Positions 1 to 64,000 of a DNA stretch of 64,000 nt are shown one piece after another (the stretch's first letter is position 1; each line of letters begins with the position of its first letter). The DNA comes from Pseudocercospora fijiensis CIRAD86. Taxonomy: Eukaryota; Ascomycota; Dothideomycetes; Mycosphaerellales; Mycosphaerellaceae. The position numbers were made by a program, and so were the translations under genes. The notes below the pieces were generated by a model that searched no databases, was not told the origin of the DNA, and was given only the letters and a program-made list of their open reading frames with translations. The DNA lies in contig NW_006921537.1 of the NCBI RefSeq assembly GCF_000340215.1, forward strand, positions 3,083,685 through 3,147,684. The letters are read 5' to 3'.

Positions 1-2
1 TA

Positions 3-1085
3 GCCGAGAACAACAATACTAGAGTTTAGGATACCGCGATAGAGCTTAATACTACGAATAAAGGAACTAAAAAAAGCGAGGAGATACTATACGTCGATCT
101 AGTAATAGGTATAGTCTTAGGGCCTAACGCTATAAACGATAAGCGCTAGGAGTAGATCGAGCATAGTTAAAGAGACGAGATACTAGTAAAGGGCTAAGGT
201 ATAAGTCCTATTAATCTAGAAAATTATAGTTAAAGCTACTACGAAAAGCTAGTAAGGATTAGAATCGAGACTAGTCGTCTTTATATCCTCGATATAGAGT
301 AGAAGTTTCTTTATTAGTATTAGAGCGAAGCCTTTGCGTCTATAAAGGCAAAGTAGCTTGCGATTAATGCGATCGGGGCTAGGTATCTAGAGACGGCAGA
401 AGTGTTACTATAGGAGGAAGGGGTATAGGTAATTATTCTATACTCGGTATATATAGCCGGCGTTCGTAGCCGGTAGATACTAATAGTTAAATAGAAAGCG
501 TTTCTCGAAGGCAGAGTGCTACTACTATATAAAATCTTTACTAAGGTAGAGAGGGCTTATATCCGGAATCTAAGCTGCTAGTAGGATAGGTTAGCGTTAG
601 AATTCTCTAAATCTCTATATAAGCCTCCGAAGGATTACTTATTTTAGCGATACGGCTTTATCTCGACTACTCCGTAGGTACCCGAAGAAGCTCGAGCGCT
701 CTTTAAGGTCTTTACTAAGAAGCGGAAGGAGTTCGAGGATTAGGATTAGTTAATAGAGCTATTAGTTAGTCTTAGGTTTCGTAGTTAGACTCGGCCTAAG
801 CATTTGCTTATTGAGTGTCTTATACCGAAAGAGGATAGATTAAGACTAAAAACGAGCTTAGATTCGTTAGGTATAGTAGCTCGGTTCCGTTAGTAGGAGA
901 GAGCCGCCGTATAGAAGGCAAAATTTAGGTAGTTAGGGTAGCTAGGAAAGAAATTCTAGTAGTTAGGCTAGCTAGGGTAGCTAGGAAAAAAAAATCTAGT
1001 AGTTAGGTAGCTAGGAAACAAAAAAAAGGTAGCTAGCTATTTACTGCCTAGCTATTCCTAACGATACGATACTATAAAAGAAAGG
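3..1085 (+). pseudogene. Unknown transposon-associated gene, RIP-inactivated
   Basis: A single frame can be followed from the window edge to about 1085, broken only by TAG/TAA codons at positions that look like former Gln codons. A 48-bp intron fits at 447-494: it starts GTATAT, carries the hairpin TAGCCGG(C/T) repeat, has the branch-like sequence ATACTAATAG and ends AAATAG, and joins exons in phase 0. The second exon has a readable stretch with motifs such as YGFISTTPQ and ALFKVFTKK, and a tail of short LGQ-type coding repeats (925-1035). I do not recognise the family. It lies upstream of the hAT transposase in the same frame class, so it could be an upstream part of that gene, but a shift of frame between 1160 and 1437 argues for at least one more intron or a separate gene. 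Confidence 0.4.
447..494 (+). other. Intron carrying the GCCGGC hairpin repeat (introner-like)
   Basis: Reading frame on both sides joins in phase 0. The 5' end is GTATAT, the branch-like site ATACTAAT lies about 15 bases before the AAATAG 3' end, and almost all the remaining intron is the inverted pair TAGCCGGC / TAGCCGGT. Splicing is inferred from frame continuity only. Confidence 0.5.
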
Positions 1086-1823
1086 GTGTTTCCCTATAGC
1101 TACTAGTATACATCTACTACTCCTAAGTCCTTACCTTACCGTACGAAACCTTAAAACATGCCGACCGACATTGTATATATACTAGGCGCTATACTAGGAA
1201 GGGTAATAACGAGACGATAGTCGAAATAGTCTAGTATACGAGCGAGATTACGATAACGTCGAGAGGAGGTCGTATACTTACCTTCGAGCCTATCGAGTCC
1301 TAGACGACGATTAGGGCTAGATTTATCCTCTCCGAATCCTAGTAGTAGGAATTCATTATAGGGTACTACTACCTAGTCCTTACCTTTACGGAGTCTAAGT
1401 AGAAGGTTGTTCGGAGATATAAGAATATCGAGTATTAACCCGGAAATCTTCGAAAAGGCTAGCTAGGCGTATCTTTAGAAACCCGAGTATATAGAGCAGT
1501 TTAATTAATAGGTCTATAAGATATAGTTCCCTTTATACTTACGTTTAAAGGAGTATAAACTCCGGAAGTACTCGATGCGATAGGGGAGTAAGGAGCGAAC
1601 GGATACATTCTAGAAGTTCTTTATAGAGGGGGCATTGTACCGTTATACGACTTCTCGACTTAAAGGTTAACTAGTAATTGTCTATAACTTCTACGGTTTA
1701 ATCTTAAAATACCCGAAACTAGGGAATAGGAACTTATCGCCTACGAACTATCTCTATTCTAAACGGTGTCGGGAATCTTAAGGAGAGAGGAGAGTTAATA
1801 TAGATATAGCGTTCTAGAAAGAG

Positions 1824-1975
1824 GTACGTCTTCTAAAATGCCGGCTATAGCTGCCGGCTACAGCTACCGGCTATAGCTGCCGGCTATAGCTACCGGCTAC
1901 AGATTCCGGCTACAGATTCCGGCTATAGATTCCGGCTACTTAAATTAACCGTAGAGGTCTAGCTAATTATTATAG
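1824..1975 (+). repeat. Tandem GCCGGCTA repeat inside an intron of the transposase pseudogene
   Basis: The intron begins GTACGT after AAAGAG and ends CTAATTATTATAG before an exon that continues the transposase frame in phase 0. Between 1839 and 1940 it holds eight to nine imperfect units of about 12 bases built on CCGGCTA(C/T)AG followed by CT(G/A) or ATT. This is the longest expansion of the repeat in the window; other introns carry only two units. Confidence 0.55.
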
Positions 1976-2909
1976 GCTACGCTTAAGGAAGCTCTAGGAT
2001 TAAAGGCTACCGATTTCTCCCCCGAAGACTTTAAGCAACTAGTAAACGAAATACTAGCTATAAACGCTCTTCCGGAAGACTTCTACGAAAGGGAGTCTAT
2101 ATAGAAGACATACCTATATCTTATAAACTACCCTCCCCTATTTCTTAGCGCGACAACCTAGCGTATTATATTCGAAAAGAACAAAGAGGCTACGTTAGAC
2201 GATATTCGGGAGATCCTCCGTAATACTCGCCGAGTAGCTATTACTATCGATAGCTAGTTAAGCCGGACTATAAGAGCCTCCTTCCTCTCGATTATACTAT
2301 ACTTTATTAATTCAGATTAGAAACTCTAGGAACCTACAATCGGATTCCCTAAAATTCTAGGTTCCTATACTAGTAAGGATATAGCGAAGCTTGTCTATAC
2401 GGTAATAGATAGGGTTAGCGTAATAACGAAACTAATCTCGATTACTACGGATAACGCTAGTAATAATCGAACATTGTATAGGGCGTTGTGTATACAATTC
2501 GCTCGTATATGTCTTTGAAATTACTAATTATATCGATAGGGTCGAGTACGTAGAGGAGATTATAAGGTCTATAATCTAGCTTAATCTTCCGAATATTAAG
2601 CTCGCTACGATTCCGGATACGCACGACAATACGCACGATAATAACGATAAAGAGGAGCCTATTAATAGCCCTAGCCCTATTAAATCGGAGCCGACGTCGT
2701 TACTAGTTGTATCCCTATAGAAGTTTCCCTATCTCGCTTATATAGTTTAAATCGCGATCCGAGCCCTCTTTAAGACGCTTAAAATTGTACTATTAAACGA
2801 CGACTAATAGAAGATCCTAGATAAGGATAAAGCAAAGTCGAAAGTCGAGAAACTTATTATAGCAATAAGACAGAATAAGGTAGAGAGCCTCGCTCTCGTT
2901 TTATATAAG

Positions 2910-2978
2910 GTACAACTTTTGTCCGTAGCCGGCACCTATAGCCGGCAATCTAGTATAGTTCTAACTCTTTTTCTCTAG
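2910..2978 (+). other. Intron with GCCGGC inverted pair in the transposase pseudogene
   Basis: GTACAA start, the pair TAGCCGGCACC-TATAGCCGGC in the middle, branch-like TTCTAACT and a CTCTAG end. Exons LVLYK and LRRLVIYT join in phase 0. The 69-bp size is typical of a fungal intron. Confidence 0.5.
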
Positions 2979-4322
2979 CTTCGTCGTCTAGTAATATATA
3001 CGAACTCGAGCTTATAGAGATATAACCGATTCGAGGCTATTTAAAAGAACCTAATCGAGCGCCCTAAAACCGATACCTAGAATATCGCATAGAATAAGCG
3101 ATAGTAAAAGCGGCCTCCTTAGCGCCTACTCCGTTTTACCTAAGACGTTAAGACCCGGTTCGATTCGACTTTCTATATAGTTACGAGGGGATATACTTTA
3201 CGTACCGCTCTCGAGATCTATTAGAGTTCCGAGGGTATTAAGTAGCTCGGCCTTACCGCCGCCGAATAGCGCTAAGTAGAGTATCTCGTCGATATTAGTA
3301 AGCATTACGCGAAGGTTACTACTACGATTAGAAGAACCCGAGGACCGACGATCTACCTTGTCTTTACGTACTATAACTAGCTCTTTAACGAGCTCGAGGA
3401 AACCGTAGCTAAGCTAGCTAAGAAGAGCGTTCCCTAGAAAGTAGCTATAACGAAAGCTATAGACAGCTCTTATACTAAGTTGTATAAATATTATAGTGCT
3501 ACCTTTAAGTCGTTCGGGGATATCTATAGTATTACGTACTTACTTAACCCGGTAGAAAAGGATATATACTAGTAGAGGCCGGAATAGAAGGCGGACGAGG
3601 TATAGCCGAAGCATTACTAGACTATTCTAGAAAAGATGTTCTACGAGCGTCGGAAAGAAACTAGTCTAAATATAGCTCCTATAAAGAAAAAGAAGGTTTA
3701 GAAGGCTCCGATATTATACCTATTTCGTAGATAGGAAGTAGAGGTAGAAGAGGAAGCAATTACTAAAGTAAATAAAGAAGAGTTCGATCTCTATCGGTAC
3801 GCGAGTAAGTACAAACCCGTAGGCTCGGAAAGAGGGCTAATAATCTCTAGATCTTACCGGTCTTCTAGACGAATTCGGAGACGATATTTTCGCTATATAG
3901 TAGCGGTTAGAGCCTAAGTTTCTAACGATAGCGTCGGTCGCTCGCGACGTCCTCGCTATCCCGAGCGTAGGTATAGGCTATAAGAGGTCTTTTAGTATCG
4001 CTCGTTACTAGGGCCGCTTTAATCGAATATACTCGCCTACTACCTTCGAATCTATTATAGTATTCCGATACTATCTCTTCTACTAGAATCGCTAAGGTAG
4101 GTTACTAAAGATTATACTAAAGGAGTTAATCGAGGAATTAGAAAACCTTAAGATCGAAGAAACCTAGGAGCGCGAAGAGAATACGAAATTTAGTCTAAGC
4201 GAAACCCTAATTAGCGATAACAAAGAGGAGGAGGGCGGAGGTAGAAGGCGATACCGGGTCGAGAAGCGGAAACGTATATAGGCTTAGAGTAGCTTTAAGG
4301 AGACGAAGCGTTTACGTATAAG

Positions 4323-4379
4323 GTAATATAGCCGGCGTATATAGCCGGTATATATCCGAAATGTATTTCGAATTCCTAG
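4323..4379 (+). other. Probable intron with GCCGGC inverted pair
   Basis: Begins GTAATATAGCCGGC, contains a second TAGCCGGT 12 bases on, and ends at TTCCTAG. The branch site is not clear and the downstream exon is short, so this intron is less certain than the others. Its value is the same repeat in the same position relative to the 5' splice site as at 447. Confidence 0.35.
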
Positions 4380-4700
4380 GACCTAAACAGACTAGTTGCT
4401 ATAGCAACCGACCCCGCTTACCTACGGACTATTTCTAATTCTCTATTCGCTCTTCCTCTTCTTCTTCCCTTTCCTTATATTCTTAAAGATAAACATACCT
4501 TAAGGATTCGGCTCTTCGGGCCTTCCTAAGCCGGCTACCTCCCCTTCCTTAAGCTACTATCCTTTATTCGAATCTAACGATAACCTACTAAGGCGGTTTA
4601 ATAGAAGACTATTTGTTCTAGAAGGCAAGAAGCATTAATATCTCCTTACGATTATATACTTATTAATTTTCTAGGTCCTACCGATATACCCTCGTCGCCT

Positions 4701-6030
4701 AAACGCGTAGATAAATATCTTTAAAGGCTAAAGGGTAAGGGTAAAGCAAGCTAAGTATAGGGAGACCGTAGCGAGAACGAGATATCGGAAGAGTAAGGCT
4801 CTCCGTAGTATATACGAAGGAAGGGGGTTCCTCGGAAAACAGTACCGAAAAACAAGAAGGCTATAGGTAGATAGGAGAAGGCTAAAAAGAGTAGGCGGAC
4901 GAAGACTATCGCGAAGAAAAGTTATCTTTCTATTAAAAGAAAGGGAACAAGGCAGGACTCGACGATAAAGAAGCGGCGCTTTAAACTAGGTACTATTACC
5001 CTTCGCTAGATCCGGCTTTTCTAAAACAAAAGAGGGACCGAGCTTTTAATCCCTAAGACTCCCTTCTAGCGACTCGTCCGAGAAATTATATTAGATTTTC
5101 GGTCTAGTATGCGATTTACGGCTAAGGCGATTAGTACTCTTTAGGAAGCTACGGAGGCATTTCTCGTAACCGAGCTTAAGCTTTTAAACCTCCTTGCTAT
5201 CTATACGAAGCGGGTTACTCTTTAAAATAAAGATATATAGCTTCTAGCTAAAATTCGGCGTCGGTTTATAGCGGATTAGTTGGAAATTGTATTTAGTCGT
5301 TAGATTAACCTAGGAGGAGGCCTATTTTCGCATCCTTTTGCCGGCTATAGGTACCGGCTATATTTCTAATTTTATCTCCGCGCCGTCTCTAAATCTAAGG
5401 TACGAAGTAGAAACCTAGCGCTCTATATTTACCCGGCTATTATAGAGACGAGCTATATTTAGATTAGTTTCTTCGTATATCGCGACCTAGCGGGTAGTAA
5501 GCGAAAGGGCGATAGAACGTTTATAATACGTCTCTATTTAGACCTAAAATACAAAGGTCCTAAGGAGCCCTAGTATCCTAACTATAAGGAGATTCTTTAG
5601 TATTAGCACTTTAATCCTCTATACTACGAGGCAGATAGTAAGCCTACGAGAGAGAAACTTTAACGAGAAATTCTCTATAATGCGTAGCGCTATTATATAG
5701 CTATAGATACGCACTAAGTCCGGTAACTCGAAGAAGAATTAAGACAGCGTATTAGCGACCGAGGAGGAGATCGATAGTATACTAGTAGAGTCGAGGTCTT
5801 ATAAGCGAAGCATAAGATAATATAGGCTCTTAGTCGTATAGAGTAACGTACTATATAAATAACTAGGCGTGCTACTCTTATTTACTTACGACCTATATCC
5901 TAGGATGCTCTTCTCGTACTTTTTATACTCTTTTCTAATACCTTACCTATAATCGCTCCGCGATAACCGAGTAAATATAAGCTATAGGATTTCCGCTCGG
6001 TACCTTAGCCTTCGAGATACGGCGGAGTTG
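4701..6030 (+). pseudogene. Histone-H3-fold protein with long C-terminal extension, RIP-inactivated (TE-A H3-1)
   Basis: One frame runs from at least 4701 to about 6025 with only RIP-type stops. Residues coded at 4830-4970 are a very basic tail (many Lys/Arg). At 4971-5265 the translation matches the histone H3 fold in order: KLGT-TLR-IR (H3 PGTVALREIRR), TELLI-K-PF-RLVREI (H3 TELLIRKLPFQRLVREI), MRF-A-AI-TL-EATEAFLV (H3 LRFQSSAIMALQEASEAYLV), then NLLAIYTKRVTL-NKDI-L (H3 NLCAIHAKRVTIMPKDIQL). The loop between the last two helices differs from canonical H3, and the tail is unlike conserved H3 tails, so it is closer in style to a fast-evolving variant such as CENP-A, though I cannot assign it. 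After RRRF the same frame continues for about 250 codons (motifs LYYEADSKPT, LEEELRQRIS), a domain I do not recognise. Gln codons have become stops, so the copy is dead. Confidence 0.7.
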
Positions 6031-6390
6031 ATTCTCTATAATACGTAGCGCTATTGCATAGCTATAGATACGTACTAAGTCCGGTAACTCGAAGAAGAAT
6101 TAAGATAGCGTATTAGCGACCGAGGAGGAGATCGATAGTATACTAGTAGAGTCGAGGTCTTATAAGCGAAGTATAAGATAATATAGGCTCTTAGTCGTAT
6201 AGAGTAACGTACTATATAAATAACTAGGCGTACTACTCTTATTCACTTACGACCTATATCCTAGGATACTCTTCTCGTACTTTTTATACTCTTTTCTAAT
6301 ACCTTACCTATAAGCGCTCCGCGACAACCGAGTAAATATAAGCTATAGGGTTTCCGCTCGGTACCTTAGCCTCCGAGATAGGGCGGAGTT
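5670..6390 (+). repeat. 361-bp direct tandem duplication
   Basis: Two adjacent copies, 5670-6030 and 6031-6390, both begin ATTCTCTATAAT and end GGCGGAGTTGA. Differences are nearly all C/T or G/A transitions, as expected if duplication preceded the last RIP. The unit is not a multiple of three, so it shifts the frame of the H3-1 fusion after its first copy. Confidence 0.85.
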
Positions 6391-6402
6391 GAATTTAGAG
6401 CG

Positions 6403-6660
6403 ATAGCCGGCACTCGTAGCCGGTATATAGAGACGGTAGTAGGCCTTTTCCTACTAAATAACTAGCTTGTTTAGTATAGCCTACCTAATATTTCTTATAT
6501 TTACTAGCAATAGGCCTAGGTTACTTATAAGATTACTATAGCTAGTAAAGGTATTACTAAAGAATATCTATACTATAGTAGGACACTATTATTACGCCGG
6601 CTATTTATTAAAAGGAGGCTTTCGCCTATTACTATACCGGCTATATATACCGGCTATATT
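6403..6660. repeat. Cluster of GCCGGCTA-type inverted repeats and 19-bp tandem repeats
   Basis: TAGCCGGCACTCGTAGCCGG lies at 6405-6424, followed downstream by CCTACTAAATAACTAG, which resembles a branch site plus 3' splice site. Further copies (GCCGGCTATTT, ACCGGCTATATATACCGGC) lie at 6596-6656. Just after them, at 6665-6720, a unit of about 19 bases (GCC-GT-CCTGCCTTTTTTA) repeats three times. No gene could be followed through 6440-6930. Confidence 0.45.
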
Positions 6661-7203
6661 TCAAAGTCTGCCGTACCTGCCTTTTTTAGCCGTGCCTGCC
6701 TTTTTTAGCCGTACCTGCCTTCTTTCCTTACTCTAACGTTACTATAATATAGGCTTACGCGAAGCTTACTCTATTACCTAGCGATATCGCGATACTACCT
6801 CTCTCGCTATATTCAACCTTCGTATCGATACCTATACCTCTACGCTCTATATCTACTACCTCCGTAATACCCTCGCTCTGCGCGCGCCTTCGTATACCTT
6901 CGTAACGCACTTTTTTCCTTAATTCGACGACTTTTATAATACCGAGTCTACTTAATTAAGTTACGACGCCTCGTAAGAAGGGACCTACTACTTCTACGGG
7001 TCGCAATAAGACCGGAAATAATAGAACGAGTATAGTATATTAACGTAAGAGGGCTGCTACTACTACCGCTAGCTCCGGTACTAGAAAGGGCGTCGCGAGC
7101 AAGGCTCCGCGTAAGACAACGGCGGGCAAGGCTCTACGTAAGACGATAACTAGCGCTTCTACTACTAGTAGCAATCGTACGAAGCGTCGATAGCGCCTAG
7201 GAA

Positions 7204-7307
7204 GTAAGTCCTATTTATAGCTAGTAGCGTAGCCGGTAGCGTAGCCGGTAGCGTAGCCGGTAGCTATAGCCGGCATTCTTACTATCTTTTTACTAATCCT
7301 TCTTTAG
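7204..7307 (+). other. H3-2 intron 1 carrying four tandem TAGCCGG units
   Basis: GTAAGT donor, TACTAATCC branch and CTTTAG acceptor are all intact. Removing it restores the LGTVALR signature of H3. The body holds GTAGCGTAGCCG repeated three times plus a TATAGCCGGC unit. This is the best-supported case of the repeat lying inside a real intron because an outside standard (H3) fixes the exon join. Confidence 0.75.
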
Positions 7308-7490
7308 CCGTAGCCCTCCGTAAGATTCGGTAGTATTAGAAGAGTTCTAAGCTCCTAATCCGTAAAGCTCCTTTCCGACGACTTATTCGCGAAATTGCCT
7401 AGGTTTATAGAACGGACCTTCGCTTCTAAGCCTCCGCGATAGACGCCCTTTAAGAGGCTATAGAAGCCTACCTAGTTCGTATCTTCGAAT

Positions 7491-7538
7491 ATATGTTTCT
7501 CTTCTACCTCTTTTCGGACTATACTAATACTATTTTAG
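7491..7538 (+). other. H3-2 intron 2 with RIP-destroyed donor site
   Basis: The acceptor side is intact (TATACTAATACTATTTTAG). The donor reads ATATGT where GTATGT is expected: the preceding base is T, so TG to TA is a RIP change. Removal of 48 bp restores the segment E-x-x-NLxAI-AK of H3 exactly. No GCCGGC repeat is present. Confidence 0.6.
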
Positions 7539-7850
7539 CGGTTAACCTTATAGCTATCTACGCGAAGTATATAACGATTATAGACAAGGATTTTAAAGCA
7601 CTCGATTAGATTCTAAAAGGCTAGAATGTCTATGTTCGAGATAGTGCTAGATAGGATAGATATACTAGTAGGAAGGATATTCGTAGTATCGTCTACAAGC
7701 TTTTCTATATACGAAATAAGCCGCTATTATACGGCGCTATATACCGCGCTCTAAATACTCTCTAAGTATACCTATATAGTATAGTATGCTTTATTAGCCG
7801 TATAGAATAGAAGTCTTCGAAAAACCCGTTAGTGCTTAGGAGTAAAAAGG

Positions 7851-7885
7851 CCGACTACGCTGCCGGCTACGCTACCGGCTACGCT
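7851..7885 (+). repeat. GCCGGCTACGCT repeat read as protein in H3-2
   Basis: Three units of the element-wide repeat lie in the coding extension of H3-2 and translate in frame as Ala-Gly-Tyr / Thr-Gly-Tyr units. The same sequence type is intronic at 7204-7307, so the repeat has been inserted or retained in both coding and non-coding positions. Confidence 0.5.
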
Positions 7886-8009
7886 ACTAGGTTTTATAAA
7901 GAACTAAAAGAAGATAGACATTCTAGTTAATTTGTATTAGTTTGGATTTTTATAAAAAGAAAACAAGGAAAAAAGGAGGAAGATTAAAGAACCTAATACT
8001 TATAGTTAT

Positions 8010-8474
8010 AGGTATTATCCCTATTCTCTAGACTATATTATATACCTGCTTTCGCAACTCTACCTAATACTCCTACTAAATATCCTTATACTCTACCTAC
8101 TAGAAATTCAACTAGGTACCTAGACCTATAGCTGCCTCTATATCTTTTACTATCTTCTATAGGTTAAAGGACTCCTCTATAGTAGCCTCTACTTCCTTAT
8201 ACAATACGAAGTTACTACCTGCCCTATCCTTAATATCTACTAAATAACCTAGAGTTCTAAGGAACGAACTAGCATTCGGCCGTAGTATAGCGAGTAACTA
8301 GTAGAACGCCCTATAGAGCTACCTTATAGCTGTTTCGTATATAGTACCGATATCGAGGGAGGAGCTATCCTAGTACTTAATATTAGAGTATAGTTTAGTA
8401 GGAAAGTGCTAGAACTTCTTAAGGAGAGCTTCGACGGAAATCGATAAGTTCTACCTAGATCTAGATAAAGACAT
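8010..8474 (-). pseudogene. Unknown short gene on the minus strand of TE-A, RIP-inactivated
   Basis: From an ATG at 8474 a frame of about 150 codons can be followed with stops only at likely Gln/Trp sites. It starts MSLSRSR and contains SSFLRTLGYLVDIKDRAGS and EVEATIEESF. The upstream side has a GCCGGC repeat at 8697-8730 that, on this strand, sits between GTAAGA and TTATAG like a further intron. I do not recognise the family. It may be the last gene of TE-A, facing the others. Confidence 0.35.
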
Positions 8475-8696
8475 TCTACTAAGTAGTTAGGGAATTAAAC
8501 CGTAAACGAAAGGATAAAATTCATACCTAAGGAGTGCAGTTTCCGAACTAAACTATAATGCCTTATATATATATATATGCTTTTGATTGGTTAGTGCCCT
8601 TAGCTAATTATCTATAGATTTAAGGTTATATAAGTACCTTTATACAACTACGTAGCCTAAGTAGGATTCGAAAATTCTATAAGTACTAAGGACTAA

Positions 8697-8730
8697 AAAT
8701 GCCGGCTACGCTGCCGGCTATACTACTAAG
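8697..8730 (-). repeat. GCCGGCTACGCT repeat upstream of the minus-strand TE-A gene
   Basis: Two units, GCCGGCTACGCT and GCCGGCTATACT. On the minus strand they lie between a GTAAGA and a TATAG and could mark another intron, unproved. Confidence 0.35.
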
Positions 8731-8817
8731 TCTTACAAAGGGCTTACTTAAAGCTACGTATATATTCGTACACTTCTTAAAAACCGATAAATTATATAGT
8801 TCGAACTAGCTACTTAT

Positions 8818-8893
8818 ATAGTTGCTTAGCAAACTAACCTAAACCAAACTAGAGTTTCGGCTTAGTAAACCAAACTAAACTAACCCGAACTAC
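8818..8893. repeat. Possible right subterminal region of TE-A
   Basis: Short repeats AAACTAAC, AAACCAAACT and AAACTAACCCGAACT occur in direct and overlapping order within 75 bp. Dense short motifs of this kind are usual near hAT ends, where transposase binds. No terminal inverted repeat partner is visible because the left end is outside the window. Confidence 0.3.
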
Positions 8894-8904
8894 TACGGGG
8901 TCTA

Positions 8905-11030
8905 GAGGAGACGTCGATATAGTCTTCTCGACCCTGTTTTCGTCGGAGGGTAGCGAGGTCTTTTATAAAGGTAGCATCGTTAGGGATTCGGCTCTAGAAC
9001 AGGTTAGTAGGCAAACCGTATACTAGTAGCTTACCTATAGACATATTAGACTTAAGGTCTAGGAACTATAAAGCCTAGAAGAGAGCGTTTGCCTTAGTAT
9101 CTAAGGAGTTAGCTAGGCTAGTACTATACTTTTTTATATATCTATTAAAGCGAAAGCTCTTTAGGTCGGATAACTTCCGCTTATAGGTAGGTAGGTTAGC
9201 TAGACCTAGGGTACTACTAATGTCGGTAGCAACATCTTCTATGTCGACCTCTAGAGTCTCTAAGACGACTAGGCTCTCTATAGGTAGGGTGCTAGGTACG
9301 GTGCTAGGTGCGGTGCTAGATCGGGTAGCGCGGTCTGTAGCTGTCTAGAGAGTCTTAGTTTTAGCGGTTAACTCTCGCTATTGCTTAGCCTTGTCGGCCG
9401 CCTTGTTCTTTAGCACTCTAGTAGGGGCTACCGTACTAGAGCGAGTAGGATTCTGCGGGCTCTTGCCCTTATTTTAGAACTAGGTTTAGGACCTTATAGT
9501 AGCGTAGACATCTATACTATTCTTAGTAACCGCGTAAACATTAGTAACTGCGTCCGGATCCTAAGAAACAAAGTTAACCTTAATAGGCTTAGTAGTACTA
9601 TTACTGCTCCGCTCCTTAACCTGTTTTGCCCTAACCTTCTAAGTTTCTCGTTTAGTAATAGCGGCTAGGGTACTGTTCCTAGTGTCCTTAAACTCGATCT
9701 TGCCGCTATACTTCTTCTTTAGAAGACTCCTAAGTTGAGGCAGCTTCGGGGCTCTACGGTCCTACTCGAAGTTAATCTTATCGCCCGTATCGGTATAGTA
9801 GAACCGACTATTAACTTATATAATAAGCTTCCTTTTAAGAAGCTCTTTCTAGATAGGGCAGTCCGATTAGATATATTTGAAACCGCCGCATATCTAGCAC
9901 TTGCTATCTAAGTTAGAATAGATCTTCTATATAGCGTAGACGTTAACTAAAGGGGCCTTAGGGTAGTTAGGATCGGAAACCTAGTAGACTAGTAGTATAT
10001 CCTTTAGTATACTAGTATTAATAACCTCCCTAACTCGCTATAATGCTTTCGCATTTAGGTTTAGCTAGGCTAGGGATTTAGCTAAGTCCGCGACGTCCTA
10101 AGAGTGTTTAGTAATAGTAGGAGTTATAGTCTTAGGACTACTTTGCGATTTAGGAAGGAACTTAGGTCCCTTACTTCCTATAGTATCTTTCCTAACCTAC
10201 GCTAGGTTATTCCTATCTTCGCTATAGATAAACTTCCTCGTATCGGCGGTACTATTAATGTCGGCCTTAATATATACTAGGACCTCTTTGTATTTCTAAA
10301 ACTCTTAGGATCGGACTCGCTAAGCTTATAGCGACGGAAGATACGCTAAGCTATAGGCTACGGCAATCCCTAGAGGAGTAGCCTCGTTCTCTAAGAGTTT
10401 TCGAGGTTACTCTATTCGATACCCTCCGCTAACTCGACAAACTCTCGGATATACCCCTTTAGGTCGTTATCCTTAGTGCGCCTTACTAAGTAGAGGGACT
10501 CGAGCTACGTACGACTGCCTTTAATGCGACGGCTATCGCGCTCCCGATACTCCCTTATAAAGGCTATCTTATAGGTCTCCTAGTTAGCATTAGACTTATC
10601 GTCCTTTTCTAGGTAGCTAACTAGGGTTTTAAGGGTTCGGTAAAGCTTAGAGGAGGTAGTCCTCGTAAAGGACCGAATCTTATACTAGTCGGATTCTCTA
10701 TCGAGCTCGTAATTAACTAAGCCTTCCTTAAAGCGCTTAATATATACTATAGCGTTCTACCCTTCGAATAAGGGATTTGTACTACTCCCTAGTTCTAGCG
10801 GGCGACGCTTACTCTAACGGAGAAGCTTAGTTTGCTTCTCTATTATCTTTATAAGGACAGTATAGAGCGCCTCTAGCGTAGAGGGCGTAGGAGGCTCGCT
10901 TATATTAACTAGTCGCTGCCTAATTTCTTCGTTAATAGGATTAGAGGCGTTTTCGGATTTAGAAGATTCCGCTAATTCTTAATACTCGTTTTCGCTAGAG
11001 CTAGAGCTTATCCGATTACTTATAAATTAG
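8905..11030 (-). pseudogene. Gag of TE-B, RIP-inactivated
   Basis: Aligned base by base with the gag region of TE-D (24545-26640). The frame is peppered with stops at Gln and Trp positions. Near 9880-9910 a CxxC-type zinc-knuckle segment can be traced, as in TE-D near 25510. It ends at the truncation. Confidence 0.6.
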
Positions 11031-11825
11031 TTAAAAAGGAATACTATATAAAGTTGAAATAAAATGCTATATAAACGTGTTTTTAGTATATTTAGTTTGT
11101 TGTAATATTGCTACGCGAGAGAATAGTATATTAGGCTATTTTCCTAATAATACCCCGGGGGTAGTATTAGGATTTAGCCCCCTAGGGGTCGCCTAGACAC
11201 TACTAGGAGCTTTAATTTAGTAAATTTAGGCGAGAGCCGCTCGGAGGGAGAGACTACAATCTCTATTTATACCTAGATCCTAGAAACCAGCTCTTGTATC
11301 TCCTTTAGCTAGGCGGGGGGCGGTAGCCTTCTTTTCCTAGTAGAAGGCTAAGTACTATCTAAGCGAGGCTACGAATCTAGGAAAGCCCTACCCGATTAAT
11401 AGGGGACTCCCCGGCTATTCGGCCTGCAATCCGTATTTGCTATTAATTAATAGTCTTAGTAAACTAAGCAAGGCCGATAGGTAATTAATCTATCTCCTCC
11501 TTAGGCGGGTAGTAGCTTATCTCGAGCAAGCGGTACTAAATAGGTCTTCGACCCGGAGCCGAGTCCTTAGAAGCTAGCTATAGTTACAGACTAGGCCCTA
11601 AGCTGTAATAGTCCTAAGGGTTTGTAGCTTTTTAGGGTTAAAGCGATGCCCTCGTTAAGAGGTTTCTCTACTTATCGTAATAGCCCCTTAAGATACTTCG
11701 GTATCGTCCGTATTATAGGCTTTTATCGTACCCTCGCTCTAGTTATAGCTATTCGTACCCTAGGACTACCTTCGATATACCCGAACCTGTTAGATATAAA
11801 GAGATAGCCCTACCTTCGGCTCTAA

Positions 11826-12105
11826 TAAAGGACGGAAACTAACACTACTACTACTACTAGTAGTAATAGTATAGGCAACTAAGGGTAATATAACCTATAG
11901 CAAAATAGGCAGCTATATTTAGTATAATAGGATAACAAGACAGTCGCTTAGGCTAATAATTAGAGCCCTACAATATAGGCATTATAGAAGTGTAATATAA
12001 ACAATGTGCTATACGAGGTTAATACTCTATCTATAATATAGAAGGAGGCCTCTTATATAGGCTCGAAACTTAGCCTAGGTATATAGGGCCGGGTACTAGC
12101 TAATA
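11826..12105 (-). repeat. LTR of TE-B (280 bp)
   Basis: Matches LTRs 15429-15708 and 27476-27745 of TE-D: all begin TAAAGGACGGAAAC and end with AGC(C/T)AATA. The right flank starts CTAG, like the TE-D target site. Confidence 0.8.
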
Positions 12106-12129
12106 CTAGCTAACTCGCGAAGATAATTA

Positions 12130-13480
12130 CGACGCTAACGGTCTTATTATACGGCAATATTCGCTCTATCGATCTCCTCGGTTGTCTATAAGGTATCTAC
12201 TAGGGTACGATATTAGAAACGACTACGCGGCTCGTTAGCCTACGGGTCGGCGAGGCCGTCGTTTATTAGAGGCAATTAGCCGCGACCGATGTCCTAGAAC
12301 GGCGACGTCGATAGATTAGAAGGCCCGGATAACGGTTTCTTAGGCGAAGTCTTAGGTAGAGGCTCCCTTTAGTTCTAAGGATTCTCGTCTACTATATATC
12401 GTAGCTTAAGTAGCCTCCGTAAGAAAACCGATTCGAGCGAGCTATTAGGCGAATCGGGACGCTATTCCGGCGGTACGGTTGTTTCTACCGTAGTAATAGG
12501 CGAAACCGTAGGCCGCGCTAGAACTTAAGCTAGTCGGGCCGGTAGATACTACTCTACTATAGGTAGTAGATAGATTTCTAGGTAGAATTAACGGTAATAG
12601 CGTAAATCGCGTACCGTTAGGAGCGCGGCTTTAAGCTCCTTAACCGATTTAGTTAGAATTCCCTTATCTACTACCTACTGCCCTAGGAAGTTGTAACCGT
12701 TAAGGGTATTTAGATAGAGTTCCTCGACTTTAGCCTATAGAGGCGGCGGATTTCCTACGAGCGGGTAATAGTATAGAACGTATAAAGCAAGCAAGTCGAT
12801 TCGGCCGTACTTTGCTCTAAGCTAGGTCGCGAAGTTCTCGCTATAATCGACGTAGTTCTAAATATAGGAACAGATACGTAGGATATAGGGCTCTATATCT
12901 AGTAATCCGAGATTGTAGTACTAGGGCAGCGGTTAAACCGCTAGCTTAGCTAATTTCGAGGCTTCTACTAGAGTTAGAAGCGAGTCCGAAGGAGCTACGG
13001 TAAGCGGATAAACTATTAGTAAGAGGGTAAAGGTAAGATAGTCTCTAGATAGAGGATAGTAATAGAGAACCGACTAAAGGCGGAGGAGCGTAGCTTATCG
13101 GGATAGGTCCTCCTAGGGAAAGCGGCTACCCCTAGACCTAGGTATAGGAGGCAATTGCTACTAAAGGTAGAAACTACTATTACTGTTTCCTCGGTATACT
13201 AATAGGATTACCGATAAGGCGCTCGCGCGTCGGTAGGGTATAGTACGGAAGGGTAGTAAATTAAATAGGTACTATCGTAACGGGTAGGAGTTAAATCGTA
13301 GTAATCGGCGGAAGATCGGTAGGACCCGTAGCTAATCGCGTCGATTCTCGTCGTAGCCGTAACAACTAGGGTCGATTCGGGTAGAGGACTAATAGTTAGT
13401 ATAGAAGCTAACTAAGTGTTAAGCGAAGCTACTAAGTTGCTAGGTATACGGTTATAGTACGAAGGTATCGTAACGGTTAT
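12130..13480 (-). pseudogene. RIP-damaged reading frame of unknown identity, apparently not a repeat
   Basis: On the minus strand a frame with RIP-type stops can be followed, clearest at 12500-12960 (motifs NFATQLRAKYG with the Q as stop, LNTLNGYNFLGQ, GILTKSVKELKAALLTV). Ser/Pro/Glu-rich sequence follows toward 12130, and upstream (13200-13480) is Thr/Ser/Tyr-rich with a hydrophobic stretch. No second copy is present in the window, so this may be a host gene damaged by RIP leakage from flanking elements, or another transposon gene. Exon structure and ends are not resolved. Confidence 0.35.
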
Positions 13481-14012
13481 ACGGTATAAAAGTTAATACA
13501 TTCTCTAAGGTGCCGCGAGGCAAGCTATCTATATAATAGTCCTACTATTAGTAGTAATAGCGACCGTAGCGGTTAATAGTAACCGCTACCTACTATCGTA
13601 TATACAATAGTATTATATCGTAATAATAGAGAGTAGTAACAAGTTATATAGATAGTAGAGATAGTAGAAGTAGTATTAACTAGAAGAAGTTATTATTAGT
13701 AAGACGCGCGTATTATAAAGTGCGATTTATAACAATTTCCGCCTTATTACCTAGCGCGCGGTATAGTAATAGCTACTATAGAATCTTCTAGAATCTAGCT
13801 TACCTTATTCTACTCGTCGTCTAAGGCTTCTTATATAGCCCTTCGAGCTATATAAATACTAGTAGTATCTTAATAAGATATAAATACTACCTCTAATTAG
13901 GTTATCGAGAAATTAGATCTAGCGAATTCCTCTAATCCTAGAATATAGAGGGTACTATTACTAAATATATAGACTATTCCTATATCTAAGGCTATATAAG
14001 CTCTATTTCTAT
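13481..14012. other. RIP-affected stretch without a recognised gene
   Basis: Sequence is TpA-rich and CpA/TpG-poor with short TAGTAG and TAATAG simple repeats (13540-13680). It ends at the TE-C target duplication TCTAT. I see no gene in it. Before TE-C inserted it was continuous with 33187 onward. Confidence 0.5.
14008..14012. repeat. TE-C target site duplication, left (TCTAT)
   Basis: Identical to 33187-33191 on the other side of the element. Confidence 0.85.
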
Positions 14013-14173
14013 TATTACGATCTTAGCGACTTGTATATGCTATTCGAGATCACGTGACTTGATGCCTAAGGCATCCGCCGAGCGGATAAAAGCCTCTTCT
14101 GCGAGAGAGCCTCTCTCTCTTTCTTCTTTAACTCGTTATCGATTTAGATAGCTATTTAATCGATATCTTAATA
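14013..14173 (+). repeat. 5' LTR of TE-C (161 bp)
   Basis: Begins TATTACGATC (TG mutated to TA) and ends CTTAATA (CA mutated to TA). Same length as the 3' LTR with only a few transitions between them. Includes a CT-rich GAGAGCCTCTCTCTCTTTC stretch likely near the transcription start. Confidence 0.9.
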
Positions 14174-14479
14174 GAATAACGAGTTCCTTTATTACCTACG
14201 ACAACGTCGTAGGTGTTGTCGTTTATCTATATAGAGAACTATATCGCCGGCGATCGCTATCGTCCTTTTACGCTTTTTATTATACGATAGCGCTAATAAA
14301 CCCTATATTATATTAAGACCTATATACTAATCTATATTAAGTATAGTAAGCTACTCGACCGTAGTAATACCGCCGATTCGTTATAGATCCTTTATAGCCG
14401 CCTACTAATCGTAGTAGCGGCTCGGAATATATAAATACGCCTAACTAAGTAGGAATAGCTAGTACCTAGTTAAACGGTG

Positions 14480-15424
14480 CACTATAGCAACAACTACCGT
14501 AGGGTCTACGACCTAGCCTCGTAGACATCGATAATATACTATATTAGCCTTTACCTAGTAACCTCTAGGACTTTTAGTAGCTCTTTAGTAGAGTAAATAA
14601 GTAGGAAGCTACTAAATATATCTTTTAACGTATAACTACGCTATACTAGTCGGTAGCTACTCTCTATTAGTAATACTAGTAAGAAGTAGAAACGCTCGAG
14701 CGAGTATAGTAAGCTTATTATAAGACTAATACCTACCTTAATAGCGAGCTAGTATAGGCTCGTATAGAAGTAGAATACTAACGCTAAGCCGCCGAGGTAG
14801 TACGTAATATACTAAATATCCCGTACTAGCAACGTAATAACCTTGCTTAGTAAGCCGTATGTCTATAATAATAATAGTCTTCTATAGAAGATATCGCCCG
14901 CTAAGCTAGCGAATAAGCTACTTATGCCTATTATAACGCCGAAGCGTCCTTATTACGTAATCCGGTCGGCGGCTAAGGACCTATACTAAATAATAGCCGA
15001 CCTTTATTCCGTCGCCCGTCTAACGTATACCTAGTATTTAAAGACGTTATACTAGGTAGTAGTAGCTCTCGTCGACCTCTCGGCGCCTTCGACTATCTTA
15101 GTCGTTTACGCTTCGACTATCTAAATACTAACCCTAACCCTTAGAATAATCCCTTTAATATTAACGATAACTCGGGTTACGACCTAGTACTACGATCTCG
15201 CAACCGACTAGACCCCTACTATCCTCGATTTAACCGTAGCTTCGACGACGATAATAATTATACTAGATATAGTAAGAGCGAGAAGTATCTAGATCTAGAG
15301 AAATATAATAGAGACCGTAAGAAGCTAAAGCCTTTCCTTACTAAGCTTACGATTAAGTTAATAATTAACAATAACCGCTTTCTAATACTATAAGACCGGC
15401 TAATATATACGTATAGCCGTACTA
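14480..15424 (+). pseudogene. Gag of TE-C, 5' part, RIP-inactivated
   Basis: A plus-strand frame continues to the TE-D insertion and resumes at 27750. The translated text before the break is Asn/Asp/Tyr/Arg-rich and ends near KFLTKLTIKLIINNNRF-like sequence, consistent with a gag capsid region. Stops are at Gln/Trp positions. Confidence 0.5.
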
Positions 15425-15428
15425 CTAG

Positions 15429-15708
15429 TAAAGGACGGAAACCAAAACCACTACTACTACCTGCAGTAATAGTATAGGCTACCGAGGGTAACATGACCTA
15501 TGGCAATATAGGCAGCTATGTTTAGTATAATAGGATGATAAGACGGTTGCTTAGGCTAATAACTAGAGCCCTGCAACATAGGCATTGTAGAAGTGTGATA
15601 TAAACAATGTGCTATACGAGGTTAGTACTCTATCTACAATGTAGAAGGAGGCCTCTTATATAGGCTCAAAACTCAGCCTAGGTGTATGGGGCCGGTTACT
15701 AGCCAATA
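15429..15708 (-). repeat. 3' LTR of TE-D
   Basis: The least RIP-affected of the three family LTRs: it keeps several CpA/TpG sites (for example CTGCAGTAATAG, AACATGACC) that are TpA in 11826-12105 and 27476-27745. Confidence 0.8.
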
Positions 15709-15799
15709 TCCCTCCCTTTCTTCGTATCTAACTAGATACGCTTTACATTGTGCGCTTAAAACAAACAGTTATGCGGTAACCTTAGGCATCTTAGCTAAG

Positions 15800-18663
15800 G
15801 CTATCTTTTAGAGACTCCGTAATAATACCCCCGGGGTAGCATTGTTCCTAGACTCTATTAATATGCAAAAACAACTTCCTAAGCATCCAATCTACTACGC
15901 TAACTTACTGCTACTTCAATGCACCGTAATCTTTACTAGCAATAACCTTATTAGCTAGTCGACTGTCCTAAGCTCCTCCGTAGGTATTAAAGCTATTAGC
16001 ACTAAAGTACTCTACCTCGAAGTGAGCTTAATTAACGAGGAGATTAGTAGCCTTGTCCTGTATAGCCTTCTCCTACTCGCGTAGATAGTCCTTAAGCTCC
16101 TCCTTACTAAACTAGAGGATTTGTTTAACTTCGTTCTAAACAACGTAACTTAACTAAGGAATTCTACCGACTAGGGCATCGGAAATGCAACTAAGGCCTT
16201 CGACTAAGATAGCGGCAGGGAAGGCGAACGGTACGAAGGTGTTAGAACCTAGAAGGGCGGTTAGATTGCGGTACGCCTTAGCAACCTAGGAGACTGTTAA
16301 GTTCTCGTAACCCTTAACCTTAGTGCTATTAATAACGCGAGAGTAGCCTAGGTCAATTGATATGCGGTTACTCTCGGTCTTTAGATTACTATATAGTAGG
16401 TACGGTATCTAAATAGAGACCTCGCACTCCTTTAGGGGGTTAAGGATCTACTCCGCCTTACGCCCCTTACTATTAGGCTAACTATCGAATATATAGTCGA
16501 GGTCGTCGTCGGTAAGGTGCTTATTAGTAAGCTTGCCGATCTTGCTTAGTAGGACTAGGCTACGAGCCTTAAGCTTCTCAACCTAGTTCGCAAAGACCTC
16601 GGGCTAATATATGCCTTCGACAATAGTAGAGTAGCTAGTCTTATCCTTAGATATAAGACAGACCTTAATGCGTAGGTGACTAGTACCCTCGCTAGCTGCG
16701 AGCTTAACTATATCTTATCCGAGACGAGCAGACTCCTTAGAAGGATAGTTTTCGTAAGTACCGCTAACCTTAAAGAACTTAGTAGGCTTAGGGACGGAGA
16801 TAAGCTCGTATACGTAATCAGGTCGAAGGGCGACAGCCAAGAGCTATAGGGTAGGGTACTAGCGGACGATTTAGTTGCTTACACTATAAGTTTAAAAGGC
16901 ATTGCGGCCTTCTTGCTTAGACTTCGGCATATTACGTATATACTAAAGGTATATCTTAAACTCTTCCTATATTAGGTCGATAAGGAAAGGAAGATATACT
17001 CTACGAGGCTCTTATAACTAACTAAAGACTTAAGGGAAGATAGCATTGCTAGTCTAGCGAAAGCGATCGAAGGAGGTACCTTAGCTAAGAATACCGGTAA
17101 CGAACTTGCTCTAGCGATCCGTTAGCGTAAGGGCGCGAGTAACAGTACTAGTAGGGTTAAACGCGTAGAGTCCTAGAGATATCGGGGCGGCAACAGGGCG
17201 TCTAGGAAACTAGTTAGCATAGGCCTAATCAGCCTTAAGGGCAGCGAAGGCGTCTTAATTAGGAACCTCGCGACTAATCTTTAATAGGCGACCGACGAGG
17301 ACACTCGCCTTAGTACTAGTATAGAGACTATAGACCTTAGCGGCCTTCTTAATATAGTTAGTATATATAGAGAACGGCTCTTCTCCTAGCTTGCTAAGGT
17401 CGTCGAGCTGTTAATAAATAGAGAGGGCGGCAGGGGCTTCGCCTATTACGGCTTTAGGAACTATATCGATATCGGTAATAAGGTACGCGATAGAGTCGCC
17501 CTTGCAAGAACCGTAAATGTTCTTAGTTAATAGGATCGGCGAGAGGCCTCTATTTCTACGCTCGCTAAAGGAGCCTTCGGAGGAGACATCTTCTAGTAGT
17601 GCATCTAGCATATTAACATCCGAGTTACTATAGTTAGTACTATAGTTAGTACTATAGTCGGTACTAGAAGGAGCGCTATATTTCTTAGTAGCCTTGCGGA
17701 GGGCCTAGCGAGCATACAATGCCTTCTTACGCGCTGCTTCGGCCTTAGCGCGCTCGTCTTAAACTTCTTAAGGGACCTTGCGGTTACGGGTCGAGCGACG
17801 ATCCTTAGCCTATATCTCCGTAGCGAGCGCGAGACTAGTAGCCGTATCGGCCTCCGTTTCTAGGCGAAGAGCCTTACGTTTAAGAACATTAACGATAGGC
17901 GCCTCTTAACCTTTAACAATAAAGCCTACACTATTAATGCGACAGCCCTTCTCTTTTAGTAGATCCTTAGTTGTCTATACGTTGAGATCGACCTAGACAA
18001 TCGCATCGTAGTGCTTCTTCTAGTAGGCTATCGTAAAGTCGTTAAGCGTAAAGGACAAGTTAAGCAACTGCTTACCTACCTTCTTACTAGCGGTAGATAT
18101 ACGATAGATTATAGTGCGGGAAAGATGCTCGGCGCCTTAACGACGGACCTTGTACTTGTTAACGAACGAAGAAACCTGCTTAGTATGCTCTTGTCTACCG
18201 TAGGCGAAGTTAATAAGGCTCTTAGGAAGACTGCTTAGTCCTCCCTAATATTCGAAGGCCTAGTCGAGGGTCTTAAAGCGCAAACGAATCTAGGTACCGG
18301 CAGTCTCGAGGCTATAGACGATAGGAAAGGCTTATTTAATATCTATATTGTTAAGAACCTCGCGCTTGAAGATACGCTTACCGATAGACTAACGTAAGTT
18401 GTTTATACCGTACGTAACTAAGATAGTAGCCTTCTTAATATTCCTATCAATAACGCGTAGCAGGGTGCGAGCGTTCTAGATCTTCTCTTAAGGGTCTTTA
18501 AGGGCGGTAACGATCTAGAAGCAGTGCTCGAGGCTAGTTATAGCAGCTAAGGCGCTGTCGGATAGGGCTTCGATCGGAACTAGGGCGGCTAGGCTTAGGT
18601 TAATAGGGGCAGGTAGGTCGTTGCTGCTACTAGCGCCTAGCGGATTCGGGGCGCCGGAAGACA
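15800..18663 (-). pseudogene. Extra large frame of TE-D between integrase and 3' LTR, unknown function
   Basis: From an ATG at 18663 (MSSGAPNPLGASSSND) a frame of about 950 codons can be followed toward 15800 with stops at Gln/Trp sites. It begins Ser/Ala/Pro-rich, has a Lys/Arg/Glu-rich region near 17900-17700, an intact 66-codon stretch at 17411-17611 (MLDALLEDVSSEGSF onward) and later hydrophobic and Lys-rich parts. I see no transmembrane pattern typical of an envelope protein and no motif I recognise. It could be a captured host gene, a regulatory protein or a relocated gag-like protein; gag with a zinc knuckle is already present upstream of pol. Confidence 0.5.
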
Positions 18664-19809
18664 TAGTCGACCGAGGCGGTTTAGAAACGAGTTTGCAAAG
18701 TGTGTTCGTTGCTTAATAATAATAATTGAAGGGTTTAGATAGAAGGGGGGTTTTAGGCGGTAGCGAGTTAGTTAGTAACCGAGTAGAAGAAGGGGCTTAG
18801 GAAGCTCGCTTTAAATATAGTACGAAGGTAACGTAGTCCGTATATTCCGCGCTAGTAAAGCAAACGGATAACGGCTATATATAAAAGTGAAGCTATATAC
18901 GAGACTTCTTTGTTATTAGGGTAGGCTAAAGTTTAACAATCGATTTAGCTAATTGCTAGTAGCGACTACGCGCCTTTATTAACCTTTAGCTATCGTAGAT
19001 TCTCGCGTACTCGAAATGTAACTAGTCAGTTCGAGTCCTTAGCAGAAATCTATAGTAGTGAAGCTAGCGGGACTAATAACACCCCCGGGGTAGCATTAGC
19101 TCTTCTCTAGAGATGCTCGGTAGCGAGAAGCAAGTCGCCTAGGCCTAGCGCAGCTAATTCGTCGGTATATTAGCCTATAGCACTGCCGTTATAGATGCAG
19201 CATTACCTTTTATATTAGCAAGTATGTAAGGGTAGTCTATACGTTTACCTTCTTCCTTCTTCTAAACACTAAGCTTAACAGCCTAAGGTCCCTATTCTTA
19301 GAGGCTATAGGCCTAGGTTGCTATGTCTATCTAAGAGCTAGGAAGGGAGAGGGATAGGGAACCTCCCTTTCTTAGTATCCTACGTAACTAGTGCTAATTA
19401 GGGCAGGAACAGTCTCTAGCAGAGTATCTTGTTATCGTTGTCACTTGAGGAAGGTTGCTAGAGTCTAGGAATCTAGAGGGAAGTAGTCCTAGAAGGGTAG
19501 AGGGGTTAGGTTCGGCTATCTTCCTAATGCTACCCCTAGGATATTATTAGGAAAACACGCCTCGTACAGTTCTATCTAAGGAAAAACAAGAGCAAAGGAA
19601 TAAAGTTATAGCAACATCTCGAAGGCAAAAGAGCAATACAATAGACAAAGTAAAAGCAAAAGAGGGCAGCAACTATAAGCATTAATATCCGTAGGAACAA
19701 GTAGTAAGGACTGAAGTTACAGGGCGGCACTACATTAACAGCGCGGAGAACGATTAATAAGAGCAAGGAAGCAACGTAGTAGAGGTAGATAGAGGCAAGG
19801 AAGAGTAAG
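18664..19809. other. TE-D internal stretch between pol and the extra frame, no gene recognised
   Basis: RIP-type sequence with islands that keep CpA/TpG (19180-19330, 19560-19760). A short clean minus frame at 19572-19766 is hydrophobic, but nothing else supports it as a gene. Confidence 0.4.
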
Positions 19810-22800
19810 CAATCATTTAGTCTCGGGATCTAGCTATAATTCTAGGCGGTCTTCGTCGCTAGACTAGTCGAGCTCCTCCTCGGAGTTAGAGTCAGATAGC
19901 TAGAAGTCTAGTTTACTATCGGAATTAATATCGGAAATACTCTACGCGCAATTAATACGTATATAACCCTCCCTTTGTTTATAAGTCATTCCTAATAGCT
20001 TACTAAGATATATCTAGGGATACGCATAGTTGTCGGGCAGAATAGGATCTATAATCGCGGTAGGATCCTCCTCTCGATAGGTATCTAAGGTCGGCAGAGG
20101 GTCTATAGAGGCATTAACTTCCTCCTTAGTCGGGGGAGGACGGGTAGGCTCTCTTAATTCGACGATCTTTTTTAGGTTAGCTCGGGGGTGCGAGTGCTTC
20201 AAAGTAGCACTATCAAGTTCCTAAAGTCGGTACGTAGAACCATCGTAAAGGACCTCCTATACTCTGTAAGGCCCTTTCTATTTAAAGGCTAGCTTGTAGG
20301 AGTAACTATACTCTAACTCGGACCGGTATAGGAGAACTATATCGCTAACCTTTAGAGGCTCCTAGTTAACAGCATTATAGTCGTCGAAATACTGCTTAGC
20401 CTCCTTATAAAGGCGACGTTGTCGAGCAAGTCCCTCCTAAGAAGTAGTAGTTATATCCTTAAGAGCCTTAGCGCGTAGGGCAAGAAGATCCGCCCTAGTA
20501 CGAACAGACCCCTAATCGTAAACGCCGTACGTGCGATAGGACAACTTAATAGGAAGAACGGCGTCCCTCCTAATTATAAGCTCTACTAGCGTAAGTCTAG
20601 TCGTATCGATAATAGTAGTTCGATCCGCCTAGAGAAGGGCTAGGACCCGGGTAGAGATAGGAACGGACCTATCCCCTCTATTAGTTATCTTAGACAGGGC
20701 ATCGATTAAAGACCGATAGCTACGCTTAACAATAGCATTCGACTAGGGATAGTACGGGGAGATACGAACGTTCTTCGCCCTATACGAAACAAGTAGTACT
20801 TAAACTTCTTTAGCTATATTGTTCGTAGCGTTATCTAAGATGATCTCGTAGGGCGTTCCCTAGCGGCAAAACAGATCTTTAAATAGGAAGGTAGCTATAT
20901 TACGAGCATTAATAGCGCCGCAGCCCTTGTAGAAGTAATAGGCTTTAGGCTATCGAGAAAGACCTTCCCGAATAATATAGAGGCTATTATTCCGGCTTAG
21001 ATAAACCCTATTACCGTACTATCGCTTACTAACTAATTAGGTAGCGGGGATACGTAGCTCGCCTAGCCGACGGTAGCTATTCCTGAAATTGCACTTAGGA
21101 CAGCTCTTACAATAGCGAGAGATATCGGCCTATACGCTATCCTACTAGTAGCGCCGACGAAGGACATCGAAGGTGCCCTCCGCCGCCCGGTAGCCGAGCT
21201 TATCGTAAACGGAACGAAGGATCTCCTATCGGGCTACTAGGTCGTTAATAACACGCTAGAGAGGTGCATTAACTATCGCTTGTCGCTAAAGGATTCGATC
21301 TTTAACTAGGAATCGTCGAGAATAGCGAATAACCCGACGGTATTAACTCTTTAATAGGCTAGGCGCTTTCTTCGTATAGGTTAGGAAGTAGGCGATATAA
21401 TAGGAGTCGTCGGAGTAGACCCTATTAAGGATATTATCCCTCTCTAGTTTATCCGCCTTAGCTTTAGCCTAGTCGTTATCGTTAGTAGTAGGGTTCTCGT
21501 CGGGCTAGCTACTAGGTTAGTTGCTAGGTTAGTCGTCGGTAGTAGGCCTAGCGATCGCTAGCATAGTATTAATACAGAAGGTAGCGAAGAAGGTACGGTT
21601 AATAACCGCGTCGACATCTTCTTCTTCTATTATTTCGGCAATGTCCTCTTCTATAGCAGGCCTCCTAGAAAGGCTATCCGGTCTAGTATACTTCTTCCTA
21701 GGAACGTAGAAGACGTCGAAGTCAAACAAATAGATCTAGGCAACCTACCGAGCTATCGTAGAGTTTGGTAGGTCGGAGGCTATACGGTTAAGCTAATAGA
21801 CTAGCGTCTAAGCATCGATTTCTAGACGAAAGAACACCCTAAAGAGCTATAGTCGGAACTTCTTAAGAGCCTTATAGACTCTAAGGCATTCTCGCTTACT
21901 AGTATCGTATCGAGCCTCGATCGGTTTCTATAGTCCGGAGTCGTACCTAATAGGATAACGTAAGGATAGCTCCTTACGGTTATACTATATTAGTATCTCG
22001 CTATAGCCTTCCCCGCTCGAGTCGATAGTAACAATTATTAAACCCGCACCCTCTAAGTAGTTAATAGATGTTAGTATAGGTGCGCTAACGAGCGCCTTAG
22101 TTACCGTATCCTTAGCCGCTTAGTAAACGGAGGTCTATTCGAATTTAGTATCCTTTTTAAGTAAGGCGTATAAGGGCTTGTATACTAATGCGAAGTTCTC
22201 GACCTAGATACGGAAGTAGGAGACTACTCTAAGCTAGGTTCGGACATCCTTCTAATAGGTAGGATCCGGCTAGGACACTATCTTTAGGACCCGTACATTA
22301 TTAGGATAGCGGCCGTTCTTATTAGTTACAAACCCGACAATGTTTATTCGTTTGCATAGGAGCTAAAGCTTCTCTCTATACACCGTTAGGTTAGCTCGCT
22401 CTAGGTCGCAGAGGACACTATCGAGGTTCTAAATGTGTTCGAGAAAGAACCTACGGATACTAGGCTCTACTTCTTTATTATCGTACCTAGTTTTAGGGCC
22501 CTTAATGCCGATATCGTCGAGGAAAGGCATCGCTATATAGGAGATATAGGCCGCGAGGACTTAGTTTATAATACGAACGAACTAGGCTACTAAGTTAGTT
22601 GCCCCTTAGGGGAGGGTAGTTTGTCTATATAACCTAAGAGGTGTCTCGAAACTAGTAAGGTCGCGGCTATTAGGATAGAGAGGGATCTAGTCGTAGCCCG
22701 AGAAAACATTAACTAGTAAGGCTATAATATAGTTAGCAAAAGCTTCCGAGAACCTATTAGTCTCTAAGAGAAGGTTAGCATCTCTAATCGTAACTACGTT

Positions 22801-24530
22801 AAACTTTTATATAGCGTTAATTAGGCGGTACTTCTTTAGTTCCCTAGGAGCTGTCTTCTTCTAAACTAGGAAGTATAGATTGCGATACGAGGTATAGGAA
22901 GGCTCTAAGGTACTAGCCTTTATACGCTATCGTATTATATCCTTAACTATACCTCGTAGGCTTAGGTTTAGCTTGAAACCTAGGTAGGCCTAAGGCTTAT
23001 ATTCGATCGTTCGGATCCTCTGCGGAGGGGCAACCTCCGGATTTATCCTGCCTAGGTAAGTAAAGTTATATACTAATACGGCCTCGCGATTGTATAGAAG
23101 CTCGTATAGCAAATCTAGTTTACGATCCGAAAGCTCGATGCTAGGTTTGATTTTCGTAAGCCTCTCCTCTGTTAGCCTTAACCCCCTAGGGATAGTAGAG
23201 AACTTTTTAGTAATGTATTTCTAATCGTACGGACTATCCCTAGGTAGTAATGTTGCTTCCTAATTAAGACACTTTTGTCGCTAGTTAGGATTCCCGCTAG
23301 GATTAGACCTATCGGTAATATATACGCTACCCTTTATAGGCTTAATCTTGTTAGCTACCCTCTTATATAGGGTATATACACTAATCGATTATCGAACCCG
23401 AGCTCGCTCTCTTTGTCGCTAGGCTTAGAGATTAGCGCAACAAAACAGCGCGTAAACTTCTTTAGAAGTTTCCTTAAGTCGATAGGTGTGCAGCTAGTAG
23501 TCCTAATTTATAACGCCGGCGAAAACGTTAGATTCGTAATAACACCCCTAAGGTAGTATTAGACTCGCGCTCTAATTAGTTAGTTCGGGTAGACCCGCGT
23601 CCGGTAGTAATACTTGCGACAGCATTATTACCTTTACTCGTGTATTAGGTAGTCGTTGTGTTATGCTCGCTATCGCTTCGAGCATTCGTCTTCTTAGTGT
23701 AGAACTTAGAAACTTGCCTTAACGTACGGAGCGGCGCACTTCTAGAAATGACCTATTTAAGCTATACTAACTTATAGCGTAGATTGCCGGTCTTATAACC
23801 GCGCCGTAGCGTTTCCCGAAGACCGTCTAGAAGCAGCAAGGATATCCTCGTAGGACTTGTAGCTAGTATTGCCGATATAACTAGTAAATATAACTCGGTT
23901 GCCCTTCTAGTTAGCGATAGTTCCCTCCTAGGAACTATCGTCGCAGTTGCGCTAGACACCTCGAGTTATACGAGACTATAGTCGACCTAGAATAATTAGC
24001 GTATTTGGGTCGGCGGCAATCTAGAAGGTAAAGGAAAAGCATATGCCGAAGGCGTCCACTATAACATTGTAGCAAGTACCTACTAGCGCAACCTCCCTAT
24101 TTACTCCCTATATGCCTAGGGAAATGTCTCTATTTATTAGCAGCCTAAGTTGTTTAGCCTAACGCTTACTTATAATAAGTAACTCCGAACCATTATTAAG
24201 CATTGCTAGCATCTATTAACTATAGCTCCCGATAGTAACTTGAATATAGATAGCGGGAACGACGGCGAAGGAACGGGTAACTACGGAAAGGTCTACATTA
24301 TTAGGGATAGAATAAAGTTCCTTAGGTCGAGGAGGTCCTACTCGACCGATTTGTTAGCTAGTAAACCGGACAGCCTTAATAGAGACTAAAACTAGAGTAG
24401 GGTCGGGATTATTACTATCCCCTCGGCCTATCTCCTTAACTCCCTCTTCGTTAGTATTATCGATAGTATCTTAGTTCTCGTAGGTTACCGATTCGCCTTC
24501 TACTAACTCTTAGGCACCTGAAAATTCAGG
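19810..24530 (-). pseudogene. Pol polyprotein of TE-D (protease, RT, RNase H, integrase), RIP-inactivated
   Basis: In sense order the reverse transcriptase shows FSGYD-IPL, a GATNSVAQF segment in the 22600 region and FLDDIGIKGP at about 22490-22525, the metal-binding FLDD box with both Asp kept. The RNase H end and tether to integrase read FDFDVFYVPRKKYTRPDSLSRRP (positions 21729 leftward), a hallmark of this Gypsy branch. Integrase follows to about 19810 and ends in a Lys/Glu-rich region (20014-20202). Stops are at Gln/Trp codons. The FLDD box survived because it is coded GAC-GAT, which holds no TpG. Confidence 0.75.
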
Positions 24531-24544
24531 AAGGAACTATAGGG

Positions 24545-26640
24545 AAGAGACGTCGATATAGTCTTCTCGTCCCTATTTCCTTCGGAGGGTAGCGAGGTCT
24601 TTTATAAAGGTAGCATCGTTAGGGATTCGGCTCTAGAATAGGTTAGTAGGCAAACCGTACGCTAGTAGCTCTCCTATAGACATATTAGACTTAAGGTCTA
24701 GGAACTATAAAGCCTAGAAGAGAGCGTTTGCCTTTGTGTCTAAGGAGTTAGCTAGGCTAGTACCGTACTTTTTTATATACCTATTAAAGCGAAAGCTTTT
24801 TAGATCGGATGACTTTCGCTTATAGGCCGGTAGGTTAGCTAGACCTAGGGTACTACTAATGTTAGTAGCAACATCCTCTATATCGACCTCTAGAGTCTCT
24901 AGGACGACTAGGCTTTCTATAGGTAGGGTGCTAGGTACGGCGCTAGATCGGGTAGCACGGTCTGTAGCTGTCTAGAGAGTCTTAGTTTTAGCGGTTGACT
25001 CTCGCTATTACTTAGCCTTGTCGGCCGCCTTGTTCTTTAGTACCCTAGTAGGGGCTGCCGTACTAGGGCGAGTAGGGTTCTAAGGGCTCTTGCCCTTGCT
25101 TTAGGACTAGGTCTAAGACCGTATAGCAGCGTAGACATCTATACTGTTCTTAGTAACCGCGTAAACATTAGTAACTGCGTCCGGATTCTAAGAAACAAAG
25201 TTGACTTTAATAGGCTTAGTAGTACCGTTACTACTTCGCTCCTTAACCTGTTTTGCCCTAACCTTCTAAGTTTCTCGTTTAGTAATAGCGGCGAGGGTAC
25301 TATTCCTAGTGTCCTCAAACTCGATCTTGCCGCTATACTTCTTTTCTAGAAGGGTCTTTAGCTAAGGCAGCTTCGAGGCTCTCCGATCCTATTCGAAATC
25401 AATCTTGTCGCCGGTGTCTATATAGTAGAATCGGCCATTTACTTGTATAATAAGCTTCCTTTTAAGAAGCTCTTTCTAGATAGGGTAGGACGATTAGATA
25501 TATTTGAACCCGCTATATATCTAGCACTTGCTATCTAAGTTAGAATAAATCTTCCGTATAGTGTAGACATCTACTAAAGGGGCTTTAGGGTAGTTAGGAT
25601 CTGAAACCTAGTAGACTAGTAGTACATCGCCTAGTATAGTAGCATTAATAACCTCCCTAACTCGCTATAATGCTTTCGCATTTAGGTTTAGCTAGGCTAG
25701 GGATTCAGCTAAGTCCGCGACATCCTAAGAGTGCTTAGTAATAGTAGGAGTTACGGCCTTAGGACTACTTTGCGATTTAGGAAGGAACTTAGGTCCCTTA
25801 CTTACTAAGGCTTCTTTCCTAACCTACGCTAGGTTATTCCGGTCTTCGCCGTAGATAAACTTCCTCGTATCGGCTATACTATTAATATCGGCCTTAATAT
25901 ACACTAGGACCTCTTTATATTTCCTAAAACTCTTAGGATCGGACTCGCTAAGCTTATAGCGACGGAAAATACGCTAAGCTATAGGCTACGGCAATCCCTA
26001 GAGGAGTAGCCTCGTTCTCTAAGAGTTTTCGAGGTTACTCTATTCGATGCCGTCCGCTAACTCGATAAACTCTCGGATATACCCCTTTAGGTCGTTATCC
26101 TTAGTGCGCCTTACTAAGTAGAGGGTCTCGAGCTACGTACGACTGCCTTTAATACGACGGCTATCGCGCTCCCGATACTCCCTTATAAAGGCTACCTTAA
26201 AGGTCTCCTAGTTGGTATTAGACTTGTCGTCCTTTTCTAGGTAGCTAACTAGGGTTTTAAGGGTTCGGTAAAGCTTAGAGGAGGTAGTCCTCGTAAAGGA
26301 CCGAATCTTGTACTAGTCGGATTCTCTATCGAGCTCGTAATTAACTAAGCCTTCCTTAAAGCGCTTAATATATGCTATAGCGTTCTACCCTTCGAATAAG
26401 GGGTTTGCAGTGCTCCCTAGTTCTAGCGGGCGACGCTTGCTTTAACGGAGAAGTTTAGTTTGCTTCTCTATTATCTTTATAATAATATTGTAGAGCGCCT
26501 CTAGCGTAGAGGGCGTAGGAGGCTTACTTATATTAACTAGCCGCCGCCTGATTTCTTCGTTAATAGGATTAGGGGCGTTTTCGGATTTAGAGGATTCTAC
26601 TAATTCGTAATGCTCGTTTTCGCTAGCGCTAGAGCTTATT
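24545..26640 (-). pseudogene. Gag of TE-D, RIP-inactivated
   Basis: The frame starts near 26640 with a Ser/Asn/Glu-rich segment, then Arg-rich helices (FKVAFIREYRERDSRR, residues near 26180) and a zinc-knuckle-like region near 25500-25530 where Cys can still be seen in part. The C-terminal third is Lys/Thr/Ala-rich. Co-linear with TE-B gag. Confidence 0.6.
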
Positions 26641-27475
26641 CGATTATTATAAAATAGTTGAAATAGCTAAAATAGAATGCTATATGAAGTTGAAATAGAA
26701 TGCTATATAAATGTATTTTTAGTGTCTTTGGTTTGTTTAGTTTGTTGTAATGTTGCTATGCGAGAGAGTAGTGTATTAGGCTGTTTCTCCTAGTATTACC
26801 CCCGGGGTAGCATTAGGATTTAGCCTCCTAGGGGTCGCCTAACTACCTCTAGGAGCTTAGTTTAGTAGATTTTAGACAAAAGCCGCTCGGAGGGAGAGAC
26901 TACAATCTCTATTTATACCTAGATCCTAGAAACTAGCTCGTATCTCCTTTAGCTAGGCGGGGGGGCAGTAGCCTTCTTTTTCTAGTAGAAGGCTAAGCAC
27001 TGTCTAAGCGAGGCTACGAATCTAGGAACGCCCTACCCGATTAATAGGGGACTCCCCGGCTATCCGACCTATAATCCGTATTTGCTATTAATTAATAGTC
27101 TTAGCAAACTAAGCAAGGCCGATAGGTAATTAGTCTATCTCCTCCTTAGGCGGGGCTTATCTCGAGCAAGCGGTGCTAAATAGGTCTTCGACCCGGAGCC
27201 GAGTCCTTAGAAGCTAGCTATAGCTATAGACTAGGCCCTAAGCTGTAATAGTCCTAAGGGTTTGTAGCTTTTCGGGGTTAAAGCGATGCCCTTATTAAGA
27301 GGTTTCTCTGCTTGTCGTAATAGCCCCTTAAGATACTTCGGTATCGTCCGTATCGTAGGCTCTTATCGTGCCCTCGCTTCGGTTATAGCTATTCGTGCCT
27401 AGAGACTACCTTCAATATACCCGAACCTATTAGATATAAAGAGATAGCCCTACCTTCGGCTCTAATAAAGGACGG

Positions 27476-27745
27476 AAACCAAAACCACTACTACTACCTA
27501 TAGTAATAGTATAGGCCACCGAGGGTAATATAACCTATAGCAATATAGGTAGCTATGTTTAGCATAATAGGATGATAAGACGGTTGCTTAGGCTAATAAC
27601 TAGAGCCCTACAACATAGGTATTATAGAAGTGTAACATAAACAATGTGCTATACGAGGTTGGTGCTCTATCTACAATATAGAAGGAGGCCTCTTATATAG
27701 GCTCAAAACTCAGCCTAGGTGTATAGGGCCGGTTACTAGCTAATA
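27476..27745 (-). repeat. 5' LTR of TE-D
   Basis: 270 bp, about 10 bp shorter than the 3' LTR; otherwise alignable end to end. Followed by CTAG and then the continuation of TE-C gag. Confidence 0.8.
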
Positions 27746-27749
27746 CTAG

Positions 27750-28640
27750 TAAAGCCCGCTCGATAGTCTAGCTATACGTCCGTTACGATAAACTAGGCGT
27801 AATCGTAGATTTCGACGACCTCGATAACTTCTATAACCTAATAGTCGATACTTTCGGCGATCCTAACGAGGTTACTACTACTAGCTATAAGCTAGACAAC
27901 TTAAAGTAGAAGAATAAGGAATTTACTTACTACCTTATAGAGTTTAATTAACTTAACGCCCTACTCGAATATAAAGGCCGAGCTTAAGTTAACGCTCTTA
28001 AGCGTAGCTTGTCTTCCGAATTAAAGGTAGCGCTTAGTAATATATATAACGAGCCTACTAACTTCTCGGTATTATATCGCCGACTAACTATTATCGATAA
28101 TCGACTCCGCTAATACTATATAGAAAGCAACCGCGATAATACTAAGCTAAGATCGAGTAATACTATTAACTAAGGTTCTACGAATACTAACCGTAGTAGT
28201 AATAACGCTAGCGGCCCTAGTAATTAGTACGCCCTATAGGGATATACCGTTCCGCGTAATAACTAAGGACAATTTACCTCGGTAAACAATAATAATAGTA
28301 ACGCCGGTAATACCGTAACCGCGACTACGACTATAACTGCCCGCGACCTAGACGCTATAGACCTCTCCGCTACTTAGAGTTAGGGTTAGGGTTAGGGTTA
28401 GGGTAATCGCCGCCGTATAACGATCGAAGAGAGAGATCGCTACCGCTACGAGGGCTTATACCGTTTCTATAGTAGCAACTACGTCTACTCTAATACTACC
28501 TATCTAGAGCTTATCCGCCGCGCTTAAGGCCGTAGTAATCGCCTAAATACTAATATCTCCGCTTTTAGTACCGCCGCCGCCGCTCCGGCCGATCTATCTC
28601 CTACTAATAATAAAGACGCTTATAGTAGCGATAAAGAGGG
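27750..28640 (+). pseudogene. Gag of TE-C, 3' part with mutated zinc knuckle
   Basis: The frame resumes after TE-D and includes a capsid-like stretch (YKLDNLK, FTYYLIEFN). A Gln-Gly linker (28374-28403) has been turned into a telomere-like array. Then comes RDRYRYEGLYRFYSSN, where the Tyr residues occupy the Cys positions of a CCHC knuckle (TGY to TAY by RIP). Stops at Gln positions confirm inactivation. Confidence 0.65.
28380..28403 (+). repeat. Telomere-like TTAGGG x4 inside TE-C gag
   Basis: Four exact units, in frame as TAG-GGT pairs. Since RIP turns CAG into TAG, the simplest source is a (CAG GGT)n Gln-Gly linker. Confidence 0.85.
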
Positions 28641-31600
28641 AAAAGTATAGCTCTTAGATAAAGTCGCGTTTAAAAGTCTATACCGATAGAGTTACCTATA
28701 CCGTTATTACCGAAGAACCTAGGCTATAATTATAGAAAGAAATATCGATAGTAGAAAGATTTATAGATTAGTTTATTAGTATTGTTAGGAAGTATTATAC
28801 CTAAGGGCGATAATTAATATCTCGTCTTATATTATACTTTAATAGCTTATAATAAACCTTAGTCTAGTATATTAGACGTAGAGTAGGATATCGAATATTA
28901 ATTATTAGTAATAGTTAACTACGGTTATACCGGTTTATTCTTTATTAACTTATATTACGTATACTAATACTAGCTCCCTATCTATAACCTAGAGGAGCTA
29001 TATAGATTAACTGCTTTCGACGGTAGTTTCGTAGTAGACGTTACTTAGTATACTAGGGCGACTATTAATATTAATAGCTATATCGAATATAGGGCCTTCT
29101 ATCTTACTACGTTAGGATATTACCCTATTATCCTCGGCTATCCGTAGCTTAATAAATATAACCCTCGCGTCGACTAGAAGCTTAACCGAGTATAGTTTAA
29201 CTCCGATTACTATAAGGAATATTATAACGACTTATATACTATCGTTCGCGCCTACGGCTTATCTAATCGTAAAGATAACGATACGCTAGCTTACGCCGAG
29301 CCCGTAGTAACGTAGCACTATTAACTATAACTAGCTTATAACTTATCGGACGATACTAATATAGTAAAGCTTATCGACTCGATACGAAAGTACTATATAT
29401 AGCGCGATTGTCCTACGCGCCGATTAGTATTAACTTAGCTCTTATCTCCGCCCTTACCTCCGCTAATTCCGTTACCTTAACTAGTACGGAAACGCTTATT
29501 ACTACCGCTTATCTATATTACCGGCGTAACTATAGCTCTAGTAAGCGTATAGGTCTTCGACTAGTAAACTAAGAAGAAGGAGTTATTCGTATTCGCCGTA
29601 TTATTACGGGATATAGAAAAAGAGATAGCTAAGAAGAAGTATATTAATCCGGCCGATAAAGTCCCTTAGTACTATTACGGTAGGCTAATATTGTTCTCGT
29701 AGGAAGATACGAAGAAGTTGCTACTATACCGACTTAGATAGAATTACTATATCGATATTATCGAAGGTAAGGAAACGACGTATAGCCCGCTCTACGGTAT
29801 ATCGTACGAGGAATTAGAAGTCTTACGTAACTATTTAAAGGACAATCTCGATAAGGGCTTTATTTAAGTATTAATCTTATAGTACTCTTCGCTAGTACTA
29901 TTCGTTAAGAAACCCGGTAGAGGTTTACGGTTCTACGTAGACTACCGTAAGCTAAACGAGATTATAGTAAAGAATAGATATCCTATCCCTCTTATTTAGG
30001 AGATACTCGATCGATTAAGTAAAGTAGTTATATATACTAAACTCGATATTATCTCGGCCTTTAACTAACTTCGTATCGAGCTAGGTTATAAGTAGAAGAC
30101 AGCCTTCTATATCCGTTATAGTCTCTTCGAATATAAGGTTATACTATTCGGGCTCTATAACGCGCTATTAACCTTTTAGTAATATATTAATAACGCTCTC
30201 CGACCCTTCCTCGACGTATTCTATACCGCGTATCTAGATAATATACTTATCTATTCTAATTTAATCGAAGAATATCGCTATTATATTCGCTAAGTAATAG
30301 ACGTACTTCTTAAAGCCGGCCTACGAGCTAATATATTAAAGTTAGAGTTTAAAGTAATAATAGTTAAATACTTAGGCCTCGTTATTAGTACCGATAGTAT
30401 CTATATAGACGATAAGAAGGTCGAAGCCGTATACGATTAGCCTATTCCTACTAATATTAAAGATATATAGTCCTTCCTTAGCTTCGTAAACTTCTATCGA
30501 CGCTTTATCCGCGACTTCGTATATATTATTAAGCCTATAGTCCTACTAACGTATAAAGATACGCCCTTCGTATAGATAATAGCCTACTAAAACTCCTTCG
30601 AACGACTTAAAGCTATATTTATCTCTATACCGGTATTAGCTTATTATAACCTAGACCTACTTATAATAATCGAGACCGACGCTTCCGACTATATTACTAC
30701 TAGTATTATATCTTAACTATATACCGATAGCGTATAGAAACCCGTTACTTACTTCTCGAAGAAGATAACGTCCGCTAAATATAACTACGAGATCTACGAT
30801 AAAGAGCTTCTCGCTATTATTAAAGCCTTTAAATCGTAGAGACCTAAATTAGAGGGTTACCGCTTTAACGAAGAGCCTATCCGAGTTATTACCGATTACC
30901 GTAATCTATAGTTCTATATATCTACTAAGCAACTTAATCGTCGCTAAGCTCGCTAGAGTAAATTCCTTAGTAGGTTTAATTTCGAGATTATATACCGCTC
31001 TAGTAGATAAGGAGCTAAGCTAAACTCGCTTATATACCGCTCTACTAACCTATCTTTATTAGCTAAGGACCTACGTATTAAATATAACTATTAGCTTATA
31101 TTAAAGCTATATAACCTAGCCGTAGGCCTCCGATCCGCTATATATAAAATCTTCTCCTTAGGGTTAGGGTTAGGGTTAGGGTTAGGGTTAGGGTTGCGTA
31201 ACCCTAAGGTAAATAATTGCAATTCTCGAAGAAACGGACAATTTTACGATTCTTACGTCTTTAACGATAATAACCCTTAGGGTTAGGGTTAGGGTAAGGG
31301 TTACGATAAACCTTAATTTGCGAAAGCCCGTATTAATACTACGAGCGACGGTATAGTTATATTTACTATAGAAACTCTCGGTACTAAGACCTTTATCGAT
31401 ACCGGGAATATTACTAAGCGAATTCGTAATACCTTAATTAAGGATACCCTATTCTAGTAAGTAAAAGGATACCTCCGTAGTAGAATAGACCCTTCTAATA
31501 ATCTCCTATTATCTCCTTCGGACTATAAGGTTAAAGATAATAATCTCCTATTTTACTATAACTATTTTTATATACTAGAAGCTAAGGAAACGGATAAGTC

Positions 31601-33010
31601 GCTCTATACTAATATTATCCGTATATACTATAACTATTCCGCCGCTAGCTATCCTAGTATTATAAAGACGTTCTACCTTATTAGCTATAACTACTACTAG
31701 CTATAAATACGCGAAGATATTAAACGATATATTAGTATCTACTATATCTATCTCCGGACTAAATCCTTAAAATAAGCTAAACGAGGACTTCTTTAGCCTC
31801 TACTAGTACCGACCGCCCGATAGAAGAGCGTAACGATAGACTTTATTACTAGTCTTTTTAATAGTTCTAGTTATAACTCGATCCTTATTATTATCGATCG
31901 ACTAACTAAGATATAATACCTTATCCTATTCGTATATAAGGAAGGATACTTAAGCGCTTAAGAAGTAGTAGATACCTATCTTACCTATATTTAAAAGCTT
32001 TACGGTCTTCTAGATACTATTACTTCCGACCGAGGTACGTAGTTTATCTCTAAATTCTAGAACTACTTATATAAGCGCCTATATATTAAGCGTAACCTAT
32101 CGACCGCTCGTTACCTATAGACTAATAGACAAACTAAACGCTTAAATAAAGTTATCGAAAGATATCTCCGATTATATATAAACTACGAGTAAGACGACTA
32201 AAGCCTCTAGCTCCCCGTCGCTAAGTTTATAATAAATAACGTACCCTCCGAAACTCTAGGATTGTTACTATTCTAAGCTAGCTATAGTTACAATCCTCGT
32301 CTCGGAAGTAAACCTTTAACCCTACCGGAAGAAGATCTACCGTTAGATAAGGATACTTAAGCCTAGATCGATTACCTATAAAGCCTCGAAATATATCTTA
32401 TCGAATAGATACGGTATTAGCAATCTCGTATAGAAGACTTAACTAACCGATACCGCCGACCTACTCCTACCTATTGTATTAGTAACGAAGTCTTCCTATC
32501 GCTTAAAGATATAAGTACGGATCGACCTAACGTTAAACTCGACGTTAAGAACTCGGGACTGTATAAGATTACTAAGGTAGTATCGCCCTACGCGTATTAG
32601 CTAAAGCTACCTAATTTAATATATGTCTATAACGTCTTTTATACTTCGTTACTTATACTAGTACCTAAAATAGGTATACCTAGTTAACGATACGAACTAC
32701 CGCCGCCGCTAGTTATCGACGGTAATAAAGAGTAGGAGGTAGAAAGAATACTAGATATAAAAGGTAAAGGAGATAATATATAGTATAAAGTAAAATAGAT
32801 TAGATATAATAAGCCGATATAGGAAACCGCCGAGAACGTTACTAATACGTAAGAAGTAGTAAAGGACTATTATAAGCGCTACCCGCGTAAGCCGTAACTA
32901 CGTATTATTAACTTAGCGATATTAATACGACCGAGCGTACTATTATTAGTCGCTACAATCGTAATACTATATATATAACGAGTAGATAAAGCGCCGTAGA
33001 CGTCGCCTAC
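28641..33010 (+). pseudogene. Pol polyprotein of TE-C, RIP-inactivated
   Basis: A single plus-strand frame can be followed: an RT start with [13 protein letters not shown] (about 29925-29965), YPIPLI, TKLDIISAFN, the active-site box YLDN at 30231-30242 (YLDD with the second Asp lost), RNase H near 30700-30900 and an integrase core at 31830-32200 (VTIDFITSL, TSDRGTQF with Q as stop). The segment between RNase H and integrase holds two telomere-like stretches in frame. The frame ends before the polypurine tract. Confidence 0.8.
31158..31294 (+). repeat. Two telomere-like TTAGGG arrays in TE-C pol linker
   Basis: Six exact TTAGGG units at 31158-31193 and three at 31277-31294, separated by about 80 bp that keeps CpA/TpG better than its surroundings. 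The pol frame runs through both: the first reads Leu-Gly repeats, the second (stop)-Gly repeats, i.e. former Gln-Gly. Confidence 0.8.
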
Positions 33011-33025
33011 GAAGGAGGGGAGTGC
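33011..33025 (+). promoter_or_regulatory. Polypurine tract of TE-C
   Basis: GAAGGAGGGGAGTGC lies directly before the 3' LTR, the position where plus-strand DNA synthesis is primed. Confidence 0.75.
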
Positions 33026-33186
33026 TATTACGATCTTAGCGACTTGTATATACTATTCGAGATTACGTAACTTGATGCCTAAGGCATCCGCCGAGCGGAT
33101 AAAAGCCTCTTCCGCGAGAGAGCCTCTCTCTCTTTCTTCTTTAACTCGTTATCGATTTAGATAGCTATTTAATCGATATCTTAATA
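33026..33186 (+). repeat. 3' LTR of TE-C (161 bp)
   Basis: Same ends and length as 14013-14173, followed by the TCTAT target duplication. Confidence 0.9.
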
Positions 33187-33655
33187 TCTATAGACGACTC
33201 TTATACCTAAGGTTTGTTACTTTAAGTATTGCCTATATTCTAGATAGTAGATTAGTTAAAATAGTATTAGTATTTAAGCCCTATATAGCCTAACTAAGGT
33301 AGAAGAAAGAGTCTATATACCCTCTTTTAATAGTTCGGTCCTATTATCTATGCCTTATTAAAGAAACTCCGACTACTACGGCTACCGTTTTGTCTTACGT
33401 AGGCAGCAGGCTATACCTGTATTAGGTTACAATCTTCTACTCGGGCGGCGGACGCTAGCATTCGGTTCTTAAAAGAAGGTATATATCTAGTTTTAGTAGG
33501 CATTGTTCTTCGTCGGAAGTTCGGAGATTGAGATTATATAGAAGGCAGATATTAGAGTTCGTTTACACTTCTAGGGGTAGGGATTATATAAAATTAGAAA
33601 GCTCCTCGCGCTCGCTACTTGCCTATCTGTCGCTCTTACTCCTTCTATATTTAAG
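33187..33655 (+). promoter_or_regulatory. Detached promoter and 5' leader of the cysteine-rich secreted-protein gene
   Basis: This stretch lies between the TE-C target duplication and the hAT TE-E. It ends with TATTTAAG, the 8-bp duplication partner of TATTCAAG at 49170-49177. Removing TE-E joins it to the ATG at 49191. It holds a TATA-like TATATAAAA at 33585-33593 and a CT-rich run (CTCGCTACTTGCCTATCTGT) before the break, the usual look of a fungal core promoter, about 75-100 bases from the original start codon. It is partly RIP-damaged. Promoter function is inference from position and composition. Confidence 0.6.
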
Positions 33656-33830
33656 CAGAGATGTCTAAACCTTAGTAAATAGTAAATAGTAAATTACTAT
33701 TAGTAAATAGTAAATTACTATATAGTATTATAAATACTATTACTATTACTTTTTACTATAACCTCTGTAGTAATAGTAATAGTAATAGTAATAGTAAAAT
33801 AGTAATTACTATTTTCCTATTTTCCTAGTT
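33656..33830 (+). repeat. TE-E left end: TIR and subterminal TAGTAA motif cluster
   Basis: After the TIR, AGTAAATAGTAAATTACTATT and related TAGTAAT/TTACTA motifs repeat in both orientations to about 33825. The right end (48985-49146) has the same motif in mirror order. Such subterminal clusters are typical transposase-binding zones of hAT elements. Confidence 0.7.
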
Positions 33831-34082
33831 TTCTAAGCTATATTAAGATGTATTAGTATATATAAGTATTAGATATAGACTATAAGATACAGTATAGTAT
33901 AGTATAGCTATAGATACCTCGCGGCTATACTAATATTCTAGTATATCTAGAAATATAGTATTTATACTAGTTGTATTTATACTATATATACTATATTAGT
34001 ATTTTATTAATAAATTAGACTACTATATATATTAGATATATATAGAATACTATTAAATTGATATATAGTAGTATTATATATA

Positions 34083-34083
<1 letters not shown>

Positions 34084-34124
<41 letters not shown>
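34084..34124. repeat. (TA)n microsatellite in TE-E
   Basis: About 20 TA units between TATATATACTA and AAAACTAATAG. Confidence 0.9.
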
Positions 34125-34127
<3 letters not shown>

Positions 34128-34396
34128 CTAATAGTCTATAGAATACTAGGTATCTAGACATTATTACTAGTATATAGTCTAATTATAGCTTATAGAATGT
34201 ATTATAGTATCTTATAGATAGTCTAGACTATACCTAAATATATAGTAATTCATATCTAAGCCCTAATTATATATAATAGACTACAAGTAATATTAATATA
34301 ATTATTAAAACAAAAAATAAATCTTTTATAAAGAAATAATTTAAAGATTCCTAACTCCTACTACTATATATATACTACTACTAAGCGCTAATAGCT

Positions 34397-35270
34397 CTAA
34401 GCTAGATCTAGATAGCTAAGACTATTATAGTCTAAGTCTATCTCTCTATCGGCAATTTCTTCCTTATTATTATCCTCCTTAATATTCTCTTTCCTAATAC
34501 CGTCTCTAGTACTAAGAATCTCTTCTATAGTACTATAAGTTAATTCCTTAATATTCTCCTTAGATGCCTTCTTAAGATAGGTATCTATAAGAACTTTTTC
34601 CTCCTCTTTATATTCGAAATTAAAAAAGTTAAGCCGTTTAATTAGATAGATATCGTCGTAAATATCGGTATAGAGATAGTAATCTCTAGCCGACTCGATA
34701 TTATTCTTAATAGTAGTATAGTTCTCGGGAGATACTATACTACTATCGAGAAATAGTCGAATAAAAGCTATACTTAATCTTAGTATATATATACAGTTTA
34801 ATACAAATCTATTATATATATTATACTTACTATAATCTCCAAAGTATAGCGAGTATCTTAGAATATATAGACTAAGATATTCGATTCTAGACACGATATT
34901 ACTATCGTTTAAAGAGTCGATATAGAGCCGAATATCTAGGCGAGAATTGAACTCGTCTAGATTATCGCTAGAGAAGACAAAGGCTATAAATATTAGTATA
35001 TAGACCTAGTATAGTATTCTATAGTATATTACCTTTAATTTTCCTATATTCCTTAATATCTTGTTGCCTAATATGTCTAATAAAGTAGGCAATTCGTAGT
35101 CGGTTTAAATATTCGATAATTTCTTTATTACCTTTCCCTCTATTACTTGCTAAGCTATTAATGATAGCCCTAATAGTTTTGTCTATTTTACTAGACTCCG
35201 CTATAGTGCTCTTATTAATAAACCTGTTAATAAAAGTAATAGAGGTTAAGGTATCGTCGAAGGTATACAT
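34397..35270 (-). CDS. Second gene of TE-E, intact two-exon protein of unknown function (274 aa)
   Basis: Exon 1 is 35270-35033 and exon 2 34983-34397. The 49-bp intron has a GTAATA donor, TACTAATA branch and TTATAG acceptor, and joining gives 275 codons without a stop, although neighbouring elements are riddled with them. The product starts MYTFDDTLTS, is Ile/Tyr/Asn-rich, has a central helix-rich region (YILRYSLYFGDYSKYN) and an acidic C-terminus (KEDNNKEEIADREIDLD). No family is recognised. A possible 5' untranslated intron (GTAAGT to TTATTAG, about 35335-35273) lies just upstream. It is divergent from the transposase, with the inverted-repeat element between. It could be a transposition accessory protein or a captured gene; preserved frame suggests it is young or was under selection before RIP. 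Confidence 0.7.
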
Positions 35271-35442
35271 TCTAATAATACTTAAATTAGTATATATATT
35301 AGTTTTTTTCTTCTATATTAGATACTTACTTGGTATAGTCGTAGTATAGTATACTATAGAATAGTATAGACTCTAGAGTATATAGTAGAGTATAGAGTAG
35401 TTGGCAGTAGTGTAATATACTAAGATAGTATAGAACAAAAAT

Positions 35443-36784
35443 TCAACTCTAGAGGGGTAGAGACCGAGTATATATATTACGCTCGCCTCTCGAATTAAGG
35501 TTTAGGTACAATATTATAACTATTAAATATTATATTATTGTCATTTCATACTAAAATAACTATATCACGATANNNNNNNNNNNNNNNNNNNNNNNNNNNN
35601 NNNNNNNNNNNNNNNNNNNNNNNNNNNNNNNNNNNNNNNNNNNNNNNNNNNNNNNNNNNNNNNNNNNNNNNNNNNNNNNNNNNNNNNNNNNNNNNNNNNN
35701 NNNNNNNNNNNNNNNNNNNNNNNNNNNNNNNNNNNNNNNNNNNNNNNNNNNNNNNNNNNNNNNNNNNNNNNNNNNNNNNNNNNNNNNNNNNNNNNNNNNN
35801 NNNNNNNNNNNNNNNNNNNNNNNNNNNNNNNNNNNNNNNNNNNNNNNNNNNNNNNNNNNNNNNNNNNNNNNNNNNNNNNNNNNNNNNNNNNNNNNNNNNN
35901 NNNNNNNNNNNNNNNNNNNNNNNNNNNNNNNNNNNNNNNNNNNNNNNNNNNNNNNNNNNNNNNNNNNNNNNNNNNNNNNNNNNNNNNNNNNNNNNNNNNN
36001 NNNNNNNNNNNNNNNNNNNNNNNNNNNNNNNNNNNNNNNNNNNNNNNNNNNNNNNNNNNNNNNNNNNNNNNNNNNNNNNNNNNNNNNNNNNNNNNNNNNN
36101 NNNNNNNNNNNNNNNNNNNNNNNNNNNNNNNNNNNNNNNNNNNNNNNNNNNNNNNNNNNNNNNNNNNNNNNNNNNNNNNNNNNNNNNNNNNNNNNNNNNN
36201 NNNNNNNNNNNNNNNNNNNNNNNNNNNNNNNNNNNNNNNNNNNNNNNNNNNNNNNNNNNNNNNNNNNNNNNNNNNNNNNNNNNNNNNNNNNNNNNNNNNN
36301 NNNNNNNNNNNNNNNNNNNNNNNNNNNNNNNNNNNNNNNNNNNNNNNNNNNNNNNNNNNNNNNNNNNNNNNNNNNNNNNNNNNNNNNNNNNNNNNNNNNN
36401 NNNNNNNNNNNNNNNNNNNNNNNNNNNNNNNNNNNNNNNNNNNNNNNNNNNNNNNNNNNNNNNNNNNNNNNNNNNNNNNNNNNNNNNNNNNNNNNNNNNN
36501 NNNNNNNNNNNNNNNNNNNNNNNNNNNNNNNNNNNNNNNTAGAATACCTTATACTATTATCTTAGGAAATATAATAATATAATACTTTTATTATAAAATA
36601 ATATTATTATCTTATTCTATTATCTTATCATATTATTATAACTGTATAATATTATATCGTTATATAGTTATTTTAGTATAACATTATAATAATATAACAT
36701 TTTATAGTTATAATATTGTACCTAAACCTTAATTCGAGAGGCGAGCGTAATATATATACTCGGCCTCTACCCCTCTAGAGTTGA
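35443..36784. mobile_element. TE-F: element with long terminal inverted repeats, interior unsequenced
   Basis: TCAACTCTAGAGGGGTAGA at the left end matches the complement of the right end, and the match continues for about 125 bp (past ACGCTCGCCTCTCGAATTAA) with few differences. Flanking ATT on both sides may be a 3-bp duplication. The interior is mostly the N-run. It may be a MITE or fold-back element, or part of a palindromic promoter region of TE-E, since weaker inversion symmetry extends some 80 bp outside both ends. Confidence 0.6.
35573..36539. other. Assembly gap (967 N)
   Basis: Unknown bases only. The gap lies exactly between the arms of the inverted repeat, which probably caused the break. 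Confidence 1.
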
Positions 36785-37018
36785 TTTTCTTTTCTATAGT
36801 TTTCTAGTATACTATACTACTAGACTACTATCTACTCTATACTCTATACTATACTAAGAGACCTTATACTATATACTATCAAGTCTATATACTTTGATAC
36901 ATACTAAACTATTTAAAAGAAATAATTTATTAAACTATTTATTATATTTCTATTTGCTAGTTATCTATACTATATACTATAAATAGCTAAGTTCTGTATA
37001 GAGCTTATATATATAATA

Positions 37019-39412
37019 ATGGCCCCTAAATATAATTTTAATAAACCAGATGCTATATTACCGCCGCTAAAAGACGCGCCTCCTCCTATTAAAGAACGAC
37101 TATTTAATTATTCTTTAGACCCTTATAAGGAAAATAAAGTACGGACCTTTACTCTTACTTGTACAACCTGTAATAAAGTCTATGAGAATAAGACTTGGCC
37201 GTTTAATACAACTAATTTATACGCGCATTATAGTAAACTACATAAACATATAGTAACGTCTAAAGATGGCGATTATACTAGCGATAGTAACGATAACGAT
37301 AATAATAATAGTCAATCTAGTATTATAGGTAGCAATCAATCTACTTTAGACTCACATTTAACTATAGAACCTATACCTAATCTTAGAAAACGTAAAAGCT
37401 TCGGCTTATTTAATAGCGAAGAATTTATTAGACTACTATTACTCTTTCTTATTAATAATAATCTAGCTTTTAGTATAATATCTAGTAAAAGTTTTGGTAA
37501 CTTAATCACCTATTTAAATAACGAAGTAGGCGATATACCTTCTAGACAAACTATTACTAGAGCTTTTAATCTATTTTATACTGCCGAACTGGATAAATAT
37601 ATTCGAATTATTAAAAAGAATACTAGTAGATTCTCTTTAACATTCGACGAATGGAATTCCCGTAATAATACCTACGATTATCTAGGAATTACTTTACATT
37701 TTATTAATAGAAATTTTAGACTAGAAAGTTATTTAATAGGTTTCGAAGAATTAAATCGAGCTACGTCTTATACGGGCGACTTTCTATTTAAAGAACTAGA
37801 CAACGTACTAAGTAATTATAATATTAGGAATAGAATTATAGGCGTAACTAGAGATAGCGCTAGCGCTATTAATACTTTAGTTTTAGATATTAAAAGAGAA
37901 TATAAAATATCTTACGGTACTAATATAGTAGATATAAGATGCGTAGCGCATACTATTAATTTAATAAGTAATAGTATTCTATTATATTGTTTTTTTATAC
38001 CTAATACTACTAAGATATTTATTAATACTCTAGAGACTATTACTAATCATAATCCAAACTTTACGTTTACTATTAATATAAAAACATTACCTAATAGTCT
38101 ACGAAAGATTATAAGAGCTTTTAAAACAAATCATTTCCTAAAGAATACTTTTAATCGTGTCGTTAAAGAAAATAAAAGCCGTAACAAAAATACTAAAAAA
38201 GGCTCCGAAAGACTTAAAGGCGATAACGCTACTAGATGGTTATCTAAGTATAATCTAATTAATAGTATAATATATCATTTTCTAGAAATTAATAAGACTC
38301 TAGAGCAAGCTAACGAGCTATCTAAGACTAAGCGTCGTGCTTTAAATATCGATAATTATTATATATCTAAAGAAGAACTAGACTACCTTATTCTATTACG
38401 AGATACTTTAGAAGTATTTGTACGTCCTACTAAACTATTTCAAGCTCGAAACTACGAGACTATTTCTAAGACTATACTAGAAATATTTAAAATAATAAGA
38501 ACTCTAGAAAGGCATTTAGAGAAAGATAGTATTAAATCCAATCCTTTCTTAAAATACGGAGTAGAACAAGCAATTAATAAAGCCTTAGAATATTATCCAA
38601 TTAAGAATACGACTCTTCTAGATACTAATAATAAAACCAGAACGTTTAATAAGCTTAAAGATATTCTAGTAGTTACGGTTTTAAATCCGTGTTTTAAACC
38701 AGAGTTCTTAGAATCTCCTCCTATTAATTTTAGTTCTAAAGTAATAGAAGAAGTAAAAGAATACTTAAGAGACATATACGAAAGTTATAAAATAGATTAT
38801 ATTAATACTAGCGGCCGTACTTATATCGAAAACGAATCGCAAACTACGGTCGCTAGTAGTTCTATTTCCTATAATATAGATTCCGACGACGAGTTCTATA
38901 TTGCGGGTACTACTAGTAAACAAACTCTATCTAAAGTAGACGAATTAGATACCTATCTAGCAGAGCCTAGACTACCTAAAGATAACAATAATAAAAATAT
39001 ACTAGAAGATTATTATAAAAGTATAGAGTATAGATTACCTATTATCTATAATATAGCGCGAGATTAGCTATCTATATTAGCGACTTCGGTCCCTAGCGAG
39101 TCGCAATTCTCTATAGCAGCCGATATATTAACTAAGAAACGTAATAGGCTTAGTTCGGAGAATTTTAAACAACTTATTATATTAAAGAGCTTAGGTATTA
39201 TTAAGACCGAAGACGATATAGAAGAAGATAAAGAACTATCTAAAGAAGAACTAGAAGAGTTTAAATCTAATTCTAAGGGTAAAGAAAGGGCTATAGATAA
39301 TCTAGACCTAGAGGAGCTAGACGCTACTATAGAATTAGAAGAAGACGACGAATTATCTACCGAAGATATAGACTACGAGACTCTAGATATAGATATAGAC
39401 TTAGACGGCTAG
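37019..39412 (+). pseudogene. hAT transposase of TE-E, one premature stop
   Basis: The frame is open from ATG 37019 to a TAG at 39065-39067 and continues in frame to a TAG at 39410-39412 (797 codons plus stop). Residues 48-77 form a BED-type zinc finger (C48, C51, H70 and H75/H77). Catalytic-domain landmarks are D210 in TFDEWNS and D279 in TRDSAS, followed by RCVAHTINL and DNATRW. After the stop the frame gives LATSVPSESQFS and RNRLSSENF, the hAT C-terminal dimerisation region, then an acidic tail. The stop is where hAT proteins have the conserved Trp before the LA/IPASSE motif, so TGG became TAG by RIP. Removal of the dimerisation region should inactivate it. Confidence 0.85.
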
Positions 39413-39506
39413 ATAGGCTTTAATTAAGTATATTTATATACTATACTATTAACAAGATATATAATATATAAATAATAACTGTAATAATAAACATATCTAT
39501 TAGTAT

Positions 39507-39511
39507 TATAA
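39507..39511. repeat. TE-G target site duplication, left (TATAA)
   Basis: Matches 46643-46647. Confidence 0.75.
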
Positions 39512-39707
39512 TGTGAGAAGGGTCTGTTAGTAGGTAGATAGGGTAGTAGTAGGTACAGGTAGTATTCGATAAGGAGCTAGGAGGAGAGGGAGGAAGGCAG
39601 GCAAGTTAGCCTATTGCTAAGCGCCAAGCCCTGCCTAAGGCACTAAGACCCTAGCTTCACTTAGCCTAGTTACATGCCAATCACGTGTAGCCTCTTTAGC
39701 CCTAATA
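39512..39707 (-). repeat. 3' LTR of TE-G (196 bp)
   Basis: Aligns end to end with 46447-46642; differences are transitions. Confidence 0.9.
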
Positions 39708-40955
39708 TACGCTTCCCTTCTAAAGGCCGCGCCCTCGTAGCCTGCCTATGTTTTACGACCTCTATTGCCGCTAACTTAGCAAGTCTAATAAGCTACTTAG
39801 CCCGCGCTGAATTAAACACTTAACCACCTGATTATGTAACTATATTAAACCTTACCTCTAAACAATACAATATATAACTCTAACTGCGCTATCTCTATAT
39901 ATAATAAACTATAAAGTGATATATATCTATAAGAATTGAAGGCCTTCGACTAATTATAATACGAGCGCGTCTTCCCTACTATAATAGATAGACGTACGAG
40001 GTATTATAGCACTGCCTCCGTTCTAAGTAATGTCGTATCGAGTTCTTTGCGTCTACTCTTAAAAGACCTAGCAATGTCCGCTTCCGAGGGTTGTCCGCTT
40101 CCGAGGGTTTGTTCTTATTATTACGAGGGCTATTATTTACTGTCGTAGTTTCACTAGCCCTAATTAGTTAGGTTTAGTAGCCTTTAAGTGTCAACCAATT
40201 ATATCTTTTTAAAAAACTTAGTTCTTCTAGTTTCTATAGGTAAAGGCTATTATAAGTATAGTAGTAGAGGTTCGCCTCGCTTAAAGGGTTAGATAGATCG
40301 AGGAGTAACCTATTGTCCGCAAGATCGACCCCGGCTAGCTTAGCTCTATAGTTTTGCCCTTAGTTAGTTAGTCTATTAGTCGCTCAATCTTTTAAGCGGC
40401 TTAAAGTTTTAATCAAAGTTTTAATCAAAGTTTTGATTAAAGGTGCCTTAGGCTCGTAGTATAGGTAAGGTTGTATCCGCAGGTGCAGTAATAGTAGCAA
40501 GTAATGTTAACAATAGCGGCGCTAGTCGTCTTAGCGCTAACTTTACCTTCTTCTAATTTCCTTCTTTAACTAACAACAACTCGGCAATACCGTTACTAAT
40601 ATAGCGGTGTCCTTCCTTTCTTAAATAGCAACACACTTCGCAACACCGTTACTAACATAGCCGCGCTAGCTATCTTCTAACACACCGTTATTCGTACGCG
40701 CGCGCGTATTCTCGTCGATTACCTAGGCCTCGAGGCCTCGGTAGAATAAAGGAACAAGAGGTAGAGTCTTTAAAAGAGCAGTAACTAATTAACGCGTCGT
40801 AGCGCGCTTGTTAACACTCGGTACGCGTTTACTATAGTGGTGTAGTCTTATTGTCTCTTATTGCTAACAATTGCTTGCCTCTAATTAGTTAGCTAATAGT
40901 ACCCCGGGGGTAGCATTAATCCTAGGCCTTAATAGTAATATTATAAGCTTTTAGC
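39708..40955 (-). other. TE-G 3' non-coding region
   Basis: About 1.25 kb between chromodomain and 3' LTR without a recognisable frame; includes three AAGTTTTAATCA-like tandem units at 40405-40445 and CGAGGGTTGTCCGCTTC twice at 40083-40110 (once in TE-H). Confidence 0.6.
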
Positions 40956-40959
40956 CTTC

Positions 40960-43900
40960 TTCTTGTTCTTTACGCTAGTCTAATACTTATCTAACAACTC
41001 GGTTATGTCCTTAAAGGAACCTTTAGCTTCCTATAAGTCCTATTTAGGTAAATAGCCCTGCTACCTTAGGAGGTATTCCTTCTTGCCTTTCCTAGTCCGG
41101 TGCTATAGGATACGTTCTATAGACTATAGTTCTTTACTATTAGCTAAGACTTCTTCTAACTTAGTAGGCGCTTTATCGCCTTCGCGTTAATAGTATAGCT
41201 TAAGGAGGGATATATAGAAGGTGTTATAGATAGTGTAATAGGGTAGAAGCTATAACTAGTAGGCCTGTATGCCCTTCGGTTCTCGAATGCGGAATAGGCT
41301 AATGTATCTTAGTGCGAGCTTAGGCCTTGTTTTGCTATCGGGTAATAGGTGTTTGCGGATACGGAGGTTCTTTATACTAAGCATAACTATATCGCCTTGC
41401 TTAAAGGTTATTAGAAGGTAGTGTTTATTATAGTAGGTCTTTTAGTACTCTTAAGCCTTTGTTAACTTCTCGGCTATCTTAGTATAGATTTCTCGTATCT
41501 TCTAAACCCTCTTAATAGCCGCTAGTGTTTCGGGTACTTAACGCGCTTCCCTTTCCTTACGCTCGGCCTCGAGCGAGATAAATAGGTCTTGTAGTAAGGC
41601 AGCGTTCTAGCCTATTATAGCAAAATAAGGGGAGACCTTAGTAGATAAGTAGACACTATTATTGTATACGAATTCAGCTAGTTATAGGAGGTTGACCTAG
41701 TCCTCGGGGTTCTTATTAATGTAACTGCGTAGGTACTGCTATAGGGTAGCATTCTGCCTCTCTGTTTAACCGTTAGTCTATAGATAGAAGGCTATTAATA
41801 GCCGATGCTTTAGTCTTAGCTGCAAGCAAATCTCGCTCTAATAGTGAGATATCAGTGTCGATTTACGATCGGATACGATCCCCTTAGGGGTTCCCTAATA
41901 GGTATAGAAGATGTTAGTCTATAGCGCCTCTGCTATATTAATAGTAGTCTAATCCTTACGAGTAGGAATATAGCGAGTACCCTTAGTAAATCGGTCTATA
42001 ACGACTAGTATAGCGTTAAAGACGTCTTTACTTCCTCTTCGCTTAGCAGAGGGAAGACCTATAATAAAGTCTATTATAAGCTCTATAAAAGGCTTCTTTA
42101 GAATAGGGAGTAAAGACAACTCGCCGAATAGTAAGTGCTTTAGTGCTTTAACTCGCTAGCATACTATACAGGTCTGTATATACTCCTTTATATGCCGCTT
42201 ACTATTTAGCTAGTAGTATATACGCAATAGTAACTCGTGCGACCTCTCTATACTATAGTAACTAGCGAGCTTACTATTATAGTGCCTCTTTAAAAGCTCT
42301 TGTCTAATCGATTGTTTAGCGGGGATATAGTATCTGCCCTTAAACTTTAAGTAACCCTTATCGTCGATCGACTAATTGTTATTACTCTTGCTAGATCGAG
42401 TCGCCCGCCTATTTACAAGCTTATTAATACGCTCGATAGCAAAGGCGTCCCTCTGCTAAGTACGCAATAGCTTATCTATAAACGATTGACTATCCCTATT
42501 TGCAAGGTTATTTAATAGTACCCTTACTATTAAACGAGGTACGTATTGTATGTATCTAATAGCACTAGCAGCCGGAACTACTATAACCTCTTCTATAGTA
42601 CTATCGCTATAGATAGCAATATCTTTAATCGAGTTATTATAGCTCGAGCGATCTACGTCCTTCTTAACGTGCACTAGAAGAACGACAACTCCGCTATAGT
42701 ATTTGTTGCCGCCGCGGGGTCCGGAAGTCCGCTTATCCTACGCTTACTTATTAATAATACGGGCTATAGCAATCTTATGCTATAGGGTTAGAAACAATGA
42801 ATTAATGTACTAAGTCTCGCTATCGTAATTAGGTCGCCTCGATAGGCTATTAGTAGGGTTACTTACGCCTAGCTAATATAATATATTAAAATCAAACCCG
42901 GCGAGGTAGACGGCCTATCTAGCCTGTCGACCTATAACCCTAGTAACCTTAGTGATGCTACGGAGGTTGTTATAGTCTGTGTAGACCTAAATGGTATACT
43001 ATACACTATCGAGATAGTGCCTCTAATGCTTAAAGGCCTCGACAATAGCTAGGAGCTCTTGCTCGTAGGTCTCGTAGCGACGCTCTATATCGATTATCTT
43101 TCGTAAAAAGAAGGCAATTAGGTACTAGTAATAGTCCTTATCTAATTGCTATAACATAATAGCCGATACAGCGAACTATAAAGCGTTAGTCTTAATACGG
43201 ATCTGCTTGCTTAGTACAAAATAGTATAGTAAGGGGACTTTAGTAAACCGCTTCTTTAGACCGTCAAAAGCGGCTTATGCTCTGTTAGTCTATTTAAACT
43301 CTCTAGTTAGGTTAGCCTTGGTTTTAGTAAGCTCAGTTAGGGGCATTATATGCCGTAAATAGCCCTTAATAAAGCGGCGGTAGAAATTAGCGAAGCCGAG
43401 GAACGATTAAAGTTCCTTAATAGACGTAGGAATAGGCCATTTAGTAATGGTTTTAATCCGATTAGGATTAGCCTTAACACCCTTAGTTAACACGAGGAAG
43501 CTAAGGAATAACACCTCTTTAGTAGCAAAGGTGCATTTAGAAGGCTTGTAATACAATCTATAGGCTCGTAGGCGGTCGAGGACCTTGCGTACTACGGCCT
43601 AGTATTCTATAATATTAGGTAAATGTATGTAAACTAGGATGTTATCTAGGTAAACTATACAGAGATAGTCTAATAGGCCTAAAAGGGCTCGATTAATATA
43701 GGACTAGAATGTTGTAGGGGCATTAGCTAGGCTAAATGGTATAACTAAGTATTCGAAATAGCTATAGCGAGTACGGAAGGCTATTTTCTATTCGTCGCCC
43801 TTACGAATACAGATACGATAGTACGTATCCTTAATGTCTAGTATAGTGTAGTAGTAAGCCCTAGAAAGGCGATCGAGGGTCTTATTAATAAGGGGGAGTA

Positions 43901-44850
43901 GATAGCGGTCTTTAATAGTAATAGCGTTAAGCCTACGATAGTCGATATATAGGCGTAGGCTACTATCCTTCTTTAGTACGAATAGGATAGGTGCACTAGC
44001 AGGGCTATTACTGTACCGAATACGACTATTAGCTAGGTTTTCCTCTAGGTACTTACGTAATACAGTAAGCTCTCGCTTACTAAGGTTGTAGAGGGGGCTA
44101 AAAGGAACCTCCTTACCCTCTATAATATTAATCTTATAATCCGTCTCCTTAAATATAGGCAATGTCGATGCTAGGTAGTGTTTAAACATATTAATATATG
44201 TCTCTCGGATAGGCTCTAGTATACGAGCAAGCTAATTAGGATTATTAGGGGGCACAGGTTTATCGTTATTACTACCGAGTAGGTCGGTAGTCGGATTAGC
44301 TAAGGCAGGTATTAGGTTGCTAATAAATAGGACCCTAATATCGTTAGGGTACTCGCTAACATTAATGTGTTTAATGTCCTCTTTCCTAGCGATTCTAAAT
44401 CGCTACTTCTAGAGGCCTAGGTCTATAGCTACAGCGTAGTACTTAAGAACAGGGTTACTAATAACAATATCGGATAGGAGGCTGTCTATGTCTACTGCGT
44501 AGGTAGTGAAGTCTAGTAGGCGCTCATTTCCGAGGTCGTCCTTTAGAGCTATAGGAACATAGTAGGCCCTATAGGTTAAGTGCCGAGCGTTATTAAACTA
44601 AGCAAGGGTTGGCAGGTTAGTCTTCGGCAGTTGTCGAAGGTCTAATTGCTTAGCTAGGCGATGGCTAATAAGGGCGCTAACTGAATTTCCTAGATCTAGT
44701 ATAACCTTAGTTTAATAGGTAGTGCCCTTCGTATCCTATACAAGGTAGGAGCGTGTTATAGCTAGCATAATGTCGATGGTCTTACGCCGTACAAGGCTAA
44801 CAGTTAGTACGGCGCTTACTCTTTTTTCGACTAATTAAAAGAGCCGACTA
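40960..44850 (-). pseudogene. Pol of TE-G with C-terminal chromodomain, RIP-inactivated
   Basis: RT lies at about 44190-43200. Its N-terminal part is an intact run (44189-43788) containing SRIRYSNSPASAPILFV, LYIDYRRLNAITIKDRYLLP and TILDIKDTYYRI, typical Gypsy RT. The active-site box reads YLDN at 43641-43652 in place of YLDD. RNase H (about 43200-42550) and integrase (about 42450-41200) follow. At 41120-40965 the translation RKGKKEYL-R-QGYLP with Trp positions as stops is a chromodomain, the chromatin-targeting module of chromoviruses. The frame cannot make an active enzyme: the RT box has lost an Asp and Trp/Gln codons are stops. Confidence 0.8.
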
Positions 44851-46200
44851 GGGTAGCATTAGCGGCTAAAAGGTGTTTCCTATGCTTAGCGGAAGTACGG
44901 TTAATTCGGGCCTAGTCCTTAGGTTTGTCGTATTAGCCTAGTAGATAGCTAGTGCTGTTATAATTAAAGTACTTTAATCCGGTCGGGAGATTGTTGCCGT
45001 AGCTATTGTTGCTGCTATTATTAGTCGAGCGGTTAGTATTATAGGGATACGAGCCCCTTCTACGGCCCCTGTCGCGGCCTCCTCTATATAGCCGGCGGCT
45101 ACGGCCTCTTCTACGATCGTTACTGTTCCTATTGTTAGCATTGTTGTCCTAGTAGGAACCTTAGTTTCCTCCGCGGCTACGGTTGCTACGGTTAGTACTA
45201 GCTAGTCGGATCCTCGATTCTAGTCGTTATTAGAGCTAAACAGCCTGTTCGGCTGTTTCTACTTCGACTATGAATTAGATGCGTGTTAGATTAGCTTGTT
45301 CGAATATACGGCGACGGTCTAATTCGAGGATAAGCTCCTATCTAAGTTTTAGGCGTATCTCGGAGATCTATATAGAATTAGTCTTAGGCGGAAGGTCGTC
45401 TTTAAGGGTTTTCAAATAGGCTTTAAATAAGCGAGCCGATTAATTAGTCTTCTATTTAGCTCGAAGATATAGGTCCTAAGCGTGTTATTGCCTTAGTATA
45501 GGGTTTCTAAGGGTGTCTAGTATAATAGTTTTGTAGGTTTGCTACTAAACAGCAGTCTAGTTATTAAGGGAGTCGAAATAGTTATCCTATATACGCTTTA
45601 GGTCGCTATTGATATACTGCATAGCGTGTACGACTAAGGAATAGTCGTCTAGTAGCGCTCTTAGTGCGTTACGCTAGTTAAGTTTACAGTTACGAATGTG
45701 GTCGTTATACTGCTTCCGACTAGAGCTATTAAATACGGTATAGTCCTTAAGTTTAGCATCCTTCTTTTAGATAGGTAGTAAAGAAGGTCCTGCTATTAGC
45801 TTAGCAGTAGTTGTTAGAGATTCCTAGAGGCGGCGAATCTCGAGAAGATTATCCTTTAGCTGTTGTTCTTAACGCAAGGCAGTAAGCCTGTTTTAGGTAG
45901 CTTCTTAAAGTCTCGCTACTAGTTAGGGACTAAAGGCTAGCTAGCTATATCGACGGTTAACAATATTGTTAAGAATGTCGTCGATAGGCAATTCTAGGTT
46001 GTTACCTAGAATTGTAGGTTCTTCTTTAGCAGGTCCTATAGTAGGCTCTTCGGTAGGAGGCACTTTAGTAGGTGCTCTAGTAGGCACTTTAGTAGGCACT
46101 ATACTACTAGCATTGTCGTTGCTAGCGCTACTAGCGGTAGTACGGTTATTGTTTCGTAACGAGCCGGCTATTATAATAAGGGGTAACACTAATAATGTAT
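44850..46200 (-). pseudogene. Gag of TE-G, RIP-inactivated
   Basis: The N-terminal region includes an intact Pro/Thr/Val-rich stretch (46189-45941, repeats of VPT-AP/TKVP). Near 44975-44915 the zinc knuckle can be read as YFNYNSTSYLLG followed by a stop and YDKP, i.e. Cys to Tyr, His to Tyr and Gln to stop, all RIP changes. An Arg/Gly/Asn-rich segment (45040-45230) precedes the knuckle. Confidence 0.65.
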
Positions 46201-46435
46201 TATTAGCCCCTAAGGTGCGGATATAGCGGAATTAGTAGATATTAGTCTAGTACGATTGACTTAGTATAATAGGCCGTATAGAAGGCCTTGCTTGATAATT
46301 AGTACGGTTGCTTCGATAGAATAGTACGTATAGGTCCCGTTCTTCGGGCGCAATATAGTTAGATTAGTCTTGTTCGTAGCTATACCGGTGAAAGCTTGAA
46401 ATAAGTACTATCTAGCTGCTGCCCTTAAAGGGTAG

Positions 46436-46445
46436 ATCGAATACT
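46436..46445 (-). promoter_or_regulatory. Putative self-priming primer-binding site of TE-G
   Basis: One base inside the 5' LTR the sense strand reads AGTATTCGAT. This is the exact complement of ATCGAATACT in the LTR itself (sense strand, 46505-46496). In Tf1-type chromoviruses the 5' end of the RNA folds back onto the primer site; this arrangement fits. No tRNA-type TGG primer site is seen. Confidence 0.5.
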
Positions 46446-46446
46446 G

Positions 46447-46642
46447 TATAAGAAGGGTCTATTAGCAGGTAGATAGGGTAGTAGTAGGTATAGGTAGTAT
46501 TCGATAAGGAGCTAGGAGGAGAGGGAGGAAGGCAGGCAAGTTGGCCTATTACTAAGCGCCAAGCCCTGCCTAAGGCACTGAGACCCTAGCTTTACTTGGC
46601 CTAGTTACATACTAATCACGTATAGCCTCTTTGGCCCTAATA
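46447..46642 (-). repeat. 5' LTR of TE-G (196 bp)
   Basis: Same length as the 3' LTR; starts (sense) at 46642 next to TATAA. Confidence 0.9.
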
Positions 46643-46871
46643 TATAATAATATATAGTACTACTACTATTGTTATTACTAGTCTATTAGATTTATATTAG
46701 TTGAACTATATATATAGTTAGCTTAGAATATATATACGACTTAGAATATATAATATAAGTCCTAGATAGTATAAAATTACAACCTATAGATATAAAATTC
46801 TCCTATAGTTTAAAGAATTTATATAGATACTAGATAGTTTTTTTATATATTTATACAATGTATACAAACTG

Positions 46872-47357
46872 AATTCTTCTTAAAATTTAGTCCTAGACTT
46901 GCTAGACTGCTTAATCTAAGCGCTAGATAGCGTTAGATTCTCGCGGCCTTAAATTAGAGACCCCCCTAGAAGTAGGGCTTATATAAGCATTATAGGGCTC
47001 GGATAGTATTCTTATATATATATAAGATATATAGGACCCAAATTCTACCTAAAATGTAGTCCTAGACTTGCTAGATTGCTTAATCCAAGCGCTAAATAGC
47101 GTTGGATTCTCGCGGCCTTAAAATAGAGACCCCCCTGGAAGTAGGGCTTATATAAGCATTATAGGACTCGGATAGTATTCTTATATATATATAAGATATA
47201 TAGAACCTAAATTCTACCTAAAATCTAGTCCTAGACTTGCTAGATTGCTTAATCCAATCGCTAAATAGCGTTAGATTCTCGCGGCCTTAAAATAGAGACC
47301 CTCTAGAAGTAGGGCTTATATAAGCATTATAGGACTCGGATAGTATTCTTTTATATA
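46872..47357. repeat. Three 169-bp tandem repeats with internal hairpin in the right arm of TE-E
   Basis: Units start at 46872, 47041 and 47210 with AATTCT(A/T)C(C/T)T, exactly 169 bp apart. Each contains AATCCAAGCGCTAAATAGCG followed by TTGGATT, a near-perfect inverted repeat, and GGGCTTATATAAGCATTATAG. Differences are C/T and G/A. Confidence 0.9.
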
Positions 47358-49146
47358 TATCCGACTAAAATAAACTAAAAGAATATATATATATAGTATA
47401 GTATACTACTATTATAGTAATAAAAATAAAAATACTAAAAGAGAAAAAAAAACCTCTAGAGACGACTTTTTTATAGGGTTTAAGATAACCCCTAACTAAC
47501 GATAGTGTTTCTTCTGTTATATAGGCTATCTAGAGCCTATATAGGACTCGGATTAGTAACCCTAAAGGTTAATAGCTCCGAGAATTTCTTCGATTTCTTA
47601 AAGAAAAATTAGTAGTTGTTTTACTGCTATTGCTATAACTTACGATCGGCTATTAAATCCTCGATATTCGGAGTTGGAAATTAGATCATTTCGAAGTCGT
47701 TCGCAGCGGCAACTAAAAGTATTAGCAAAGCTAATAAAAAGTTAATAAAGTAAGAAAACAAACGTACCTTATCCTTCGAGGACTCGAATGCGTTCCGTAA
47801 GAGTACGGATCTCTTCCTTAAGGTTGTTAACCTTCTCGAGAAGCTGTTAGACTTTGCTAAGAGCGTTCTTAAGAGCAAAGAAGTCGCGGCGCTAGGTTTT
47901 GCTAAAGGAATTAGTTAGTAAAGAAAGACAGATATCTATAGCGTAGCGATATGCTTCTTAGGCGTAATACGTTCGCCGAGGGACCTAGCAAAGTCGTGCC
48001 GATAGTCGTAGGCATCAAACCCGCCCGGGTATCGTTAGGCGAGTCTCATTTCAAGTTTGTTTAGGATTCGTTTCTTTGTCGTTGTCCGTTGTTCGTCGTT
48101 CGAGTTTCAAGCTTGTTTCGAGAAAGGAACGACGTTCTACGGTCGCACAAGACGTATAGTAATACGTCGTGTACCCCGCTTTTATGTACCTTCCTAATAC
48201 GTAGCTAAGTAAGCGTAGGGGGGCCCGGGAGGGCTAAACAAAGCCTAAAATCCCGCCAAGAATTCTTAAACACTAATTAGTGAGAAACTATAAAATAAAA
48301 TTTATATACGCGTGCGGTATATATTAAACAATCTATAATTAAAATTTTAGCTAAATCCGTTAAGTATTCGTCTAAATATTTAAATCTAAGCGAAAGCGCT
48401 TTAAAAACTATTAAATATATCTTTTTTTTAAAAGAGTATTAGAAAATCGGATATCTTTAAAATAAAAGATATTATTATTTATTAATAAAAAAATTATTTC
48501 ATAAGTCTATTATTACTCTATATAGTATATTTTAGAATATTTTTATAATAAATATTATTGGTTTTTTAGCTCTTTATGCCTCTTACTCTCTATATATTAA
48601 GACTTAAATTAAATTAGTATAATTCGTAATTTTTTCCCTATACTATAGTCTATTTTTCTATTTCTATTTATAGGTACTTAATCTAATATATACAAAGTTC
48701 TACCAAATATTTCTTTTATTTTTAACTCTGGTATTATAAATATTTGTGGGGTAATATTAATGCTAAAGAAAACTAGATTTTTAGTACTATTCTATAATAA
48801 TTTTTTAGTATCTAGCATCTCTCTATAGTAGAGATATTAATTTTCTAGGATATTATTACTATAAATCTAAAGACTTGTGTCTTGGCAATAGTGTTGTATA
48901 TATCTATATTCTGTAGACTATAAAATACTAAAAAATATAAAGATTATATCTAATAAGGATGCACTTTTCGATAGTTTCTATAGCAATAGTAATTACTAAT
49001 AGTAATTAGTAATCACTAAATAGTAATTACTATTACTATTACTTTTACTATTACTATACGATTTTTAGAGAATTTACTAATTACTATTACTATTACTATC
49101 GCCGATTAAGCTTTACTATTTTACTATTTACTTTTACTATTACTAG
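47358..49146. other. Remaining right arm of TE-E, no gene recognised
   Basis: AT-rich. 47440-48250 is less AT-rich and keeps more CpA/TpG, with a hydrophobic minus-strand frame of 65 codons (47681-47878) that I do not trust, and several TTCGTCGTT-like repeats near 48060-48110. 48250-49146 is AT-rich and ends in the subterminal TTACTA motif cluster. Confidence 0.4.
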
Positions 49147-49169
49147 TTACTAAGGTTTGGACATCTCTG

Positions 49170-49177
49170 TATTCAAG
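49170..49177. repeat. TE-E target site duplication, right (TATTCAAG)
   Basis: Partner of TATTTAAG at 33648-33655; the one difference is CpA to TpA on the RIP-damaged side. Confidence 0.9.
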
Positions 49178-49190
49178 TCCACAACACAAG

Positions 49191-49759
49191 ATGCAGCTTA
49201 CGACGCTTGTCTCATTCCTTATTATAGCTTCTACAAGTACAGTATCTGCAGCCACCACAGGGTTCAGACCCAAGTACTATCGTCTCGAAGGATTGATTCC
49301 ACGTGACGCACTGGCACTGGCATTGGCATATTCGCCTGGTGACCACGATCCAAAGGGTGGTAAGAGACAACAACCCGAGCCAGCGGTGCATCATCAGCAA
49401 TGCTAATCCACCTTCATCGATTGCCATAGGTTGGTCGAAGTACGATCACGCATCGGGATGTCCACATAAATGTTGTAAATTGAATTACTACGGTAATGCC
49501 TGCGTAGGTCATAAAAGCAGCGACTCAACGGTTGCTTTGCTGATGATTCTTCTATCAGGAGGCCTGCTGTACAATTGATCCAAATAGTCCTCAGCTCCTC
49601 CACAACCCGAAGACTTCGAACGAATATAAAGACCCTCAGCCTGAGACTTCAACACCACCTTGCAAAATGACGAATACTTGCGTACCCATCTCTACTGGTC
49701 CCAAGACGCCTGCAAGACCGCCTTGCGCAAGAACGAACTCTTGCAAACCGCCAACTTGA
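49191..49759 (+). CDS. Small secreted protein with ten cysteines (147 aa), promoter displaced by TE-E
   Basis: Three exons: 49191-49359, 49430-49503 and 49559-49759. Intron 1 (70 bp) has GTAAGA, a TGCTAATCC branch and CATAG; intron 2 (55 bp) has GTAGGT, TTGCTGAT and ATCAG. Splicing gives 148 codons including stop. The first 20 residues (MQLTTLVSFLIIASTSTVSA) are a clear signal peptide. All ten Cys lie in the C-terminal half: C-x3-CC-x8-C-x2-CC, then PPCKMTNTC and PPCARTNSC, an internal repeat of the form PPC-x2-TN-[TS]-C. Size, signal peptide and even cysteine number fit an apoplastic effector or other small secreted protein; no family is recognised. The hAT insertion ends 14 bases before the ATG, so the native promoter lies at 33187-33655 and expression is probably lost or altered. 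The coding part is not RIP-damaged. Confidence 0.7.
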
Positions 49760-49861
49760 GAAACAACGGACAGTTGCGAGATGAGCCTCTTTCGAAGACC
49801 GGACCGGGTGTGGAATGGAGGAGTTGGCAGGAATGCAGGAATTCAAATGCAGTATGAAATT

Positions 49862-51691
49862 CTACCACCGATCAAGAATGATCATCGAAGTCTCCAGTCC
49901 CTTCAAAGTTGGTGTCGAAATCGTGCTACCATCGACCGACCACTCGACATCTCCCCAAAGCGTCTTCTTGACTGCCTTCCCATGCACTCCTTCCGGCAGC
50001 TGAATCGAGATCGTGCCCGCAGCGAGCTGATTGCCATAATTCAAATTGATCACAATCACCAACACACTCTTCTCTCCGACCCAAGCACTCGCATCAACCC
50101 TCTCAGCACCCTTCACCACCAACCCCCCAACCCTCCGCTCCCCAAGCACAAACCCAGCAAACTCCCCACTCGTCAGAACCCCCGCGAACCGACTCGTAAC
50201 ATCCAAAATCTCATCCGAAGTAGGAAAATCCCACATCACCGATCCCATCGCCCGATGATTAATCGCGACAGCAGTCATCACGATTTCTTCCGCGGCGGTG
50301 GGGTACCGGGTCCAGAACGTCTCGTTTCCAAAAGCTTGCGGGACGGTCCAATGCGCTTTCTGCCAACCGAGGACATCATCAATGGCATGGAAATGTTCGA
50401 GGCGATCGGAAATGTCTTCGAAAACGCCGTTGCAGTCGTCGCAGCCGCAGCAGCCGTAGGTGGAGTTGCAGGGGGTGTCGTAGACGGTGGACCACGAGGT
50501 GTTGGTGCTGATGGGGTAGACGTCTGGCATGATGATGTCGGCGCCGGAGGCGTAGGATTGGTAGTGGAAATCGTAGCAGTTGAGGGCCATGGAGACGGGG
50601 TGGTAGAGGTCGAGGGATCGAACTTTTTCGTAGGCGGTGGGGAGGCTGTTGAGGGCGATGGATTTGCCGTCGGGTTCGTCGGCGATGTACCAGGAGAGGA
50701 TTGAGGGGTGGGATTTGAGGCGGTTGACTTGTTCGGTTGTGTTGCCGATGCCGTGTTCGAGGTAGAGGACGTCGTAGTGGAAGTAGAGGGCGAGCTGTTC
50801 GGCTTTGTCGAGGTATGGTTGGAATTCAGCCCATGGGAAGGGAAGTTGGCCTAGGCTTCCTGTTGGGACTATGTGGAGGACGTTGTAGCCGAGTTTACTG
50901 AAGTCTTCGAGGGTTGAGACACTGGTGTTGAAGTAACGATCCCATTGTACTGCATATGTATGAGTGATGCAATCTACCACAAAGGGTTAGATACGTACCA
51001 TAGTAAGTGTATGGAAAGAAAGGCTTGAATTCCTTCGATGATGCGTTGCGAACGGCCAAGCCGCCGACAAGATTGTCTATGCGCACAGCAGTGCCATTAT
51101 CGCTCCGAATTGGAAGCACAATGAGCTGCGTTGAAGCAGTGAACGTCTGATTACTTTCAGAAACGGCCTCGACTGTAACATTGTATGGCTCGTGCTTTGC
51201 AGAAATGGACGAGAGGTCGAAATCCACCTCTGCGATGCTGCCTAGGGGGATAGATGTTGGGCCATAGCCGAGCAAGGACTTTCCACCCAGCATGATGTCA
51301 ATCGAAAGTTTTAATGGGACATCGTTGTATGTGCTTTGGCTCGATGACTTAATGGCAGTCCCAACCAGGTGAGATATGGAGGCGTTTACCAGAAAGCTGC
51401 CATGCTTCTCATCATCCAGATATATACTCATTCGCGGAGTGACTTTGAGGTTCAATAATGGCTTCGCCGACCGTGATGGCGCCTCGAATCGGCCTCCTGG
51501 GTTGAATGATGCATTTCTGAGTCGTGGTCAGCACACTCAATGCTGAAGTCTATGCTGGATGAAGCTCACGTTGCTCGGTATGCTTTCCCGCACCAAATAT
51601 CGACCCCTGGCGGATTATTGAATTGGGCAACTTGGGCCGAACAGGTGCAGGCAGCCAGAACTATACAGACCAGGGAACGATAGAACGACAT
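49862..51691 (-). CDS. Secreted glycoside-hydrolase-like protein (575 aa)
   Basis: Exons 51691-51570, 51516-50999 and 50949-49862; introns of 53 and 49 bp (GTGAGC...CTCAG and GTACGT...TGCAG). The start at 51691 gives a signal peptide (MSFYRSLVCIVLAACTCSA); an in-frame ATG at 51712 is an alternative. The N-terminal third is beta-rich, like a carbohydrate-binding or sandwich domain (LNLKVTPRMSIYLDD, many N-x-S/T sites). Then a (beta/alpha)8-type region with YYVQWDRYFN, GYNVLHIVPTG, and WYIADEPDG, whose Glu after Asp is the usual acid/base site of clan-A type barrels; also ADIIMPDVYPIS and GSVMWDFPT. The C-terminus is a beta-rich tail (LVIVINLNYGNQ). Family and substrate are not identified; assignment rests on the barrel motifs. 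Convergent with the small secreted-protein gene, about 100 bp apart. Confidence 0.75.
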
Positions 51692-51712
51692 CTTGCAGAC
51701 CAAGACTGTCAT

Positions 51713-52615
51713 GTTTTGCCCGAGCAGTCATCGTAGGTCGGATAACTTATGAGGCGGCAGCAACACGACATCCATGTAAGCAAAGCAACACCGGGATCCC
51801 CAGCGAGTGTCACGGTCCACGTGCTTGTCCATACAATGCGACCTCATGTCGCAACACAGATGGCAAACTGCGGAGAAGATGTTTAGCCGGGAAAGTGATG
51901 AAGAGATAGTACTAACCGGCACACGTTATTGGAATGTAAAGTAACGAAATGGTTATTGCTAATCAAATGATTCAAATCTCCTCTTGAACCCATGCTGCCA
52001 TGCATGCCGCCTCTAGGGATCATGATTAGCATCAACCATCCACACTTCATCACAAAACATTGATCGTAGCTGTGTTATAACCTGCTTAACCCCAGCCCCC
52101 GTCCGACCTAACAAAAGTCGCACTATCGACATCGAAAATCTCATTCACCTGCCTATAAGAAGAAACTTCAATGCTTCTTTCGCAAACGTTATTCTCGCAG
52201 ATCCGTATCATTATCAATCCCACCTTTCCGTATCTCCCCCACAAAGTGCAGAGCAGAGCAGAGCAGAGCAGAAAGAAATGATCGCAGGCTGCGAGATCGC
52301 TGGATCGACGAGAGCGAATGCGAGACCAGCTGAAGAGAACTCATTTCAGGAGCGAGAGATTTGCCTTTCATCATAGAGCCGAGAACAGCCAAGTGAGGAA
52401 GGAGTCTTCAGCAGATAGTGTTATGTAGATCAGTTGTGCCTTTGAGATTCCCAGCAGGCGACAACAAGATCGCAGCGAGCTGATGGAGTCACGTGGCAGA
52501 CACCTACATATACGACAAAAAAAAAGGTAAACATGCTCGAATGACCCTGTCATCATAAAGAAGCCAGCCAGTCCACAAAATCCATCCATCCAGCAAGATT
52601 CTTCCAGCAACTCAT
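51713..52615. other. Intergenic region, no gene recognised
   Basis: Normal base composition. Contains the upstream region of the glycoside-hydrolase-like gene and the 3' side of the M35 gene. A pentamer AGAGC is repeated about five times at 52250-52271. Short open frames here lack splice, signal or family support. Confidence 0.5.
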
Positions 52616-53812
52616 CTAAGCACAGCCAGCATACAGCGCTAAATCCCCATAAATATCAGCATATTCCTTCCACAGTGCCAAATAAGAAAAATTCAACTCA
52701 ACTCACCATTCGCATAAAGCGCATAAGAATCCGCATTGCCAACCGCCTCCCGACTCGTCAAATCGCGCGTCGCCTCAAACCCATACGCAAAATCCTCCGT
52801 GCCCGGCCGAAAAACCCCAGGAGCATGCGTCTCCTCATGCAGCACCGTCGTCGCCTGATCCTGATCATGACACTGCTTCGAAACCGGTTCGAGAACTTGA
52901 TAAAAAATCTCACAATACGCCACGAAATTATATCGCGGTAAGGTGTACGCCAAAACGCCGGGTTGACAGTAACCGTACGTGTCACTGCAAGAAGTTTCCG
53001 TCGCGCCGCCGGTTTGGGAGCCGCAGTCTTGTGCTACGGCGCGGAAACGGGATGCGATGGTTTTTGCGGTGGTGGGGGAGGTGGTTTTGAAGTATTTTTG
53101 GAGAGCGTGGCCGGAGGTGGCGGCTGAGGCGGCGTTGGAGGCGAGTTTGGAGCAGTTTGAAAGGGCGTTTCGGAGGGTTTGAGCGCGGGAAGGGGAGCAG
53201 CCTGAGGTGTTTAGGGTGGTTCGTCTCTGATGGGGGCGGTCGACGGCGTAGGGAATTTTCATTGCCATGTCGCCGTCGATGTCCATTGTGATGGTGTTGG
53301 AGGAGAAGCGCACGGATTTGCCGGTGAGTTTGGTGCTTCCGAGCTCAGCGTATGGCATCGAGCCGACGGCACGTACGGCGTAGGAATCGGTGCTCTCAAC
53401 GTCATACAGTTCGGCAACATCGATTTCGGTCTCAATGGTCTGGCCTGATTCGATGGGGACGAACTCGGATGCTGTAAGATTTTTGGTAGACATGCGGAGG
53501 AGGACGCCGTTGAAGTTTGCTCTTTGTGCTGGGAGTTTGTTAGTACTTCCTCTCCATCTCCAAGTATGTGATGGTACCTGTTCCTTGAACCACAAACTTG
53601 TCAACTGGCGAATCGCCGTCGAGGAAGGAGCCTTTGTAGAAGAGGTTGTAGCCTTGAGAGCCAGTATTGGTGACCTCGACCTTCACTTTGGAATTGTCTC
53701 CCTCCACCTGAGAGAGCTGGACTTGAAGAGGCGTGTCTCTTTTTTGGAGGTCAATCGCGCCAGCGCTGACTGACGCCACGAGGGCTGCAATGGAGAAGAT
53801 TGCAAACTTCAT
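52616..53812 (-). CDS. Deuterolysin-type secreted metalloprotease, M35 family (359 aa)
   Basis: Exons 53812-53578, 53528-52707 and 52638-52616, with 49- and 68-bp introns (GTACCA...TACTAACA...CCCAG; GTGAGT...TGCTGAT...TTTAG). Signal peptide MKFAIFSIAALVASVSAGA; a propeptide follows to a dibasic RR at residues 180-181. In the catalytic domain HEETH (H309, E310, H313) and GT-x4-YG with D324 give the zinc site of deuterolysins. Six or more Cys plus a terminal GC fit the family's disulfides. The tiny last exon supplies ALYAGCA, the conserved C-terminus with the last Cys; without it the protein would end incorrectly. Family knowledge: neutral protease acting on basic substrates outside the cell. 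Divergent from the propeptide-like gene at 55251. Confidence 0.9.
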
Positions 53813-55250
53813 TTTGTCGATGGAGTCGAATGATGCTGGCCGAGAAATGAGGGTGGATTGGAGTATGGTGGTTTGAGCAATGACGGTGGTTCTGCAAATG
53901 ATGGTGATTGGTGAAAGGTGATGATGGGTTGAATAGCTTGCGCAAACGAGGTATTTACGCCGACTAGAAGTGAAGTGAAGTGAGCGAACGTGGCACCAGG
54001 CCACCGTAGGATATGAGGCGTTGCGGTATGACAGCGAGGGCTCAAGTTGCGCAGCTGTCAAAGTGTATCACCTACCTTTATAGCAGTGGCACCAAGAATC
54101 GGGCATTGTTTGTCTACTGCGCCGCGGCGTTGTGTGCGACAATGCCCAGCGGCTACCACCGCACGAAGACAACGACATTTTGATGATGCGCATGCGAAAG
54201 GCTGAGGCAGTCTCAGATGCATCCAGTCGATTTGGGAAGGTCGAGATGTACCAAGGTTCCAGGAGGGATCTGAGGCAGAGGATTAACTTGGCAGTTTTGG
54301 TAAAGAGTCAAGCATTGCCACGAGATGTGTGCTGGCGTCAAACTGCGCAGATGCGCGGCGGTAAAAATGCAAGCAGTGACAATGAAAAGGGCCCATCGTG
54401 CTCTTGGCAAGTAGGGAGAATGGATCAGCTTGGACAGATCAACGCTGCGGACCACAAAGCAAGTGAAGTTGGCGTGCGTATGTGAGGTAGCACGGTCGTA
54501 TGTTGGCACTCTGTCTGTTGCAGGGAGTGCATCGGCGAGTGTGCCCGGAGAGAGTGTCTGGACGAATGAGCGCTTGAGATGGAAGTCCATCGTCAAACCC
54601 GCAGGTGGGCGTCGCTTCGCCGGCGATATTCTCATTTGAGGTCGAGAGATTTCCTGTTGGAGAAGGAGATCCGAGTCCTGTGTGTGTAGCGTGTCTCACA
54701 TCCGTTCGAAGGTACCTTGCCGAGCCGAAAGAACACAAGATGCGGCAAGCCGAGTGGCAGCAGTCGGATGAAGGTGTGGTGTGGTGTGCAGTGGCGGAGG
54801 AGGTGTAGCACTCAGGAGAGACTGTGGACAGCCGCGCTTGGCATGCATCGCCAAATCACGTGCGCGTGAAGGTGCATGGTGAAACAAACAAAACCTAGCC
54901 AAGTACACCACGCATATTGAGTGTGAGATGCAGCGCAGCGACACCGAGCCACGAGGCGCCATTAAGCGCTGGAGCGGCAAAAGCTGCCCTTCAGACTTCT
55001 CGGCCATGTAGCGAGACGTATGGCGAGGCCACGCAGGAGTACAACGAAACGCTGGTCAACACATCGTGTGCTTGAGCAACACTACCTGGCATCACAGGGC
55101 GATGCGCGACGTGTCACTTCACTTCACCGTGTAGGTCGAGCTACTTGAGAATCACTCACTTACTCGAAGCGTTTCCCTCATCTGAAGCGAGACCGCTTGC
55201 AAGCCTTCGCTCATCCACCAGACCAGCAGTCCTCACAACGAGACAACCTC
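53813..55250. promoter_or_regulatory. Divergent intergenic region between the M35 and propeptide-like genes
   Basis: About 1.4 kb with normal composition and no gene I can support. It should hold both promoters. A GAAGTGAAGTGAAGTGAG direct repeat lies near 53967-53985, and GTCACTTCACTTCAC, its complement in type, near 55110-55125, close to the other start. Symmetric placement near the two starts is a possible shared regulatory motif. Confidence 0.4.
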
Positions 55251-55877
55251 ATGCCCACCCGCATCATATCCGTGATCGCTGGCGTATTGGCAGCCTGTGC
55301 GACCATTTACTGTCTATCGTCCAACACGGCCTACGACAGCTCCCAAGCTCCATCGAAACTCCAAGCGCTCAGCGATATGCCTACACCCGATGACCTGATA
55401 GTCACGCTCTCGCGAAGCAAGACGATCAACCCGCCGACAGTGCATGTTGCCATTCAGAACAAAAACACCGCGACGCCGCTCACGTTGCTCACATGGGACA
55501 CGCCAATCGATCCTTCAGCTCTCAACACCGGCGTCTTGTCTCTCAGCGACACCAGCACTGGAGAAGCAATCCCTGGCCCAGAGCTGAAGTTGAATCGATT
55601 ACGACCTCCACCTCGCGATGCCCTAGTTACTATCGCGCCAGGTGATATGGTCGAGAAAGAGGTCGAGCTTGTGGCGCCTTGGATACCACGCGACGGTCGA
55701 TCGATCACAGTCCGTGCGCAAGGCTCGTGGCGCGCGATATGGCCGAAGGGGAAAGAGGATGTTAGCGATGAAGAGCTGGCTGCGATGTCGGGAGAGGATG
55801 TTATGGCTGGAGCGTTGAAGAGCGTTGGGGAAGCTCGGATCGAGGGTGGAAGTGTTGGCTCAATATCGATGGACTGA
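55251..55877 (+). CDS. Secreted or membrane-anchored protein resembling an M35 propeptide (208 aa)
   Basis: Single exon from ATG 55251 to TGA. The N-terminus has one hydrophobic segment (residues 5-21, IISVIAGVLAACATIYC) that may be a signal peptide or anchor. Residues 48-160 follow the order and spacing of the deuterolysin propeptide encoded next door: L-VTLSRS, PTVHVAIQN, then LVTIAPGDMVEKEVEL (M35: FVPIESGQTIETEIDV) and SITVRAQGSW (M35: YAVRAVGSM). There is no HExxH and no room for a catalytic domain. The C-terminus (residues 165-208) is acidic and Gly/Ser-rich. It may be a free-standing propeptide-type chaperone or inhibitor, or just a beta-sandwich family shared with M35. Function is inference. 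Confidence 0.65.
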   Translation: MPTRIISVIAGVLAACATIYCLSSNTAYDSSQAPSKLQALSDMPTPDDLIVTLSRSKTINPPTVHVAIQNKNTATPLTLLTWDTPIDPSALNTGVLSLSDTSTGEAIPGPELKLNRLRPPPRDALVTIAPGDMVEKEVELVAPWIPRDGRSITVRAQGSWRAIWPKGKEDVSDEELAAMSGEDVMAGALKSVGEARIEGGSVGSISMD

Positions 55878-57982
55878 ACTTGCATGCTTCTCCCTCACCG
55901 AGTCTTCAAGTATCCATCTGCGGAATGTGTAGGGCTGAAATAGGCTGGAAAAAGATTATTTGCACCAGCCAGACATGCATCAATCGCCTCAATTCCCACA
56001 TCCTCCCCTCTCTGTGTCGGTCCATTGAATCACGCGATATACCTCTGACCACTCCACAGGATTCCGCCAGTACGTGAAACAACAACAGAAGCCGCCAGCT
56101 TCAGGCCAGAACGACCACCAAAGGAACAACAGCTTGGCCACCAAGCACACGACGACCCTAAGATCCTCCACCTACAGCTGCAAAAGATGAGGTGAGATGG
56201 CTAGCGATAGCGTTCTTTGCAGTGCTACTTGTTGGCGAAATAAAAAAAGATATTTCCAGAACTGCTGCTTGATCAGCAAATCTTGGTTTCCAAGAAAGAG
56301 AAAGAAATGGAACAGGACGCCTGAAAAAAAAAATTCAAGCCTGTCAGCAACAACACAGCACACACACTCATCCTAGAAAAGGGGATGGTGATGCCGGCTT
56401 AGTTATGACAACTACTGTACCTCTTCAGCCTTCAGCCTTCGGTTCGGTACTGCTGTCAAATATGTACAAAAAAAAACTTTGGGTCGTGGTCAGCAGCAGC
56501 CCTACGACATGCATTCCCCTGCTTATTCCTTCTTCGTTGCACGACATGTGTAGGTACATGTAGGTATTGTCTGGGAGCTGTAGGATGGAAGGAGGCATTG
56601 TTTCCTGTGTGAAGGGTGGTCTAGACAGATGCTGTGCGCATAGAGACCCTTCGGGACCAAGGAGAAGTCACTTGAAGGCACTCTGATTTGGTGGGTTTTA
56701 GAAAAGCGAAATGAAGGGGTATTGCATCGCATTATCAAGTAGAAGCGAGATTCAGATTCGGTTGTGCTTTGCTTTCCAAGACTTCTTCTCTGGCCGCGGA
56801 AGGAGGGAGGATAGGAGTGCAGGAAGGAAATTTGAGGGGAGATTCCACTCTTCCACAAGGCGTGACATTATTCATCATCAAGATCGCGTAGTTCTTGGCG
56901 ATGGTGCAGTTGACCATGGGGTCTGTCCTTGCCCTGGTCGGCACTGCAGAAGGTTTTTCTGCTCCCCAAACGCCTAAAATCAAGTCCACCTGCTATGCTT
57001 CAGTATACAGCAGAGCCCAACAACTGACACTTCCGAGGTGCATTAAGTCCTCCTTGCATGCGGATTGCTGCAATCGTTCGTTGCCAGCGAGGCCAGACTC
57101 TGGCGTAACACCCGAGCCATTCGCACCACTGCACACACCGCGCCACCGGTTCGCAGCACGTTGTGTTTTCATGCGCTTTTTGCATAATACGGAAGAAACA
57201 TGGCCAGCTGACGGATTGTAATTTGTCTGCAATATTGTGGCTGGCTGGGTACGGCCGAGCATGTCATCGACTATAAAACGCCGAAGTGCCCCCTCGCCAA
57301 GTTTCTCGGCACATCCACATCTCCTTGGCCACTGCTCGCTGTCTTCCTCTTCCGCCCCGCCGCGCCGCAGTTGGAGAGCCGGATCTGGGCAGTCATCAGA
57401 ATTTGCTCCTACACGGACTTGCTGGCAAATCGACATGGCGCGCACGCCCATCGCACACGTCACGTGCGGAAGACGCTTGGGAGGTGGATGTGCTCAGCCC
57501 TCGCATGCTGATGGGACGCAGACCATGGCAGTGATGATGAGAGATGTCTGGGAGCACAGCACAGCGCATGTTGTCCGATGGTGCATCGGAGAATTGTCAT
57601 ATGCGATTACGGGCGCGTGCATGACTTGATCGTGCAGTCTGTCAGACTCTTGGTACGCTGGAAACGGCAACATCACGACACACGCCTGATTCCTTGATCG
57701 CCTGGCCAAGACTGCGGCTGCGGGTCTGAGCCCACTTCTATTCTCATTGCAGGGAGGTGCCTCGTGGAGTCGCTTGCTGCTGTGCACGCGGTACATTTTA
57801 AGAGTAGCTCGTTCGCACCAACCCTTCCTCACCATCTCTCTCGAGCCTTGGTCACAGCTCGACTTTTCCTACATTCAATCGCTACACAACAGCACCTTTC
57901 GCTTCGGCAGACATATCGGAACACACACTACCCTCCGCCTTCCCAGTAACACCCAATCAGCTTCCACCACACACCCGACAAG
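55878..57982. other. Intergenic region, no supported gene
   Basis: Normal composition with A-runs (56247, 56325, 56468) and many short overlapping frames on both strands, none with consistent splice sites or a family match. The last 250 bases are CT- and CA-rich and contain CCAAT (57953-57957), fitting the promoter and leader of the next gene. Confidence 0.5.
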
Positions 57983-58761
57983 ATGCGCGCTACTCTCGCA
58001 TTCGCAGCCGCTGCCTTCGCCACAACGGTCCTCGCCGCTCCAGCACCAGGCTGGGACCAAGACGGCAAATGGAAGAATGAATGGCGCGGACAAAGCTACG
58101 GCGGCAAAGGCAAAGGTCGCGGCCACGCCTACTGCCCTCCAGACCAGGAGCCCGAAACCCAATGCCTAACACCAGAACAATGGACCGCCGGCGCCGAAAT
58201 CTTCCGCCAACTCATCACCAACTACTCCGACCCCTTCGCCCTCGAAGCCCTCACCGAAGACTTCGTCGACTACTCCTCCGCCGTCAACATCATCCGTAAC
58301 CGCGGCAACGACTACCCTTTCGTCGTCGACGCCATAACTTTCGACGGACGCGCAGCCTTCATGGCTGCGCAAGGAGCCCAGCCTCTCATCCCATTCGAAA
58401 CTCTCGGGACGTGGGGAGGTTGCGACACCATTTCCACACGCTGGAAAACAACCCGTTCTGCCAACGGCCAAGCATCCGAATCCAACGACATCCCAGTCGT
58501 CGGCTTAGGTGGTAAGTCTCATCCCATCCCATCAACCTCTCGAATTCTAACCTTTTTTCTTCTTTTCCAGTTCTCAAAACCCGCCCCGACCCCGACAACC
58601 AATACGGTTTCCGCGTCGCGGAACTCTACTCGGAATTCAACGCCGCCGCTTGGCTTGTGAATAATGGTGTCTTCACGCCTTCGGCTGTCACGACTACGAA
58701 TTTCCCGGAGGCTACGGCTGGGCCGCAGAAACGTGCGCCTCCGCCTTGGGCTGGGATTTGA
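57983..58761 (+). CDS. Secreted NTF2-like (SnoaL-fold) domain protein (239 aa)
   Basis: Exons 57983-58511 and 58571-58761; the 59-bp intron has GTAAGT and TTTTCCAG. Signal peptide MRATLAFAAAAFATTVLAAPA. A Gly/Lys/Trp-rich linker (residues 20-50) precedes a domain with CLTPEQWTAGAEIFRQLITN, LTEDFVDYSSAVNII and IPFETLGTWGGCDTISTRWK, then after the intron QYGFRVAELYSEFNAAAWLVNNG. This is the pattern of fungal secreted NTF2-like proteins, cone-shaped alpha+beta folds with an inner pocket; ligand and role are unknown. The end is QKRAPPPWAGI: a dibasic KR eight residues before the stop could be a Kex2 site. A polyadenylation-like AATAAA-type GAATAAAG lies at 58868. Confidence 0.8.
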
Positions 58762-59671
58762 AGGGAAGGGGTATTGTAGATGAGTGACGGACGGGTACGA
58801 AAAGGAGAAGGGAAGGGTTACACAGGACCCATGGCGTTTTTGTTTCGTTTGTTTCAATCTTGCATGTGAATAAAGCTAACTTCAGATTTATTGTTTATTA
58901 GGAGAGCGAAAATGAGGGGGTTTTGTATATTTGTAATTGCTCTTTTACTTCTTTAATCGGTTATATTACCTTCGCTTTATCTATCTATCTATCTAACCTA
59001 CTTCTTTCTAATCTACTAACTTTTAATTATACTTCTAACTAGTTCTTATAATACCTATTAGGATCTTTAAATTAAAGAGCTATAGGAGAGGAGGCCTTAA
59101 GTTTCGCTTCTATTAGGATTTCCGATTAGTAGAAAGGTAATATCTACCTACCTACCTACCTTATCTCTTATAGGAGGATAATTTTACTTTACTTACTCGG
59201 TAAGTATAGAAGATACTAAAGTCGAGATATAACCTCTAAAAAGCGGATAACTATTAAAGTAACTTACTTATTTCTAAAGGAATATATAACTTACTATATA
59301 CCTAGTACTTTTCTCTTTAAGTTAACTTAAATTATATATCCCTTTTTTTCTCTTTTTAACTCGTTCTAAAAACTAGAGTTATTAGAAAAAAATACTACTA
59401 GTATTAGTAGGGAGTAGAGGACTTCCGACTATCTAGCTAGTTAAGCTAATATATTCCCGGATAATTTACTTCGTCTTATTACTAGGTTAGAAGAATCGTA
59501 CTTTCCTAGATAGGGTATTATTATTACTACTATAGGTTAAGAGATTACCGTTAGTTAATTTTAGGAAGGCGTTAATATTATTATTTAGGCTTGTTTAGGA
59601 TTTCCTACTAGAAAATTTTCTTAATTTATATTATTAGTTATATTTCTTTTTATTTCGTTCGTCGATATTAG
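58762..59671. other. 3' region of the NTF2-like gene and transition into RIP-affected DNA
   Basis: To about 58930 the sequence keeps CpA/TpG; from about 58980 to 59671 they are nearly absent, as in the transposons, although no recognised element starts until 59672. A short (CTAT)n run lies near 58978-58996. No gene seen; this is RIP leakage or an old repeat remnant. Confidence 0.5.
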
Positions 59672-59931
59672 TATAAGAAGGGTATATTAGCAGGTAGATA
59701 GGGTAGTAGTAGGTACGAGTAGCATTCGACAAGGAGCTAGGAGGAGAGGGAGGAAGGCAGGCAAGTTAGCCTATTGCTAAGCGCTAAGCCCTACCTAAGG
59801 CACTAAGACCCTAGCTTTACTTAGCCTAGTTATATACTAATTACGTATAGCCTCTTTAGCCCTAATATAAGACCCTAGCTTTACTTAGCCTAGTTATATG
59901 CTAATTACGTATAGCCTCTTTAGCCCTAATA
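59672..59931 (-). repeat. 3' LTR of TE-H with internal 64-bp tandem duplication
   Basis: Copies 59805-59868 and 59869-59932 both begin AAGACCCTAGCTTTAC and end CCCTAATAT. The TE-G LTRs have this segment once. Confidence 0.85.
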
Positions 59932-61179
59932 TACGCTTCCCTTCTAAAGGCCGCGCCCTTATAGCCGGTCTTTGTTCTAGTCGCAACCTCTATTGCTACT
60001 AACTTAGCAGGTCTAATAAGCCGCTTAGTCCGCGCTAAATTGAACGTATAACTACCGATTATATAACTATATTAAACCTTACCTTCTAATATAATGTCTA
60101 ACTCTAACTACGCTATCCTTATATATAATAAAGTAATATATAACTACAAGAATTGAGGACTATCGACTAATTACAATACGAGCGCGTCTTCCCTACTATA
60201 ATAGATAGACGTACGAGGTATTGCAGCCCTACCTCCGTTCTAAGTAATATCGTACCGAGTTCTTTACGTCTACTCTTAAAAGACCTAGCAATGTCCGCTT
60301 CCGAGGGTTGTTCTTATTATTACGAGGGCTATTATTTACTATCGTAGTTTTACTAGCCCTAATTAGTTAGGTTTAGTAGCCTTCGATTATTAATCTTATC
60401 TTATCTTTTAAAAAACACAGCTCGTCTAGTTTCTATAAATAAAGGCTATTATAAGTATAGTAGTAGAGATTCGCCTCGCTTAAAGGGTTAGATAGATTAA
60501 GGAGTAACCTATTATTCGCAAGATCGACCCCGGCTAGCTTAGCTCTATAGTTTTTACTTTTAGTTAGTCTATTAGTCGCTTAATCTTTTAGGCGGCTTAA
60601 AGTTTTAATTAAAGTTTTAATTAAAGGTGCCTTAGGCTCGTAGTATAGGTAAGGTTATATCTATAGGCGTAGTAATAATAGCAAGTAATATTAACAATAG
60701 CGGCGCTAGTCGTCTTAGCGCTAACTTTACCTTACTTTCGATTTCCTTCTTCGACTAATAATATACTCTATAATACCGTTACTAATATAGCCGCGCCGGC
60801 CGTATCGCCCTTTAGTATAAGCGTAATACCGTCGTTACTATTATCCTTACTAATACTATTCGCCTACGCGTACGCGCCGCCTCTATCGACCGCCTAGGCC
60901 TTAGGGCTCCGATAGGACGTAGAATAAGAGGGGCGCTAAGAGGAGGGTCTTATAGGGTACGCTAGTAAAGAGGTAGATTCCTTAAAAGAGTAGGCGATTA
61001 GTTAATAGTTATAGCGCGTTTATTAACGCTCGGTACGTATCTACTATAGTAGTATAGTCTTATTATCCTTTGTTGCTAACAATTGCTTGCCTCTAATTAG
61101 TTAGCTAATAGCACCCTAGGGGTAGTATTAATCCTAGGCCCTAATAGTAATATTATAGCCTCTTAACCTTCTTCTTGTC
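59932..61179 (-). other. TE-H 3' non-coding region
   Basis: Between the chromodomain and the 3' LTR, co-linear with TE-G 39708-40955. Contains AAAGTTTTAATTAAAGTTTTAATTAAAGG-type tandem units (two here near 60600, three in TE-G near 40410). No gene recognised. Confidence 0.6.
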
Positions 61180-64000
61180 CTTTATACTAGTCTAATACTC
61201 GTCTAATAACTTAGTTATATCCTTAAAAGAGTCTTTAGCCTCCTACGAGTCCTATTTAGGTAAATAGCCTTGCTATCTTAGGAGGTACTCCTTCTTACCT
61301 TATCTAGTCCGATACTTTAGTATACGCTCTATAGACTACAGTTCTTTACTATTAGCTAAGACTTCTTCTAACTTAGCAGGCGCTTTATCGCCTTCGCGCT
61401 AGTAGTATAGTTTAAGGAGGGATATATAGAAGGTATTATAGATAGTATAATAGGGTAGAAGCTATAACTAGTAGGCCTACGCGGAAGAGCCCTTAACTTC
61501 TCGAATGCGGAATAGGCTAATATATCTCGGTACGAGCTTAGGTCTTGTTTTACTATTAGGTAATAGGTATTTACGGATACGGAGGTTCTTTGTACTAAGT
61601 ATAACTATATCGCCTTGTTTAAAGGTTATCGGTATATAGCGCTTATCGTAGTAGGCCTTTTAATACTCTTAAGCCTTTGTTAGCTTCTTAGCTATCTTAG
61701 TATAGATTTCTCGCATCTTCTAGACACGTTCTATCGCCGCTAGTGTCTCTAGTACTTAACGCGCTTCCCTTTCCTTACGCTCGGCCTCGAGCGATAGTAG
61801 GTCTTATAGTATAGCAGCGTTCTAGCCTATTATAGCTATATATAGTAACACCTTAGTTAATAAGTAGACACTGTTATTGTATACGAATTTAGCTAGTTAT
61901 AGGAGGTTAACCTAGTCGTTAGGGTTCTCGTTAATATAACTGCGTAGGTACTGCTATAGGGTAGCATTCTGCCTCTCTATTTGACCGTTAGTCTGTAGAT
62001 AGAAGGCTGTTAATAGCCGATGCTTTAGTCTTAGCTATAGGTATATTTCGCTCTAATAGTGCGATATTAGTATCGATCTACGATTAGATACTATCCCCTT
62101 AGGGGTTCCCTAATAGGTGCAGAAGATGTTAGTCTATAGCGCCTCTACTATATTAATAGTAGTCTAATCCTTGCGCGCCGGGATGTATCGAGCGCCTTTA
62201 GTAAATCGATCTACTATAATAAGGATAGCATTATATATATCCTTACTGCCCCTACGCTTAGCAGGAGGAAGGCCTATAATAAAGTCTATTATTAGCTTAG
62301 CAAATAGCTTCTTTAGAACAGGGAGCGAAGACAACTCGCCGAACGGTAAGTGCTTCGGTGCTTTAACTCGCTAGTATACTATATAAGTCTATATATACTC
62401 CTTTATATACCGCTTACTATTTAGCTAGTAGTATATACGCGATAGTAACTCGTGCGACCTCTCTATGCTATAGTAACTAGCGAGTTTACTATTATAGTGC
62501 CTCTTTAAAAGCTCTTGTCTAATCGATTGTTTAGCGGGGACATAGTATCTGCCCTTAAACTTTAAGTAACCTTTGTCGTCGATCGACTAATTGTTATTAC
62601 TCTTACTAGATCGAGTCGCCCGTCTACTTATAAGCTTATTAATACGCTCGATAGCAAAGGCGTCCCTCTACTAAGTACGTAACAGCTTATCTATAAACGA
62701 TTAACTATCCCTATTTGTAAGGTTATTTAATAGCACCCTCGCTATCGAACGAGGTACGTATTATATATATCTAATAGTACTAGTAGCCGGAACTACTATA
62801 ACCTCTTCTATAGTACTATCGCTATATAGGCTATTACTATAGATAGCAATGTCTTTAATCGAGTTATTATAGCTCGAGCGATCTACGTCCTTTCTAACGT
62901 ATACTAGAAGAACGACAACTCCGCTATAGTATTTGTTGCCGCCGCGGGGTCCGGAAGTCCGCTTATCCTACGCTTGCTTATTAACAATACGGGCTATAGC
63001 AATCTTATACTATAGGGTTAGAAACAAAGAATTAATATATTAGGTCTCGCTATCGTAATTAGGTCGCCTCGATAGGCTATTAGTAGGGTTGCTTACGCCT
63101 AGCCGATATAATATATTAAAATCAAACCCGGCGAGGTAGACGGCCTATCTAGCCTATCGACCTATAACCCTAGTAACCTTAGTAATACTACGGAGGTTGT
63201 TATAGTCTATATAGACCTAAATAGTATGCTATACACTATCGAGATAGTGCCTCTAATACTTAAAGGCCTCGATAATAGCTAGGAGCTCTTACTTATAGGT
63301 CTCGTAGCGACGCTCTATATCGATTATCTTTCGTAAAAAGAAGGCAATTAGGTACTAGTAATTGTCCTTATCTGATTGCTATAATATAATAGCCGATATA
63401 GCGAACTGTAAAGCGTTAGTCTTAATACGGATCTGCTTGCTTAGTACAAAATAGTGCAATAAGGGGACTTTAGTAAATCGCTTCTTTAGACCGTTAAAAG
63501 CGGCTTGTGTCTTGTTAGTCTATTTAAATTCCCTAGACGGGTTAGCCTTAGTTTTAGTAAGCTTAGTTAGGGGCATTATATGCCGTAAATAGCCCTTAAT
63601 AAAGCGGCGGTAGAAATTAGCGAAGCCGAGGAACGATTAAAGCTCCTTAATAGACGTAGGAATAGGCTATTTAGTAATTGTTTTAATCCGATTAGGATTA
63701 GCCTTAACACCCTCGGTTAATACGAGGAAGCTAAGGAAGGATACCTCTTTAGTAGTAAAGGTGCATTTAGAAGGTTTGCAATATAGTCTATAGGCTCGTA
63801 GGCGGTCGAGGACCTTACGTACTACGGCCTAGTATTCTATAATATTAGGTAAATGTGTGTAAACTAGGATGTTATCTAGGTAAACTATATAGAGATAGTC
63901 TAATAGGCCCGAAAGGGCCCGATTAATATAGGACTAGAATGTTATAGGGGCATTAGCTAGCCTAAATAGTATAACTAAGTACTCGAAATAGCTATAGCGA
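61180..64000 (-). pseudogene. Pol of TE-H (RT part, RNase H, integrase, chromodomain), RIP-inactivated
   Basis: Aligns to TE-G pol. The chromodomain lies near 61200-61330 with Trp positions as stops; integrase and RNase H lie further right. The RT active site at 63871-63882 is YLDN, the same loss of Asp as in TE-G and TE-C. The window ends inside RT. Confidence 0.8.

Follow-up and report, generated by a model that had tools for sequence, protein, structure and literature searches.

A hAT-type element of Pseudocercospora fijiensis carries, inside its two ends, two genes derived from histone H3, of which one (H3-1) reads as intronless and the other (H3-2) carries the sequence signals of two introns. 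Both proteins were probably functional once, and comparisons among copies give moderate support to the view that each encoded a working protein during the radiation of the element into subfamilies. With similar, moderate support, the fold of H3-1 appears little changed and the C-terminal fold of H3-2 seems to have been under purifying selection, with residues 76-82 of H3-2 apparently driven to change. The element almost certainly belongs to the family described in the same species by Dhillon et al. (2019; PMC6710886). That paper already reports the element with both its H3 copies, so the original finding is not new. The original prediction held that two H3 genes were without precedent in fungal DNA transposons, a claim that falls to PMC6710886, which describes exactly such a family with two H3-like copies per full-length element.

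The element and its copies

The window, the 64,000-nucleotide stretch of DNA that was analysed, is C6:3083685-3147684 in a 73.9-Mb, 30-contig genome. The H3-carrying element measures 9,980 bp, begins 1,076 bp 5' of the window (C6:3082609) and runs to 8904 (Table 1), so that the extent of 1-8893 first proposed was too short. It is bounded by 20-bp terminal inverted repeats (TIRs), TAGACCCCGTAGTAGTTCGG and CCGAACTACTACGGGGTCTA, and the window copy is flanked by an 8-bp target-site duplication (TSD), GAGGAGAC, of the length that marks hAT elements; among six copies with both ends in view, the TSD was exact in two, agreed at 7 of 8 bases in one and showed no match in three. In 1-8893, CpA is depleted to 0.17 and TpG to 0.15 of expectation, which is the mark of RIP; in a comparison region at 50-59 kb both stand at 1.19.

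Table 1. Positions in the window of the element, its genes and their parts, with the basis of each assignment.
Feature	Position	Strand	Basis
hAT-type element, in-window part	1..8904	+	Inverted ends TAGACCCCGTAGTAGTTCGG / CCGAACTACTACGGGGTCTA; other copies with the same ends
hAT transposase remnant, several frames	1946..4329	+	Motifs by eye; C-terminal dimerisation region ~3862-4095
H3-1, intronless H3-like frame, stop TAG 5277-5279	4692..5279	+	Pfam, PDB, host alignment, shared stop
H3-2 exon I, N-terminal tail, host-homologous from residue 8	6957..7203	+	Alignment to host H3
H3-2 intron A, GTAAGT...CTTTAG, phase 1	7204..7307	+	Donor conservation, host gene structure
H3-2 exon II: alpha-N, alpha-1, loop 1, alpha-2	7308..7490	+	Pfam, PDB, host alignment
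H3-2 residues 76-82, loop 1 / LRS surface, hypervariable from element to element	7400..7420	+	Transversion comparisons
H3-2 intron B, 48 nt	7491..7538	+	Copy alignment: donor GTATGT in one copy, acceptor TAG
H3-2 exon III, closing the fold, with stop TAG 7622-7624	7539..7624	+	Shared stop, host alignment
Target-site duplication GAGGAGAC, 8 bp	8905..8912	.	Same as the 8 bp preceding the 5' end of the element

A DNA search with 4701-7930 returned 38 matches, among 40 scored candidates, that span nearly the whole query at 94-100% identity (window copy included), a lower bound given 844 candidates in the first look. The copies fall into subfamilies A (to which the window copy belongs), B (present at roughly a dozen places), C, D and E. 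Those that were read are full of RIP-type stops, in agreement with the earlier view that both H3 frames are RIP-damaged: 149 of 150 scored matches to host H3 have internal stops, and the sole stop-free one is host H3 itself. Intron signals are intact in less-mutated copies, and not one copy of the element among the 150 scored matches is stop-free. A stop-free histone match at C5:606604-606795 is absent from those 150.

The motifs upstream of H3-1 were assigned by eye, and we take them to be those of a hAT transposase. When five transposase and 5' pieces were tried against Pfam, the dimerisation region matched Dimer_Tnp_hAT at E 0.029 and another piece the unrelated SelB-wing_3 at E 0.012, both below the cut-off; no transposase domain reached the cut-off in the read-through of the in-window part of the element, nor did two PDB searches with pieces of this kind return a useful match. 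The predicted linkage of the H3 frames to the transposase was seen throughout, as its C-terminal region lies upstream of them in all 21 loci with upstream flank (the window copy and 20 others).

Both frames are histone H3

For Pfam, stops were rendered as X; frame 1, read within 4692-5333, and frame 2, read from 7309 with intron B included, both matched the Histone family (PF00125; cut-off 26.4 bits) at E 7.7e-21 (75 bits) and E 1.1e-17 (64.9 bits) respectively. The closest PDB relatives are histone H3.3C for frame 1 (E 4e-25) and H3.1 for frame 2 (E 4.5e-22), and the matches listed (60 of 176 and 60 of 175) are H3 chains only. In a six-frame read-through of 8,904 of the 9,980 bp, with stops read as Q or W, the two H3 loci alone reach the Pfam cut-off, so these matches lie far beyond chance and the prediction of two H3-fold frames in a transposon holds. 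H3-1 is identical to host H3 at 54 of 97 residues, with two extra residues ahead of alpha-1 (stops were read as Q, which adds a few identities), and H3-2 at 67 of 121 from residue 8 onward (X at stops). Transversions among host H3, H3-1 and H3-2 are about equal, at 53, 44 and 51 of 258. H3 is universal in eukaryotes. A search of a large protein collection, presumed poor in eukaryotic proteins, gave 66 candidates, none at E 0.001. A single-sequence structure model of H3-1 (stops as Q) reached a mean pLDDT of 49.8 and was set aside as too poor.

Basic N-terminal tails are present as predicted. That of H3-2 is recognisably H3 from residue 8, and keeps the spacing of K9, K14, K18, K23 and K27 but not S10; that of H3-1 gave no BLASTP alignment to H3 and a loose one with phmmer. 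The C-terminal extensions that had been proposed as absent from H3 lack support: the H3-1 stop is found in all 17 in-frame A copies (of 19) and in B, C and D, the H3-2 stop in all 10 A copies and in the single B copy read to this point, and both give C-termini of nearly H3 length. Either shared stop may be RIP-made; the shared stops together with out-of-frame indels downstream (17 and 13 nt between A and B past ~7660) lead us to reject the extensions. Loop 1 of CenH3/CENP-A is longer than that of H3. Loop 1 of both frames (residues 76-85) aligns to host H3 with no gap, and this length, beside listed PDB matches confined to H3 chains, leads us to reject a centromeric H3 identity and with it the suggested centromeric resemblance.

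Introns and the origin of H3-2

Two introns had been proposed in frame 2, and both are recovered with refined borders (Table 1). The donor of intron A is GTAAGT in all 10 A copies, in a B copy (B_C12), and in D and E; the intron contains a 12-nt repeat that varies in number. Intron B has the donor GTATGT in the copy at C4:4149848, where the window copy shows a RIP-type change, and GTATAT in two others; its acceptor is TAG (CAG in one copy). This alignment leaves aside 11 further loci that gave too little H3-2 (seven none, two short and dropped, and the two B copies); B_C17, a B copy, was omitted for coverage and later restored for the reading of loop 1. The length of intron B is exactly that of the 16 amino acids which PMC6710886 reports as inserted in copy 2, and this insertion is better read as a 48-nt intron: on the splice signals in the copy alignment, we reject the inserted-residue reading.

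Host H3, on contig C6, has a 411-nt CDS in three exons. Its intron 2 splits Gly44 in phase 1 and intron A of H3-2 splits Thr45 in phase 1, one codon apart, and because host intron 1 falls at residue 8, the homology of H3-2 starts at host exon 2. The neighbouring introns and the start of homology together argue that H3-2 is not a simple retrocopy; it is best explained by capture of a genomic H3 segment running from exon 2 through the intron to exon 3, or of a different H3 gene that had introns, whilst H3-1 is best explained by an intronless copy. We infer the splicing of H3-2 from its signals in the sequence.

Transversions in H3-1 and H3-2

Because RIP makes transitions and not transversions, purine/pyrimidine differences were scored. 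Most tests draw on one or two B copies and one each of C, D and E, the last three being single copies of which two are damaged, and the copies share descent. In the H3-1 fold, changes at position 2 number 0-1 of 101 in each of six pairs, too few to test. In H3-2, by comparison of A with B, D and E, 11, 10 and 7 of 45 nucleotides differ in 7401-7445, and the 45 nt of alpha-2 that follow hold no transversion against any of the three. At residues 76-82, a segment picked after inspection, 9 of 14 columns at codon positions 1+2 are variable against 17 of 158 in the rest of the fold (p 1.3e-5); position 3 is not raised (2/7 against 15/79 elsewhere, p 0.62), and permutation over all 7-codon windows gives p 0.023. 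The contrast of positions 1+2 to position 3 between loop 1 and the rest is not significant alone (p 0.15), and loop 1 against the whole A-B alignment, non-homologous spacer included, reaches only p 0.018 and 0.060. Residues 106-130 have transversion columns at 3 of 50 sites in positions 1+2 against 9 of 25 in position 3. A codon-position signal was absent from the H3 tails.

Nine more copies, read over 126-nt stretches, added further loop-1 variants, B elements included. Across 23 copies, residues 76-90 have 22 variable columns of 45, and their flanks 5 of 69. With Q in place of stops, position 76 is Q/V/L/I, 77 is D/V/F/G/A/S/Y, 79 is R/Q/I, 80 is T/A/I/V/L and 82 is L/H/Y/I/F, with Phe84, Gln85 and Ser87 fixed and Asp81 and Arg83 present in 22 of 23. 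A genome search with a pattern restricted to A-type flanks found 274 matches; among the 57 for which letters were shown, codon 77 encodes Asp in 48, Val in four, Ala in two, His in one and Ile in one, with one more altered, and as copies are related the nine non-Asp places are not independent events. Elsewhere within the A family, minority transversions are rare: H3-1 has 6 in 14,438 cells, the transposase 21 in 16,994 and the H3-2 stretch 34 in 10,655.

Intergenic A-B change amounts to 32 of 360; loop 1 exceeds it about 2.5-fold, a level that a few intergenic windows also reach. The high A-B counts at ~5470-6550 were discarded as not homologous, the two B copies being without the duplicated block there. 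The H3-2 introns hold 1, 2 and 0 transversions of 138 (B, D and E), more conserved than is expected of neutral DNA, which makes the neutral rate uncertain. The transposase served as a control: its dimerisation region is very conserved, with A-B transversions at 3 of 234 sites, and the counts are 27 of 366 before this region and 15 of 225 after it; by codon position the latter two are 9, 7 and 11 of 122 in the middle part and 6, 2 and 7 of 75 in the tail, and such a lack of clear bias means that the power of the method is limited at this divergence. A-B indels in the coding parts read are of 3, 6, 21, 3 and 3 nt, five of five in multiples of three. A 1-nt A-B indel lies at 6919, outside the coding part read. 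Deletions of 53 and 1 nt interrupt the H3-1 tail of subfamily D, and in subfamily E 7 nt are inserted into the fold of H3-2.

Proposed readings: once-working variants or passive cargo

The reading that we prefer combines the published family, once-working H3 genes, nucleosome replacement and a conflict over loop 1, and taken whole it is tentative, with a chance somewhat short of even. H3 variants made by the element might have taken the place of host H3 in nucleosomes, with most benefit on the element's own DNA, and the exposed loop-1/LRS patch of H3-2 would have kept changing because host chromatin readers bind there, with BAH-type silencing factors or deposition factors as candidates. The LRS surface covers H3 residues 72-83, where mutations alter silencing in yeast and where Sir3 is argued to bind (PMC2587916), and the BAH domain of Orc1 contacts H3 Q76, D77, F78, K79 and T80 (PMC6602975). 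The changing residues of H3-2 mostly belong to the LRS or are BAH-contacted, which favours a once-functional variant in conflict with host readers. In yeast, changes of D77 to G, V or N strengthen telomeric silencing (PMC2587916), the opposite of escape, so the direction of any loop-1 effect is not predicted. The earlier functional ideas, that the element loads its own nucleosomes or resists silencing, would gain indirect backing from the H3-2 codon-position pattern, counter-silencing being the boldest reading. That H3-2 diversified under selection on its LRS face (76-82), in an arms race of the transposon with host silencing or chromatin-assembly factors left as a fossil in hundreds of RIP-killed copies, we consider rather unlikely.

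The close rival to a once-functional variant is passive transduplication, argued for in PMC6710886, in which host H3 was captured by accident, carried, amplified and destroyed by RIP without use to the element; we hold it a real possibility, though a doubtful one. The internal stops in 149 of 150 scored matches, the remaining one being host H3, suit it, as does an intronless H3-1 that resembles a captured transcript, and the near-equal distances between host H3, H3-1 and H3-2 (53, 44 and 51 of 258) would fit old captures followed by drift. Splice signals in H3-2 are unexpected in dead cargo, however, and accidental carriage leaves unexplained why A-B indels are solely in frame in the coding parts read and why change in H3-2 is biased to position 3 in the C-terminal fold and to positions 1+2 in loop 1. 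An intron-bearing H3-2 also speaks against its origin from a transcript, and reading copy 2 as intron-bearing removes the transcript-capture argument for that copy.

Two further readings grant the H3 genes an effect. Loop-1 diversity could reflect CenH3-like deposition specificity, each element lineage adapting its loop 1 to DNA or a chaperone and so directing the variant to particular chromatin: in H3-2 the same part of the fold varies that is adaptive in CenH3 and serves as the targeting domain in Drosophila (PMC549713), but loop 1 is gap-free against H3 in both frames, neither having the longer CenH3-type loop, and insertions showed no site preference in the PMC6710886 survey, and we judge this improbable. 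Extra H3-like protein or RNA might instead have upset host H3 supply or heterochromatin, whatever the sequence of loop 1; copies in the hundreds (274 exact pattern matches here, 784 in PMC6710886) would favour such a dosage effect, and altered H3 dosage was raised for Pyrenophora tritici-repentis (PMC3538342), yet local change at residues 76-82 within an otherwise conserved fold goes unexplained, and we judge it very improbable. Were the codon pattern to hold in more species, the account would shift from accidental capture of a housekeeping transcript to retention and evolution by the transposon of nucleosome proteins of its own, and the variants would offer natural material for asking which filamentous-fungal factor reads H3 72-83.

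Comparison with known H3-carrying elements

Among the titles and abstract openings listed, the literature yielded no report of an H3-carrying transposon beyond PMC6710886 and PMC3538342. PMC6710886 counts 784 H3-like copies within 471 hAT elements of P. fijiensis, inactivated by RIP and inserted without site preference, and reports the same event in five related species. Its elements share with ours a size of ~9.5-9.9 kb, the 20-bp TIR, the 8-bp TSD and two RIP-damaged H3-like copies, and its host H3 likewise has a 411-nt CDS in three exons on scaffold 6, contig C6 here. That paper infers capture of an intronless transcript and a 16-residue insertion in copy 2, where we read an intron; its trait that captured copies lack introns is seen in H3-1 and, going by the splice signals, not in H3-2. 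It reports DUF659 and was unable to recognise a dimerisation domain, of which we find a weak trace (E 0.029), and the word "loop" is absent from its main text.

In the hAT element of Pyrenophora tritici-repentis with the H3-like gene H3L (Manning et al. 2013; PMC3538342), a hAT transposase and an H3-like gene likewise lie between TIRs, the tail has insertions and neither canonical H3 nor CenH3 fits; it differs in its 5.6-kb length, single H3L gene, nearly identical copies and ESTs, and according to PMC6710886 it has no similarity to the Mycosphaerellaceae elements. With CenH3/CENP-A the element shares fast change centred on loop 1, as seen in some lineages (PMC549713), and differs in a loop 1 of canonical H3 length.

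Repeats and additional features of the hAT element

Modules of 12-13 nt of the GCCGGCTA type are dispersed across the element (window 1-8904), including within intron A of H3-2, the intron-bearing H3-like frame, and they also lie close to both element ends. A short GCCGG-type motif has 27 matches in the 8.9 kb of the element inside the window vs. 2, 5, 7 and 10 in the other stretches of 5-21 kb. The GCCGGCTA-type modules are possibly transposase-binding repeats. The spacer between the two H3-like frames carries a tandem duplication, and BLAST of the two subfamily B copies returned no homologous stretch there.

Features of the hAT element in the window
Feature	Window position	Location	Occurrence
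361-bp tandem duplication	5670-6392	spacer separating H3-1 from H3-2	present in A copies
Read-through frame	about 160-930	5' of transposase	
Module cluster	1838-1939		
Module cluster	7218-7273		

Elements of subfamily B are concentrated on three small contigs, C17, C20 and C23 (0.33-0.83 Mb), which hold 9 of the 11 best places, and two places on C23 (L051 and L054) have an identical loop-1 sequence, a part of the H3-2 fold. On another contig, the histone family has a match free of stops (G000:C5:606604-606795, 85.7 bits, profile 59-122); it does not appear among the 150 matches scored against host H3 and is probably a core histone other than H3.

Elsewhere in the window, a GC-richer island at 49000-59000 (45-56% GC) with long open frames is surrounded by AT-rich, RIP-affected DNA, the lowest GC content (10-16%) occurs at 35001-37000, and a 169-bp unit is tandemly repeated in about three copies at 46833-47360 (91% matches).

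Comparison with known elements

The read-through frame gave no Pfam match and no useful PDB match. An extra open-reading frame of unknown function is likewise a feature of the H3L elements of Pyrenophora tritici-repentis, hAT elements with one H3-like gene (PMC3538342).
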